NCBI RefSeq assembly: GCF_000003815.2
Contig: NC_049989.1
Location: 14,016,918-14,080,917 of the forward strand
Direction of reading: 5' to 3'
DNA length: 64,000 bases
From: Branchiostoma floridae
Taxonomy: Eukaryota; Chordata; Leptocardii; Amphioxiformes; Branchiostomatidae
In this document: in pieces, positions 1 to 64,000 of the stretch
Numbering within the stretch: the stretch's first letter is position 1
How the letters are laid out: the number at the start of each line of letters is the position of its first letter
Made by a program: the position numbers and the translations under genes
Notes under the pieces: model-generated
What the model was told of the DNA's origin: nothing
What the model saw: only the letters and a program-made list of their open reading frames with translations
The model's database searches: none

Positions 1-3000
1 AAGCGCTCACTCCTACAGCCGGGTTGGCAAGGAAGCCTCCCGAAGTGAGAGAACTTTTTGGTCTGTGTGTGAGAGAGAATTTCAGCGTTGTGTGTCGGAA
101 AAAGATTGATTGTCAAGACAATATCTTTAATATTTGGTATAAGTGATTGGTATTGTATATCGTTACAAACTAAACAAAATGTCTGCGTTTATTTTGGGTT
201 TTAAGTAAAAAATACTGAAGGAAGTTGTTCTTTCACTACTCCAAAAGCGCTCTCACATCGACAAAAGTTCGCACTCACTCAGACCCAAAAAAGCGCCCAC
301 TCCTACAGCCGGGTTGGCAAGGAAGCCTCCCGAAGTGAGAGAACTTTTTGGTCTGTGTGTGAGAGAGAATTTCAGCGTTGTGTGTCGGAAAAAGATTGAT
401 TGTCAAGACAATATCTTTAATATTTGGTATAAGTGATTGGTATTGTACAGTGTATATCGTTACAAACTAAACAAAATGTCTGCGTTTATTTTGGGTTTTA
501 AGTAAAAAATACTAAAAGAAGTTGTTCTTTCACTACTCCGAAAGCGCTCTCACATCGACAAAAGTTCGCACTCACTCAGACGAAAAAAATCGCTCACTCC
601 TACAGCCGGGTTGGCAGGGAAAGCCTCGCGAAGTGAGAGAACTTTTTGGTCTGTGTGTGAGAGAGAATTTCAGCGTTGTGTGTCGGAAAAAGATTGATTG
701 TCAAGACAATATCTTTAATATTTGGTATAAGTGATTGGTATTGTATAGTGTATATCGTTACAAACTGAACAAAATGTCTGCGTTTATTTTGGGTTTTAAG
801 TAAAAAATACTGAAGGAAGTTGTTCTTTCACTACCCCAAAAGCGCTCTCACATCGACAAAAGTTCGCACTCACTCAGACCCAAAAAAGCGCTCACTCCTA
901 CAGCCGGGTTGGCAAGGAAGCCTCCCGAAGTGAGAGAACTTTTTGGTCTGTGTGTGAGAGAGAATTTCAGCGTTGTGTGTCGGAAAAAGATTGATTGTCA
1001 AGACCATATCTTTAATATTTGGTATAAGTGATTGGTATTGTATAGCGGTATACGTTACAAACTAAACCAAATGTCTGCGTGTATTTTGGGGTTTTAAGTA
1101 AAAAATACTGAAGGAGTTGTTCTTTCCTACTCCAAAGCGCTCTCACATCGACAAAAGTTCGCACTCACTCAGACCCAAAAAAGCGCTCACTCCTACAGNN
1201 NNNNNNNNNNNNNNNNNNNNNNNNNNNNNNNNNNNNNNNNNNNNNNNNNNNNNNNNNNNNNNNNNNNNNNNNNNNNNNNNNNNNNNNNNNNNNNNNNNNN
1301 NNNNNNTTAATATTTGGTATAAGTGATTGGTATTGTGTAGTGTATATCGTTACAAACTTAACAAAATGTCTGCGTTAATTTTGGGTTTTAAGTGAGAAAT
1401 ACTAAAAGAAGTTGTTCTTTCACTACTCCGAAAGCGCTCTCACATCGACAAAAGTTCGCACTCACTCAGACCCAAAAAAGCGCTCACTCCTACAGCCGGG
1501 TTGGCAAGGAAGCCGACCGAAGTGAGAGAACTTTTTGGTCTGTGTGTGAGAGAGAATTTCAGCGTTGTGTGTCGGAAAAAGATTGATTGTCAAGACAATA
1601 TCTTTAATATTTGGTATAAGTGATTGGTATTGTATACTGTATATCGTTACAAACAAAACAAAATGTCTGCGTTTATTTTGGGTTTTAATTAAAAAATACT
1701 AAAAGAAGCTGTTCTTTCACTACTCCAAAAGCGCTCTCACATCGACAAAAGTTCGCACTCACTCAGACCCAAAAAAGCGCTCACTCCTACAGCCGGGTTG
1801 GCAAGGAAGCCGACCGAAGTGAGAGAACTTTTTGGTCTGTGTGTGAGAGAGAATTTCAGCGTTGTGTGTCGGAAAAAGATTGATTGTCAAGACAATATCT
1901 TTAATATTTGGTATAAGTGATTGGTATTGTATAGTGTATATCGTTACAAACTAAACAAAATGTCTGCGTTTATTTTGGGTTTTAAGTAAAAAATACTGAA
2001 GGAAGCTGTTCTTTCACTACTCCAAAAGCGCTCTCACATCGACAAAAGTTCGCACTCACTCAGACCCAAAAAAGCGCTCACTCCTACAGCCGGGTTGGCA
2101 AGGAAGCCCACCGAAGTGAGAGAACTTTTTGGTCTGTGTGTGAGAGAGAATTTCAGCGTTGTGTGTCGGAAAAAGATTGATTGTCAAGACAATATCTTTA
2201 ATATTTGGTATAAGTGATTGGTATTGTATAGTGTATATCGTTACAAACTAAACAAAATGTCTGCGTTTATTTTGGGTTTTAAGTAAAAAATACTGAAGGA
2301 AGCTGTTCTTTCACTACTCCAAAAGCGCTCTCACATCGACAAAAGTTCGCACTCACTCAGACCCAAAAAAGCGCTCACTCCTACAGCCGGGTTGGCAAGG
2401 AAGCCGACCGAAGTGAGAGAACTTTTTGGTCTATGTGTGAGAGAGAATTTCAGCGTTGTGTGTCGGAAAAAGATTGATTGTCAAGACAATATCTTTAATA
2501 TTTGGTATAAGTGATTGGTATTGTATAGTGTATATCGTTACAAACTTAACAAAATGTCAGTGTTTATTTTGGGTTTTAAGTAAAAAATACTGAAGGAAGT
2601 TGTTCTTTCACTATTCCGAAAGCGATCTCACATCGACAAAAGTTCGCACTCACTCAGACCCAAAAAAGCGCTCACTCCTACAGCCGGGTTGGCAGGGGAA
2701 GTTCCCGAAGTGAGAGAACTTTTTGGTCTGTGTGTGAGAGAGAATTTCAGCGTTGTGTGTCGGAAAAAGATTGATTGTCAAGACAATATCTTTAATATTT
2801 GGTGTAAGTGATTGGTATTGTATAGTGTATATCGTTACAAACTAAACAAAATGTCTGCGTTTATTTTGGGTTTTAAGTAAAAAATACTAAAAGAAGTTGT
2901 TCTTTCACTACTCCGAAAGCGCTCTCACATCGACAAAAGTTCGCACTCACTCAGACGAAAAAAGTCGCTCACTCCTACAGCCGGGTTGGCAGGGAAAGCC

Positions 3001-3070
3001 TCGCGAAGTGAGAGAACTTTTTGTGCTGTGTGTGAGAGAGAATTCTAGTGTTTGTGTGTCGGAATAAAAA
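1..3070. repeat. ~297-bp tandem satellite, about 10 copies
   Basis: A unit starting near aagcgctcactcctacagcc recurs at about 1, 291, 587, 886, 1181, 1478, 1774, 2071, 2368, 2666 and 2962, a period of 290-299 bp. Copies differ by scattered substitutions and small indels. The last copy decays after about 3050. Short open frames in it recur with the period and differ between copies, so they are not genes. Parts of the unit (tctgtgtgtgagagagaa) resemble the 48-bp minisatellite at 3.8-4.0 kb. Confidence 0.97.
1199..1306. other. assembly gap (108 Ns)
   Basis: A run of N interrupts the fifth satellite unit. The distance between neighbouring unit starts (1181 to 1478) fits one normal unit, so the gap size looks about right. 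Copy number in the real genome may still be collapsed. Confidence 0.99.
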
Positions 3071-3800
3071 TGTCTGCTGTATCAAAGAATAGTTTGTCTT
3101 TGGAAAGAATAATTCGATATGTGTTTGAGAGTTGATTTCTGCAAGTGTTTGAGACAAAAAATTGCACATTTGTTGCCGAGACATATTCTCGTGGTGTCTG
3201 TACTATGTGAAGAATGCAATCAACCCCCAAAACTTTAAAGTCGTCGTACTTATACATCCGAACAAGGATCTTTTAAACAGTTCTCTTCAGGGACGGATTT
3301 TTTTCCACCTTAAGCTTTCTTACCATGGGTGACTGACTTGCAGAAACTTCTTGCTGTGTATGTGAAAAAAAATTCAGCCTCAGTTTTTGGATAATATTTG
3401 TTTTTACAGATATTATGTATGACTGCACGAACGATCGGAAAGAGTATCTAAGAAAGATATCGAGCGTGCAAGTTTGAGTCGGTGAAGGACAACTTATATG
3501 ACATGTGTGAGTGCATTCTATGAATCCAGAGACATTCCAGCTACGGTATATTTCAAATACATGTCTCTATGGGAAAAAGGCAAATCATATAAGCTATATA
3601 ACAGGTCAAAAGTCAAAGTCATGCTGGCCATTGTATCATTAATGCTGAAATAGAAATGGATTTGAATACCGGTCACGGTATTCACTAAAACAATATAATA
3701 GCCTCTATATTGAAGAATAAAGTACATGTTGAACCGAGAAACCGTCTGTATATGCTTGCATTTATAACATTTGTGAAGAATGGTATAGGAAAATATTTGA
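3071..3800. other. decayed satellite border, no gene seen
   Basis: Degenerate pieces of the satellite motif (for example gtgtttgagag and gtgtgtcgg) persist to about 3500 and then fade. I see no exon with both splice sites here. Confidence 0.5.
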
Positions 3801-3803
3801 AAA

Positions 3804-3998
3804 TCTGTGACTGTGTGCGAAGTTTTTCAACTTTGGAGTGGGAGAAAAAAATCTGTCGATGTGTGCGACCGTTTCCAACGGTTGTGTGGGAGAGAAAAAT
3901 CTGTCAATGTGTGCGACCTTTTTCAACTGTTGTGTGAGAGAGAAAAATCTGTCTGTGTGTGAGACCTTTTTCAACCCTTCTGTGTGAGAGAAAATTCG
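3804..3998. repeat. ~48-bp minisatellite, 4 copies
   Basis: Four diverged copies of a unit that runs aaaatctgtc...tgtgtgcgacc...tttcaac...tgtgtgagagag. The unit is close to 48 bp, so both strands stay open and give a 16-residue peptide repeat (minus strand: HIDRFFSPTQ-like). No start context or flanking exon supports translation. It shares the tgtgtgagagaga core with the 297-bp satellite. Confidence 0.85.
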
Positions 3999-4180
3999 TT
4001 CTATGTATACGTTTAATTTTGCAACACTTGGCCCCCAATACACAGACTTGTATTCTAACGTTCAATGCACGCGTACCGTCCGCTACCGCTCAAATGACCC
4101 TGTCTGAACCCCAAATCCTCGCAAACTACAATTTCAAACCGGGCACAGGTAACATATGGCCACTATCTTTCCTGCGCTGT

Positions 4181-4252
4181 GATTGGCGATGCCCATATTA
4201 GGCGAAGACCCAATCCTATATAAGGAGAAGATAGACTATTCACTATGCAGTT
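4181..4252 (+). promoter_or_regulatory. Pol II core promoter with CArG box, CCAAT box and TATA box
   Basis: In order on the plus strand: ATTGG (inverted CCAAT) at 4182-4186, a perfect CArG/SRF site CCATATTAGG at 4193-4202, TATATAAG at 4217-4224 and an initiator-like TCACTAT 25 bp downstream, at about 4241. This arrangement is typical of actin and other muscle genes with a non-coding first exon. No downstream coding exon is recognised; the first ATG after it reaches a stop after one codon. The order and spacing are observed; promoter activity is inferred. Confidence 0.5.
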
Positions 4253-4689
4253 TGACGGACTCATCCGCAATCCGTCGAAGACGTCAACATGGGATAGAAG
4301 GAGTGGGACAAGGGAAAAGAGGTAGGCACAAGGGAGCGCAGTTTTCTTTTTCGCCCACCCACCCTTCGGTCTGGGGAATGTTATATGTATCACATCTTCG
4401 CGCGACTCCAGGCACCACCCCATAGCTTCATATGGATGAGTCAATCACTGCACAGAAAGAATAGATAACTGTAAGGCTGTAATATGCATCTGTTTGTGTA
4501 TATACGGGATTGCAAGGCCCAGCTTATGAATATTAACTAGCATTGCCTTTCTCGTCGCTGATTGGCTGGCGTCCATAAAGTAATTAACTCTCGCTCTCCC
4601 CAAACCGCTGGCACCTGGCACGTGTGAGCTCTGGGGTCACGGGAGTTCACGGGAGAAGGCCGAAAGAAAACCAATTTCCCCTCAGAAAA

Positions 4690-5066
4690 GGGCAGAAATT
4701 AATAATTTGAAATTGGTTTGTGCCAAAAATTTTACTTGGATCATTTTACCAACTATCTAATGCCTATATACACCAAATTTAAGGTCATTCCATTGTAATT
4801 CGAGGGTACAGGGGGCCAAAATATACCGTTTTGGTCAAAACGTGACCTTAAAACTTCAATAAAATCATTTTAAAGGCAGATATGAAAAAAATGAGAAAAA
4901 AAAGCACCTTGGTATTGACCCACTCTACCCTTGGGCCAAATTTCAGGTCATTCGGTCTCGGAACGACGGAGATGATTCGATTTGAAGATTTGACAGGAGA
5001 AAGAAACATTACGAATACAATATATTTCACCATACCATATATGGTATGGCTGAAATATAATAATAA
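4690..5066. repeat. probable dispersed repeat fragment
   Basis: Two similar phrases occur (caaatttaaggtcattcc near 4778 and caaatttcaggtcattcgg near 4937), each followed by a g/c-rich gaacgacgg or aattcgaggg stretch. A related phrase (ccaccaaattttcagg) lies inside the piggyBac-like element at 57.8 kb. The low-complexity frame running from the CUB-like exon into this segment is probably intronic repeat. Confidence 0.35.
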
Positions 5067-5071
5067 CGTAC

Positions 5072-5243
5072 GTTTAACGTCCCAGGTATCCCAGGTGACC
5101 CTAAGGTACTGTCCGGTGTCCTGAGATCCGGTGGTCAGATCAAAGAACGCCTCGTGAACGTCTGGTATTCCGAATTCCGAGTTGTCCACACTGGTGTTGG
5201 TATATTTACCCACAAAGTACTTCTTGTTCGGACCGCAGTTGAC
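5072..5243 (-). CDS. CUB-like domain, second-half exon of a secreted multidomain gene
   Basis: Minus-strand exon with acceptor tttctgtaag at its 5' side and donor GTACGT at its 3' side, entering in phase 0 and leaving in phase 1. The 57 codons begin VNCGPNKKYFVGKY and include HEAFFDLTTGSQDTGQYLRV, followed by a TWDTWD stretch. It continues the CUB-like exon at 5638-5798 in phase (0 to 0). The F-D-L and GQYLRVTW pattern and the single Cys suggest an atypical CUB or CUB-related beta-sandwich. The frame stays open into repeat DNA downstream; I place the exon end at the GTACGT donor. Later exons are not found in the window. Confidence 0.6.
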
Positions 5244-5637
5244 CTTACAGAAACATGTCATATAAGAATCATGACACGTCAAAAGAAAATGAAGAAGATT
5301 AGATTTCGACAAAGAGACAATTGTGTGCACTTGTATATTTTATGAGCTTCAAAGTTTGTATTCTATTCACCTGTTATTCCTCCCTATACGGCTAAACAGA
5401 CAAGCCATATGTATCCACGATTGATCTGTCTGCTGCAGTACCCTAGAAAGCCGCTAAAGGAACCATTATGAAACTTAACCTTAGTTTCCCCGACCGCTAC
5501 CCACCTACCAAATACTTAGTATCCGACAGAAGTATACAGTCAACAAACAAACACACTAACACACAAATGGCACCTACAACATATCCGTCTTGGCAAAGGT
5601 ACAAATACATAGATATGGAAGCGTCTATTCTACTGAC

Positions 5638-5798
5638 TTCTAATTCGTCGCCGCGCGAGAGGCTGAAGCTGAACTTCGGGGCTATCATGCCGCCAGGATT
5701 GCCGATGATGTAGAGTTTACACTCGCTGTTCTTGTCGAACGGGCTGTTGGGGTAAAACTCCCGCGATCGGCTGGACGCTGTGATCACCGAGTCACATC
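5638..5798 (-). CDS. CUB-like domain, first-half exon
   Basis: Acceptor ccgtgtgcag is at the 5' edge and a GTCAGT donor at the 3' edge. The 161-nt exon enters with two bases of a split codon and leaves in phase 0. The peptide begins CDSVITASSRSREFYPNSPF, continues DKNSECKLYI and then PPGG-like NPGGMI, ending FSFSLSRGDELE. The C...G/S.FYPN.PF.....C.(W/Y).I...PGG spacing is the start of a CUB domain. The preceding LCCL exon ends in phase 2 while this exon needs phase 1, so at least one exon in 5.8-6.9 kb is unaccounted for. Domain recognition is by motif only. Confidence 0.7.
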
Positions 5799-5859
5799 CT
5801 GCACACGGAACACACGGTAAATGTCAGCGGAGAAAATTCTCGCTCATTGCTACTACTAT

Positions 5860-6870
5860 TATAGTTCTAGCATCCTAATAGATTGACAGAGACTCCAACC
5901 GGCATCTCAACTAGCAAAATCTGCCACATAGCAATCAAATCTGAGTAGTTAAATCTCCGATAAGCAGCTATATTGTTTCATAACAAGGAAAGAACAACGA
6001 AAAAAATTACTTAGGTTTAAAGTTTCTTTTAATACCACTGTTTGAACAAAAAAACTTGAAATTATAGTACAAAAAGCCAAAAATAAGATAAATAGGTACA
6101 TAAATGTTCGTTGTGAAATTCCTTTCGTCAATGCCATAACAGTGGTGATTTTGCCGAAAATTTCTAAGCTGCTGTAGGGCCTATGTCGACTACAGTATCC
6201 TTACACATACACAACATCATGCCGTAGTATATATCCTTATCAAAACTAGTACTCGGACAAAGTTTCCAGAACCATAATACTTAAAAAACAGTTTATCAAC
6301 GCAAACAAGTGTATGAGAAATACTCAAAGGAAAATAGTAGTTTTGAACATACCGTGCACAAAATGAAAAGATGTCTCATTGACTCCTTGGTACCTTCGTA
6401 AACCAAGTAAAACATTGTCAGGTTATATCTATTCCAACAAGGTAGTAATTATATAATTGCTTAGAAAATTTCTGTAAGTAGGTTGCGTGCATAGGCTACC
6501 TAAACAGTCCGTTGGTCATGATAATGGCAAGTTCAGGCATACACATACACCTCTATGGGCAAGGTATTGTTCTCTCTCCCCTCTCTTTCTCTCTCTGTAT
6601 TTTTTATGATTTATATATATATATATATATATATAGCATAATTTGGGCCTTAAGCTGCAAATCCAGATACAGATTCATGCCTCTTATTCCGTGCTCGGAT
6701 AGCATTGCTCGCGAGTAGCGCGGGAACCAGAACGACAGGGTCGTCAGTCTTGTTCGGGTTTCAGTTCGGAGGTCAGTGGCCAAACCCTGACCCTAAAAGC
6801 ATGTTATGGGCACCGGCAGCTTAAATGTTCAAATATTTTTCTAACGTCAAGTACTTTGTGTGTGTTTAAT
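5860..6870. other. intron sequence, no exon recognised
   Basis: AT-rich sequence between the CUB-like and LCCL exons of the minus-strand gene. A phase 2 to phase 1 exon is expected here from the flanking phases, but I could not identify it. A (TA)n tract lies at 6611-6635. Confidence 0.4.
6611..6635. repeat. (TA)n microsatellite
   Basis: Uninterrupted TA dinucleotides, preceded by a CTCTCT-rich stretch. Confidence 0.95.
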
Positions 6871-6877
6871 AACTCAC

Positions 6878-7017
6878 CACAGTGCAGTGACCCCGTTGCG
6901 AGTGCTGGTGGGAGGGTTTTGGTCCAGGTTAGTGGGGTACTTCCGGACGGTCACGGCTCCTCCCAGCTCGTCTCTGATCCAGCCGTGATGAACAGCCGCT
7001 TTACAGACGGGCGAGTT
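6878..7017 (-). CDS. LCCL domain, second exon
   Basis: Minus-strand exon between acceptor cacgcttcag and donor GTGAGT; enters in phase 0 and leaves in phase 2. It reads NSPVCKAAVHHGWIRDELGG, then AVTVRKYPTNLDQ and ends RNGVTALW. This is the C-terminal half of an LCCL domain: the S.(I/V)C.AA.H.G.I.D..GG..T(V) block and the closing NG(V/I) are the family hallmarks. It joins the exon at 7918-7984 in phase 0, giving YSA-NSPVCKAA as in canonical LCCL. LCCL modules occur in secreted and cell-surface proteins (cochlin, CRISPLD and DCBLD families). The frame beyond the donor closes at once, supporting the exon border. Confidence 0.88.
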
Positions 7018-7019
7018 CT

Positions 7020-7910
7020 GAAGCGTGTGAGAGAGAAATAGCTAAAACACTCTGTACATGGCAGCACCAGTAAATTACCTTTCCCATTGAACACATGCAT
7101 CGTAAAGTCATCAAAAACAATCACTCATTTATCTTTATTTCAGATTTCAAGTATTTCCCCACACTGCATAGGTCAATTCATTCATAAAAGAAACAAAAAG
7201 ATTTGAATAAGTGAATCTCTATCCTACCAGCTTTTCCTGTCCGAATATCCACCTTTACTCAAATGTATTTTCTTATATTCTATGATTTTTTTATATGGTG
7301 TTACTTTTAATTACTTTTGTTATATGCTTTGCTTGTCTGTATTTGTTTCAATGTTCTTTTGTACTCTCAGTTTGTTTCTGATGACGGCACGAAAATAAGC
7401 ATGTTGAGCTTGAGTGTGTCGTCATCATGTTATGTATTTATCTGTTGCAATAAAAAAATGCCACCATTACACTAGACGGTGATCACAGCCGCCAGGATTG
7501 GATTTATGGGAGCCATGATTTTATTGGTTAAGTATGACGCTCGATGTCAACATGTGATTTAAAAGACAACGAAACACACATAACATCAAAAATGACTCTT
7601 CATCGGTCTGTCAATTCTGTGATCGTATTACAGTCACAGCACCTAGTGGAAGGGGGCGTTACTACAACAACAGATTTATCACCATGGACATGGCCACAAT
7701 AATGTATTCAACATGGATGGGTTCAATCATGGGTCCCTGGAAAAATTCTACAAAGCCCGCGTCACAAAGGTAGAAGCCACCATGATAACTCAAGAAGGTT
7801 GACCCCAACTATCATCCAGGTCCAGAACATCCGTATCGAACGTAATGGTGGTAGAAGTACGACCTAATAAACATATATGAATTGGTATGGAAAACTATGT
7901 TGGAGCTCTG
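7020..7910. other. intron, no feature recognised
   Basis: Sequence between the two halves of the LCCL domain. No internal exon is needed because the phases match, and no repeat family was recognised. Confidence 0.4.
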
Positions 7911-7917
7911 TACTTAC

Positions 7918-7984
7918 GGCGCTGTACATCCCGTCACCATAGATTGGTGTTGCGACAGACGCACAGCCAGGAGGACAGACGATG
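7918..7984 (-). CDS. LCCL domain, first exon
   Basis: A 67-nt exon with acceptor ctttcttcag and a perfect GTAAGT donor. It reads IVCPPGCASVATPIYGDGMY then SA, the diagnostic N-terminal LCCL motif (CPPGC...P(V/I)YG.G.Y...S). It enters needing one base of a split codon (previous exon phase 2) and leaves in phase 0, joining 6878-7017. The upstream PAN exon leaves in phase 1, so an exon between 8.0 and 10.0 kb is missing from the model or is alternatively spliced. Confidence 0.88.
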
Positions 7985-8084
7985 CTGAAGAAAGCGACAA
8001 TATATTTTAGGGATTAAAGATTGAAAAATGAAAACTTAAGGCCGAAAGTTAGAAAGAGAAAAAAAATGAATTTAGAATTTATTC

Positions 8085-8350
8085 AAATTTAGAATTTAAA
8101 TTAAGTGATTTAAAATAATTTAGAATAATTGAAATTAATTCAAGATAATTTAAAGCAATTTAGAATTATTTAAAATTATTTAAAGCTATTTAATTGAAAT
8201 TATTCAAAATTATTTAAGATTGTTTAAAATATTTTAAAATAATTTAAAACTGTTTAAACTATTCAAATTATTCCAGAAAATTATTTAAAATTATTTAGAA
8301 TTACATAGACTTATCTTAAATTGTGTTAAATTATTCAAACTTGCTTTTAA
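8085..8350. repeat. AT-rich degenerate repeat (aaattatttaaa-like)
   Basis: Over 250 bp of imperfect repeats of attatttaaa/aatttaaaat with almost no G or C. Probably a decayed microsatellite. It lies in an intron of the minus-strand LCCL gene. Confidence 0.8.
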
Positions 8351-8629
8351 AAGTTCCAAATTTAATGTTGATAAAAGATTTTTTCTTTTTCAAACAGATA
8401 TAGTACAACCCTATACACATATTCAGTTATAAAGTTTATTTCTTAGCAGTGGGCAGTATAGTAAAACAGGTGGTATTTGTCAAGGTCACCTTTTCAAGGT
8501 CACTATACCGTCACAATCAAAACAAACTAAAACAATTGATGTCATATTTACTGCTAATTTTAATTTAAGCACAATTTGAATCAGCACAGTGGGGATCCAG
8601 GTACAAAGCTCATGTCTTTTTTTTTAACC

Positions 8630-8947
8630 AGGTCACACTGCTGTTCACCTAGGCCTGCTTCGACTCAAACTTGCGGTCGATTGCTTTCGGTTCACTGGTC
8701 ACGCTTTGGTTTGGTTTTAATTAGCTATAGGATCTCCATTACTGACTGATACGTCACCATTCTTCCTGGAGTCCGGGTGAGTGGTACTCATTCTTTACTT
8801 GAGTAAAGTGAGTAAAGTCGTGTAAAGTGCTTTTCCCAAGGGCACAAGATCGGTGACATGGCAGAATTCGAACTCAGGACCCTCAGGACTTTACGCTACC
8901 GTAAAGTTACACATTGTCAAAAGTCGAAGCCGCTAACTTCACCATGT
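8630..8947 (-). mobile_element. tRNA-derived SINE
   Basis: Read on the minus strand, the element starts near ggtgaagttagcggcttcg (A-box-like GTTAGCGGCTTCG) and is followed by a B-box-like GAGTTCGAATTC at about 8866-8877, then the tail phrase cttgtgcccttgggaaaagc, familiar from many marine-animal SINEs. No target-site duplication could be fixed. SINE identity rests on the two-box tRNA-like head and the recurrent tail phrase. Confidence 0.6.
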
Positions 8948-9116
8948 GTTGCCCTTTGAATTAATCTCCAAGCATATTTACCAATGTGACAACTGGATAC
9001 TGTTTGGCTCTTCTGATACTGCCATGCCACCGGTAAATCTACTCGGAGATTACTCTATATAGTAGAATTCAAGCCTACTCACGTGAATACAGACTCTGCA
9101 GACTCTGTGCTGTTCC

Positions 9117-9638
9117 ATGAAAGAGGAGCGGTGGCATTGCACACTGTCAATAAAAAGACGAAGAACATTATGCCAAAATGACTTCACTTTATTCCCACAG
9201 TTTTATTCATTGCCAATGATACAACTCATTACACGGATCTGCCTAGGCAGCTTTGGGCTGGTAGCGGCAGATCCACAGAGATACAGACTAACATACATCA
9301 TCGGTCGACGTGATCGCACATGTTCGCACATGTTTACACACGACGGTGTTATACCGCAATACCGTTTTTACACTTCAATGAAGGTTAGACAACCAGGTAA
9401 TAAGACACGCCAAATAGTAGTTACTCAAGCAACTGGATACGATTTTGGTAACGGTCCAAAACCACACCCAGTGGCTTGCGTAACTGCTGTTTGGCGTTTA
9501 AACCGTTCACGTCATAACATAGAGGCATCATCGTATGTAAATATAAGTCGGCAGCCTCTGCTAGAATGCACACCTACTACAAGTAGTACTAGTCATGCCT
9601 CATTTAATAAAACTAAATGGACTGTCCGACGAACCTAA
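9117..9638 (+). other. unassigned 173-codon open frame
   Basis: A plus-strand ATG-to-stop frame with no recognisable domain, no clear splice sites and no matching neighbour. It lies inside an intron of the minus-strand LCCL gene. Its composition looks like ordinary intron sequence. It is listed because its length is above most chance frames here; it could be part of an unrecognised element. Confidence 0.15.
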
Positions 9639-10045
9639 AAACTTGACAATGCCTAAGTAGATTCTGATCTCGAGAAACTGAAGATAAAAGAACCATCTTT
9701 ACCTTCGTCGTCGCTATACGGCCAGGGATAAGCTTAAAAATAGCAGAACTCTCAGTTATTTTAGATTCTTAGATTGAAAGATGTTGGAACAGTGGATTGT
9801 TATCAGTATCATGAGAATAGATTACTAGCATTATCAAATGAATGGATTGTTATCAATTGTATAAGAAAAATACATTGTTATCAATGTCAGTAACATGAGA
9901 GCCACCATGGATGTAAAACGGCAGTAAGAGATTAAGACAGAACGTTAAATAATGCATAGTATGAATGAACCGCAATTTCTATAGATTCGTTGAATTTATT
10001 AAGTACTGTTGCTTGACACAACAAAGTAAACACCATGAAACTCAC

Positions 10046-10276
10046 GCCTCTTGAAGTACAGGTCGGCCCCGGTGACGTTGGCGGGTGTCGGACATGCTTG
10101 TTTGAGCGTACATGAGTTGGCGGAGTCGCCTGGCACGTGCACAAACGCCCCGCACGATCCTGACACCGTGCAGAGGTGCGCACAGGTCGCCAGGTTCGTG
10201 TTCCCATGGGAACTAATGTCGAACAGCCCGCTGGGACAAGCGTGGCCTTCTCTCCGTATGTATCCTTGAGTAGGGT
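10046..10276 (-). CDS. PAN/Apple-like domain exon
   Basis: A 231-nt exon with acceptor ttttcttccag and donor GTGAGT. It enters and leaves in phase 1, the symmetrical arrangement of shuffled extracellular modules. It reads GYIRREGHACPSGLFDISSH, then a Cys-rich block with ATCAHLC, SGSCGAFVH, SANSCTLKQAC and an ending GADLYFKR. Six cysteines with the C...C...C..F.(Y/H)......C.L and a closing Y(F/Y)(K/E)R match a PAN/Apple fold, used for protein or carbohydrate binding. It joins the signal-peptide exon (12630-12720) in phase. The assignment is by cysteine spacing. Confidence 0.7.
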
Positions 10277-10318
10277 CTGGAAGAAAACATTCTTTGGTCG
10301 TTCATTTTTCCGTACATT

Positions 10319-10490
10319 TCTTTATTACCTTCGCCAAGAAGGTTATATTTTGGTTAGAAAATTTTCGTGTGTCCCAATATGTAGGTCAATCTCATATAAC
10401 TCGAGTAGCTGTGGATGGAATGTCACGATATTTGGTATTTGACCAATTGGGCAATAATGTTAGAATGAATACCAAAAAGGAAAAACAGAG
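10319..10490 (+). repeat. dispersed repeat, ttaccttcgccaagaaggtt family
   Basis: Begins with ttattaccttcgccaagaag and continues with a tail mentioning ataactcgagtag. The same start occurs, inverted, at 17.34 kb, and a variant lies at 13.59 kb. This copy sits about 40 bp upstream of the PAN exon acceptor. Confidence 0.6.
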
Positions 10491-11270
10491 GCTGCCACTC
10501 TGTTGGCCAAAGTCATCATGTTTTTTTGTTATCCTTTTGGGTACAGTAGTGTCCAACAGTCCAACAACGTTATAAATGTCGATTGAAACGTTCTCTGACA
10601 GAGCAGAATGATCCCTGACCTTTAAAGCCATGAGGTGTGAAATGTACACTACATTGTAAATAACATTTCCACAAATAGGTAGGCTGTGTCCTTGGTGCGG
10701 CTAAACTCGGTGGCGGAAGGAGATGGATGGCCTTCCAATACCATGTCCGAGACACAGTGGATAACAACCCACTGTCCTTACGGCCTCAAAAAGTCTATAA
10801 AACAATCTTTACCTTCTGTGTATCCTTTGGATGTGGCACTGTTAAACAAGCTACAAGGCCCTGTGCGACAAATACCGTGTCCTTGGTGCGACTTAACAGT
10901 GTGTACCAAACATTGTGACAGGAACATTGGGCAAACACAAAGGGAAATGAAGTACCGCCCTCGGGTATTGTGTGAGTATTAACTTCGGATGGTTGAATTT
11001 GAATATGATGTCCTTATATACAGAAAACATACATGGACAGTACCGATAATCTCCAGACTTGAATGTTGTGAAACTATCATTGTATATGAATATGTATAGT
11101 CCGTTTATTGGGCGGACTGTAAATGAAGGTACCGCCGAACTACAACATGCCGATACGAGCTACAGGCAAGTCAGAGGAGAAGGAAAACATTGGATCTGAC
11201 AACTGTCGACCACAGGGCAAAGTAGGAGACATTGTGAAACAAACACAAACATGTAAACCTGCTGCACAGC

Positions 11271-11322
11271 CGGTGCACAAAAACTGTGCACAAAACGGTG
11301 CACAAAACGGTGCACAAAACAT
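11271..11322. repeat. 12-bp tandem repeat (ggtgcacaaaac), 4 copies
   Basis: Four near-identical copies of ggtgcacaaaac, the second one with a small change. Confidence 0.9.
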
Positions 11323-11429
11323 GGGTACCTCGAACATGTATATGTGGCCATCAAAACATCGTGGGTTAAGACATATGAGGGTGATGTATAAGTTCGCTTA
11401 TAGAATTTAGGGGCAAATTTAGGAAGTAT

Positions 11430-11840
11430 TAAGTTTTTTTACGAATGTCTAGAAAACTTCACCTCATTGTGATCACTAGTTGCAGGCGGCATCCAGTAAC
11501 TTTAACAGTGAAAGTGGATGGGAAAATATTGGACCTGCGACTTGAGGTGTGCGGGTCAACTTTCTATGCTCAGATACCCACTTCTTCCTCAACCTTAGTT
11601 GGAACAAGAAGGAGACCTAATCAAAAATTCTGAAAATGTCCTCGAAGATTTAGGAACAAAACCCACGCAACCCTGATCACAGTTTACCCTTATTTTCCGT
11701 CGACTGGAAAGTGTTGACTAAAATGATTTGAAATTTGGTGGATATTGCATTCAGACTTCATAATAGATTATTATGCCTCAAAATTTGAGTTGTGCACTTT
11801 ATTTGTGGATGAGGCCGAGAATTTATTCATTCCCCCTTGT
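11430..11840. mobile_element. decayed relative of the 41.06-41.77 kb mariner-like MITE
   Basis: The phrases cattgtgatcactagttgcaggcgg and gcgacttgaggtgtgcgggtca match cattgtgatcgttacgttgcaggcg and gcgacttgaagtgtacgggtca at 41.47-41.56 kb. The right end (gaggccgagaatttattcat, then cccccttgta) corresponds to the right terminal inverted repeat of that element. The left end is lost. Confidence 0.65.
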
Positions 11841-11959
11841 ACACTACAATACGTAGAAGATCCCACCAAGGTAGTGTAACCATGCACTAGTATATGTACT
11901 ACTTTGTGATAAAACTGAATTCCTTGTACATTCCAAGATCCTCATGTCTAGAAGGATTA

Positions 11960-12200
11960 TTAGACACGCTCCACTTTCCCCTGTTCATAATGTCTTTGGT
12001 GAAACAATGCGCTGAGCCTTGTTCTGAGACATAAATGTGTGTTGGCGATTAGACAGTATATGAGAAATCTTTATAGACACAACAATGACGTTCATCTTCG
12101 ATCTCATTTGGGCAGAATGGACAAACCTCTGGTCACGGGGAATTTTATTATATTTTCCGGCTTCTACGTTTAGTTCAGGAGAGGATCAGAAGCCATGCAG
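11960..12200 (-). mobile_element. LINE 3' fragment
   Basis: The segment around atcttcgatctcatttgggcagaatggacaaacctctggtcacgg is closely similar to 42.13-42.20 kb, the zinc-knuckle C-terminal part of the LINE on the minus strand there. Only this short fragment remains and its frame is broken. Confidence 0.65.
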
Positions 12201-12629
12201 TGAGTCGACTTCAGGGTTGAGTCTGGGAGAGAAAGGAATACAGATCTATGTCTTCAGATGTAGCACGGCTCTTGTGTAGTTGTTTTTAACTTACTTAATG
12301 GTCACCACGTAAAAAGGACGCCATTACAAGGTGTGATCCGAAGACCACTCCAAGGTTACGGGATACATTGTAACTGTAACAGCATCTCTTCTCCCTTGGT
12401 CAAAACATCATGATTAAGACCAGCTCAATTGCTTACTAAGAGTGAGGACTAACTGACTCAATAGGCGAAGCAGGGGTTACGAGGGCTGCTCGGGAAATTC
12501 CCTACCCCAGTGTACATTTCCAACATCAGCAGCTATCATAACGAACTCACCATAAGGGACGCCACCGAGATCAAGCTACCACACTCATTACAGTAGGTCT
12601 AAATATATGGCAGGAAAGGTTTTACTTAC

Positions 12630-12720
12630 TGGTAGAGGGAAGTAGCGTCCGCTCTTCAGAAGGATGTCCAAAAAAGACCAATAGAACAAAGATGCTTATA
12701 GATCCTGAAAACCGCCACAT
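12630..12720 (-). CDS. first coding exon with signal peptide of the PAN-LCCL-CUB gene
   Basis: ATG at 12718-12720 on the minus strand. The peptide starts MWRFSGSISIFVLLVFFGHP followed by SEERTLLPSTS: a short basic start, a hydrophobic core and a small-residue cleavage region, as in a secretory signal peptide. The exon ends in phase 1 at a perfect GTAAGT donor and fits the phase 1 acceptor of the PAN exon. The frame is also open upstream, but this start is chosen because the signal peptide begins directly at it. The product is therefore expected to be secreted or cell-surface. Confidence 0.65.
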
Positions 12721-13189
12721 TGCTGAAGTTGTTTCTCCGTAGGCACTAGGTGTCGTCTGCCCGACTGAAACACGCCCTGTGTCACTCTGGAGACTTGATG
12801 GATTGAGAACCTGATAAGGAACCACTCTGCGGGATTGGGCACCACCCCGGCTATTGTGTGAGTCGTCAGATGTGGCATCTAAAGTGTTGAGGATGACGTA
12901 CATACATACAATGGACGATGTATGACGTGGTACGATGATGCCCGACGATGCATACAGCTCGAATGGGCATTAACATAATATTCATATTCAGTTCAGCTCA
13001 GTTCACCCATTAGGTGACGTTGCGCATAACATCTCCATCTTGGAGGGCAAAGATCCACCTTCATCAATCTCCTAAACGTCAGTGATGGTAGACCAGGGCC
13101 AAGCATTTTTGTGGGAACATCCAATTGCAGCTAAGAGTGTTGACAATTCAAGGAACATAAATCTGCTAAAAATGATAAAAATATGAAAG

Positions 13190-13330
13190 TGACTTGTTAT
13201 CTTCTCATCGGCGCCTGTTGACTGTTGGACCGCCGTCTCAATGGAACGTCTCCAGGCGGGTTCAGGGTTCGAGAACCACGTCACAAAGAAAGGTGGATGG
13301 CGGGCAGAAACAAACTGAACATTTTCTGAT
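13190..13330 (-). other. possible orphan exon
   Basis: On the minus strand an acceptor-like tttggacatcag precedes an open stretch reading NVQFVSARHPPFFVTWF, then SNPEPAWRRSIETAVQQ. It is clearly richer in G+C than its surroundings. No good donor closes it and no domain is recognised. It may belong to the LRR-like gene fragment at 15.9 kb. Confidence 0.25.
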
Positions 13331-13589
13331 GTCCAAATAATGGTCAGATCATATTCCATGATCAAGAAATGAGCAAATAAGAGTTCGGAGACACTCACAA
13401 ATATCTGGAAACACAGACACAAAACACAATACCTCCATTTTCCATGGAGATAATAAGCACATGGCAAAATCAATGAGATACATGTAATGTCCCTAACATC
13501 CCGTAACAATGACAACTGCGTCATCAATTTGGGTAACATGTCACGAGAACCTAATGTACGGCCGACAATGCTGTTTACACCTGTTATTA

Positions 13590-13845
13590 TGTTACCTTCA
13601 CAGAAGGGAACATATTGTTTTTGCTTTGTTTCTTCTTCTTTTCCGCACAAATAAGGTCAACGACCTGGACCAGACGGCTGTCACCATGGTAACCGGTAAA
13701 GTAGCAGGCACCATGTGGTGTTCGGTTACATAGTGTAGCAAATGTCAGATCTAGAGGGGCTCGGGTCACTACATTTAGAAATGTGTTCAAATAAGAATGA
13801 ACAAAACAGTTGCCAGTGTTAGACTACAACATGTGAAGGTAACAT
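13590..13845. mobile_element. MITE-like element with ttaccttcacag ends
   Basis: Bounded by gttaccttcacagaaggga on the left and an inverted gtgaaggtaacattctgt on the right. The ends resemble the ttaccttcgccaagaaggtt family seen at 10.3 and 17.3 kb. No target-site duplication was found. Confidence 0.45.
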
Positions 13846-13999
13846 TCTGTATTTGCTTGCAAATATTACCTTTCTGGTATTCCATATGTGTTTTTATCGG
13901 GCTCTCTACTTCGTCATATATTCTTTCTGTCCGCCAAAAAGAAATAGAAAACTCGATACAAACGCATAGAAATACGTCAAAACTTGCAACCCGAGACAA

Positions 14000-14540
14000 C
14001 CTTCTGCGTGGGGAGTAGTATGCATGGCCATTTCTAGGCTCGAGTTGCACTGGTGTCCACAATTCTATTCCTACACTTCCTCAGTAGCATAGTTAAAATA
14101 TCCTACTCGTGCAGTTTGTAGACTAGGGGAAGGTGGTGATTTCAAATAATTCAAGAATATGATGTCATTAGTAGTAGAACTAGAAGTGTCAAGGACACAT
14201 ACAGAGTCAGCAAATAATAAACTGGGAAAGCTTGATACATCAGAGGTTTATTTGTCAATACCGAAAATAACATGACTCCTTGTACTTTTTTTATAGCGGT
14301 TTATCTTTATTTATTTTTATTATAATATGCGCAGCTTTACTCATTGAATGAATTATCATATCATTTCAAATATTAGTTTTCTTGATCTCACTCCGTTGTC
14401 AACGCTTGTCCATAATGGTTAACTTACGATGTGCTCTATGCATGAACTTGCCAATGGGTTCTCGACGATTTGTACTCAGCACTGTGGTTGATTCAAACAA
14501 GGCTCACTTCTGCATGGTGGTATGGTACGGTCGAGGACAT
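14000..14540. other. no gene or repeat recognised
   Basis: AT-rich sequence with no exon-like stretch and no repeat family I can name. Confidence 0.4.
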
Positions 14541-14543
14541 CAT

Positions 14544-14726
14544 CAGATGTCAACAAGGGAAGCATGCTGGACCCTCCTTCTCCACTCCTCCCTATCCTCC
14601 ATCAGTGATCAACACGGGAAGCATGCTGGACCCTCCTTCTCCACTCCTCCCTATCCTCCATCAGTGATCAACACGGGAAGCATGCTGGACCCTCCTACTC
14701 CACTCCTCCCTATCCTTCATCAGTGA
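14544..14726. repeat. 62-bp tandem repeat, 3 copies
   Basis: Three nearly identical units of gggaagcatgctggaccctc...cctatcctccatcagtgatca. The copies differ at two or three positions, which suggests recent amplification. Confidence 0.95.
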
Positions 14727-14729
14727 ACT

Positions 14730-15640
14730 TAGTTCAGTTGTGCTGCTCAGTCTGTCGAGCCCGGAATCTCGCTTGAGTGTGTCTATCAAGGTAGTTCTCC
14801 GCCTGTCAGGTTTTCTTTTAAAAAAAAAAGAAGTGACCTCGATCCAGTTTTAGCTCACTGAAGAGCTAGTCTTCCACTGGTCGTGACAGAGAGGACAGAC
14901 GCTATGTACAGTATTTACAGGTTCATTAGGACATAAACACAGGACTCTGCCCAATCAGAATGAGAGATACACGAATCGTCGACCAATGAAATGTACGATT
15001 ACATCTGCCTAGCAGAGGGGAACGAGGGGCATTGCAAGGAGTGATGGCTCCTTCTGTTAACATTGATAGCACGTTTCTTTGTTCAAAGAAAAACTTGTCA
15101 AAAAAAACTTTAACGTTACCGTCTTATAATAACACAAGGAAATAGATGAAAAGATAAAATTTATTTCAATTGAAGTTGAACATAAACGGAACGACTGATT
15201 GTTTTGCTCCCCCACTATGAGTGGAACGATCCACAATGAAAGACATTCATATCTTTCAATCGAAACTTTAATTTGTGCGGAAATTCTGCATTCGTGATTC
15301 GTTTGTTTTTAGCAATACTATACAGTTCTTTAACTCCTTGAATACGTGCTTTATTTTTGTAAAGCCTTGCGAATGAAATGCAGTTATTATGTGTATACAT
15401 ACACAGTTCAAATTAATTCGACAAATGCAATATTCCGTTATCATAGACTAATCTACACAGATGTCAGAGGTCAGAGTTTGTCTTTGATTTGAGAAGTCAA
15501 GCTGTTACTTACAATTCTCATGGATCTGTACGACATAGTATTGAATATGTATGACATATTATTGAATAAAGGACTTATGTGTTATAACAAGAAAATTTGT
15601 CTCTTATATGGGTCGGTTTGGATGGGCTATATGATAATAA
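14730..15640. other. intergenic or intronic, no feature recognised
   Basis: Contains a short A-run and AT-rich sequence. No splice-bounded exon or repeat family was seen. Confidence 0.4.
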
Positions 15641-15642
15641 CT

Positions 15643-15806
15643 TTAATGACCCGCCTGTTCCCCGGTGCATATGGTGTCATAACGCCTGGTCCTTTGCTAT
15701 AACCACTAGAACACTTCGCTTCGCAAACTCGGTGGTTTTATTCAATGGTTATAGCAAAGGACCAGGCGTTATGACGCCATATATACACCTCCGGGCGGGT
15801 CATTAA
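15643..15806. mobile_element. foldback MITE (164 bp hairpin)
   Basis: Two ~60-bp arms, beginning ttaatgacccgcct and ending gggcgggtcattaa, share ataacgcctggtcctttgct in inverted orientation around a ~45-bp loop. The arms are almost perfectly complementary, so the element forms a near-complete hairpin. Confidence 0.88.
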
Positions 15807-15923
15807 CCCTTAATTATTGTATCATGATACCTTTTGGTCTTCTTTGGTTACTAATAGTATATCATGATGATTAAATGCTAGTTTGTATTTGTCATTTAAC
15901 CGTTTCGTGATTGCAAAACTTAC

Positions 15924-16202
15924 CTGGTTCTATGTAGAGATTCCATAGATGTTTGAGATGGCTGACATCTGACGAAGTCAGGTTACCGAGCCGGTAGTTT
16001 CGGAGCCACAACGCGGAGGTTCTCTCAACAAGCCGGCAGGATGGAATCTTGTCCCGGCCACTTTTCTCCAGTGCGGCGTCGCAGATAACACACATCTCTC
16101 CAGACGATACCGCCTGAACACTGTCCGGATGACATGAATTTGGTAGAACGTGAAGCGACTTACACGTCGGGCAAGTATCCGAAAAACATGACACGGTTCT
16201 CA
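15924..16202 (-). CDS. Cys-rich / leucine-rich-repeat-like exon
   Basis: A 279-nt minus-strand exon with acceptor ttgaccttag and donor GTAAGT, entering and leaving in phase 1. It encodes a cysteine cluster (CFSDTCPTCKSL, then MCVICDAALEKSG) and, at its C-terminal end, LWLRNYRLGNLTSSDVSHLK followed by HLWNLYIEP, which has the L..L.L....L..L spacing of leucine-rich repeats. This would fit an N-terminal cap plus first LRR of a cell-surface protein. The frame has an in-frame stop upstream and no ATG, so it is internal. No partner exons were identified. Confidence 0.5.
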
Positions 16203-16469
16203 CTAAGGTCAAGATGACAATCAAGCAAGAAGATGCGCACCAGTTTTACGATTTCTCAGGCACTTGTCGCAAAAGAGATCCTACAAAGGAGCTGCCTTTC
16301 TAATGTGCGCCTGTATGAAAAATCTGTTTAGAGGTATGTTGGCTAGACAATTTTCCTTTTTTATGTTCGAGCAAGGAGCTACATAGATTCATGCAATCAT
16401 CACCCGTATAGTCTAGACGTATAATCTAGGCTACTGCTGCAAATTAAAATACTAGAGTTCCACGACCCC

Positions 16470-17365
16470 ATACCTTCGCCAAATGATTTGATCTTTTACA
16501 ACTGCTTATCAATTGTGTTTGTCATTAATTATGCAAATAAGGCTCTCAATTGCATAAATTATATAACTTGATCATCTCCTTCACTAAATAAGAGACGTGC
16601 GCAATATATGTTAAGAAAGGAGGCTTATGTCACATTTTCTGATAATTCATGCAAATGAGGATCTCATTTGCATAATTGATGTTCAATGATGTTCACATGT
16701 ACATAGCTTCCAAATGCTACAAGTAAGAAGTTCCCGTCATTTACCACAATGACATCATAGCATTTTCTCATTAATCATGCAAATTAGGTCTTTATTTTGC
16801 ATAATATGTATCTATCAATATTCTTCTGTTTCTCAGTTACAAATGTCACATGTTGCAATGGACCTATAATGGAACTGGGCGTGTTTACACGATTTACTCA
16901 TTAATTATGCAAATTAGATACCAATTTGCATAATCATTATGTCATTATATGAAGCATCACTTAAGCTATCTACATACCAAAAATCATAATAATCCGTTAA
17001 CCCCTTCTTGAGTTATTCCCTTTCAAAGTCTGACACTAAACCTGCCCTGCAGTTCCAAAACAAGCCGCTAGGGGGCCAAAACCTACACCACTTACTCTCG
17101 GCATCAAGACCTGTCTACCACTCAAAAATTATAGCCACAGCATGTTCAGAACTTGAGATATCCAACCCGGAAGTTCCGCTGCAGTACCATAGCAAGCCGC
17201 TAGGAGGCCCAAAATCTAATCATTTCTAGGTCTCATCAATACCTACCTACATATCAAATATCAATACAATCCATTCATGCGTTCTTGAGTTATGGTGTTT
17301 TCCTACAAACATACACACACACAAACGCTACCCAAAATATAACCTTCTTGGCGAAGGTAATAACA
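16470..17365 (-). mobile_element. ~0.9-kb dispersed repeat with internal octamer array
   Basis: The right end reads accttcttggcgaaggtaat (inverse of ttaccttcgccaagaaggtt) and the left end accttcgccaa, so the ends are inverted relative to each other. Inside, between 16531 and about 16925, a ~122-bp unit recurs four times, each with ATGCAAAT and an inverted ATTTGCAT or a near match a few bases later. Two related stretches (aaccccttcttgagttattc, and gcaagccgctag) repeat further in. No coding capacity. Confidence 0.65.
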
Positions 17366-17369
17366 ATAA

Positions 17370-18560
17370 TTGCTGAGAATGTGGTAAAAGCATAACACCT
17401 GATATGCTGATGAATCCAGATTGTATACTAAACATTTTCATGTAAACATGTGGAAGAAACATAAGAAACATACAGGTAATACGTAGGTACAGATAAAAGC
17501 CATTGGGTGAAATAATCAATTAATATATAAGGGACTAATTCAAAAGCTAGCGTTTCAATTAATGGGTATACATGTAACTAATCCTATTTCAGAAATCATA
17601 TCAAACTTGTACTTTACAATGGTATGCCGTAATATGTACATAGATATCATTGGGCACTTTAATCAGAATGATCTGTTCTTGTTTGAACTTTGTGTATTCA
17701 TGAGAAGCTCAAATCGGCCTACAGGCCACTTTTCACTGAGGTCATGAGGGAAGACGTAAGGATCAGACAAAATATATAACAGAGATACAGTTTGCGTCAT
17801 TTAAATTCCCATTATACAGTCTATACACATATTTTACGCATACATGGTACAAAAAACAGGAGAGAGATCTGCTACATGATTCGATTCCGTTCGTTTTTTT
17901 ATCGTTTCTGTTACTTTACGAGTCCGTTAAAGAAAGCCAGTTGTTGGGGTTGTGTGTATGTCTGGTGGTAGATTGTTCCAGATGTCGGGTCCAACGCAGG
18001 CCATGGTTCTTTTGAAGGTCTCACGCCGGGGTTTTATTGAGCTCCTTGTTCAAAATGACCTTTGACGCAGAGAGTTTCATTTTGTTAATGTCTTATCACT
18101 TCCAAAAAGAGTTAGAAATCTGTGACTTATGCAACTAATATTTCAAAGTGATATGTTTCGTGTTTTGATAAAAATCCACGTAGATTTGATTATAGATGAC
18201 ATCCTCTAGGAACCCCAAAACTGATGCGAGCGTGCGATTAATAGAATGCTGTCTTCATTATGAAATCTAAGTGGTCAGGAAGATTGAACAAATGACTTAA
18301 CACACAGAGTATGGCATACCAAACAATTGCTAATCATTTTTGTTCTTTCACATCTTCGTTGCCCTCTGAATTGACGTTGGCATTCCATTACATCAGTATA
18401 CGTTTTCTGATATTTTTTTTATCTACGGCATATATACGTGCTTATTTTGCGGCTGCTTTGTACGATTTACAGCATGGTTGAAAACATTGTTTTTTTGAAA
18501 CGGCCGAAATTGGATGAGCGTGTGGATGTCATCCACATTGTGCTAGATAGTCATATATAT
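17370..18560. other. no gene recognised
   Basis: AT-rich sequence. The part from about 18300 may include the 3' untranslated region of the LINE remnant that follows on the minus strand. No exon is supported. Confidence 0.35.
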
Positions 18561-19900
18561 TGTTTATTTGCAAAATCATGCCCGAGGGCTAATTGCATAC
18601 ACAGTCTCAAGAACTAAGAGAGGTAAGTACATAAAACTAGTGTCTAATCAACTACATGATACTATGGATACTATTGTCGGGTTTGACTTCTTCTTTGAAG
18701 GCAGTGGTTAATGAACTGTCCCACGTTCTGTATGATGGTGGGATTTTGTGCTTTTAATAGAAATGTAGTCTTTTGGTGATCATTTAGGTGGTAAAAGCTT
18801 GGCGAAATTGTGGCAACTGTTTGAAATAATGTTTTTCTTTCGGTTCCATAGTGGGTACACTGACTGATAAAATGTGTTTCATATTCCACTGCATTCATTG
18901 GACAATATGTACACAATCTCTCGTGGACAGGGAGCTGTTTATAGCGGCCCCTTTCTATTTCTAACGGATGTGCGCTTGTTCTTATCTTACATATGGCTGA
19001 TCTTTCATTAAACTCATTATGATATAGATAATTTTCCATCACGTATTCAGATTTAACACTTTTGTAAAATCTTAGCTTACCGTTATCTAGGGACAGTTGA
19101 TGAAAAAACATTTGAACGTACATATCGGTAAGTCTTCTCTTTAACAAAGTACATATGTTCTTATTGTCTAATGTAGTTAATGTTCCATAAGAAAGAACAG
19201 CCTGTGTTATCTATTATTTCTTTAACATGATGTAACCAGTTTTTCTTGTAACTATTTCCCATAAGGTATTCCTGACAGAGTAGTGCGTCCACCTGTAGGG
19301 GATGTGTGGAACTGTCCAGTTGTTTTAGTCTTAGCCAGTATCTTATTACACGTACGGATATATCAATATCTGTTGGGAACATCCCAAGCTCTGCTCTGCA
19401 TGCTTATTACATGAATTCCTGTGCATACCAATGATGTTTTTCAAAAGCGGTTCTGGGTTGTTTCAACGGGACATTTGTCATTAGAGGAACCTTTGCCCCA
19501 GATCTCACATGCATACAACAGTATAGACTTGATACAAGTATCATAGATTTTAAGTAGAGCCTTTGGGGATAACGAGGTGCGAATGAGGGGTTTAATGCTA
19601 AAGGCGGCTTTGCGTGCCTTTAAAGACAATTGCTTTTTTGGCTAATGAATAACTTCCTGACGCGGACAAAATCAGGCCTAGGTAATTGTATGAGTTAGTG
19701 ACTTGGATACTCTCTACGCCAAGGGAAAATCCATATTTCAAACCAACATGGCCAGACCAGTAACAAAGGCATAAGACATGGTAGCTTGTAATGTTGGGAC
19801 GGTTTTGTTGTACCTACACCATAAAGATACAGAACAACCAGCAGCAAATGAAGTTCAGTATGATTAGGTGACATACTCCCAACTGGAAATGTCACTTGTA
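18560..19900 (-). mobile_element. non-LTR retrotransposon 3' remnant
   Basis: Minus-strand open segments in several frames encode the region after the reverse transcriptase. One includes AFSIKPLIRTSLSPKALLKI then YDTCIKSILLYACEIWG; a second includes DISVRVIRYWLRLKQLD; a third includes CKIRTSAHPLEIERGRY followed by RLCTYCP and CTHYGTER. The RT..HPL.IE.GRY...P..ERLC.YC pattern is the C-terminal zinc-knuckle region of LINE polyproteins. The frames are broken by stops and frameshifts, so it is a dead copy. It lies just downstream of gene A. Confidence 0.8.
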
Positions 19901-19991
19901 CTATGGTTACAGGTGAAGCAAGTGGACGTAAAGTTTGCCATTCTGTTTCAAGAGAAGGGGCATAAAGAGTTTGTGGAGTTTGCAGTAAATA

Positions 19992-19997
19992 TTTATT
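19992..19997 (-). terminator. polyadenylation signal AATAAA, gene A
   Basis: AATAAA on the minus strand, about 150 nt after the last stop codon of gene A (20145-20147). The spacing suits a short 3' untranslated region. Confidence 0.45.
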
Positions 19998-20144
19998 GCT
20001 ATGCTATCATTTCATTTGGTACAGTTCCTTATCGTTATGCATAATTCAACTATAAGTGCATTCTCGCCATTCAAAAATATTTTTCATTTTACAACCCAAT
20101 ATTTGAACATTTGATGCAGAGTCATTAAGATAGGGCTTCAGGCA

Positions 20145-23100
20145 TTAGACTTTAATGTCCTTCTTCATACTTTGTATTTGTTGCATGTACTCCATCGCTC
20201 TCCTTTGATCACCAATTTTTCTATATGCTAATTCCAGCATGTCAAGTTTCCTGACAATGTCCGGATGTGCTGTGTTCTTGCCATATATAGCTTTACTCAT
20301 CGTTAATGATTGTTCAAGGTAAGCTATTGCTTTCTTCAGATCTCCGAGTATAAACCAACAAAAACCTAGATTGTAAAGTGACCCCGCAATTTCCGGATGC
20401 GCCGTGTTGTCTCCGTAGATAGTTTTCGCCATCATCAGTGACTGCTCGTAGTAGCTGATTGCTTTCTTCCGATCGCCGAGTTTACTCCAAGACGATCACA
20501 GGCTGTTGAGTGCCGCAGCAATGTCCGGATGTGCCGTGGTGTCTCCATTGATAGTTTTCCTCATCGTTAGTGACTGTTCAATGTAGCTGATTGCTTCCTT
20601 GTGATCGCCGAGTTCATTCAAGCATAATCCTAGGTTGTGGAGTGGCCCGGCAATGTCCGGATGTGCCGTGTTGTCTCCGTAGATAGTTTTCGCCATCATC
20701 AGTGACTGCTCGAAGTAGCTGATTGCTTTCTTCCGATCGCCGAGTTCACCCCAAGACGACCCCAGGTTGTTCAGTGACGCAATAATGTCCGGATGTGCCG
20801 TGTTGTTACCATAGATAGTTTTCGTCATCGATAGTGACTGTTCGTAGTAGCTAATTGCTTTCTTGTGATCGCCAAGTCTACGCATAGATAATCCCAAGTT
20901 GTTAAGTGAAGTGGCAATGTTCGGATGCGCCTTGTTATCCCCATATATAATTTTCTTCATCGTTAGTGACTGTTCGAGATAGATCGTTGCTTTCTTCTGA
21001 TCACCGAGATAACTGAAAGCTAATCCAAGGTTGTTAAGTGACGTAGCAATGTCCGGATGTGCTTTGTTGTCTCCATAGATAGTTTTCATCATCGCTAGTG
21101 ACTGTTCACAGTAGCTGATTGCTTTCTTTCCATTGCCGAGCTTACTCCAAGCTGCTCCCAGGTTGCCAAATGACTTGGCAATGTTCGGATGTGCCGTGTT
21201 GTCTCCGTAGATTGTTTTCCTCGTCGTTAGCGACTGTTCGAAGTACGTGATTGCTTTCTTCTGATCGCCGAGTATACGCCAAGATACTCCTAGGTTGTCA
21301 AGTGACTCAGCAATGTGTGGATGTGCGGTGTTGTCTCCATAGATAGTTTTCATCATCCTTAGAGACTTTTCGTAGCAGCGGATTGCTTCATTCTGATCAC
21401 CGAGTTGACTCCAAGATAATCCCAGGTTATTTAGTAACGAGGCAATGCCCGGATGTGACTTGTTGTCGCCATATATAGCATTCATAATCGATAGAGACCG
21501 TTCGTAGAAGCTGACTGCTTTCTTGTGATCACCGAGTTCACCCCAAGACCATCCCAGTTCGTGATACAGTGATGCAACAATATCCGGATGCGCCGTGTTG
21601 TACCAATTGGTACTTTTACATATACTAAGTGACTCTTCTAGTAGACTAATTCCCTTGGTAGCATCACCAAAGAAGACCCAGAAGAATCCCAATTCCCGCA
21701 GTATTTCCGAACGTTTGATGTTATCGCTCCCAGCATCTGTTAACGCTGATTCCAGATGACGTTTAGACTGATCAAACAGAAACAGTTTTCTGGCTATTCG
21801 ACCTCTGCATTCATGGGAGGTATCGAGAATTGACCTTTTCAATATTTTTGGTTGGAGTTCTAAATTGTCCTCAACTATGTCTAGTACACACTTCTTCAAA
21901 GGTATTGCCCTGCAGTAGTATCGAAAAAGAACATTTGTGTCTGGAATGTGGAATACCGACCTAAGGGTAGTGTCAGGTTCTTTTTGCATCTTTTGCTTCA
22001 ATTTTATTTCGACAAGAGGGGACATATTGTCTCTCTGTCCCCCGTTGGCCAGGTATGTTCTCAGCCGGAGCTCTGCGGAGATGCTGGTCAGTACCGTAAG
22101 GTGGGTTGCATTCTCTTCATTGAACTTTTCCATTTCCTTTAATTTACTTACCACATCCCATGTGCTAGCAAGGGTGATCTGACAGCACAGAGCTAACACT
22201 TCGATGGCAATGCCTGGGAAACGATAGATGTCTTTCTTGACATTTAACAGTTGGCCGGTAGGCTCGAGGGGGGAAAGCTGCTCCCTGTTCTCCAACAAGA
22301 TTTGCACAGCAGACAGACGGGATTGGAAACGCGATAGTAGGTCATCTGTTATGATTTCGTTTAGTTTTCTCATATACTCGTCCATCAGACTTTCTTCTCC
22401 AGTTAGGAAAACTACGCGCCTGAGGATATCTGACAGATGGTACCCTTCTGCCAGAGAAACGTCTACCTGCTGAAACTTTGCCATTTCGACAGGGGTTTGG
22501 ATAAGGCTGACGGGGGGTTTGTTTTCAGTCTGTTGTCTTCCAAATGGTGTCTTACACGCCCAAGGCATGAATCCGTCAAAGGCAAATCCTCGCGGTGTGA
22601 TAGAGTCAAAGAACCAGTCTTTTCCTGGGTCCTTGGATTGAAAATCGTTGAGTGAAGTAATGGCCATGGCTGGGAGAATGGTCTCTCCAAGGTTGATGAC
22701 TTTCAGGTGTAGATAGTGTGTGAGGTTGATAAAGTACCGCCGCGTGTCGTCATTGTCTTTCCCTTCCTCAATCAAGATTGCGAACTCCAGGTCGGAGTAG
22801 GGTGTGGCCAGTTCTGTTGCTTGTGAGCCCAACCCAATGAACGCATACATACATGGAGGAGGACCAAGAGCGTCGGTACATTCATCAACTAGGTCATGGA
22901 TAAAACTCTGTCTATCCTTGGCGATGTTCTTGAGTAAAACCTTGACTGCTTCTGCTCGCTCAGCCTCAACTGTTATCATGGCTGGATCATCCTCGTCGTA
23001 TTGGTATGGGTTGTGTTGCTGATCAATGGCTTCTAGCGCGAGTGCGTATCTCTTCTAAATTGGTTTTATGACGTATGACCGAATCAGCGGGTATTGGTCT

Positions 23101-23330
23101 GCAGCTGGTGTCCACATTAGCCGTGTACTGTAGAAACCAATGTTCTGTATCTTGCAGGCGTTTCATCATGTCATGGTTATTTTCTCCTCTTCTGGCCATG
23201 GCTGCGTTGTACAGAGCTGCTGCCTGTGTGAATTTCCTCCCTTCTTTTGTTGTTTTGCCTCGCTGCACGTACACGTCACCCAGTCTGCACAGACATTCGG
23301 CCTCTTTACACCGATTTGGTTGGTTAGGAT
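20145..23330 (-). CDS. gene A exon 4: nucleotidyltransferase-like domain plus 12 TPRs, disrupted
   Basis: Large last exon after acceptor tgtacatacag. It begins with a third GDVYVQRG helical repeat (23.3-23.1 kb). Then comes a Pol-beta-like nucleotidyltransferase domain with FIGLGSQATELATPYSDLEF, where GS and the acidic pair of SDLEF sit as in GlnD or DUF294 enzymes, a helical region, and twelve 42-residue TPRs of kinesin-light-chain type (consensus LGD.KKAI.YYEQSL...IYGDNTAHP). Two lesions are visible. An 11-nt deletion relative to gene B at about 23022 shifts the frame before the NTase. A TGA at 20496-20498 replaces a TPR consensus glycine, leaving 116 open codons up to the stop at 20145. 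Restoring the 11 nt makes the exon-joined length divisible by three. Likely a recent pseudogene, or expressed as a shorter NTase-TPR product from an internal ATG near 22979. Confidence 0.85.
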
Positions 23331-23674
23331 CTGTATGTACATAGAATGTGTATTAGTTTATTAAATGACAAGCCAGAATTTTTTCAATAATTACATAAGA
23401 CTTGTAACGTACTAAGTAAAGAAATGCAAGTTTTCTTCATTTTTCAATATTTCTGGTAGACATTTTATCTTGTAGATGTATCTTTCTATATGATTTGTTT
23501 GATGAATAAAGATACTAAAATGAAATTCCTTCCATAGGGATTTTCTAATTTCAGTGATTATTACTTTTCCTCAAGGATGCCGTATAAATTTTTGATAATG
23601 AAAATTGTCTTTTTCACTGAGGTGATCAAAGAGAAAAACTATGAGAAAAGCAGTAACTATATAAAATGATGTAC

Positions 23675-23775
23675 TGTGAATCAGTCTCAGCGCAGACGCA
23701 AAGTCCTGTTCTGCCACGTCCAGCTTCCCATCAGCCAGTGCGCGGTCCCCTGTAGTCAGGTACCCCTCGTAGGTC
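23675..23775 (-). CDS. gene A exon 3
   Basis: A 101-nt exon with acceptor ataacttcag and donor GTACAT, entering in phase 2 and leaving in phase 1. It encodes TYEGYLTTGDRALADGKLDV followed by AEQDFASALRLIH. It matches gene B exon 3 (37511-37611) in length, phase and sequence (TTGDxALAD.KLDVAEQ.FASALRLIH). The D.A....LD.AE..FASALRL pattern is a helical TPR-like hairpin. Confidence 0.85.
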
Positions 23776-24318
23776 CTGAAGTTATAAGGATATTACAGGT
23801 CCATATAACACCATAATGATTTTGTTTACACCACAGTACTCTGCCATAGATACTATTGGTACACAACAATGCAACCCACAGGATATTGTCTTCATCACAT
23901 CCAAAGTACAACGGTGGCTATTCTTGGCCCCAATCGGCGAGTAATGGCCATAGCAAAATCAGCCCTACAGCTTCGACTATGGTTAAAAACAGTTCTATAC
24001 GAGAAAGACAGTCTCTACCTCATAGGGCACATTTGTAGGCTGATGCAGGTTGTTCCTTTCTAAGGAAACGCTATCATTTCGGTTATTCTTGCTAAACTAA
24101 TTGTAATATAATTGTTAAAAGAGCAAATTTTAGGAAATGCAAATGTGGACTGTATCTTCGAAATAAAACTATACTGTGACCGTAATAATAGCAAATTGTG
24201 TCAACATTTATTTATCTTAAAGCATTGTAACGGTCTGTCAAGAAAATTTTGCATCCATTTCTCTTTGTCCAGCAGCCATGTTGACCCACCGTCTCTTAGT
24301 GATAGCGGCATTAGTACT

Positions 24319-24453
24319 ACTCTCCAAGCAGAGGTTGGTTAAAAAAATTGTGACCTTTTCCTTTCATCATTTTTTTATCGACCGACCTTTCGATGAAAAG
24401 CAGATGAAAGGAAAAGGTCACGATTTTTTTCCACCAACCTCTGCTTGGAGAGT
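24319..24453. mobile_element. MITE with ctctccaagcagaggtt terminal repeats
   Basis: The left end actctccaagcagaggttgg is inverted at the right end as ccaacctctgcttggagagt, and inner arms (gaccttttcctttcatc) also pair, so it folds back. The same terminal repeat occurs at 58972-59121. It lies in gene A intron 2, right next to exon 2. Confidence 0.8.
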
Positions 24454-24478
24454 ACACTAGTACCACTTATATGCTTAC

Positions 24479-24570
24479 CTACTAGTAGACTGTAGACGCT
24501 TTGTGTCACCGATGATATAAGTTTCGGGTGACGTCATTGGAAAGTCTCGTTGCACGTGCTCCCTTCGATT
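24479..24570 (-). CDS. gene A exon 2 (short linker exon)
   Basis: A 92-nt exon, entering in phase 0 after acceptor ctattgaag and leaving in phase 2 at donor GTAAGC. It reads NRREHVQRDFPMTSPETYII then GDTKRLQSTSR. It was found by comparison with gene B (40851-40927, SLVPRDFLMVTPNSHVIGDA), which shares RDF.M..P....IGD.K..QS. The phases fit exons 1 and 3 exactly in both genes, which strongly supports it. It has no recognisable domain and is probably a flexible linker. Confidence 0.75.
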
Positions 24571-24834
24571 CTTCAATAGCAACATATACAAAAGGACAAA
24601 ATTCGTTTGGTTATCTTAGTGTTAAAATTTGTCTTTGTCAGTGAACGGCATGGCAAAAAATACGGGCTTCCTTACCATTTCCAATCGTCCTCGTACCTTG
24701 TTTGATTCTTTGCCATGATTAAGAGGTTGTGAAGAACTTGATACCCATCCCCATACAGGCCCCTTTACGGTGTGTTTACATTAGCTATACTGTGTTTACT
24801 TAAAGCCTCAGAACACAACAAAAGAAAAACGTAC

Positions 24835-25527
24835 CTTCTGAATTCTGGTACTTTCTTGCCTGATTCTTGCCGTGTACTTTAAGCGGTGAATGAGTACCAC
24901 TTTGCCTTGAAACCCCTCACACCGTGACAGTGCAGTGTTGTACAGAGCAGTGGCCTTGGTCAGATTTGTGCTGTCTTTAGTTCTTGTTCCTCTTTTCAGG
25001 TACACGTCGCCGAGACTTTTTAAAGCTTCCGTCTCTAACATAGTGTCACCGTTTACGATCCCTTCTACCACTAATTTGGTATATTCAATCAGTAATAAAG
25101 TCTCCTTTTTTCCAACAACAGTCAACTTGCGGTCCAGGTGTAGTAACTTCTCTGCTATGGAGAGCGAAGACATTTTCTTGTCGCCAGTAAGGGGTTCATA
25201 ACTACTCGAAGCGTTTGGTTGCTTCCGTAACCTTAACTTTTCTGCATAGCGGTAACGATATTCAAGAATTTCTCCCACATCTGCGTCCTCACACCGGAGC
25301 AATGCGGTCCTGTACAGCACCATGGCTCTCTCAAACTTCTCTGGATTCTTGCCAAGTCTCCCCTTATCCAAGTTCACGTCGCCCAGAGTTTTGAGCACCT
25401 CCACTTCCACACACCTGTCCATGTTCGCCATGGCGTCCAGCAGGGCACGGAGGTAGTCTGTCTCCGTACCCACCAGTCCCAGTCCCTTACTCTTGACGTC
25501 CACAAGTTTCTTGCAGGTTTGCAACAT
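24835..25527 (-). CDS. gene A exon 1: N-terminal GDV helical repeats
   Basis: ATG at 25525-25527; the exon ends in phase 0 at an AAG-GTACGT border. The 231 residues start MLQTCKKLVDVKSKGLGLVG and contain two copies of a ~50-residue helical repeat: TLGDVNLDKGRLGKNPEKFE with RAMVLYRTALLRCE, and SLGDVYLKRGTRTKDSTNLT with KATALYNTALSRCE. These are TPR-like hairpins and a third copy opens exon 4. No signal peptide, so probably cytosolic. It is about three quarters identical by eye to gene B exon 1. The homology continues upstream of the start for some 300 bp, so the duplication carried the 5' flank. Confidence 0.85.
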
Positions 25528-25529
25528 TT

Positions 25530-26820
25530 TGTTACTGGATAAAATACGAAAACGAAGGCCTCACTAAGACCAAACATGTACACTAGACAGAACTCGACAC
25601 TTACACAGCCACAGATCGCTGCTAGGTAACCCTGTACACACCTATTCTTACGTGACCGTGGGTAGTGCACGGCAAAACAATGAAAGGGTTTCGAGTGTCC
25701 AGGTTCGAATTCACGTTGTTCACAGTCTGCTGCTAAATTACACTAAATAACAGTGCAATACGAAATGAGAAATACGTTATTTAAAGTGATGTGTTTGGGG
25801 TGAATAGATGAACGGTAACGGTACGGTTCCACGTTGAAAGTGACAAATTCTTTTCCATTTGACCTTTCCAGGTTTTATGCAGAACTTACCAAGGTCGCCC
25901 ATGCACAGCTACATGAATCGTGGGTAATATGTAGCTCTCCTATTTGACTTGTAACTGTTCTAGTCTCGACCATTGTCTCGATTTGCATAACAATATCCGG
26001 GCATATTTTCTTGTTGATGTCCCTGGGGTCTTCACTTTTAGCTTTTTGCTATTTTACTTCAGTCCTATTCCGCTGGTAAGACGCTTTTGGTAGGTGGCTA
26101 CTAGAGTTAAAGAATCGGGGTATTGCTTTCTTTGTCCTTCTTAAATTTGTTGCTGTATTTTACGGGCTTCTTGATGGGTCTTTACTCTGCTTTATTTCTT
26201 TGGTATTGCAGTAAGTTAGAAAAACATTAGCAAATAATGAAATAGTTGATCTTTGTTCGTATGAGTAAGAATGTGTGCAATGTTGTGGCAAAAATCAGAT
26301 ATTCTGCATTGTGATTTTCATTACTCAAAGGAAGACAGAAACAAGAATGGACAGACTCTGATCTTCACATTGCGTTTTGCAGACACTGTAAGTCTATTGG
26401 AAATTTAAATTGGAAATTTGATACTTTTTCCTATCATAGAGAAAGGTATTATCGTCTCTGATTATGTTATCTTTGGAACAAGTTATAGAAAGTTTCACAT
26501 CATATGACATCATCTGAATAGATATGAGGTTACTTTATCTATGTGTCCATCCTAATATCTCTCTGATATGTCTGAGTGCAATAGCTGCATACTGCACCGT
26601 TTAAGTGAGACTGTATCTTATGTTTACATGTATGTCCACAAATTGGTCTCCTACTTCTTGCATTACTGCGAGTCTCTGTAAAATTGGAAGATAACCGAGA
26701 AACAGCATCGATATCATAACGCAACATTGTGATTTTCGGAAAGAAGGATTCGCTGAAATTCTTGAACTGCATTTCTATATATCTTTACATTAGGCATTTC
26801 GTTCTAGATGGCAAGTACTT
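25530..26820. other. 5' flank of gene A, no other gene
   Basis: 25.53-25.87 kb is related to the flank of gene B at 44.48-44.79 kb (shared tgtccaggttcgaattca-like and gtgtttggggtgaatagatg-like phrases), so a shared promoter region is likely. Beyond that I see only AT-rich sequence. Confidence 0.5.
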
Positions 26821-26829
26821 GGTCAGACA

Positions 26830-27250
26830 TACGAGGGTGCTTCAGAAAGTAATGCCATCGGTTTTATAACATGCTCATTTTTTCATCGAATGAGTTGAAA
26901 TTTGGCACAAAGGTAAAGGCATATGTCCTGTTGATATTGACACATACCAATTAGTTCTTCAGATTTTAATGAGCAACTGAGTTGATTTCAAGATGATCAC
27001 ACCCCTTGCAGGTTGTCAGAAGATCAGTTTCTCTAGATCTAGATCCAATTATAACTACTGTAGGAAACTGAAATTTCGCCTGTATATTATTGAGTGTCTC
27101 TGAAAATGACATGCCAATTTTCCGTCTGCTCTGGTTTGCTAAGTCCTGGCAAGGGCTCAGCAGGCCCAGAGACAGAGTGAACGGTGGGGTAGATACAAAT
27201 CGCTTTATCTGCAGTTCCGTAAATTCCAAAAGTTTGAAATTTGGTAAGAA
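26830..27250 (+). mobile_element. mariner-like 5' end fragment
   Basis: Begins TA-CGAGGGTGCTTCAGAAAGTA, a typical mariner terminal repeat with TA target, followed by gagttgaaatttggcacaaa. No transposase frame and no matching right end were found. Confidence 0.5.
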
Positions 27251-28150
27251 CTTTGCCTAGGTACTACTTCTTCCAACTATGTATAAGATATTGGAAATAG
27301 ACACATAGCATTTCCATAATTTACAAATATAAAATCTATGTCATTTTATAATAATTGGCCCAGCCAACTTCATGCCGTGGGCCTGGAGCAGTGATATTTT
27401 CACATGATGTTGCCTTAGTCATGTACTACTGGAATCGTTTCCCGAGAAATAAGAATACACCTTAGACTTTTATAAATACCAAATAATTCTGAATTCTTAT
27501 GATTTTTTGACGGGCGACCATAACTTTATCAATCAAATTCTCAGTATTGTAAGATGAAATCAATTTTCAAACAAGGGATTCAAATAGACTAACTACTTGA
27601 GCATTGTTTACACCCAATCGTAACTTTGTAAGCCGTAGCTATGAACTTGGCTAGGGATTTCAAGTTTAAAACTCCCAGTTGTGCAGATTTTGGTCACCTT
27701 GCCAATCAATCAATCTGACAGCTGCTTATTTTTCAATGGACTTGTTGTTTTAACACCTCTTCACGAAACTGATTACCTACAATTATCTTTAATTATGCAT
27801 AGAGGACAGACAATAGCATGCAGGGAGCCCATGGCATTCATTCAAGTCCTGATTGACATGACGTCGGGCCACAGTCAGTGAGATTTTGTAAAGAATTAAT
27901 TCATTGCTATAGACTCGAGTAAACTTTGTGGGAAGAAAACGTTTTAGAGTGGAAATTCTACAAGGAAGCATATTCAGGGCATTCAAAACTTGCTAAGAGC
28001 CGTCGATTGATAATATAGTTCAGCACAGGTCATGCAATGACTCCTGTCACAAAACATTGCGTAATTTTTTATGCAATACACATTTGCTAAAATAGACAGA
28101 AACAACCGTTCAGAATAGTGAATCTTTACCACTACAACCCGAAACATAAA
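27250..28150. other. no gene recognised
   Basis: AT-rich sequence. No splice-bounded exon or repeat family was seen. Confidence 0.4.
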
Positions 28151-28158
28151 GTTTTGAA

Positions 28159-28231
28159 GGCGTTAGCGGGACTGCGTTAACGGGAGCCCCGTGTAAAGAG
28201 AGTTCCCGTTAACGTAGTCCCGCTAATGCCA
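28159..28231. repeat. GC-rich hairpin
   Basis: ggcgttagcgggactgcgtt pairs with a later cgtagtcccgctaatgcc around gtgtaaagaga. A similar phrase in the other orientation (accgctaacgcg) lies near 30.74 kb, so these may be the ends of a larger decayed element. Confidence 0.6.
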
Positions 28232-28474
28232 AATTTTCTCCCGTCCACTCCGAAGCGTACGGCCGTAGGCTCAGCGGGAGTCCCCGTCAACGCCAAACTG
28301 CGTATAAAGAGAACACGTCGGGCTCGCGTTAGCGGGAGTCAGGGTTTAGACGTTTAGCATAAAGCGCGCGCTTATTAGCATATGGCGCGAAAATGGTAGG
28401 TACAGATTTGCAAAACATTGGAGGAAAATTGCCAGCAGCGATCATGTTCATAACGCTTGCCTGGGGCAAAACTA

Positions 28475-29833
28475 CCGAAGTCACGGGTTCCTCTCTCAGC
28501 ACTCGGTGTCTAGTGCGGAAGGGGCCTTCCGCACTAGAAGTCTAGTGCCGACGTTACGTCCGCACTAGGTGTCCAGTGGTGAGTCGACTTCAGCACTGAA
28601 AACCCCCGATTCACCACTAGAAACCGAGTGCTGAGACTACCTTCCGCACTAGAAAACGAGTGACGACAAATATTCCGCACTAGAAAACGAGTGACGACAA
28701 ATATTCCGCACAGGAAAACCAGTGACGACAAATATTCCGCACTTGAAACCGTGAGTGCTGACAGCCTGCCTCCGTTACGTTATTTACAGTTCCGGGCAGT
28801 TAAAGGTACACATATACAAAATTAATGTAATACATAAAAGAAGTGTAACAAAACGTTCAGCTTGAGCCTGAGAAAGCTGCGTATGGGAGGAAATATCCGT
28901 GTCGGGTTTTCAAAGAACAGTACATATCAATTATCTTTCTTATTTGGACATTTTTTTTTCGTGACCAAAGTAGAACTGTCTAAACTGTCTGTAGCCGCCA
29001 CGCATCAACAAATGATGCATGCGAACGATTGATTGAAAGTAGTCTGCAACTCAAACACGACAAACTCAGCTGTAATTTATTGGCATTTTGTCTTCGTGAA
29101 ATTTAGAAAAAGGGAACGAAGCTGACACACTGTTGACATGAGGTCATCATATACATAATACCATATAACATGTAGGATGTAGCGTATGATACACACATGC
29201 TGTTTCGAGTTCCGACAAAGACAAGACTAGGGCAAAATTGATTTAAAATACTGAGTAAGTGACCGTCTGAAGATGAGTAGGCGCTGCTGCATGTCAACTA
29301 TGTTTTTGAGTAACAATTTGGACGCGAGCACTGGAAACCCAGTGCTGACGGTCTTAAAATGATAGTAGCACTCGGCTTCTAGTGCCGAAGTGGTCTTAGC
29401 ACTCGGCCTCTAGTGCCGAAAAGTCACCGAGCACTAGAAATCCCAGTGCGGAACCCGTGACTTAGGTAGATCGGCACTCGGTTATCCAGTGCTCAAAGAC
29501 CTCCGCACTGGGTAACCAGTGCTGAACGACCTTTGAACCACCCTTCCGCACTAGAAACCGAGTGCTGAGCGGAGATCAGCACTAGAAACCGAGTGCTGGG
29601 CGGAGTTCGGCACTAGAAACCGAGTGCCGGGCGGAGTTCGGCACTGGAAAACGAGTGCCGAGACAAGGTGTAGCTCTGGAATTCCAGTGCTGACGGGTCT
29701 TCAGCACTCGAACAAAGCCGTTCCGCACTGGAATTCCTGTGCGGAAGTTTCTTCCGCACAGGGCCCCGAGTGCCGACGCCAGTTTCTCCACGAATTCCGC
29801 ACTGGGCGCCCAGTGCGGAACCCGTGACTTCGG
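28475..29833. mobile_element. 1.36-kb TA-flanked element composed of short hairpins
   Basis: Perfect 17-bp terminal inverted repeats (ccgaagtcacgggttcc and its complement) are flanked by TA on both sides. Two inner arrays (28.50-28.77 and 29.33-29.83 kb) consist of about 20 copies of a 20-22-bp palindrome of the form cGCACTagaaaccgAGTGCg, each separated by roughly 5-20 bp. An inner copy of the terminal motif sits at about 29.45 kb. There is no coding capacity. TA duplication suggests mobilisation by a Tc1/mariner-type or other TA-targeting transposase. Confidence 0.8.
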
Positions 29834-29839
29834 TATACT

Positions 29840-32800
29840 TGCAACGCTGGGTAAGAATACAGTGATAAGAAAACAGTCTTCCGATAGTTACTTTTTTTAT
29901 ATACTAGTAGAATGAATGTCAAAAAATAGTTTTCACGGCCTGCCTTTTCCGTAATGGCCACCTACGCAGGATCTTACGTCAATCGGGTCTGCAGTCAACC
30001 TTCAAAGCAGGCGGGATGTCAGCGAAAAATAGTCTCATTCTCACATTTTTGGACGACCTAGTTTTGCACAATTTTCGTGGAAGACCTTTAAAAAAATATA
30101 CAAGTTCGATTCCGAATAATTTCTCCTGCAATACATCGTTACGTTGTACCGAAACCAGAAGCCGCTATCTCTGCAAATTTTGTATAAAGTAATCCCATTA
30201 CGCGTCTCCGATTGGCCGTTGCTATGACAGTGGTGGCCGTTGCTATGGCATTGGTGGGGGAAATTCCCGCTACATGAACTGCTGGCAGCTTGAGTTTTTA
30301 CGTACGAGGTAGTTATTATACCTGCAGGAATTATGCGTATATCACGGTTATTTCAGTACGTAGCCATAATTTAGCAGGTCATCACTGAAAGAAAGGGATC
30401 TTCTATCAAACAGTTCGCTTTGAAAGGGTTTTTAAGTGCTTTTTTATCGAAAATTTTGTGGTCGAAGTTACCGGAAGTGTCAGCGAAACAACAACGTAGG
30501 CAGGGACTTGTATTTCTCATGCAAGTCACGTATTTGAATTTTCAATCACTTGGTAGCGGTACGCAAACAAAAAATTTACGGTTGTTCAATATAACAACGT
30601 GCAGCTAAAAAAAACTGCGATCTTAACGGGTAGAATTTCACCAAGATTTTACAATCCACCGCGCGCCGCGGGTGTCCTGTCAGATTTCCGGGCGGTGTGT
30701 CTAAAGAGGTGCCGATAGCGGCGTCCCGATAACGGGGAATTTACCGCTAACGCGAAAAGCGTAATGTAAAGTGGGCCTAAGTCGAAGTCTGGATAGAAGA
30801 TGCATCGGGTATAGGTCACGATAGGTTGCACAGAAAATACAATCTCCGGGCACATGTACGGTCTAGCTTGTTTTACACGCGTTATGCGGCATTTGTTTTT
30901 TGGTGTTTGTTTGTATTACATACCCGCTAAACTGTCCATGGCGTAAGCACGAGGTTATTTCAACTTACTTGGACGTACGGGAAGGACCCGTATTTATTTT
31001 AGAAGTATGATGGTTCTTTACGTGTACTTTAGGTGTGGCTGTCTTCAAGAACGGTATTTCAATTTCAACGCATTATGCGACTTCATGAACGTCAAAAAGT
31101 CGGCTTTTCCATATATGTTTAGATACACAAAGGTGGTTCTACTACTAGTATTTACATATGCGCCTGGCCTCGTGACAAATGATATTGAACAAACCTTCTA
31201 TATGGCAGTATATGTTACCCAGCTGATCAGCTAACATGTGCTTAACCAAAAAGGCTTCTCAAGAGCATTTGTGGGAAACTTGTCACAACAAGCCACAAGG
31301 CAAAGAGTCTGTGGTTCTTTGTTATTCATGCTCGGCAAGATTTTTGTACAATAGCGCAGATTGTCAGTTTTTGATCCGATTCTAGTGGATCACAGGCAAA
31401 AATTGACCTAAAGTTACGTCATAAATCAGTGAAATTGGCTTGGAAGTCAGACCCAGAGGCCACACTGCCTAGCTCCTCGGCTCCAGGGCCAACATGCCAT
31501 CGTGGAAATTCTCAGTGTCCTAACTCAGACGGTCTGCGGCAAAACTTCCAGATCACCACAAAAACTTGAAAAAGGAGTTTTTTCCAGACTAACTACGCCG
31601 GCTAGCTGTGGAGATAATAATTTGGCCACATAAGGGTTTAGTGAATGAGCAAGCCTTCTAACTAGACAGTTGTTGACGGTGTAATGTATGGCAACGTGAA
31701 ACAATAACAAAGCAATCAACACCAATCATTATAATGTTTGTCTTGACCTCAGGCGGGGGAATGTAACTCCCAGCGACCTGCAATCATTCCTCTTTTTGCC
31801 AAATTATCTTTAGGAAAGCCTGTTTGAGTGCTATAAACAGGAATGAGCCTGTTTAATGATTTTGGAACTCTCAATGGTTTCTCCTTTACAGCTCTTAGAA
31901 TTGAGCGAGTTGCTATGTAGCAGGCAGTTTGAATACTAGTCCTCACATACCACTGTATCAAGAAAAGACACTCCCTCAGGTTTAGCTTAAAAATCAATTC
32001 CCAAGGGAATGCATTCGTACAATTTTCTAAATTCTTTCAAAGCGATCGTAATACTGTAGAAAATGCCTCCGCCCCTGAGGCGTCGCCAAAAAGTCCTGGA
32101 AGATATGGGCTTAAATTACTACACTGGTACAGAAGATAGTAGTAGTACTTCACAGTACTGAAGATGTCGTTTATTTTCAAAGATCTCTATTACATATTGA
32201 AAGGTTTGGAGATTTGTAACTTAAAACATATTGAAAACTTCATGTAGAGATGGATTAGGAAACTGAATTGGCACAGTTTAAATCTGCATCGATAATTATT
32301 GTGTAAAGAACTTCATGAAAGGAATAACTGTGTTTCTGGTATTTTCTGAAGTCTGAATATGGTCTTATTACTTTAAAAAAAGGCTACAGCAAGCAAGTAA
32401 CTTTTATGGATGACATCCTTTGCAAGTCTGACTAAAATCGCGCTCCTAGCGGCCGGCCCAACAATTACCGCCGCCCTAGGGAGGGGGTCATTAACCCCAG
32501 CCAGTGAGAGATTGTGTAAACACAGGCTAATCCTCTGCAGACTCTGCATGCTTTCGAGCCGAAAAGCAACGCCTACATTTTCAAAGTTAGAGGCCACAGA
32601 TGATAAGAATTGACACAATAAAACATGGTATTATTGTTCACAACAAGTATACAAGTGACAATGGTATCGACATTACAATCTTGACACAGGGTAAGGTGAA
32701 AATTTCTATGACAAAAACATGTTGCCATAGCATTAGATTTCATTGCCAATTCTTTTAATTAAGTATAGGGTATCTTTATCAAAAACCCCAACATGGTGGC

Positions 32801-32900
32801 ATTCTACAACCTGATCCATGCTGGCATTCTACAAGATTGATTATAATAGGACCATGTTAGTTACTTTTCAGGTTTTTATCCATTTTCAAAGAGTGGTAAA
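29840..32900. other. intergenic, no gene recognised
   Basis: 30.20-30.25 kb has two GTTGCTATG phrases. 30.65-30.77 kb is CG-rich with gataacggg/ccgctaacgcg phrases related to the 28.16-kb hairpin. 32.38-32.42 kb carries one end (ggctacagcaagcaag...atggatgacatc) of the MITE family complete at 38.44 kb. No exons were found. Confidence 0.4.
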
Positions 32901-32915
32901 GAATCGTACAATGTC

Positions 32916-35900
32916 TCAGTTATCAAGCTCCCTAGACATATTTTGCGATCGTTCTTTATACTCCGTCGCTTTTTTCTGATCGCCAATTTTACTCCATGCT
33001 AATGCAAGGTGTTCAAGAGACGCAGCAATGTCCGCATGTGCCGTGTTCTCTCCATAGATACTTTTTTCCATCGTCAATGCCTGCTCATAGTAGCTAATTG
33101 CTTTCTTCTGATCACCCAGTTCACTCCATGACAATCCTAGGGTAGTCAGCGTCATCGCAATGTCAATGTGTGCCGTGTTTTCCCCATGAATAGTTTTGTC
33201 CATCGTTAGTGACTGTTCGTAGTAGATTATTGCTTTCTCATGATCATCAAGATCACTGAAAGAAAATCCCAGATTGTAAAGTGTCCTGGCAATTTCCGGA
33301 TGTGCTGTGTCGTCCCCAAAGATAGTTTTTTCAATCGACAGTGCCTGTTCGTAGTAGGTGATTGCTTTCTCTTGATCACCGAGATCACCCCAAGCTGCTC
33401 CCAGGTTGTTGAGCGTTGACGCAATGTCCGGATGTGCCGTGTCGTCACCATAGATAGCTTTCATGGTGCTTAGCGCCTGTTCGTAGTAGTTAATTGCTTT
33501 CTCCTTCTCACCGAGTTCATTACATGCTTCTCCCAGGTGGCTTAGCGTCGATGCAATGTCCGGATGTGCCGTGTTTTCACCATACATGCTTTTGTCAATC
33601 GACAGTGCCTGTTCGTAGTAGAAGATTGCTTTCTCCTGATCACCGACATCATCCCAAGCTTCTCCCAGGTTGTAGAGCATGGGTGCAATGTCCGGATGTG
33701 CGGTGTTGTCACCATGGATGGTTTTCATGATGGTTAGTGCCTGTTCGTAGTAGCTGATGGCTTTCTCCTGATCGTCGAGTTCACTCCAAACTGATCCAAG
33801 GTGGTTTAGCGTCGACGCAATGTCTGCATGTGCCGTGGTGTCACCATACAAACTTTTTTGCATAGATAGTGCCTGTTCGTAGTAGCTGAGTGCTTTCTCC
33901 TTATCGTCGAGTTCACTCCAAGCTGATCCCAGGCTGTTAAGTGACGAGACAATGTCTGGGTGAGCTGTGTTCTCTTCATGAATAGTTTTCATCATCGTCA
34001 GTGCACGTTCGTAGTAGCTGATTGCTGTCTTCTGCTCACCGAGTTCACCCCAAGCTGATCCCAGGTTGTTAAGTGACGAGACAATGTCCCAATTACCCGT
34101 GTTGTCGCCATATATAGCCTCTTTCGTCCTAAGTGACTGTTCGAAGTAGCTGATTGCCTTCTCCTGATTACCTAGACTGTACCAAGATGCTCCTAGGTTG
34201 TTAAGTGACCTGGCAATGTCCAGGTGTGCCGTGTTGTCTCCATGGATAGCTCTTTTCATTGTTAGTGACTGTTCGTGGTGGCTGATTGCTTTCATGTGAT
34301 TGCCAAATTTAAACCAGGATAATCATAGGTCGTTTAGTACCTTAGCAATATCGGAATGTACCGTATTGTCTCCATACATTGTTTTCATCATCGTTAGTGA
34401 CTGCTCATAATAGCTGATTGCTTTCTCCTCATCGCCAAGTTCACTCCAAGAAAACCCTAGGCCGGTAAGTGTTGTTGTAATGTATCGATGTGCGGTGTCG
34501 TCTCCAAAGACGGTTTTCATCATCGCTAATGCCTGCTCGTAGTGGCCAATTGCTTCCTTCCTATCTCCCAGTTCACTCCAAGATGACCCCAGGTTATCTA
34601 GTATCAACATAGTGAGCGGATGTGCAGTACTATCTCCATGGATCATTGCCATCATCGTTCGTGATTGTTCGAAGTAGCTGATTGCTTTCTTCAGGTCGCC
34701 AAGGCTACGCCAATATGACCCTACGTTGTTAAGTGACGCGGCCATGTCCGGATGTACCGTGTTGTCTCCATAGATAGCTACGTACATCGTTAGTGCCTGT
34801 TCACCGTAGCTGATTGCTTTCTTCGGAACACCGAGTTCACTCCAGGATATACCAAGGTGGAGAAGTGTGCGGGCAATGTCCTCACATATCGTGTTGTCTC
34901 CATAGATAGTTTTTTCCATCTCTAGTGACTGCTCGTAGTAACTGATTGCTTTCTTTTGATCTCCGAGTTTTCTCCAGGCTGATCCCAAGACTTTCAGTGT
35001 CCTGGCAGTGCAAGGATGTGCCGTGCTCTCTCCATAGACGGCTTTCGTCATTACAAGTGCCTGTTCTTTGTAGTTGATGGCTTTCTTCTGATCGCCAAGA
35101 TTACTCCAAGATAACCCCATGTACAGTGACTCCGCAATGTCATGATGTGCCGTGTTGTCTCCATAGACCTGTTTGCGTATCCTTAGTGACTGTTCAAAGA
35201 GACTAGCTGCTTTTGTAAAGTTGCCTCTGAAGTTCCAGAATTGTCCCAATTCTTCAAGTATTTCCGAACGTTTTATCAAGTTGCTGCCGGCATCGTTTAA
35301 TGCTGCTTCGAGATGGCGTAGGGCTTTATCTGACATAATCAGCTTTATAGCTATTCGGCCCCTACATTCATTGGAGGTGTCGAAGATGACCGTTTTTAAA
35401 ACCATTTTCGGTTGGACTTGTGAACTGTCGATGAATATGTCTGATATACAGTTCATCAAAGGGATAGCCCTATCGTAGTATCGAAAAAGAATCATAGTGT
35501 CTTCGATGTGGAATGTTGACCTTAGGGTAGTGCCAGATATCGTTAGTTGTTTATGATCATATTTCATTTCGACAAGAGGGGACATAGTGTCTTGTTGTCC
35601 CCCGTTGGCAAGGTATGTTCTCAAACGGAGCTCTGCCGAGATGCTGGTTAGTACCTTGAGGTGGGTGGCATTCTCTTCATGGACATTGCTTGTTAATTTT
35701 AACTCGTCTATAATGTTCCACGCGCTAGCAAGAGTGATCTGATAGCAAAGAGCTAGAACTTCGATGGCTATGCCTGGAAAGCGGTATATGTCTTTCTTGA
35801 CATTCAACAGTTGCCCAGATGGCTCAAGACTAGTAGAAAACTGCTCCCCGTCCCCCCACGCGATTTGCATAGCAGACAGACGTGAATGGGAGCGCGACTG

Positions 35901-36898
35901 TAGATCCCCCGTGATGATTTCTTTAAGGTTTTCTCTATAATCGGTTACAAGAGCTTCTTCTCCTGTTAGGAAAACCACCCGCCTGAGGATGTCCGACAAG
36001 TGATACCCTTCGGCCAGGGAAACGTCTATCTGCTGGAACTTGGCCATTTCGGCAGGGGTCTGTATAAGGCTAACGGGAGGTTTGGTCTTAGTCTGGTCTC
36101 TTCCGAATGGAGTCTTACTCGCCCAAGGCATGAAACCATCGAAAGCAAACCCACGAGGCGTGGCAGAGTCAAAGAACCAGTCTTTCACTGGATCCTCCGA
36201 TAGAAAATCGTTAAGTGAAGGGATAGCCATGGCTGGGAGGATGGTCTCTCCGAGGTTGATGACTTTCAGGTGTAGGTAGTGCGTGAGGTTGATGAAGTAC
36301 CGCCGTGTGTCGTCATTGTCTTTGCCTTCCTCAATCAGAATGGCGAACTCCAGGTCAGAGTAGGGTGTGACCAGTTCTGTTGCCTGTGAACCCAATCCGA
36401 TGAAAGCGTACTTACATGGAGGAGGACCAACTGTGGCGATGCATTCATCAATGAGGTCTTGGATAAACCCCTGTCTATCTTTGGCGATGTTCTTACATAA
36501 ATTCTTAACTGCTTCAGCTCTCTCAGCCTCGACTTTTATCATGACTGGATCATCCTCGTCATATTGGTACGGATTATGTTGTTGATCAATGGCGTCTAGC
36601 TGTGACTTAGCGCGACTACGCATCTCTTCTAGCCGCTTCTTATGACGAATGGCCGCATCAGAGCAACTCGGGCGGGCTTCCACATTTGCCGTGTAATGGA
36701 GGAACCATTGTTCTACGTCCTGCAGTATTTTTGTCATACTGTGTTTATTTCCGTCTGATCTGGCTATAGCTGCGTTGTACAGAGCTGCTGCCTGTGTGAA
36801 TTTTCCACATTCTTTTGTTGTTTTGCCACGCTGGACGTAGACGTCACCTAGTCTACACAGACAGATGGCCTCTTTCCATCGATCGGGTTTGTTAGGAT
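32916..36898 (-). CDS. gene B exon 4: nucleotidyltransferase-like domain plus 18 TPRs, with in-frame TGA
   Basis: Large last exon after an acceptor ending cag at about 36899. Exon order matches gene A: third GDVYVQRG repeat, then NTase domain (FIGLGSQATELVTPYSDLEF; GS plus SDLE acidic pair, as in GlnD/DUF294-type Pol-beta superfamily enzymes), helical connector, then TPRs of about 42 residues (LGD.KKAISYYEQ..). The NTase frame is intact here. Seven TPRs precede a TGA at 34323-34325, which stands where the TPR consensus has Gly (NDL-stop-LSW); eleven more TPRs (468 codons) follow in the same frame to a stop at 32916. Read to the TGA the protein is about 1155 residues; with readthrough about 1624. 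No signal peptide or membrane segment. Function is unknown; nucleotidyl transfer plus TPR partner binding is an inference. Confidence 0.88.
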
Positions 36899-37510
36899 CT
36901 GTATGGACATGAAGTATATATCTTTAGTCTCTTAATGGGCAGTTCTCCTTTTATACTTTTATGCTCATTTTGTTGTTTTAACGTTTTATCATACGGAGAA
37001 TGTAACATATAACAACTATTCAAATGAAGACATTTATATGATAAATGAAACAATGCTAAAATTTGCTACTTCTAAAATTATTGATTTGGTCTTTGTCAAT
37101 ACAGCTTTCTATCAAATGACATTATTTTTACAGAAGAGCGTCAATTTTATTAAAGTGAAAGACCTCTACTGCACATTGATGGGGAGGGGCTACTAAGGTT
37201 TTTTTCTGAAGCCAGTCATTGTGACATTTGGCCAATTTTTTCCAGTGGTACAAGAGGAGTGTTTATTTTTCAAATCTGAAATTGTGACTTACATTACCCT
37301 TGGTGAAACAGTGTTACTTTACGTTTTATGGGACCTACCTACAGCCTGTGTTAGGGTCTGTGGGTTCAGAGGTCAGAGTTGCTTTGGTTTGAACAGCTGA
37401 GTCGAAGCCGTGCTTTTTGCACAAACGGTAAGTAGATATTTTAGCTGCTAGCTTTAGTAGATATTTGGAGGCCCCTCCCCTGACATTACCGTAACAATAA
37501 AGTGACGTAC

Positions 37511-37611
37511 CGTGTATAAGTCTCAGAGCGGACGCAAAGTTCTGTTCTGCCACGTCGAGCTTCTCATCCGCTAGTGCGCTGTCCCCTGTAGTCAGGCGCT
37601 CCTCGAAAGAC
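37511..37611 (-). CDS. gene B exon 3
   Basis: A 101-nt exon, acceptor ttatattag and donor GTACGT, entering in phase 2 and leaving in phase 1. It reads SFEERLTTGDSALADEKLDV then AEQNFASALRLIH, matching gene A exon 3 in length and phase. Confidence 0.87.
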
Positions 37612-38441
37612 CTAATATAAAGTGATGATGATGTTAGAGTATAGAGTAGAGTGTATTTGTTGGATTACATACCAATATATTATAATCGGTCTTGCACGCA
37701 CAAAACTGTACTAGCCATGATAACTTTACAAGTGTTAATGCACACTTAAAGGGGTACTAAGCCCCAGAAGGGGGTGTTATTTTCCAATGATTTCAGAATC
37801 AGCAACAATTTTGCAGGATTTCACTTGTGGTGAATTTTGCGATGTGTGTTTGTAAAACAATATGGCACTCACTAATCCCAAGCATGCCCTACCCATGCAT
37901 TTCCTTTAGGTTCAGAGTCTCAGACATGGTGAATATGGTGAATATTTTTGGCATAAATGAGGGGCGAATTTGCACACCAAGAAGGGCAACTGTTCACAAG
38001 ATAACAAACAGCACTTACCATTAGACGATGTTTTAACATAGCCCCTCAAATTGGTTTTGTACCTGAACTTTTTCAGGCCATGTCAGGCACATTGTATTCA
38101 GCTATAGGCTGGGATTACTTGATTTAATTAAAGGGTACTTTGCGAGTTACTTTACTTTGGTACTTTGCATAGCAAAATACTGAATGCATTTTGATGTACG
38201 CGAGACAAGTCGGTACTTTTGTCGTATAATGTGAAGTAGCATGTATGTTTAAATTCCTAAAATCAATGTTTGGGAAAATAACACTCTAGTCTTATGGAGG
38301 TTAGGATTCCTTTTAGCGACAGAAGTAGTGGTTTTGCTAGCCGAGTATACGTTAGAAATTTCTAGTGGGACGTAGTGAACAAAACAATAGGAATACGAAT
38401 ATACAATGATATGATACAAGAAAAGAAATCAATCTGGGTTA

Positions 38442-38958
38442 GGCCACAGCAAGTAAATTTTATGGATGACATCAGCGCGCGCAATAATTTTCACCTGATA
38501 AAAAAAACAAGATTTTTTTTCTTCTGCATAAATGGTCAACATGCCGATAAAGTATCAAAATGAGCAAATATATTGTGCTGTAGCCTAATAATTGTACTTG
38601 TAGAAGTGAAACTTGCGAGGTACCCAGGACTGTAGTTGTAGAAATGAAACTTATTGGATAGTTGTAAAAGTGACACCAATATGGAAGCTATGAGTGTGGT
38701 TACTAACTTTGTTGGTGATGCCAGTCTACCACACCAGTGTCACTTTTACCACACCAGTACATGTCTTAAATGCAGGAATGAATGCCTTGTTGGCTCTGAT
38801 ACCAATACAACAGTACTAGTCATCACAACTTAATGGTGCCTATTTTTGAAAATGTAGCCATCTTGTTTTTTTTTCACCCATCTTGTTTTTTTTCGCCCTA
38901 TCGCACTATTTTTGCAGTCAGTAGAGGATGTCATCCATAAAATTTACTTGCTGTGGCC
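38442..38958. mobile_element. Harbinger-type MITE (517 bp, TTA duplication)
   Basis: Terminal repeats ggccacagcaagtaaatttt and its inverse at the right end are flanked on both sides by TTA. A 3-bp TTA duplication is the mark of PIF/Harbinger elements. Related copies occur at 56.45-56.84 kb and, as one end only, at 32.38 kb. It lies in gene B intron 2. Confidence 0.82.
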
Positions 38959-39002
38959 TTACAATGAAGTAAATTATTTCATAATTCATTTGTCCACTGA
39001 CA

Positions 39003-40562
39003 ATGTTAGTTTACGTTGTTTGCCATCTCTTCAACACCTCGTATGCAAAGGGCACAGTGCCCTCAGTGTGGAAGTCGGCAAATGTTGTGCCTGTACCGAA
39101 GGCTGCTGGAGCATCACAAGTGGAGGACTTTCGACCAGTCTCCCTTTTAGCTGTTTTGGCAAAACTGCTCGAGAGATGCGTTCTCAAGAGATTACTCCCT
39201 GCACTAACCACGGTCATCCGGGACCAGTACGCCTACATGAAAGGCTCGTCAACCACACTAGCATTGGTGCGTTTGGTACAAACCTGGTTATCTGCTCTTG
39301 ACTCCAAAAAGCCAACTCTCGTAAGGGCACTTTTTGCGGATATGAGCAAAGCTTTTGATCGGGTAGATCACGCCCTGCTGCTGATGTGTGTTAACAATCT
39401 ACAAGTGAGTCCACACATGCTGGCATGGATACACAACTATCTCAAACATAGACAGCAAAGAGTTGTGACCCATGGCAAGTTCAGCACCTGGCACACTTTA
39501 ACATCAGGAGTCCCACAGGGGGGTGTTCTCTCACCCTACTTATTTTTGCTCTTTATGAGCACTAGGTCACCAGTGTATAGTTCCACACTAAATGTTGGCT
39601 ATGCTGACGACGTCAGCTTGTCGCGATCTCTCCATGTGGCTGTGGCAAACAGCGACAGGGCAGTGGAGGAGGAAGCGACTCAGCTGGATGTATGGGCTAG
39701 CGACAACAAGATGATTTTAAATGGAGGCAAAAGTCAGCTAATGCAAATATGTTTTAATAGATCAGTTCCTGTCCCACCGGAGATTATCTTAGGGGGACAA
39801 CAGGTGCCATGGGTTGAACAGGCCAAGGGTTTGGGGTTCATTTTGGATAGTTACTTGACGTTCAATAACCAAGTGACATCCATGGTCACGAAGGCCTCTC
39901 GTAGGCTTCACTATCTTAGGCTCCTTACTAAACAGGGCACTAGTGTCGTGGATTTGGTCCAGGTGTACGTCACACTTATCAGACCTGTGCTCGAATATGG
40001 GCACGTACTACTAGTAGGGTGTAGTAAGGAGCAGGAGAGACAAATTGAAAGAGTACAACGGAGAGCACTCCGTATCGTCTCACTGGGGGGAAGACGAGAG
40101 GTGCCTGCTCTGCCGACGCTGAAAGAACGACGAGAGGTTGCGGCAGTGAAGCTACTGAGGGACATGCTGGACGAGGGTCACCCCCTCCATGACCTGGTGC
40201 CGCCGGCCAGAACTACAGTCACTGGGAGGACTCTTAGAAACGGCAATGCACTTACTGTGCCAGCTGCCCGGACACAGAGACTGAGAAGGTCGTTCTTGTA
40301 CCAGGCTATACGCCTGTACAACGAGGCTTGATACTCTGCGTAGGACGTTCCTGTCCTTGACTCCGGTGTTCCTTGTGAAGTATAATGTACAACTTTGTAT
40401 AGGCGTTTCTGTATCATGTACTGTAATTTGTTTAATGGATGTATATACATATATTTTGTAGTCGACATGTTGAAAATTTGTACAAAATCAGTGATATTCA
40501 GTTTGTTCTTACAAACTGCGATGCTGATTCTTTTCTGAATAAACGAATAAACGAATAAACGA
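39003..40562 (+). mobile_element. 5'-truncated non-LTR retrotransposon with reverse transcriptase
   Basis: A 442-codon frame (39003-40331) covers most of a LINE reverse transcriptase: FRPVSLLAVLAKLLER, FADMSKAFDRVDH, SGVPQGGVLSPYLF and the catalytic YADD, then the thumb region and a QRRALRIV stretch. The frame is intact over this part, so the insertion is fairly young. A (aataaacg)n tail at about 40.54-40.56 kb marks its 3' end. The endonuclease and 5' part are missing. It lies inside gene B intron 2 in the opposite orientation, right after the Harbinger MITE. Confidence 0.92.
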
Positions 40563-40850
40563 CATTGTTAAAATCTTCCCGTCTCAAATCAATGATAATT
40601 TTGCAATGTTTTCTCCTTCACCATCTATGTCATACTAACTTCTTTTTTTTTTGGAAATGTTACACTGGAGGAAACCAAATAAAACTGATAGATGAAACAA
40701 AGATAAATGGTGATGTATTCGAATATGATGCTAGCTTTTCTATGGCTGAATCGGCTGTTCAATTCAGCGAAACGGCTGCTAACTTTAGGGTGGTTTGCAA
40801 TGCAACTTGAGCGAAAAGGCAAATATTAACGTTACCACTCCTGTGCTTAC

Positions 40851-40927
40851 ATAGACTGTTGACTCTTTGCGTCACCGATGACATGAGAGTTGGGTGTCAC
40901 CATTAAGAAGTCCCGTGGCACAAGACT
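40851..40927 (-). CDS. gene B exon 2 (short linker exon)
   Basis: A 77-nt exon, entering in phase 0 after caacaacag and leaving in phase 2 at donor GTAAGC. It encodes SLVPRDFLMVTPNSHVIGDA then KSQQS. The homologous exon in gene A is 24479-24570; length differs only at the N-terminal end. The phases link exon 1 (phase 0) with exon 3 (phase 2). Confidence 0.72.
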
Positions 40928-41057
40928 CTGTTGTTGAACTCTGTACTCCAGGCTAGTAAATATCTACAACCAGAAATGATTATCAGCATCAGTATCTACA
41001 TTTAATCTTGTAACGGCTTCCTTCAGTGCATGCTCGGGTTACAGGATTTATGAATTA

Positions 41058-41770
41058 CGAGGGGTGATCAATAAGTTCTCGGCCTAACCCAGAAATAATA
41101 AGCAGAACTCAAATTTTGAGGCACAACATCATAGTATGGAGCCTTTTATCAATACCCGCCAAATTTCAAATCATTGCAGTAATTACTTTACAGGCATTCG
41201 TTTTCTGCAAATCAGAAGGTAAGTGGCGAGAAAAAGTGGTGTGAATTGTGATCAGACATGTGTGGGTCGAGTTCCCCATGCCGTAAATTAGCAAAAGATA
41301 TTGTCAAAATGTTTGATAATGATTCACTTCCTATTTCAAGCAAAAGAATTGGGTGTCTGACTTCCAGCAGCGCAAGTTCACTCGCACACCTCGGTAAAGC
41401 CGAGGACGTATTGATAATCCCACGTACATGTTTTAAGTCCTATATAAATATGTACCAAAATTCAAATCATTGTGATCGTTACGTTGCAGGCGACACCCAG
41501 TAACGTTAGGTAAGGGATAACGAAAAAAAGTGGACAATTGAGCTGCGACTTGAAGTGTACGGGTCAAATTGTCTGATCACACGTCACCCTTCTTTTTCTC
41601 GCCACTTACCTTCTAATTTAGAAAAAACGAATGCCGGGAAAGTAATGACTCCAATGATTTGTAATTTGGAGGATATTGATAAAAGATTTAATACTATGAA
41701 GTTGTGTCTCAAAATCTGAGTTGTTCTTGTTATTTCTGGGTGAGACCGAGGACTTATTGATCACCCCTCG
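41058..41770. mobile_element. Tc1/mariner-type MITE (713 bp, TA duplication)
   Basis: Starts CGAGGGGTGATCAATAAG and ends with its inverse, each flanked by TA. The terminal inverted repeats extend for about 190 bp, with scattered mismatches (for example aagtggcgagaaaaag and its inverse). No transposase. A decayed relative lies at 11.4-11.84 kb. In gene B intron 1. Confidence 0.88.
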
Positions 41771-41782
41771 TATGTTAGTAAA

Positions 41783-43312
41783 AATAACTTTATTGCACAA
41801 CAATTGTACGAGGTACAAAGTATGGCATCTACATAACTACAGTGCTATAACTTAACTTAGGGCTTATCTAACTAATACAGGAGTTGTAGTATGGGATAAG
41901 TTTCTTACAATCATTGGAGGCTTTTACAATCATTTGGGGAATTTCTAATGTCAAAACCTTCTTTGATATATTTTCCTATATCTGCCATGCAGGGATTGTC
42001 ACATGTCATTATGTATCTGAATTTGCACTTCAGGTCCATTTGGATAAATCCTTGTGTACAAAATGACAGCCTTCTGTATAGAGAATTGCGTATATCGGAA
42101 TATTTGGGACATACAACCATAAAGTGATATTCGTCTTCGATTAGCTCTGGACAGAATGGACAAACCCTCTGGTCAATAGGGATTTTTTGGAATCTTCCGG
42201 TTTCTATATTTAATTTGTGACAGCCAATTCTGAGTTGTGTGATTGCCCTACGAACGTCAAGGCTCTTTATGGTTGAAATGTAATTTTCTTGCTTGTAATG
42301 CTTGTTCAATGTAGAAAGAGATGAGAGTTTGGAATTGTTTCGAATAGAGGAATGCCAATTTTGCACGTATATATCTTGTAAACGTTGTCGTAACTGAGTG
42401 GTGATTGTGTCTATGTGGTATGACCTCGGGTTCAGCCATATGTGTCCAAAGCCTTGGTAGTTGAGGATATTTTTTACGTGGACAATCCAATCATGTTCTC
42501 CGAATGAAACAGTATTGTATGCCTCACGAAGAAGGGCATCTTCGGGCAGATTAACTAAACGATGCCAATATTTCACAAGTTGCATTTCTGCATCAATCCT
42601 AGCTGGGAAAGTTCCCAATTCTCCCCTGACACCATCGTGTGAGGCTTTGGCATGAATGCCTAACAGAAATTTTTGGAAGTGCATGTCAATGATGTCAAAT
42701 TCTGGAATTTGTTGATTTGAGTCTAGGTTTATAATTTGGAAACCGTTATCTCGTAAAATATGGCTATTGGCATGACGCAATAGTATTTCTTTATCTGTAT
42801 TTCTTTCCAAACATACAACATAAGTAGTATTCAAAGCAGAAGAGGTGGTTTTTCGAATGGTAGCTGGAAAGTTATCTTGAATATTAAGTTTTTTAAGTAA
42901 AGTAGAAAAAACCTTTGAGGAAGGTTCGCAGATGTTATTGGTATGTGATACAATGATTCTTATACTTTTAGCAAAACGGTCAAAGCAAGTGATTTCTGAA
43001 CAGTACATAAAGATGGGTTTTACAAATTTGTCAAATAGATTTTTTCCGAGATTGATTGAAATGTCCTTGTTAGAGAGTAAAAGAGCCTTGAGTTTGAAAA
43101 GTGCTCTCATTGCTTTGGTTTTCAAATATTTCCTGGCGGTTTTGAATTTTCCGGAGAATGTGAAAGGAATGCCGAGGTATGTATAGCTGTCAGTGATTTC
43201 TATATTTTTGCCATAAATATGGAATTGGTCTTTGTTATTCTTGCTAGAACCTTTGCCAAAAACAACTACCTTGGTTTTTGAAACATTGACAGATAGAAGT
43301 AATGCTTGCGTG
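41783..43312 (-). mobile_element. non-LTR retrotransposon, 3' part of polyprotein
   Basis: A 404-codon minus-strand frame (41911-43125), open upstream to about 43310, covers the end of a LINE polyprotein: VNVSKTKVVVFGKG, YTYLGIPFTFSGKFK, PIFMYCSEI, then the zinc-knuckle end IGCHKLNIETGRFQKIP, RVCPFCPE and VVCPKYSDIRN. The 3' untranslated end (tactttgtacctcgtacaat-like) recurs as a fragment at 54.78 kb. It is 5'-truncated, missing the catalytic RT core. In gene B intron 1. Confidence 0.9.
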
Positions 43313-43542
43313 ATTTATTGTGATCACTAGAACAAAGGTGACAGTTTATGAAACATCTCGGTGACGCATGCTCTTTCTAAAATCTATGTAATTTGATGAC
43401 ACAATTCCTCTTACACATACAATATACGAGTTGAGAAAACATCAAGATGGGTTCCTTAATTCATGTGACAATATACAACTATTTCACACAAGTATGAGGT
43501 CTCCAAACTTATGTTTAGAACATTTGTCAATCGCGTGTGTGT

Positions 43543-43608
<66 letters not shown>

Positions 43609-43617
43609 TGTGTGTGT

Positions 43618-43648
<31 letters not shown>

Positions 43649-43649
43649 A
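43543..43649. repeat. (TG)n microsatellite
   Basis: Over 100 bp of TG dinucleotides with two TA interruptions, about 100 bp past the donor of gene B exon 1. Confidence 0.97.
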
Positions 43650-43756
43650 TCTTTAGCTAACATTAATCTTCATTTAGCAAGTCCTTTAGCAACTCAACCC
43701 CCAACATTTCATATCTATCTTCATCATAAACAATACAATCAAATGGGAATGATTAC

Positions 43757-44470
43757 CAAGTTATTTTCCGTCTTCTGTCTTTCTTGCCTGATTCTTGCCG
43801 TGTACAGTAAGCGGTGAATGAGTGCCACTGTGCCTTGAAACTCCTCACACCGTGACAGTGCAGCGTTGTACAGAGCAGTGGCCTTGGTCAAACATGTCGC
43901 GTCTTTACTTTCTGTTCCTCTTTTCAGGTACACGTCGCCGAGACATTTTATCGCTTCCGTCTCTAACATAGTGTCACCGTTTATGATCCCTTCTATCACT
44001 ATCTTGGTATATTCAACCAGTAATAAAGTCTCATTGTTTCCATCAACAGTCAACCGTTGGTCCAGGTGTAGTAGCCTCTCTGCTATGGCGAGCGAAGACA
44101 TTTTCATGTCGTCAGTAAGGGGTTCAGAACGACTCGAAGCGGTTGGTATTGATCGCTTCCCTAATCTTAAATTTTCTGCATAGTGGTAGCGATATTCAAG
44201 ACTTTCTCCCACATCTGCGTCCTCACACCGGATCAGTGCGGTCCTGTACAGTACCATAGCCCTGTCAAACTTCTCTGGGCTCTTTTCGAGTCTCCCCTTT
44301 TCCAAGTTCACGTCACCCAGAGTTTTGAGCACCTCCACTTCCACACACCTGTCCATGTTCGCCATGGCGTCCAGCAGGGCACGGAGGTAGTCTGTCTCCG
44401 TACGGACTAGTCCCAGTCTCTTACTCTTGACGTCCACCTCGCGAAGTTCTTTACAGACTCGCAACATCAT
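43757..44470 (-). CDS. gene B exon 1: N-terminal GDV helical repeats
   Basis: Starts with ATGATG at 44470 (MMLRVCKELREVDVKSKRLG). Two GDV repeats follow: TLGDVNLEKGRLEKSPEKFD with RAMVLYRTALIRCE, and CLGDVYLKRGTESKDATCLT with KATALYNAALSRCE. The exon ends in phase 0; I place the donor at a GTAATC after AACTTG, which is weaker than the GTACGT of gene A. Identity with gene A exon 1 is high throughout, with no frame lesion. Gene B therefore spans 32.9-44.5 kb, with intron 1 and intron 2 enlarged by transposons. Confidence 0.85.
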
Positions 44471-44908
44471 GGATAGTTGGGCACCACGGAAAACCTCGTC
44501 AAGACCTTAGAAATAGTTAAGACTCACAAAAGTACCAACACAACCTCACAGACTGAAAGCTGTTACACCACCATTCTTCCGTGATTTTCAAGTGTCCAGG
44601 TTTGAGTTCATATTACTCATAATCTGCTGTGGAATGACATTAAATACTTATAGAAATATATACAGCTTAATGAGTATCACCTTTCTCTAGTAAGACGCTG
44701 CGTGTTTGGGGATGGGTAAAAACTGATGAAATGGTTCACTTCCGCTTCCGCGTTGAAAGTGATGCGTCATTTGCCCTTTGACCTTTATGCAAATGAGGCA
44801 AATATCCACCGAATTAGAAATAAAGAAGAGTAATACTTAAAACTTAGTGAAAGTCAGCAGCAGCCGGAGAGGTTTTATTTTCTGATCTTTGACTTGAGAG
44901 ACTAGCGT

Positions 44909-44922
44909 GTTTCTATGGTAAC
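44909..44922. promoter_or_regulatory. RFX X-box-like site upstream of gene B
   Basis: GTTTCTATGGTAAC resembles the inverted X-box (GTNRCC..RGYAAC) with one mismatch per half at most, about 440 bp upstream of the gene B start. A second CCATAGCAACGG phrase follows at about 44945. Possible RFX target only. Confidence 0.25.
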
Positions 44923-44929
44923 CGTTGCT

Positions 44930-45570
44930 AAGGCAAAGATACTCCCATAGCAACGGGACGGCCTATAGTATTATACAGTCATTTAAAGTATGATAAATTC
45001 ATAAGTCCATGAAACAGTTGAAATTCATGAATGAGGTAGCTGCAATGAATCTTTGATAAAAGTAAAATGTAACTAGATTTCATTCACCCATGATGCAATA
45101 TCTTTTAAGCATCAGATTTCAGCAAAGTTGCCTATTAGTAAGATAACGCAAGATACATGCAACATAACTGGTTGCAATGTGTGTTCAAATGATATCACAC
45201 GTGAAGAAAGTTCAAACCGACAGTAGGGAGTTTATTTTCTGACCCTTGAAACTGTATTTCAACGACAATCATTGTTACGAAACAAATACCTTCATACCAA
45301 CGAATGGCTTAGAGCCGTATACATTACATTCTTTAGATCTACAGATCTGAAACAGATTTAATGTACCCACAAGGCTAGCAGTCTCACGACTAATTTACGA
45401 AAGGTAAAATTCGAAACTTAACTTTGGTGTAAGTAATGTTGTTGCCTTCTGAGCACATGTATCACACAAATGTAAATGTTGACATTGACATGAGCATAAA
45501 TATCTCCCTGTATTTCCTTAGGTGTCTGTTATCAAGGCTAAGATCAACGAGACTCTGTCAATGCCTGCTG
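44930..45570. other. no gene recognised
   Basis: AT-rich sequence between gene B and the coiled-coil gene. Nothing beyond short motifs was seen. Confidence 0.4.
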
Positions 45571-45572
45571 GG

Positions 45573-45865
45573 AAACTACAGTATGAATTTTACTTTTTTA
45601 ACGGATTTTTACAATGCAAGGCCAGTTGACTACTTCTATGCAATGTACTAATTTTGATGGAATTTTACTGTGAACTACAGTATGAATTTTACTTTTTAAA
45701 GGATTTTTACAATGCAGGGCCAGTTGACTACTTCTATGCAATGTACTAATTTTGATGGAATTTTACTGTGAACTACAGTATGAATTTTACTTTTTAAAGG
45801 ATTTTTACAATGCAGGGCCAGTTGACCACTTTTATGCTATGAACTAATTTTGATGGAATTTTGAA
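45573..45865. repeat. ~99-bp tandem repeat, 3 copies
   Basis: Units start at about 45573, 45673 and 45771 with aactacagtatgaattttac and share ggccagttgactacttctat. The third copy is slightly more diverged. Confidence 0.93.
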
Positions 45866-46017
45866 ATTATTTTCCTAGCAGATAGCGGTGAGGCACGGAC
45901 AACAGTATTCGGCAACATCATTGTGAAAAAGTGTGAACTCTTTACCCCACAGAAGAACTACCCCAACAACAAATTCAATAAAATTTCAATAATAGAATAT
46001 AATATGTAGCAAAATGT

Positions 46018-46137
46018 TTATCCCGGATGCTGATGATGATTCCGGTCATCAGGGTCGTGCATGGAACAGGTACCGCTAGTCGCCTCCTGCCAGGCTTGGC
46101 CCAGGTATCTGGCCTGTTCCTGATGGTGCCTCATGGC
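46018..46137 (-). CDS. coiled-coil gene, last exon
   Basis: Acceptor cgtttatacag, phase 0 entry, 39 residues ending in TAA at 46018-46020. It reads AMRHHQEQARYLGQAWQEAT and then a His-rich tail ending HQHPG. The tail is non-helical, fitting the end of a rod protein. It has no resemblance to the myosin tailpiece. Confidence 0.7.
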   Translation of the reverse strand, partial: AMRHHQEQARYLGQAWQEATSGTCSMHDPDDRNHHQHPG

Positions 46138-46381
46138 CTGTATAAACGAACACACATCAAACTAATCAGGATATGAATTGTCATGACTTTTTGCTAATAT
46201 TGCTTGACAGGAAAGAAACTACAATTACATGTCAAACGCTGTATCCACATGCAAAGGTGATTTGATTTCATGATAATTTTCGTCTCCCCAAATAAAGCTT
46301 AATGTATAGTTTCCGTAGATTATCTATTTCGAGCGAATTTTGAGCAGATATTAGTTCCATTAGATGAAAAATCCGTGTTAC

Positions 46382-46456
46382 CATTTCTTCCATGTGTCCG
46401 TTAGACATATGCTTTTCTTCCTCTTCTTCCTTCTTCCTTCTGGCAGTTGCCAACAC
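46382..46456 (-). CDS. coiled-coil gene exon (KEEEEEK)
   Basis: A 75-nt phase 0-0 exon, reading VLATARRKKEEEEEKHMSNG then HMEEM. The acceptor is a short cattctag and the donor GTAACA. Highly charged helix, no further identity. Confidence 0.6.
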
Positions 46457-46772
46457 CTAGAATGTAGACAATGTGTGATCAGATCACCACAGTGACGTGA
46501 CATTAAATGAGATAAGATAGTTTGTCTCGACAGGTACTGCCTTGTCAGCATGAAGATGGCTTGGGAATTATTAAATAAAAGAATAGACGTCCTCAGATTT
46601 GAAAGGACAAATTCTACAAACACTACATTGAGCTTAGAATGTTCGACCTTAATGTTTGAACTTGTAAAGTAGGTCGGTGGTTTGGTCAGTTTGCAATTAT
46701 AGTGCTTGTTTACATCTGGTTTGGCTCTGTTCCAATGTTGTAGACTAAAATGCAGAAAGTAGTGCTACTTAC

Positions 46773-46823
46773 TTTAAAGATCTCTCTTTCCATCATCGTA
46801 CAGCTGAGCGCACTCTGGAGCTC
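46773..46823 (-). CDS. coiled-coil gene exon
   Basis: A 51-nt phase 0-0 exon with a perfect GTAAGT donor, reading ELQSALSCTMMEREIFK. Helical heptad-like character. Confidence 0.65.
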
Positions 46824-46968
46824 CTATGCATATAGTGGAAATGTCAACACATTAAACATTTACAATACTGACTTAAAGGCAAGACAAATAACCACTATCT
46901 ATTAAATGAAAATGCGACACAAGGGAAAAGGCCAGACAAGAAATACGAAATCAAACATTGGCACTGAC

Positions 46969-47028
46969 CTTGATTTGTTTATCTTGTGACATCCTCGTCA
47001 TTTCATATACTGCTTTAGTCAAGTCGAT
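46969..47028 (-). CDS. coiled-coil gene exon
   Basis: A 60-nt phase 0-0 exon reading IDLTKAVYEMTRMSQDKQIK, acceptor cctgtag and donor GTCAGT. It follows the duplicated myosin-rod cassettes in transcript order. Confidence 0.62.
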
Positions 47029-47902
47029 CTACAGGAATGCATATGAGAAAGACGTCTGACTAACTTCGACACGTCAACATTTTACACCGATCTTGCTGTT
47101 ACGTTACAACATTAACAGCCGGTTAAACATTGACATTCCCACCTATTGATACAAGCAGTTACTACTTTAAGAAAATCGATATGCCGTTGCTAAAAGATCA
47201 AGAACAACGATAAGGATGATAATAACAACAATGATAATGTTAACAATGACGAAAACAACAAATATCGGTAACAACAATGGCAATTTGATGATAAATCATA
47301 GAAATGATAGTAAAATGAAATATCTGAATATCTGAATAGCCTGGGTACCGTCCGATTTCTACCGGGTTTTCATCTAATAAAAATGATTTTCTCATAACAA
47401 AAGATCATTAGCAGATTGATTGGCGCAAAACCTTCACCATTATACACATGAAAAACATAGTCTCATTACAGTGGTATGTACCAAAGTGCTGTATTTTCTC
47501 ATAGAAAAAATTAATATTAGGGGCAATGAAACCTAATGACGTAATTCATATGACCCCAAAAAGATTTAGAATCCTTTTATGCTTTCATGACGATCTATCA
47601 GTATTCGTTACAGTTCCATTCTTTCTTCATTCAATAATGAGAAAACAATGGAAAGTCAAAATGCTAATTTAGCTAACTCTGAAACTTTAACAGCAATACC
47701 CTACAAACATCCATCGTGTAAAACAATCACATTGTACAGCCAAGCGAAAGGATAGAACGCAAATACAACACACCTACAACAACAATCATTAATATGCAAT
47801 AATGATACGTAATAATAATGATTAATAAGTATTAATACAATAAAACCGTCGCCAACTAAATAGTTTTTATTGCAACACTTATTAAACATGATTTTAACTC
47901 AC

Positions 47903-48103
47903 CGATGCCTCAGATTGCGTCTTGTGACTCTTGATCTTAAGCTGCAATTTCTCCACCAGCTCCTGAAGACGCTCCTGCTTCTTACGGTCCTCGTCTGACT
48001 GGAAGGTCATCTCCTTGAGACGGAGCTCGTTCTTACGCAGATTCTTCAGGGTCTCCTGGTGGCGCCTCTGCTCGGCGTCCAGGCCTGCCTTCAGGTCACG
48101 CAC
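47903..48103 (-). CDS. myosin-rod exon Y, copy 1
   Basis: A 201-nt phase 0-0 exon between acceptor ctccaacccag and donor GTGAGT. It begins VRDLKAGLDAEQRRHQETLK and continues NLRKNELRLKEMTFQSDEDR then QERLQELVEKLQLKIKS. This is the light-meromyosin stretch of myosin-II heavy chain (R.LE.ELDAEQRRH.ETLKN.RKNE.R.KE..FQ.EEDRK.QERLQELVDKLQ.KIK.YK). Copies 2-4 lie at 49.5, 51.2 and 51.7 kb. Copy 1 has LKAGLD where the others have L(E/K)AELD. Confidence 0.9.
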
Positions 48104-48128
48104 CTGGGTTGGAGGAAAACTTTCCTTA

Positions 48129-48450
48129 AGCTAAGGGCACAACCCGCCGTACGTGCAATTTGTCGACCCGTACGTTGTTTCTGGAGGCTACGTCCGCCAC
48201 GTATTCCTAACAACGTTCAGACTGTACAGGGCAGGCGCGTCGCCCGTACTGGCACGTACGGGGGCAAATCCGCAGCCCGATGGCACACACAGTTTTGCCT
48301 ACACGTAAAGTTCTACGGTGTCTGCTTGCTCCAAAATCCGTCGGATTCCCTACGAGTTCGTAAGGAGGCGGTACTTACCACTAACGGATCCCAAAAGATC
48401 GCCCACGTTTTGGCACGTATTTGCACGTACGGCGGGTTGTGCCCTTAGCT
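48129..48450. mobile_element. Harbinger-type MITE (322 bp, TTA duplication)
   Basis: Perfect terminal inverted repeats starting agctaagggcacaacccgcc, with TTA on both sides. It sits about 25 bp upstream of the exon Y copy 1 acceptor. Truncated copies of the same element occupy the same place beside exon Y copies 3 and 4 (51.39 and 51.91 kb), so it inserted before the exon duplications. Confidence 0.88.
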
Positions 48451-48889
48451 TTAGGCACTAGTGTAATCATACAGCTGAGAGTAACATCTCGAAAGAGTGA
48501 CATACTATACTATGTGCTACCCAGTTTGGACACGTATGCGTAGGCGTTGTCCTGCAAGTGTCCATATGCCATAACCACTGGAGTTTCTGAACAAAATGTA
48601 CTAGTCACAATAAGCTTCTGGCAGCCTTTACTAATACGCCAGGCATTTGTGTGGCCAGTTCTTGCCGCATGCGCGCACACCAGACTAATACGCGAGGTAG
48701 CAGGTAGTCAAGCACCTGGATAGGTTTTGAAAAAGTCAGAGGTTTGCAGGTAGCATTCACTAACTTTCGTCCGTGACTTAGAAGACAAGACTGATAGGGC
48801 TCATATACTCACACCGGACAAAACACCATTCTTGTTGATAAATGTACCGCCTTACCCTGTCCCCGGCTTCTGTAGGAATACCGACTTAC

Positions 48890-49051
48890 CCTAGTCTCCA
48901 GCTTCTGCAGGTGGTGTTTCCCGGCCTTCAGCGCGCCCGTCTCCACCTCGTCAAGACGACGCTGGAAGTCTCGGATAGTCTCCTCAAGATTCTTCTCAAG
49001 ATGAGCGTTCTTGTCGTGTTCCTGACGTAGGTCGTCAGCGATGCTCGCAGC
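48890..49051 (-). CDS. myosin-rod exon X, copy 1
   Basis: A 162-nt phase 0-0 exon with a perfect GTAAGT donor. It reads [20 protein letters not shown], then [20 protein letters not shown] and [14 protein letters not shown]. It matches the myosin rod block AA..A..L..EQD...H.E...K.LE...(R/K)D.Q.RLDEAE..ALK.GKK..QKLE. It lacks three residues (VKK, with local change) present in copy 2, which would alter coiled-coil phasing. It directly precedes Y copy 1 in transcript order, as in real myosins. Confidence 0.88.
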
Positions 49052-49482
49052 CTGTTTCAGATAAACACAAGAAAGGCAATCAGTGATAGCAGACTTCAGA
49101 CAGTAGGCGCCCTCTAACAGAACATATGAGAACTGCACTGCAGAAACGCGCGCACACACACATACACACACACATACACACACACACGTAAACACACAAA
49201 AAACTAGCACGCACAACACCCCCCAAAAATTCAGATTTAGAATTTGCTCGTGCAGTATTCGTTACAAATCGATTCTTCTTCATTCAATATTGAACCTTAA
49301 CCGCAATGCCTTAGAAATATCCATCGCGTAAAACAATCTTCATACATACAGCCATGCGAAAGGATAGAACACAAATACAACACACCAACATCAACAATCG
49401 TCATTAATTCGTAAAAGCAATAAAACCGTCGCCATGGCAATAGTTTTTATTACAACACTTATTAAACATGATTTCAACTCAC

Positions 49483-49683
49483 CGATGCCTCAGATTGCGT
49501 CTTGTGACTCTTGATCTTAAGCTGCAATTTCTCCACCAGCTCCTGAAGACGCTCCTGCTTCTTATGGTCCTCGTCTGACTGGAAGGTCATCTCCTTGAGA
49601 CGGAGCTCGTTCTTGCGCAGGTTCTTCAGGGTCTCCTGGTGGCGCCTCTGCTTAGCGTCGAGTTCTGCCTCCAGGTTACGCAC
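49483..49683 (-). CDS. myosin-rod exon Y, copy 2
   Basis: A 201-nt phase 0-0 exon, acceptor ctccaacccag, donor GTGAGT. It starts VRNLEAELDAKQRRHQETLK, and carries TFQSDEDHKKQERLQELV. Differences from copy 1 are few. Its upstream intron carries a different transposon (49.74-50.30 kb) in place of the Harbinger MITE. Confidence 0.9.
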
Positions 49684-49739
49684 CTGGGTTGGAGGAAAAC
49701 TTTCTTTAGGGTTTGATGCAACATACACTCGAGAGCCGC

Positions 49740-50300
49740 GTAGTGCCCGTACCCAGGGGGGGGGGAGGTGGGGGTTGGGGTTCGGACCCAACAACCAACC
49801 CCCCCACACCTACTCCCCCCCCCCCCCCACACACACACACATACGCTCGAAGGTCCGTTTTTTCACACTCGAAGGTCCGCTTTTTCATGTCCAAGATTTA
49901 TTTTTCAAAGGCATGACTGATATGCGTTTTTCACTGATAGACATTTCATTCAATCTAAGCTAGTTTTTGCAAAATGTGCACCATAAAGTGCAGGAAATAG
50001 CGTTTCAGTGGGTCCAGATTTCAAAATTTCTCCGGACCTCCATTGCGTCTTTGGTTTCCGATTTGGTGAAAGTATGTCGGGGGTCGCCCTCAAAGACTTA
50101 CGCCGAAAGTCTTGTGTGTATCTTAATAGAAATTCCATTTAACTTTGCCAGTAAATTTTGCCCGTCAAAATGCAGGAAATTGCGTTTCAGAGGGTCAAAA
50201 TTTCAACTTTTTTCTGGGGAGCATGCCCCCGGAACCCCATAGGCAGCTCAAGTAATTAAAAGAGCCCCTCACTGTGGCAAAATCCTGGCTACGGGCATGG
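49740..50300. mobile_element. inverted-repeat DNA element with gtgcccgtacccagg ends
   Basis: The left end reads tagtgcccgtacccagg and the right end cctggctacgggcat, inverted to each other with small differences. The inside has poly-G, poly-C and (CA)n runs and two copies of an aaatagcgtttcag(t/a)gggtc phrase. No clear target-site duplication. Confidence 0.6.
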
Positions 50301-50643
50301 AGAGTAACATCTCGCAAGGGTGACATCCTATACTATGTACTACCCAGTTTGGACATATATACGTAAGCGTTGCCCTACAAGTGTTTATATACCATAACCA
50401 CTGGAGTTTCTAAACAAGTCTACTTGGCACAATAAGCTTCTGTCAGCCTTTACTGACACGCCAGGCACTTGTGTGGCCAGCAGTTCTTGCCGCACACCTG
50501 ACTAATACGCGAGGTAGCAGGTTCTCAAGTACCTGTAGGTGTTGAAATAGTCAGAAGTTTGCAGGTAGCATCCACTAACTTTCGTCCGTGACAAGTGTAC
50601 CACCTTACCCTAGTCCCCGGCTTCTGTAGGGGTACCGTCTTAC

Positions 50644-50814
50644 CTTAGTCTCCAGCTTCTGCAGGTGGTGTTTCCCGGCCTTCAGCGCGCCCGTCTCCAC
50701 CTCGTCAAGACGACGCTGGAAGTCTCGGATATTGTCCTCAAGACTCTTCTTCACCTTCTCAAGATGGGCGTTCTTGTCTTGTTCCTGACGGAGGTCGTCA
50801 GCGATGCTCGCAGC
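50644..50814 (-). CDS. myosin-rod exon X, copy 2
   Basis: A 171-nt phase 0-0 exon, acceptor tctggaacag and donor GTAAGA. It encodes [40 protein letters not shown] and [17 protein letters not shown]. It is the full-length form compared with copy 1 and fits the myosin-II rod consensus residue for residue in the conserved positions. Confidence 0.9.
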
Positions 50815-51172
50815 CTGTTCCAGATAAACACAGGAAAGACAATCAGCGATAGTAGATTTTACTCCTTCAGACAGTAAGCGACCTCTAGCCGAACATATGA
50901 GAACTGCACTGCAGAAACACGCACACACACACACCAAAAAAATCAGATTGATAATTCTTTTATTCAGATCTATCACTATTCGTTACGAATCCATTCTTTC
51001 TTCATTCAATAATGAACCTTAACAGCAATCTTCATACATACAGCCATGTGAAAGGATAGAAAACGAATACAACACACCTACATCAACAATCATTCGTACG
51101 TAAAAACAATAAAACCGTCGCCATGGCAATGGCTTTTTATTGCAACACTTATTAAACATGATTTCAACACAC

Positions 51173-51373
51173 CGATGCCTCAGATTGCCTCTTGTGCGTC
51201 TTTATCTTCATCTGTACTTCCTCCACCAACTCCTGGAGACGTTCCTGTTTCTTACGGTCCTCGTCTGACTGAAAGGTCATCTCCTTAAGACGGAGCTCGT
51301 TCTTGCGCAGGTTCTTCAGGGTGTCCTGGTGGCGCCTCTGCTCGGCGTCCAGCTCTGCCTCCAGGTCACGCAC
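51173..51373 (-). CDS. myosin-rod exon Y, copy 3
   Basis: A 201-nt phase 0-0 exon with acceptor ctccaacccag. The donor is GTGTGT, weaker than the GTGAGT of the other copies. It starts VRDLEAELDAEQRRHQDTLK and ends IKTHKRQSEAS. It is not preceded by its own X exon. Confidence 0.85.
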
Positions 51374-51689
51374 CTGGGTTGGAGAAAAACGTTCCTTAAG
51401 TTAAGGGCACCTCGCCGTACAACCCAAAAACCAGATTTATAATTCTTTTATTCAGATCTATCAGTATTCGTTACAAATTCATTCTTTCTTCATTCAATAA
51501 TAAACCTTAACAGCAATGCCTTACAAATATCCATCGCGTAAAACAATCTTCATACATACAGCCATGCGAAATGATAGAACACAAATATAACACACCTACA
51601 TCAACAATCAATACTACGTAAAAATAATAAAACCGTCGCCATGGCAATAGTCTTCATTGCAACACGTATTAAACATGATTTCAACTCAC

Positions 51690-51887
51690 TTCGTCAGATT
51701 GCGTCTTGTACGTGTTGATCTTCTGCTGCATTTTCTCCACCAGCTCCTGAAGACGCTCCTGCTTCTTACGGTCCTCGTCTGACTGGAAGGTCATCTCCTT
51801 GAGACGGAGCTCGTTCTTGCGTAGATTCTTCAGGGTGTCCTGGTGGCGCCTCTGCTCGGCGTCCAGCTCTGCCTTCAGGTCACGCAC
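51690..51887 (-). CDS. myosin-rod exon Y, copy 4
   Basis: A 198-nt phase 0-0 exon, starting VRDLKAELDAEQRRHQDTLK and ending INTYKTQSDE, donor GTGAGT. It is one codon shorter than the other Y copies at the 3' end. The truncated Harbinger MITE lies just upstream of its acceptor. Confidence 0.87.
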
Positions 51888-51907
51888 CTGGGTTGTAGAA
51901 AAACGTT

Positions 51908-51996
51908 CCTTAAGCTAAGGGCACAACCCGCCGTACGTGCAATTTGTCCGTACGTTTCTTTGGGAGGCCAAGTCCGCCACGTATTTCTGAAAACGC
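51908..51996. mobile_element. truncated Harbinger MITE
   Basis: Same left terminal repeat (ctaagggcacaacccgccgt) as the intact element at 48.13 kb, but cut off after about 90 bp where it meets the WRTK exon. Confidence 0.8.
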
Positions 51997-52065
51997 CTCG
52001 TAGATATGGATCTCCTTCTTCGATTCCTCCAGCTCCAAGTTGACCTGTTCGCTCTTCGTTCGCCA
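51997..52065 (-). CDS. myosin-rod-like exon (WRTKSEQ), donor unclear
   Basis: Acceptor attggttgtgtttag, then WRTKSEQVNLELEESKKEIH and IYE. W-R-T/S-K-x-E followed by ELEESKK resembles the myosin rod segment around the conserved WR.K.E. Its 3' border falls where the truncated MITE begins, and the only candidate donor is a non-canonical GC. The original donor may have been lost with the deletion. If so, this exon can no longer be spliced normally. Confidence 0.5.
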
Positions 52066-52431
52066 CTAAACACAACCAATGAGAAGTGTTTGAATCCCCC
52101 GTCACACATTCAGGACCGTCTCACGAATTCACACCCGACCGCTTCCCAACTGAGGTCGACGCTGCATTAGGAGTAATCCATCCTATTCTAGTCCCAGACC
52201 TTTCCTCTGGTGGCATCTATTAGAATATCCCGATAATAGACCTCCCGACTTTGATTTGTCAGAATGCAGGGTTTGAGCAAATGACTTTTCAAGAATAGCT
52301 AGTCGACACCCTGACGGACAAAGTCCCAATTACAGATGGCCTAACTTACGATTGACTCCCAACCTAGCCTCCGTTGGAGTCTTCGAAATGGGCTGGATTT
52401 TGACGACGCCTCAGAGGCGAGCCAAATATTG

Positions 52432-52627
52432 TACTGTAAATGCAGAAATGTTCGCGGTGGATTTATGTTCGCGGTTTTCGCGTTGGCCATTTCACCGCGA
52501 ATTTAAAACCACCGCGAACATTTTTCTAGGGCATTGAAATACTTCAGTGCATGGAGCTACCGCGAAATTAAAACCACCACAAAAAGTCCTCTTTCCCGCT
52601 ACCGCGAACTTAAATGCATTTACAGTA
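52432..52627. mobile_element. MITE with tactgtaaatgca terminal repeats
   Basis: Left end tactgtaaatgcagaaatgt and right end aaatgcatttacagta are inverted. The inside contains several ccgcgaa(t/c)tta(a) phrases in both orientations. Fragments of the family occur at about 61.18 and 62.0 kb. Confidence 0.78.
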
Positions 52628-52939
52628 GTTTGCGACCGTTTGACAAGAATTCCCAAAATATCGCAAGCATGTCAGGAATTTTTCTACAGGCATGTGTAGC
52701 TGCATCATCCCTTTAGAGGGGAATAACTTAGGAATGGGTTGACGGATCTTTGCAATGTATATAGCTTACACAATAACAGCTGATAAATACACTGCATTTC
52801 ATGTTAGAATGCTAAAAAAATATGCAATATGTAACTCAAAAAGAGAGAAGTATTATGCTTATTGATTAGTTCATGCAAATGAGGATCTCGTTTGTATAAT
52901 TAATGACAAACATTTATGATAGGTCACTCGTCAAAAGAG

Positions 52940-53115
52940 ATCACTTTTTTGTTAACAGCAATGCCCGACAAACATCCATCGCGTAAAACAATCTTCATAC
53001 ATACAGCCAGGCGAAAGGATAGAGGATAGAACACAAATACAACACACCTATAACAGCAATCATTAATACTTGTAAACAATACAACCGCCACCATGGCGAC
53101 AGTTTTTAGTTTTGT
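52940..53115. repeat. orphan copy of the intron flank duplicated with exon Y
   Basis: Same sequence (catccatcgcgtaaaacaat, cataca(t)acagccaggcgaaaggatag, aaccgccaccatggc) that lies 3' of each exon Y copy, but no Y exon follows. It marks an extra duplication that has lost its exon. Confidence 0.75.
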
Positions 53116-53171
53116 CGTCACGTCTTGTCAGTAAATTTTTCACACCAAAAAGGATCAGAAGCAAACCCTAC

Positions 53172-53219
53172 CTCTTCTCTGAGCTTGGCCGTCTCGTTGT
53201 TACTGAGAGCCAACTCCTC
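53172..53219 (-). CDS. coiled-coil gene exon
   Basis: A 48-nt phase 0-0 exon, donor GTAGGG, reading EELALSNNETAKLREE. In transcript order it directly precedes the WRTK exon. Confidence 0.6.
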
Positions 53220-53514
53220 CTAAACCGTGTGAAAACAAACATTTGCTTCAGAATAAAATCTTACCTAATTTTCAATGTTTTTGTGACATTTCTAGACATA
53301 CTCTGTAAACCAATCAACTTTATAACAACATACAATGGCCAGCTCCAAAATGGATGTTTGCACTTTCTTACCATGTGACCATTGGAAGTTTGGTGATCTT
53401 TGACGTCCATATAGCACTTACAGTAAGTGGTTATACTGTATATCTTTTAGGAAACGTGTGAGTTACTACAGGGATAGAGTTTGCTACACAGTTTGTTACG
53501 GTGCCTCTAGACGA

Positions 53515-54260
53515 CCATATCGGCATCACGTAGCGTGACGGCAGTATGTGTAGCTAACAGCTGCACATATCGCATCACGTAGCGTAACGGCAGTATGTGT
53601 AGCTCACAGCCGCACATATCGGCATCACGTAGCGTAACGGCAGTATGTGTAGCTCACAGCCGCACATATCGGCATCACGTAGTGTAACGGCAGTATGTGT
53701 AGCTCAAAGCTGCGCATATCGGCATCACGTAGAGTAATGGCAGTATGTGTAGCTCACAGCTGCGCATATTGTCATCACGTAGCGTAACGGCAGTATGTGT
53801 AGCTCAAAGCTGCGCATATCGGCATCACGTAGCGTAACGGCAGTATGTGTAGCTCACAGCTGCGCATATCGGCATCACGTAGCGTAACGGCAGTATGTGT
53901 AGCCCACAGCTGCGCATATCGGCATCATGCAGCGTAACGGCAGTATGTGTAGCTCACAGCTGCGCATATCGGCATCACGTAGCGTAACGGCAGTATGTGT
54001 AGCCCACAGCTGCGCATATCGGCATCACGTAGCGTAACGGCAGTACGTGTGGCTCACAGCTCGGACCTCCTGGGTTCGAGCACCCTGACATGCTCCGGTG
54101 TGCCCTTAGGGAACGTTACTAGTACTTGAATGGACATATATGGAGGTCCCGTGATTGAGGAAAGTAAAACTTCGAGCATGTATACGGAAAAGAGCCCACC
54201 ACACTTATCGAAAAGTGTAGGGTCCCATCCCGTTAAAATCCTTGTGCGTTACGCCACAAG
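53515..54260 (+). repeat. SINE with its tRNA-like A-box amplified as a ~50-bp minisatellite
   Basis: From 53.52 to 54.05 kb a 50-51-bp unit (gcatcacgtagcgtaacggc, agtatgtgtagctcac, agctgcgcatatcg) repeats about ten times. TAGCGTAACGG fits a Pol III A box. After the last unit the sequence continues to a B box (GGGTTCGAGCACCC, 54071-54084) and a SINE-like body ending near 54.26 kb in an A-rich tract. The distance from last A box to B box (~40 nt) is tRNA-like. Confidence 0.75.
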
Positions 54261-54323
54261 GCAATACAAAAAATATTTAAAAACAGGTCTTCTTTTTTAG
54301 CCAATGGTATTGTTTTAGCCTAC

Positions 54324-54395
54324 CTTCGTTTGGCTTAACATGGAGTCCTTCACGGCTGCTTGGTCATCTTTCTCCGCTACCAATTTGGTCAGCGC
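54324..54395 (-). CDS. coiled-coil gene exon
   Basis: A 72-nt phase 0-0 exon, acceptor gaatgttcacag, donor GTAGGC, reading ALTKLVAEKDDQAAVKDSML then SQTK. Amphipathic helix; no family match. Confidence 0.65.
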
Positions 54396-54774
54396 CTGTG
54401 AACATTCAACGATACTACGGTTAGTCAAAGAATGATAGTGTTAATTGTCAGGACAACGTACGTCAACGTTGTTTGCTGTTTTCTAAAACTCGTTTTTCAC
54501 CACCGTTGATAAATGTATCTGTCCTTAGCTATCCTACATTTCCAAGTGTTATGTGCTTCTAATATACCACAAGTATAATTGCTATTGTACGTTCTTTTTT
54601 CTCACAAATCAACTTTTATTTTGTGCTACCAAAGATCATAAGATGACCCTTGTGTAACATGAATGTCAGTAATATCCCTGTAACATTATCCACGATCTTC
54701 GGGCGTATCGATGTAAGATCGGCCATCGACAGAGGGTTTCGAGCATTTTTCCCCTGAAAATCGTCCCTGTCACA

Positions 54775-54830
54775 TATAAGCCATACTTTGTACCTTGTAC
54801 AATTGTTGTGCAATAAAGTTATTATAATAA
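54775..54830 (+). mobile_element. LINE 3' tail fragment
   Basis: Reads ccatactttgtaccttgtac then aattgttgtgcaataaagtt, matching the inverted 3' end of the LINE at 41.78 kb. A typical 5'-truncated remnant. Confidence 0.6.
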
Positions 54831-55120
54831 GCGAGGCTCGGGCGATTGCCGCAGAATCGTTGTCCGATCGACTTTCGCCAATGTGACAGGGGTATAAATA
54901 CCCATTTTCACTAGACAGCGATCGCTGACCAAAAATTTAAAAAAATCTGTGTCTGTGTCTGTATCTGTATCTGTATCCATATATCCGGTATAACCGCCGT
55001 TCGGCGTAACACACCAGCTTCGCAGGCACGTGGTGTGGCCTCTGGTAACCGTTGACTGATCTGTCAAACAATAATTGCATTATAGCTTATTTAGATGCGA
55101 ATATCCAGATTGGTACTCAC

Positions 55121-55183
55121 CTGTGTCATCACCTTCTGCACGACACTACAAGCTGTAGCCTTAATTTCCATCTCTCTAGCTTC
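55121..55183 (-). CDS. coiled-coil gene exon
   Basis: A 63-nt phase 0-0 exon, acceptor cttattttccag, perfect GTGAGT donor, reading EAREMEIKATACSVVQKVMT then Q. Confidence 0.67.
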
Positions 55184-55349
55184 CTGGAAAATAAGGAAAC
55201 ATCAAGAGAATTCGTTGTTTCTTTGCTTAGTTATCCTCCTTGTGGTTAAACTTGACCTTCACCTTTGACTCTCCAACACCTATCCACATACCAAATATCA
55301 TTTTAATCTTTTCAGAGGTTCTGAAGTTATGCTGACAGCAATAGTCTTA

Positions 55350-55984
55350 TTCGAGAGAGAGAGTGACGGAGAGAGAGAGAGAGTGAGTGACGGAGAGAGA
55401 GAGAGAGAGTGACGGAGAGAGAGAGTGAATGACGGAGAGAGAGAGAGAGAGAGAGAGTGACGGAGAGAGAAGAGAGAGTGAGTGACGGAGAGAGAGAGAG
55501 TGAGTGACGGAGAGAGAAGAGAGAGTGAGTGACGGAGAGAGAGAGTGAGTGACGGAGAGAGAGAGAGTGAGTGACGGAGAGAGAGAGTGAATGACGGAGA
55601 GAGAGAGAGAGAGAGAGTGAATGACGGAGAGAGAGAGAGAGTGAGTGACGGAGAGAGAAGAGAGAGTGAGTGACGGAGAGAGAGAGAGAGTGAGTGACGG
55701 AGAGAGAGAGAGTGAGTGACGGAGAGAGAGAGAGTGAGTGACGGAGAGAGAGAGAGTGAGTGACGGAGAGAGAGAGAGAGTGAGTGACGGAGAGAGAGAG
55801 AGTGAGTGACGGAGAGAGAGAGAGAGTGAGTGACGGAGAGAGAGAGAGTGAGTGACGGAGAGAGAGAGAGAGTGAGTGACGGAGAGAGAGAGAGTGAGTG
55901 ACGGAGAGAGAGAGAGAGTGAGTGACGGAGAGAGAGAGAGAGAGTGACAGAGAGAGACAGACAGAGAGAGAGAGAGAGAGAGGC
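55350..55984. repeat. GA-rich minisatellite (gagtgagtgacggagagaga)
   Basis: About 630 bp of gagagaga runs punctuated by gtgagtgacgga. Unit length varies from ~20 to 34 bp. Long Ser/Leu-rich frames appear on the minus strand in all three frames, a sign that they are composition artefacts. In an intron of the coiled-coil gene. Confidence 0.97.
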
Positions 55985-56126
55985 AGACACACATTTATTA
56001 CCTGAAGGTATCAAATACACGAACTTGGCCACGTTCAAAGTTGAGCATATATAGGAAAAGAGTGTTACCTGTATTATGGTGACTATGATTTCTTACTACT
56101 AGTATAACCACAATATTGCTTCTTAC

Positions 56127-56180
56127 CTCATCCTTCTTTTTCACTATCTCCTCATGTAGGCTCTTCAGGGAGCTGATAAT
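56127..56180 (-). CDS. coiled-coil gene exon
   Basis: A 54-nt phase 0-0 exon, donor GTAAGA, reading IISSLKSLHEEIVKKKDE. The heptad-like I..L..L...I pattern supports a coiled coil. Confidence 0.66.
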
Positions 56181-56449
56181 CTTTCAATGGGAAAAGAATA
56201 GCGCATGTTCATACTACGTTGAGAATATCACGAGTGTGCATATTGCCTGGTACAATGTGATCTCTAGCTAGGTCATAATATCGTATATTTTTGAATTTCT
56301 ACATGAACACTGGATACAGATAAAATCTAAAAACACTTGGATCGTTGTATATTTTCATACTCAAAAGTTTCTGGTATCATGATTTGATATTTGCGTTATA
56401 TGTGTGTTGTCTGGCGTACGATGGATTGCTTCATGTTGAAATAAATCGT

Positions 56450-56836
56450 GAGGTAGCCTTGTTTGTAATTGTAAAATGACACTAGTGAGGTACATGTGGC
56501 CGTGAACGTATGGTTGTGCAGGTTACATAATAAAAGCGGACCCAATGACTGTAGTTGATGTAGTTGTAAACTTTTTGAGAGATACCAGTCTACCACACTA
56601 TTTATAGCTAGTGTCACTTTGCGCACCTCTTTAATAAAGAAATAAAAGACTTGTTGGTTGTGATACAATGTTTAGTCGCTCTTAATCTTGTTAACGTTAC
56701 AATGTTATTGTTATGTGTCTATTTTGAAAATTTAGACATCTTCATTTTGTTTACCGATCTTGTTTTTTCGTCCTCTCTCATTAAATTTGGAGTCTGTAGA
56801 GGATTCCATACATAATATTTACTTGCTGTGGTCTCA
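56450..56836. mobile_element. degenerate copy of the 38.44-kb Harbinger MITE
   Basis: Shares the right end (ccatacataatatttacttgctgtgg) and inner phrases (gccagtctaccacac-like, cttgttggtt/ctctgata) with 38.44-38.96 kb. The left end is lost. Confidence 0.7.
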
Positions 56837-56942
56837 GTGTTTCAATAGTCTGTATTGTGTCTTTGCGGAAAGACGTGTCTTGTATTGTTAAATTAACTGT
56901 GCTGATGTATAACACGTTTGTCAGAAACATAACTCCACTCAC

Positions 56943-56990
56943 CAGCTGCTGCTGATTAGCCTCTTGCCTCATTTTTGCGCTATTCTCATG
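56943..56990 (-). CDS. coiled-coil gene exon
   Basis: A 48-nt phase 0-0 exon, acceptor ctcctccacag, perfect GTGAGT donor, reading HENSAKMRQEANQQQL. Confidence 0.66.
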
Positions 56991-57742
56991 CTGTGGAGGA
57001 GAAAAATAATATCAGAGGCAATAAAAATGATGACGTCATCAATTTGGCCCCAAAAAAATCAGATTTAGAATTCTTTAATGCCCATCTATCAACGTTCGTT
57101 ACGGCTCCATTCTTTCTTAATTTATTAATAAGAAATCAGTTGAAGGTCAAAATGCCAATTTAGCCAACCGAGATACAAACAAATTGACAAGATAGAAACA
57201 AATGCGAGGAACTAATCCAATTTGGTTATCTATGTGCACGTCCTTTGAGTTATCTTTTGATCTCATTTTTTTTTTAATTTTCCCTTTTCTTCGGTATTTC
57301 CTATCTCAGGTAAAAGTGTAATAGAAGTTGTAGTTTCAAATCAACCTTAAAAACTGTTAAACGTTGCTGGCGACACAGTCTACTACTCAATAAGATTAAA
57401 AGCAGCACACAGAGCATCTTCCGGCCACAGACGAACTTTGGCAAGACGTAGTCCCGACCACTTGTACTACGTGTAAACTTTACTCGAGCTCGAATAAGGC
57501 AAACATGTCACAGTTTAACTTGTGACGGAGCTTGTGCATAAAGAATTGAACATTCCAAAATTATTACTAGTAACAAAACAGAGAAATTAGACGTCCAGTG
57601 CACACCTGGATTTTCACCCCCTTTAACGGAACTTCAAGGATCACGGGCATCGTAGGGATAGAGTAGATAGGGATCAGTAACACGGATGTGTACATTCAGA
57701 TCCTTATGATTTGGGTATTGACATTTTATTGGTTTAGTTTAA

Positions 57743-58654
57743 CCCTATTCAGACCGGGCTTTTTTGGTCATCCCTGGACGGGGGGAGGGGGGGCTTTTGA
57801 GGCCCTCCAATTCTAAGTCCTCTAACTCTTGAACGACGTGCCGTAGGGCCACCAAATTTTCAGGACATGATATCGACATAACGTGTGACGTTACGTTGAC
57901 GTAAGATGACGTAATTATGACGTCATCAATTTGATTATATTGGCCGGACCCATGAAAAAAGGGTATTCTCAGACAACTTCAAGTTATACTACAAAAATGT
58001 AACAACAAGTGCAGATAACAGAATAATAATGTTTATTACGACTTGTATTGTCAATAGCAACATCGATATAATGACGTCATGCACATCTAAGATACGAGTT
58101 GGGCTCCGCCATATTATATCCACTACCTTGAATTTTTAAAACTACTTTTTTTGCAACAAATAATCACAAAGGGCAATGGAAATAGACTAAATTCATTCAT
58201 TTAGATGTTTTTTGATGAAAAAATTAGGTATCAGGTAGTTACAAATTTTAAGGGATAATTAGCTTGTTATTCTTGATCTGGCCATACGGTCCGCCATCTT
58301 GGATTTTGGGCTGATGACGTCATCAAATTAGCATAATTTATGCATATATAATTATGAAAGATATGCTAAATAATATAAGATTTTATTTATGTATCAAAAT
58401 AGCAGTAATATAGCAAATAAATGTAAAAAATACATTGTTAGAACCAAAAATAGTGATTTTGGGCAAAACTGCCTGTCAGCAAACGATGGCCATGGCAACA
58501 CGAAAAAATGGAAAATTTGTCAAACTTCGTAAAATTGTTGCCAACAATATTTTAGGAAAACTCACCAGATTTGGTGGCTCTAGCATAAGCCGTTCTGGCG
58601 TTATAGGACATCGAAGTTGGTGCAGGCCTCAAAAGCCCCCCCGTCTGAATAGGG
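57743..58654. mobile_element. piggyBac-type non-autonomous element (912 bp, TTAA)
   Basis: Ends CCCTATTCAGACCGGGC... and ...CCGTCTGAATAGGG are inverted and each is flanked by TTAA. CCC ends with TTAA duplication are typical of piggyBac. It has no transposase, and internally is AT-rich with several atgacgtcat phrases. In the long intron between exons 2 and 3 of the coiled-coil gene. Confidence 0.9.
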
Positions 58655-58851
58655 TTAAGTAACATTTACAGGGATGACACCATCAAGAATCCCGGCTATC
58701 TAACCGAAAATACTATACTTTGTGGGCCTCAAAATTTGCCTGAGCTAAAATTGTGTCTATACGCAAGTCATACGGACTTGAATGTACGCACACGCGTGAC
58801 TGCTCCCATAAATGGAGCATATCAAAAACGTTTGTGTAGATCAGTACTCAC

Positions 58852-58940
58852 CAAGACACGGACGCAATCCTTTAGATGGCTGTTGGTACTGCGCATCCCA
58901 AGGAACTCCTGCCTCATGTTGGCAACTGTCATGAATTCAT
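58852..58940 (-). CDS. coiled-coil gene exon 2
   Basis: An 89-nt exon, acceptor gtctctctttag, perfect GTGAGT donor. It enters in phase 1, joining exon 1, and leaves in phase 0. It reads DEFMTVANMRQEFLGMRSTN (first Asp codon split) then SHLKDCVRVL. The M..V..MRQEF..M....HLK helix is likely coiled coil. From here on nearly all exons are phase 0-0. Confidence 0.72.
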
Positions 58941-58971
58941 CTAAAGAGAGACATAAAATGTCTGTATGACG

Positions 58972-59121
58972 TACTCTCCAAGCAGAGGTTCGGCTCTGAC
59001 TTTTGAAAACCAATTTCGGGACGTTTTTATCGGCCGGTGGACATAAAAAGGTATAGAAAGCCCGATAAAAACGCTTGAAAACACGTCAAAATGAGCCAGA
59101 GTCGAACCTTTGCTTGGAGTA
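58972..59121. mobile_element. MITE, same family as 24.32 kb
   Basis: tactctccaagcagaggttc at the left is inverted at the right as gaacctttgcttggagta. Inner arms (cgtttttatcgg and ccgataaaaacg) also pair. About 30 bp upstream of the exon 2 acceptor. Confidence 0.8.
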
Positions 59122-59197
59122 TACATGTGACGAAGTTCAAGAGGAGCATTTCAAAGTGAAAAGTTACTTCTTCCTTCTCCTACTACTACCATGGTTT

Positions 59198-59315
59198 CGT
59201 TGAAGAGGTTCATCAGTCACGCATGAATTCAGTGTTTCCAAATTTTCTTCAAGCAATGACTGTTTTTAAACAGTACCTTACTTTTAAAAACAGCCATTGC
59301 TTGAAGAAAATCTGG
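59198..59315. mobile_element. hairpin element, gaagaggttcatcagtcacg family
   Basis: attttcttcaagcaatgact pairs with its later inverse around tacctta. The flank gttgaagaggttcatcagtc also borders the hairpin at 60.59 kb, in the opposite orientation. Confidence 0.75.
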
Positions 59316-60589
59316 AGTAACTATCACGACATACACATAATTACAACTATGGAGTAATAGTCTTTTTTCTTTGATAATGCAAATGAGATCTTCATTTACA
59401 TAATTCGTCAACCCCTTCTCGAGTTATTCTCGAAAGGGGGCCCAAGCCTACATTGCTTGTCCCAGAGCTAACGTTATCTACCATTCAAACATGACAATCA
59501 TATCAAGAACACGAAATGTCAAAACCGGAAATTTCCCTGCATTACCGTAAAACGCCGATTGTCGAACTTGGCCTTCGTTTTTCCTGACCCTTACTCCTAT
59601 CCAATATTACAAGATCTATCCGCAGCTTCTCGCGCTATTTTTTCTCTACAGGCAGACACAAGAAGAAAAGACACCGAAAAGAAAAACTTTTTGGAAGGTA
59701 AAATATAGTAAAGCTGTTAGTCTATTTATTACCATGTTCTAGAATGGACGCGGTGGGTGGGGTGAATTTCAAGGCACATTTTATACGCATCCCAGTTTCA
59801 AATTGACTGCTAAGTACATTGGACACTTCATAAAGACAAGTAAAGAATATGATACAAAGCGGGTTTTTTTACTTCTATCTTGACATTTTAAACACAACAA
59901 TGTACACACAAAAGTGACATCTAGCGACTATTGGGATAATGACAAACAGCAACGACAACGTCGTATCATAAACTGACCAGACATTTTCCCTCACTCATTG
60001 CGGACTTGTTTTCTCGGTATATACTTTAAGACTTTTCTTGCCTTAGCTTGGTGAAAAACTCAATACCGCTTATATACTTATGTTTTATTTTTTATAAGTT
60101 TTTAAGGTTTTGTTGACAACAGTAAGCCGGTACACGGTATGTCATTCAAACTGCAGTACGTTGGTGGCGGCGCTGCGTTCTAAATTAGATTTGTGTAGTC
60201 GTTGACTTTATAATCGGAATATCATACAAAACGTTCAAGTATTACTAAAACGACAACACGCCAAACTTTAAAAGATTCGTTTTTATCGATATGATTCTTT
60301 GAGCGCTCCGTCAAATCGCTAAGCCACAGCGACACCGCCAACGTGCCGCAGTTTCAGTGAGTTACCCGCGTTAGGATGTCTTACAGCCTCCAAAGTTTGG
60401 CGTTTTCATTGCAACAGTTCAATGTACTAGTGTTTTCCTTTTCAACCCATTTCGCTGCAAGTACCCGAACCCACAGTACGAACTGTGTCCTGTGTGAGGA
60501 CTTTTGCCATAGGACATGCCATAAATTTACACAATGCTCTCATAACAAACACGCGCCGTTCAAGTAGTCAAGTAGTAAAGGCTGTAACA

Positions 60590-60750
60590 ACGACAGTTAC
60601 AACAATTTTCATCAATCAATGACTGTTTTTGAAAAGGTACAGTACATACCTCCCTGAATACTGTACCTTTTCAAAAACAGTCATTGATTGATGAAAATTG
60701 TTGTAACTGTTGGCAAACGTGACTGATGAACCTCTTCAACGATGTAACAA
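60590..60750. mobile_element. foldback hairpin element with ~50-bp arms
   Basis: acagttacaacaattttcat...gaaaaggtacagta is followed by its near-perfect inverse after catacctccctgaa. It ends in cgtgactgatgaacctcttc, shared with 59.2 kb. It lies between exon 1 and exon 2 of the coiled-coil gene. Confidence 0.85.
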
Positions 60751-60869
60751 CGACGGATTCATGCCCACAAACTTCGGTGAGTCGTATTAACAAGAAAAAT
60801 AACCTAGTGTCATTCTAGCGGACTGAGAAACTCCGCTACATTAAGCTTAAGCCTTCCACAATTCCTTAC

Positions 60870-60936
60870 CTGTGTTCAGACACACTTTAGTAGTTTTATC
60901 TTTTGTAGATTCACGGAACTTTCGTAGTAACGCCAT
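60870..60936 (-). CDS. coiled-coil gene exon 1 (start)
   Basis: ATG at 60934-60936 in a good context (acgccATGGCG). It reads MALLRKFRESTKDKTTKVCL then NT, leaving in phase 1 at donor GTAAGG, and fits exon 2. The basic N-terminus has no signal peptide. The whole gene, on the minus strand, would run 60936 to 46018. With every exon included it encodes about 650 residues, all rod and linker, with no myosin motor, neck or SH3-like module anywhere in the span. Confidence 0.65.
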
Positions 60937-61360
60937 GGCGTACGACTTTCCGAATAGGTAACCACGGTAAGTTGTTCGAACGATAAACAATGGAACGTTA
61001 TGACGTCATGAACGACAAGATGGAACGGAGAACAATGGCGATCCTCGGAGCCACCTGACGTCATACAGGTGGTGTGTAAATAGAGCCTTTCCTTCATTTT
61101 GACTCTCTTGAAGTACTTTACCGAGACCAACGGGTAACGTTGAGCAACGACGAAGACAATGAATTTTCATATATCTGCGGTGGATTTTATGTTCGGTCTC
61201 CATCGCAAACGTATAAAACAACTGCGGAAATTTCTGTTTCGTCTTCTGTCCGCCTCACCGCCTTGTCTAAGTTCTCCATACATCACATTGTACAGTATGG
61301 TGTGTTGGACGCACGGTGAATTCTCACAACTAACAAACCCGATCATCAAACAGTGAATAC

Positions 61361-61789
61361 TAGGGGTGGGTATCGGTACGGTGTACCGGTACAAAACAAG
61401 TTTTTCTTATTGGACCGGTCCAGAAAACCCGGGCCTGAAAAAATTAGGTGTACCGGATGTTGGACATATTGGAAAATGAACGTATAATATGATCAGGCAT
61501 TCACACATTTCGGGGCTCACCGGTCGAGGAAAATAACAAGAGCGAAGTAGAATAGGGTCTATAGACATTTCTACCATGTTTTACAGTCAATAGTACAGGG
61601 GCAGTTAGCCATGAAGTGTTTTAAAACGCCAATACTCCACAAAACAGATTTTTTTTGTTGCGAAATGGACCATTGTTTTGAGCATCGTCCACTCACTTGT
61701 TCTCACATACTGAATCAGGTCCAGGTTCAGGTCCAAACCTGGACCTGATCCTCTGGACCTGAAATTTTCTGTAGCGGTACCCACCCCTA
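61361..61789. mobile_element. hAT-type MITE (429 bp, 8-bp duplication)
   Basis: Ends taggggtgggtatcggtacg and the inverse at the right are flanked by a perfect 8-bp direct repeat GTGAATAC (61353-61360 and 61790-61797). An 8-bp duplication is diagnostic of hAT elements. The inside has repeated caggtcca/tggacctg palindromes. Confidence 0.92.
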
Positions 61790-62424
61790 GTGAATACATA
61801 TTTACGGTTATATTACATAGTACCCCATATAGATTGACAGTTGTTCACGCCAGCACTACCGAAAGCGACTATTCTATCTTGTAGTACCTATTGCTGGTTA
61901 GTGCGAGGCCGTGCATTTCTATAACAAGTTAATACTATATTTGGTTTTCGATTGGCTGTCCGTAAAAGTTTCCAGAGCTACTATAGTTTCAACCGCGAAC
62001 TTAAACCACATCCAACACTCCATTTTCCCCTTAAATACGGCGAAATTAAATTACCGAGAACAAAAACCATTTAAATTATATAATTTCTACCAAAGTCATT
62101 CAACTTAACTCTGAATGTTACTAGATCCATATCTTCAATTTTTACTTCGGTACAATATGTTCGGTATCAAAGGTTGACTAGGAGCCTACAACCCTGTAAC
62201 CGTACGTACCGTATGAGTGTGCCACTAGTCAGCCGGACGGAATTGACCGTGTTTCGGTGGCGGCTGTCCTGACTCCTCGCCGTGAGCCGTGCTGCCTGTT
62301 GAACCAGGCGGGAAGAGATGTTCCTGGACCGCCCGATCACTGGCCGTAACGTCGCTCATACCCAGCATCGCTGCGCTTAGACGGGATGGCAACAAACACA
62401 ACACCACGGAACTGAAGCCATGCC

Positions 62425-62672
62425 TAGCTGTTGTGTTATGTTATGTTGTGTTGTGCTGTGTTGTGTTGTGTTGCCGTGCTGTGTTGTGCTGTGTTGTGCT
62501 GTGTTGTGCTGTGTCGTACTGTGCTGTGCTGTGCTGTGCTGTGTTGTGTTGTGCTGTGCTGTACTGTGCTGTGCTGTGTTGTGCTGTGTTGTGTTGTGCT
62601 GTGCTGTGCTGTGCTGTGCTGTGCTGTGTGGTGCTATGCTGTGCTGTGCTGTGTTGTGTTGTGTTGTGTTGT
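62425..62672. repeat. (TGTGC)n pentanucleotide satellite
   Basis: Some 50 units of tgtgc/tgttg. Three overlapping Cys/Val/Leu-rich frames (up to 165 codons) arise only from the composition. The flanks are unique. Confidence 0.97.
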
Positions 62673-62679
62673 GCTTCGG

Positions 62680-63750
62680 TCAGTGGTTCCGCAAGTTACT
62701 TTACGGGATGTTTGGGGGCAATTTCGGGTGTGACCCCGTGGGCCGCCATGCAGCTACCGGATGTATTTTTTTTAGCTCAGAGTTAAAATAAACCCGGGGC
62801 CCGACGATTAATAGACGTTGTGATCTACGCGTGAAAACACCGATAGGTACCACCCCCCCCCCCCCTCGTGGTATCCGGCAGTCTACCGGGACAAATTTGT
62901 GGCTTCAGAGCCCGACCGGGGCAACACACCCTACGGACACTACGTAACCAAAGCATCATTTAGTTGGTTTCTGCAGTGTTTGGCCTATAGCGCTGAATAA
63001 GAGCAAAAACGAAAACAGCTGATTTTTACAAGTACGAACAAAACAAAATAGATTTAAAAGAAGGAACGATATTAGAGTGGTCCGAGCATTGTTCAAAAGG
63101 TTCGATTTAAGGCCGACATACAGTTTCGAATATTGGTGTTTCCCTGAGCTTGGCAAGCACTAGTACTAATGGTGTCTAAGATGTTCCTTGCTTGGAACAA
63201 CAATTCTGACTAGCTCATTACTGTAAAAGGGTATCACAATCGTAACGGCCTGAACGCCTAAAGGTCTTCAGATACACACCTTCATTATGTGAATTATCAG
63301 TCTAGGTCTGATCAGGATCAGTCATTACCATCAGCAAGTGATTCTCAGCATTAAATGACAGCGATGGGACCAAAAACAACAGTTTTGTGTCAAAAGATTG
63401 TTTTGAAGAAGTATCTTCACAAAACATAGGCTTATGATAAACCTATGGGGAAATAACAAGAGCTGTCAATCACCTGTACGTATGTATCGAACTGGATGAC
63501 GTCACGAATACTTGTGACTAATGCTAGCCATTATTGCCTGTATTCTGTTTCTAGCCAATAGTGATAACGGTACAAGAAAAATTCAAGGCACATTGCAGAA
63601 TCTTGAATGTCTTTATTCTTGTAAAACTGCATTACATATGTCATTTGAAACTACAAACTCGACACATAATCTAAGATTACATATCCATACAGGATCCATT
63701 TTCCGCCTCAGCAGACGTGTACACTGACGTCACAGTCATGGTTTTACTTT
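62680..63750. other. no gene recognised
   Basis: Contains a C-run at about 62.85 kb and ordinary AT-rich sequence. No exon with both borders was seen. Confidence 0.4.
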
Positions 63751-63761
63751 TTGCTTCTTAC

Positions 63762-64000
63762 TTGTTCTAATGTCCTGTACATGTGTATAGTAACACAGGC
63801 CACTGGATTTGGTGTAGGCCAGGCTCCATTTCTCTTCCGTGTGTGTCACTCCGGTAACTCTATCATCTTTCTGCTCAAAGTGGAAATTTTCTCCCTCGTC
63901 AGAAAGAGGTACCTCAAAGAAACTTTTGACTATCTGTTTTGACTCTTCGCAGTTGTGGAAATGCTTGCCCCTCAAAGTGTCCAAACTGTTCATAAAGTTT
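63762..64000 (-). CDS. edge exon of an unidentified gene
   Basis: A minus-strand frame, open to the window end, closes at a donor GTAAGA after ACAA in phase 1. It reads MNSLDTLRGKHFHNCEESKQ, IVKSFFEVPLSDEGENFHF, then VTHTEEKWSLAYTKSSGLCY and YTHVQDIRT. The first part (LRGK.F.n.EE...V..FF) recalls the C-terminal region of mariner transposases, but the rest does not fit and the clean donor suggests a host exon. Not identified. Confidence 0.4.

Follow-up and report, generated by a model that had tools for sequence, protein, structure and literature searches.

A host gene and its second copy

Within the window, which is the whole 64,000-nucleotide stretch of Branchiostoma floridae DNA that was analysed, the minus strand from 60936 to 46018 holds a gene with 11 non-myosin exons and six exons that encode distal light meromyosin. 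All window features given below are on this strand. The first host exon, e1 (60870..60936), has the start codon (MALLRKFRESTKDKTTKVCLNT) and a GTAAGG donor site and ends in phase 1, while e2 (58852..58940) runs from phase 1 to phase 0. The phase 0-0 exons e3 (56943..56990), e4 (56127..56180), e5 (55121..55183) and e6 (54324..54395) follow. The last host exon ahead of the myosin-derived cassettes is e7 (53172..53219), and the first one past them is d1 (46969..47028), after which come d2 (46773..46823), d3 (46382..46456) and d4 (46018..46137), which carries the stop codon.

The codon usage of the 11 host exons is gene-like: it sums to +48.6 bits, where random open stretches give -46.8 +/- 13.9. 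An exon scan, by which e3, e4, e6, e7, d1 and d2 were found, returned eight candidates from 15 kb of the gene's strand, seven of them coding-like (six host exons and part of cassette X2), and none that was coding-like among nine from 85 kb of control strand; its cut-offs were chosen after the exons had been seen, its codon background was trained partly on control stretches, and looser cut-offs give one control match.

The same contig (C11) carries, at a distance of 0.45 Mb and in the opposite orientation, a segmental duplicate of the locus. It holds ten host exons with intact splice sites and 75-100% amino acid identity: e2 shares 28 of 30 residues with C11:13603286-13603375, and the identity is 75% for e3, 89% for e4, 100% for e5, 88% for e6, 94% for e7, 95% for d1, 88% for d2, 84% for d3 and 95% for d4, where the stop is at the same place. 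The recurrence of these ten exons in the paralog with intact splice sites independently confirms that the host exons of the window are real. The counterpart of e1, missed by tblastn, was read by eye as an ATG exon that ends in the same phase. Between the two loci, the host exons have a Ka/Ks of 0.18 over 225 codons, and their differences are distributed 11/9/33 over the three codon positions (P 1.5e-5). Intron divergence is 0.037-0.29, and a TPR neighbour accompanies both copies of the locus.

High polymorphism has been described for lancelets (PMC4284660), and a single contig carries both copies, which would suit an assembly artefact in which the C11 copy represents the second haplotype and the array was misassembled. 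Such an artefact is very improbable in view of the distance between the copies, their opposite orientation, the differing arrays (YYXYXY in the window and YYXYYYY, seven cassettes, in the paralog), the raw intron differences of 4-24% and the coding constraint between the copies.

The original prediction held that the start, N-terminal and C-terminal exons are not myosin. This agrees with the host protein having nothing over the Pfam cut-off and, searched to E 10, no counterpart in the PDB, and with its exons forming a gene of their own. Judged by its sequence, the host is unrelated to myosin and is a separate gene present in two copies. A home-made heptad model places the host part below background (-15.9). 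The host was also considered as a CCDC102-like protein, a candidate dropped on the same Pfam and PDB results; a literature search for CCDC102A together with a myosin tail found none. After the flanking exons had emerged as a gene of their own, the idea of a motor gene beyond the 64 kb was dropped. Rfam (gathering threshold) and ARAGORN find nothing in the whole window.

Myosin-tail cassettes and their likely source

The cassettes all lie between e7 and d1, in the transcript order Y4 Y3 X2 Y2 X1 Y1. Y4 (51690..51887) encodes 66 residues of myosin tail and pairs with the paralogous pY1 (UFBoot 96), and Y3 (51173..51373; 67 residues), which has a weaker donor site, GTGTGT, pairs with pY2 (UFBoot 91). 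X2 (50644..50814; 57 residues) keeps the skip residue, and in the heptad model its register breaks near the skip glycine. Y2 (49483..49683) and Y1 (47903..48103) encode 67 residues each, and X1 (48890..49051; 54 residues) has an in-frame 9-nt deletion. The prediction that the cassettes are tandem and phase 0-0, so that inclusion or skipping keeps the frame, holds for all six, whose phases and AG and GT sites were read. Since every cassette is phase 0, as are the exons next to the array, any combination of cassettes keeps the frame. Across both loci, 13 of 13 cassettes are open with splice sites and frame intact, and every change in cassette length is a multiple of three (9 nt in X1; 3 nt in Y4 and pY1).

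That these exons encode light meromyosin, as first proposed, is well supported. The joined X+Y sequence aligns with muscle myosin heavy chains without gaps over 123 of 123 residues (E 4.5e-34), corresponds to residues 1762-1884 of human myosin-7 (MYH7) and scores 47.3 bits for Pfam Myosin_tail_1 against a cut-off of 38.1. Y alone stays under this cut-off at 21.6 bits, and no Myosin_tail_1 row appears for the host tail when it carries one Y. The predicted lack of a motor in the span is likewise upheld: with human MYH7 queries, the motor has a best E of 4.6 in the window, against 17 matches from the same query on the C9 stretch, and the distal rod matches only the X and Y exons (next best elsewhere E 1.7). 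The last myosin rod exon is absent from the window in the same distal-rod search. A motor followed by a full rod, as in a muscle myosin, does not occur within the 64 kb, and e1 has a start codon.

The likely source of the X/Y block, to judge from sequence similarity, is a muscle myosin heavy chain gene on another contig, C9, of the same genome. The candidate source block (C9:6558788-6557826, 963 bp) takes in both exons, X and Y, with the X/Y intron between them and 15 bp beyond the Y donor. In this gene, rod exons precede X/Y, the last exon follows them, and an upstream exon matches the end of the motor. The cassette blocks are 74-92% identical to it, X/Y intron included: 92.5% in DNA between Y3 and C9:6558051-6557826, 84.5% over 328 bp including intron for X2, 89.4% over 236 bp for Y2, 89% over 236 bp for Y1, and 74% between 49198-48479, which covers X1 together with the greater part of the X/Y intron, and C9:6558788-6558062. 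The original prediction proposed comparing the X and Y borders with a parental myosin gene; this comparison finds them matching the C9 genes. An X exon of 171 nt with AG and GT is present in eight of the nine plus-strand C9 myosin genes examined (the ninth has no X above the score cut-off), and the Y donor site follows 67 residues in eight of nine (the ninth is masked). The donor gene has the same X/Y borders, so that the borders of the cassettes are parental exon borders, as in a muscle myosin.

In the X tree, support is 95 for the cassettes and 100 for the cassettes with the donor. In the Y tree the cassettes do not separate from the donor as a single clade (supports 50 and 55), and another round of capture, or gene conversion by myosin sequence, may therefore have contributed to the Y cassettes. 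As read from the aligned DNA, the capture is a DNA event with the intron retained. Of the two origins first suggested, exon capture fits the C9 donor block, while loss of a motor does not fit an unrelated host gene.

Rod sequence without a motor has precedents in molluscan myorod/catchin and the Drosophila myosin rod protein, which are motor-less rods made by the myosin gene itself (PMC3912159, PMC4410989), and the rod exons without a motor in this span could be taken for a headless relative that lost its motor from the gene or by an alternative promoter. Myorod even has a unique N-terminal domain (PMC3912159). Such kinship is extremely improbable here. The host exons are non-myosin by the Pfam and PDB searches, X and Y are the only myosin parts, the last myosin exon is missing, and the myosin source sits on C9. 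Whereas myorod and catchin, as described, are myosin-gene products that keep the C-terminal rod, this gene is no such product: it has tandem copies of only two distal exons and a C-terminus of its own. The expectation of a rod-only protein also fails, as the myosin share of the predicted product depends on splicing and lies between 0 residues (of 248) and 378 (of 626).

Constraint on the cassettes and the sequences between them

Among the ten Y copies, pN/pS is 0.10 in codons 17-50 and 0.66 in codons 51-66, segments that were picked, as were all three Y segments, after the alignment had been seen. In ten C9 myosin genes the corresponding values are 0.22 and 0.15. The central 34 codons of Y are constrained as protein, and the last 16 are relaxed. 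The contrast between segments is smaller for Y versus donor (pN/pS about 0.30, 0.18 and 0.37), and individual Y pairs give values between 0.17 and 0.76. The X2/X1 ratio is 0.69, and X2 differs from the paralog X by seven replaced codons and no silent one, while X1 is short by three residues. X is weakly constrained, and its change, like that of some of the Y pairs, looks close to neutral.

These values bear on whether the myosin block could be an intronic passenger that is mostly skipped, with the gene yielding only the 248-residue host protein. The X cassettes and the Y ends show relaxed change, in keeping with such a passenger, and in three of six window Y pairs (without Y1) exon divergence (9.6-11.1%) equals or exceeds that of the following intron (8.4-9.5%). 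The differing number and order of cassettes at the two loci and the weak donor site of Y3 point the same way. This reading is nevertheless unlikely, if far from negligible, since all 13 cassettes are open with both splice sites and their lengths change in threes. Moreover, the variable codons within Y codons 17-50 of the ten copies are silent-only in 10 cases and replaced in 4, and X2 and X1 differ by 4.3% in the exon against 12.5% in the downstream intron. Because the central Y codons are constrained, the cassettes appear, as far as substitutions can tell, to be used as protein.

The introns retain traces of both host and mobile sequence. Segment A of the host intron (52952..53108) follows e7 and, by self-BLAST, recurs downstream of all four Y exons. 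Divergence between the copies after e7 and Y4 is 0.157, and intron divergence from C9 donor to cassette is 0.19-0.20. Segment A belongs to the host and was duplicated on the two sides of, and within, the captured array. In the window it is confined to this gene, and it occurs at two of the 40 genome places listed (40 of 835 candidates scored), this locus and the paralog, in a listing that missed its copies after e7, Y2, Y3 and Y4. The remaining 38 of the 40 cover segment B alone, a dispersed repeat arm. An older internal host duplication had been considered as the source of segments A and B, and was rejected once B proved to be such an arm.

The X1/Y1 intron contains a MITE (48124..48478) with terminal inverted repeats of 31-35 bp, absent from the donor intron. 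With 40 of 2534 candidates scored, it has at least 40 near full-length places in the genome, and 112 rows when partial pieces are included. RNA pairing that would make the cassettes mutually exclusive was modelled with a docking site at 48455-48421 for sequences before Y4, Y3 and Y1; the predicted duplexes reach -72.1, -42.3 and -70.6 kcal/mol, and the means for shuffled sequences are -25.5, -19.7 and -26.1. The docking arm, however, is the terminal inverted repeat of this high-copy element, and pairing for Y2, X2 and X1 is no better than for shuffles. Because the arm is a MITE end, docking-site control is rejected as the main reading and is improbable as an explanation of the array; pairing there may occur but looks incidental.

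A probable chimeric gene made by exon shuffling

A donor segment with its intron lies inside an intron of an unrelated gene, with the frame preserved, which fits exon shuffling, a known process. No earlier report of this case is known: literature searches for amphioxus myosin heavy chain exon duplication and chimeric myosin exons found none, partly as judged by title among the papers listed. Fast exon shuffling has been reported in lancelets (Huang et al. 2014, PMC4284660), and the locus resembles that account in its new exon combination at the DNA level, mobile-element-rich genome and symmetric-phase exons, but it is phase 0-0, in contrast to the reported 1-1 bias. The lancelet claim was disputed and gene-prediction errors were charged (Banyai and Patthy 2016, PMC4967905). 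Gene-prediction error alone is insufficient here, because the donor, the block ends, the intron homology and a selected second copy are visible.

Other known systems are similar in part. Like Lottia Mhc8 (PMC3912159), this is a separate gene with a myosin tail and no motor; Mhc8, as presented there, is tail only and lies in a myosin gene cluster, whereas here most exons are non-myosin and the donor is on another contig. Homologous exons that stand in tandem and share their borders recall the mutually exclusive clusters of metazoan muscle myosin genes (PMC3912159), except that this array is outside any myosin gene and all its exon lengths are multiples of three. Together with the phases, these lengths would also permit several cassettes in one mRNA. 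For mutually exclusive myosin exons in deuterostomes, the sections consulted of that source name only cluster-8, in sea urchins and the acorn worm.

The evidence favours, with a probability of roughly three in four, a chimeric gene formed by exon capture whose cassettes enter the protein. The myosin block would have entered the host intron between e7 and d1 once and then been repeated in tandem, and the whole locus would have been duplicated afterwards. In the mRNAs, at least one cassette would stand between e7 and d1. The predicted product would be helical and probably dimeric, with 248 residues without a cassette and up to 626 with all six. The cassettes would serve as length modules, keeping a central light-meromyosin surface while their ends diverged by drift or specialisation. 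Coiled coils of the myosin type may be bound by the product, although this is the weakest step of the proposal.

For the genome of this lancelet, the locus leans little on gene prediction, as donor, insertion, amplification, duplication and changed constraint are legible in the DNA. It is a clean case in which part of a highly conserved filament protein has turned into a repeat module in another gene. A bolder and distinctly tentative suggestion is that, in a lancelet gene family, the combinatorial array would give one unrelated helical protein many lengths and varied myosin-like ends, and that this protein might be an evolving ruler or myosin-filament interactor with specialised cassettes and a selected common core.

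Exon structure and reality of the host gene

The chimeric gene lies on the minus strand and runs from 60936 to 46018. Its exon order (5' to 3') is e1-e7, Y4, Y3, X2, Y2, X1, Y1 and d1-d4, where X and Y are the myosin-tail cassettes and the e and d exons belong to the host. All junctions are in phase 0, with the sole exception of e1/e2 (phase 1), in agreement with the original prediction that nearly all exons are phase 0. The myosin-tail identity of the six cassettes is likewise confirmed: joined X+Y gives a gap-free alignment of all 123 residues with muscle myosin heavy chains (best E-values 4.5e-34 and 1.2e-33), and scores 47.3 bits against Pfam Myosin_tail_1 (cut-off 38.1). Y by itself reaches 21.6 bits, and for the host tail with one Y no Myosin_tail_1 match was reported at E 1. 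X+Y also matches 3jbh (E 3.5e-32) and human myosin-7 (E 3.6e-32), with much weaker matches to myosin-11 (E 0.0026) and myosin-9 (E 0.0028). A heptad model trained on the MYH7 rod sequence predicts a loss of register within X, close to the glycine at the position of the last skip residue of myosin.

The flanking exons are not myosin, as had been proposed: neither a Pfam match above the cut-off nor a PDB match was obtained for the host family. They nevertheless form a real gene. Scored with a codon model trained on 2659 codons of TPR genes within the window, the 11 host exons together reach +48.6 bits; random open stretches of equal lengths average -46.8 (s.d. 13.9). In a scan for short phase-0 exons, 7 of 8 candidates in 15 kb of the gene's strand were coding-like; they comprise six host exons and a portion of X2. 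The control strand (85 kb) gave none among 9 candidates, or one match at looser cut-offs. The cut-offs were chosen after the exons were known, and training of the codon background drew in part on the control stretches. The scan list lacks five host exons: e1 and d4 because they are terminal, e2 because its phase is not 0-0, e5 because its codon score is too low and d3 because its donor score is.

Independent proof that the host exons are real comes from a paralog in the 513-Mb assembly. The window corresponds to C11:14016918-14080917, and the second copy of the gene lies inside C11:13601000-13618000 in the opposite orientation. It holds e2-e7 and d1-d4 at 75-100% amino acid identity, with all acceptors (10/10) and donors (9/9) intact, and, where e1 would be expected, an ATG exon identified by eye (MDCIRKIKGASRDSKSTPVCVKT). 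Over 225 codons, the two copies differ with Ks 0.266 and Ka 0.047 (ratio 0.18), and the differences at codon positions 1, 2 and 3 number 11, 9 and 33 (P 1.5e-5).

The duplication extends into the adjoining TPR gene (36001-36900 and 43770-44783 matched). TPR genes carrying a nucleotidyltransferase-like (DUF294) segment lie at 36001-44918, in several copies, and at C11:13618805-13622431, and were duplicated along with the chimeric gene. A reverse transcriptase ORF (RVT_1, 38985-40331) has no counterpart in the stretch read at the paralog. At both loci, the e6/e7 intron contains 50-bp tandem repeats (53516-54061), and repeats of about 98 bp lie past the stop codon (45574-45862). The e3/e4 intron of the paralog contains a tandem array of 27-bp units (C11:13604256-13605093), whose unit sequence is also seen at 56921-56894.

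Source and spread of the cassettes

The myosin-tail matches listed include a tandem cluster on C9 and others on C5, C2, C13 and C15; only the best candidates were scored, and this incomplete list lacks the window's own X and Y exons. For nine plus-strand genes of the C9 cluster, the X/Y region was read. X was found in eight, each with 171 nt and AG/GT, and Y in all nine; in eight of these, 67 residues precede the donor site (one masked). Thus, the cassettes have the exon borders of the parental myosin family; exon capture was one of the two origins put forward in the original prediction.

The best donor seen is a minus-strand C9 gene in which four distal rod exons are followed by X, Y and the last exon. 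Identity is 92.5% between 51383-51158 and C9:6558051-6557826, 84.5% between 50934-50615 and C9:6558757-6558430, and 74% between 49198-48479 and C9:6558788-6558062. An upstream exon at C9:6568727-6568587, the part of its motor that was read, matches MYH7 residues 762-808 (the motor end). Since the X/Y intron was copied too, a retrocopy origin is ruled out. By eye, the captured block ends on the right 15 bp beyond the Y donor site, in a short stretch similar between host and donor, and on the left within a TG repeat upstream of X.

In the C9 cluster (C9:6381189-6568999), at least nine muscle myosin heavy chain genes stand in tandem on the plus strand; after them come two on the minus strand, one of which is the donor. 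These two (C9:6530785-6530591 and C9:6558041-6557844) are alike in Y (Ks 0.18) and distant in X (Ks 1.5), a difference suggestive of Y-exon conversion between the two genes.

Copies of host sequence A lie downstream of e7 and of all four Y exons; therefore, host DNA was duplicated around the captured block. Among the matches listed in a genome search, which missed known copies, A occurs only at this locus and the paralog. Segment B, beside A, is the arm of a dispersed repeat (of 40 places listed, 38 cover B alone), which accounts for its copy before e3. With the donor as reference, the X1/Y1 intron is broken at one point by a MITE (48124-48478). The element measures about 330 bp, carries terminal inverted repeats of 31-35 bp and occurs in many genome copies. 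The inverted repeat preceding Y1, Y4 and Y3 is the end of this element, which has at least 40 near full-length genome places (40 of 2534 candidates were scored). Its predicted duplexes are very stable; because the pairing arm is a multi-copy MITE end, RNA-guided exclusive splicing of the cassettes is not claimed.

The paralog array reads Y, Y, X, Y, Y, Y, Y. In the Y tree, Y4 groups with the paralog's first Y (support 96), and Y3 groups with the second one (91). In the X tree, one clade (95) adjoining the donor (100) unites X2, X1 and the paralog X. Accordingly, the 5' YYX looks common to both arrays, with the 3' part altered. The Y tree leaves cassettes and donor unseparated (supports 50 and 55), so a single capture is the simplest reading rather than proven.

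Corrected intron divergence is 0.19-0.20 between cassettes and donor, and 0.157 between A after e7 and A after Y. In the simplest order, the myosin block would have been captured with duplication of A, then amplified, and the whole locus duplicated, with later conversion in parts. The divergence of five introns between the loci spreads from 0.037 to 0.29, and this leaves room for other orders.

Selection and possible role

All 13 cassettes at both loci have an open frame with AG and GT. Among ten Y copies, variable codons are 10 silent-only and 4 replaced in codons 17-50, and 0 and 12 in codons 51-66 (Fisher P 2e-4; segments picked after the alignment was seen). By segment (codons 1-16, 17-50 and 51-66), pN/pS is 0.44, 0.10 and 0.66, compared with 0.20, 0.22 and 0.15 in ten C9 myosin genes. 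Thus, the Y centre is maintained at the protein level, and the ends have relaxed or diversified; the parental family lacks this pattern. In a neutral simulation, replaced codons were too few in Y4/Y3 (P 0.028) and Y3/Y2 (P 0.005), which supports constraint; Y2/Y1 showed no shortage (P 0.13).

Other comparisons count against constraint. Between X2 and the paralog X, 7 codon differences are replacements and 0 are silent, X1 lacks 3 residues, the X2/X1 ratio is 0.69, and individual Y pairs range from 0.17 to 0.76. It is conceivable, though rather improbable, that the captured exons are unused and mostly skipped, the gene making the 248-residue host protein only. This would fit the window Y pairs lacking Y1 (3 of 6), whose exons diverged as much as their introns, and the smaller centre/end contrast of Y against the donor (about 0.30, 0.18 and 0.37 by segment). 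It is likely that the cassettes are used as protein, and a chimeric gene formed by exon capture, with the cassettes as length modules, is the best explanation (probability roughly 0.76).

The computed product has 248 residues with no cassette, 315 with Y1 only, 372 with X2Y2 and 626 with all six. From the helix rise per residue, each cassette would lengthen the helical protein by about 8-10 nm, and would present a myosin-like charged core. An encounter between the product and muscle thick filaments is conjecture, and rather unlikely.

Lancelet exon shuffling has been described as the fastest among metazoans, with a 1-1 phase bias (PMC4284660), whereas the phase at the chimeric locus is 0-0. 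That claim was later questioned as gene-prediction error (PMC4967905). The chimeric locus represents exon shuffling at the DNA level and is untouched by this objection.
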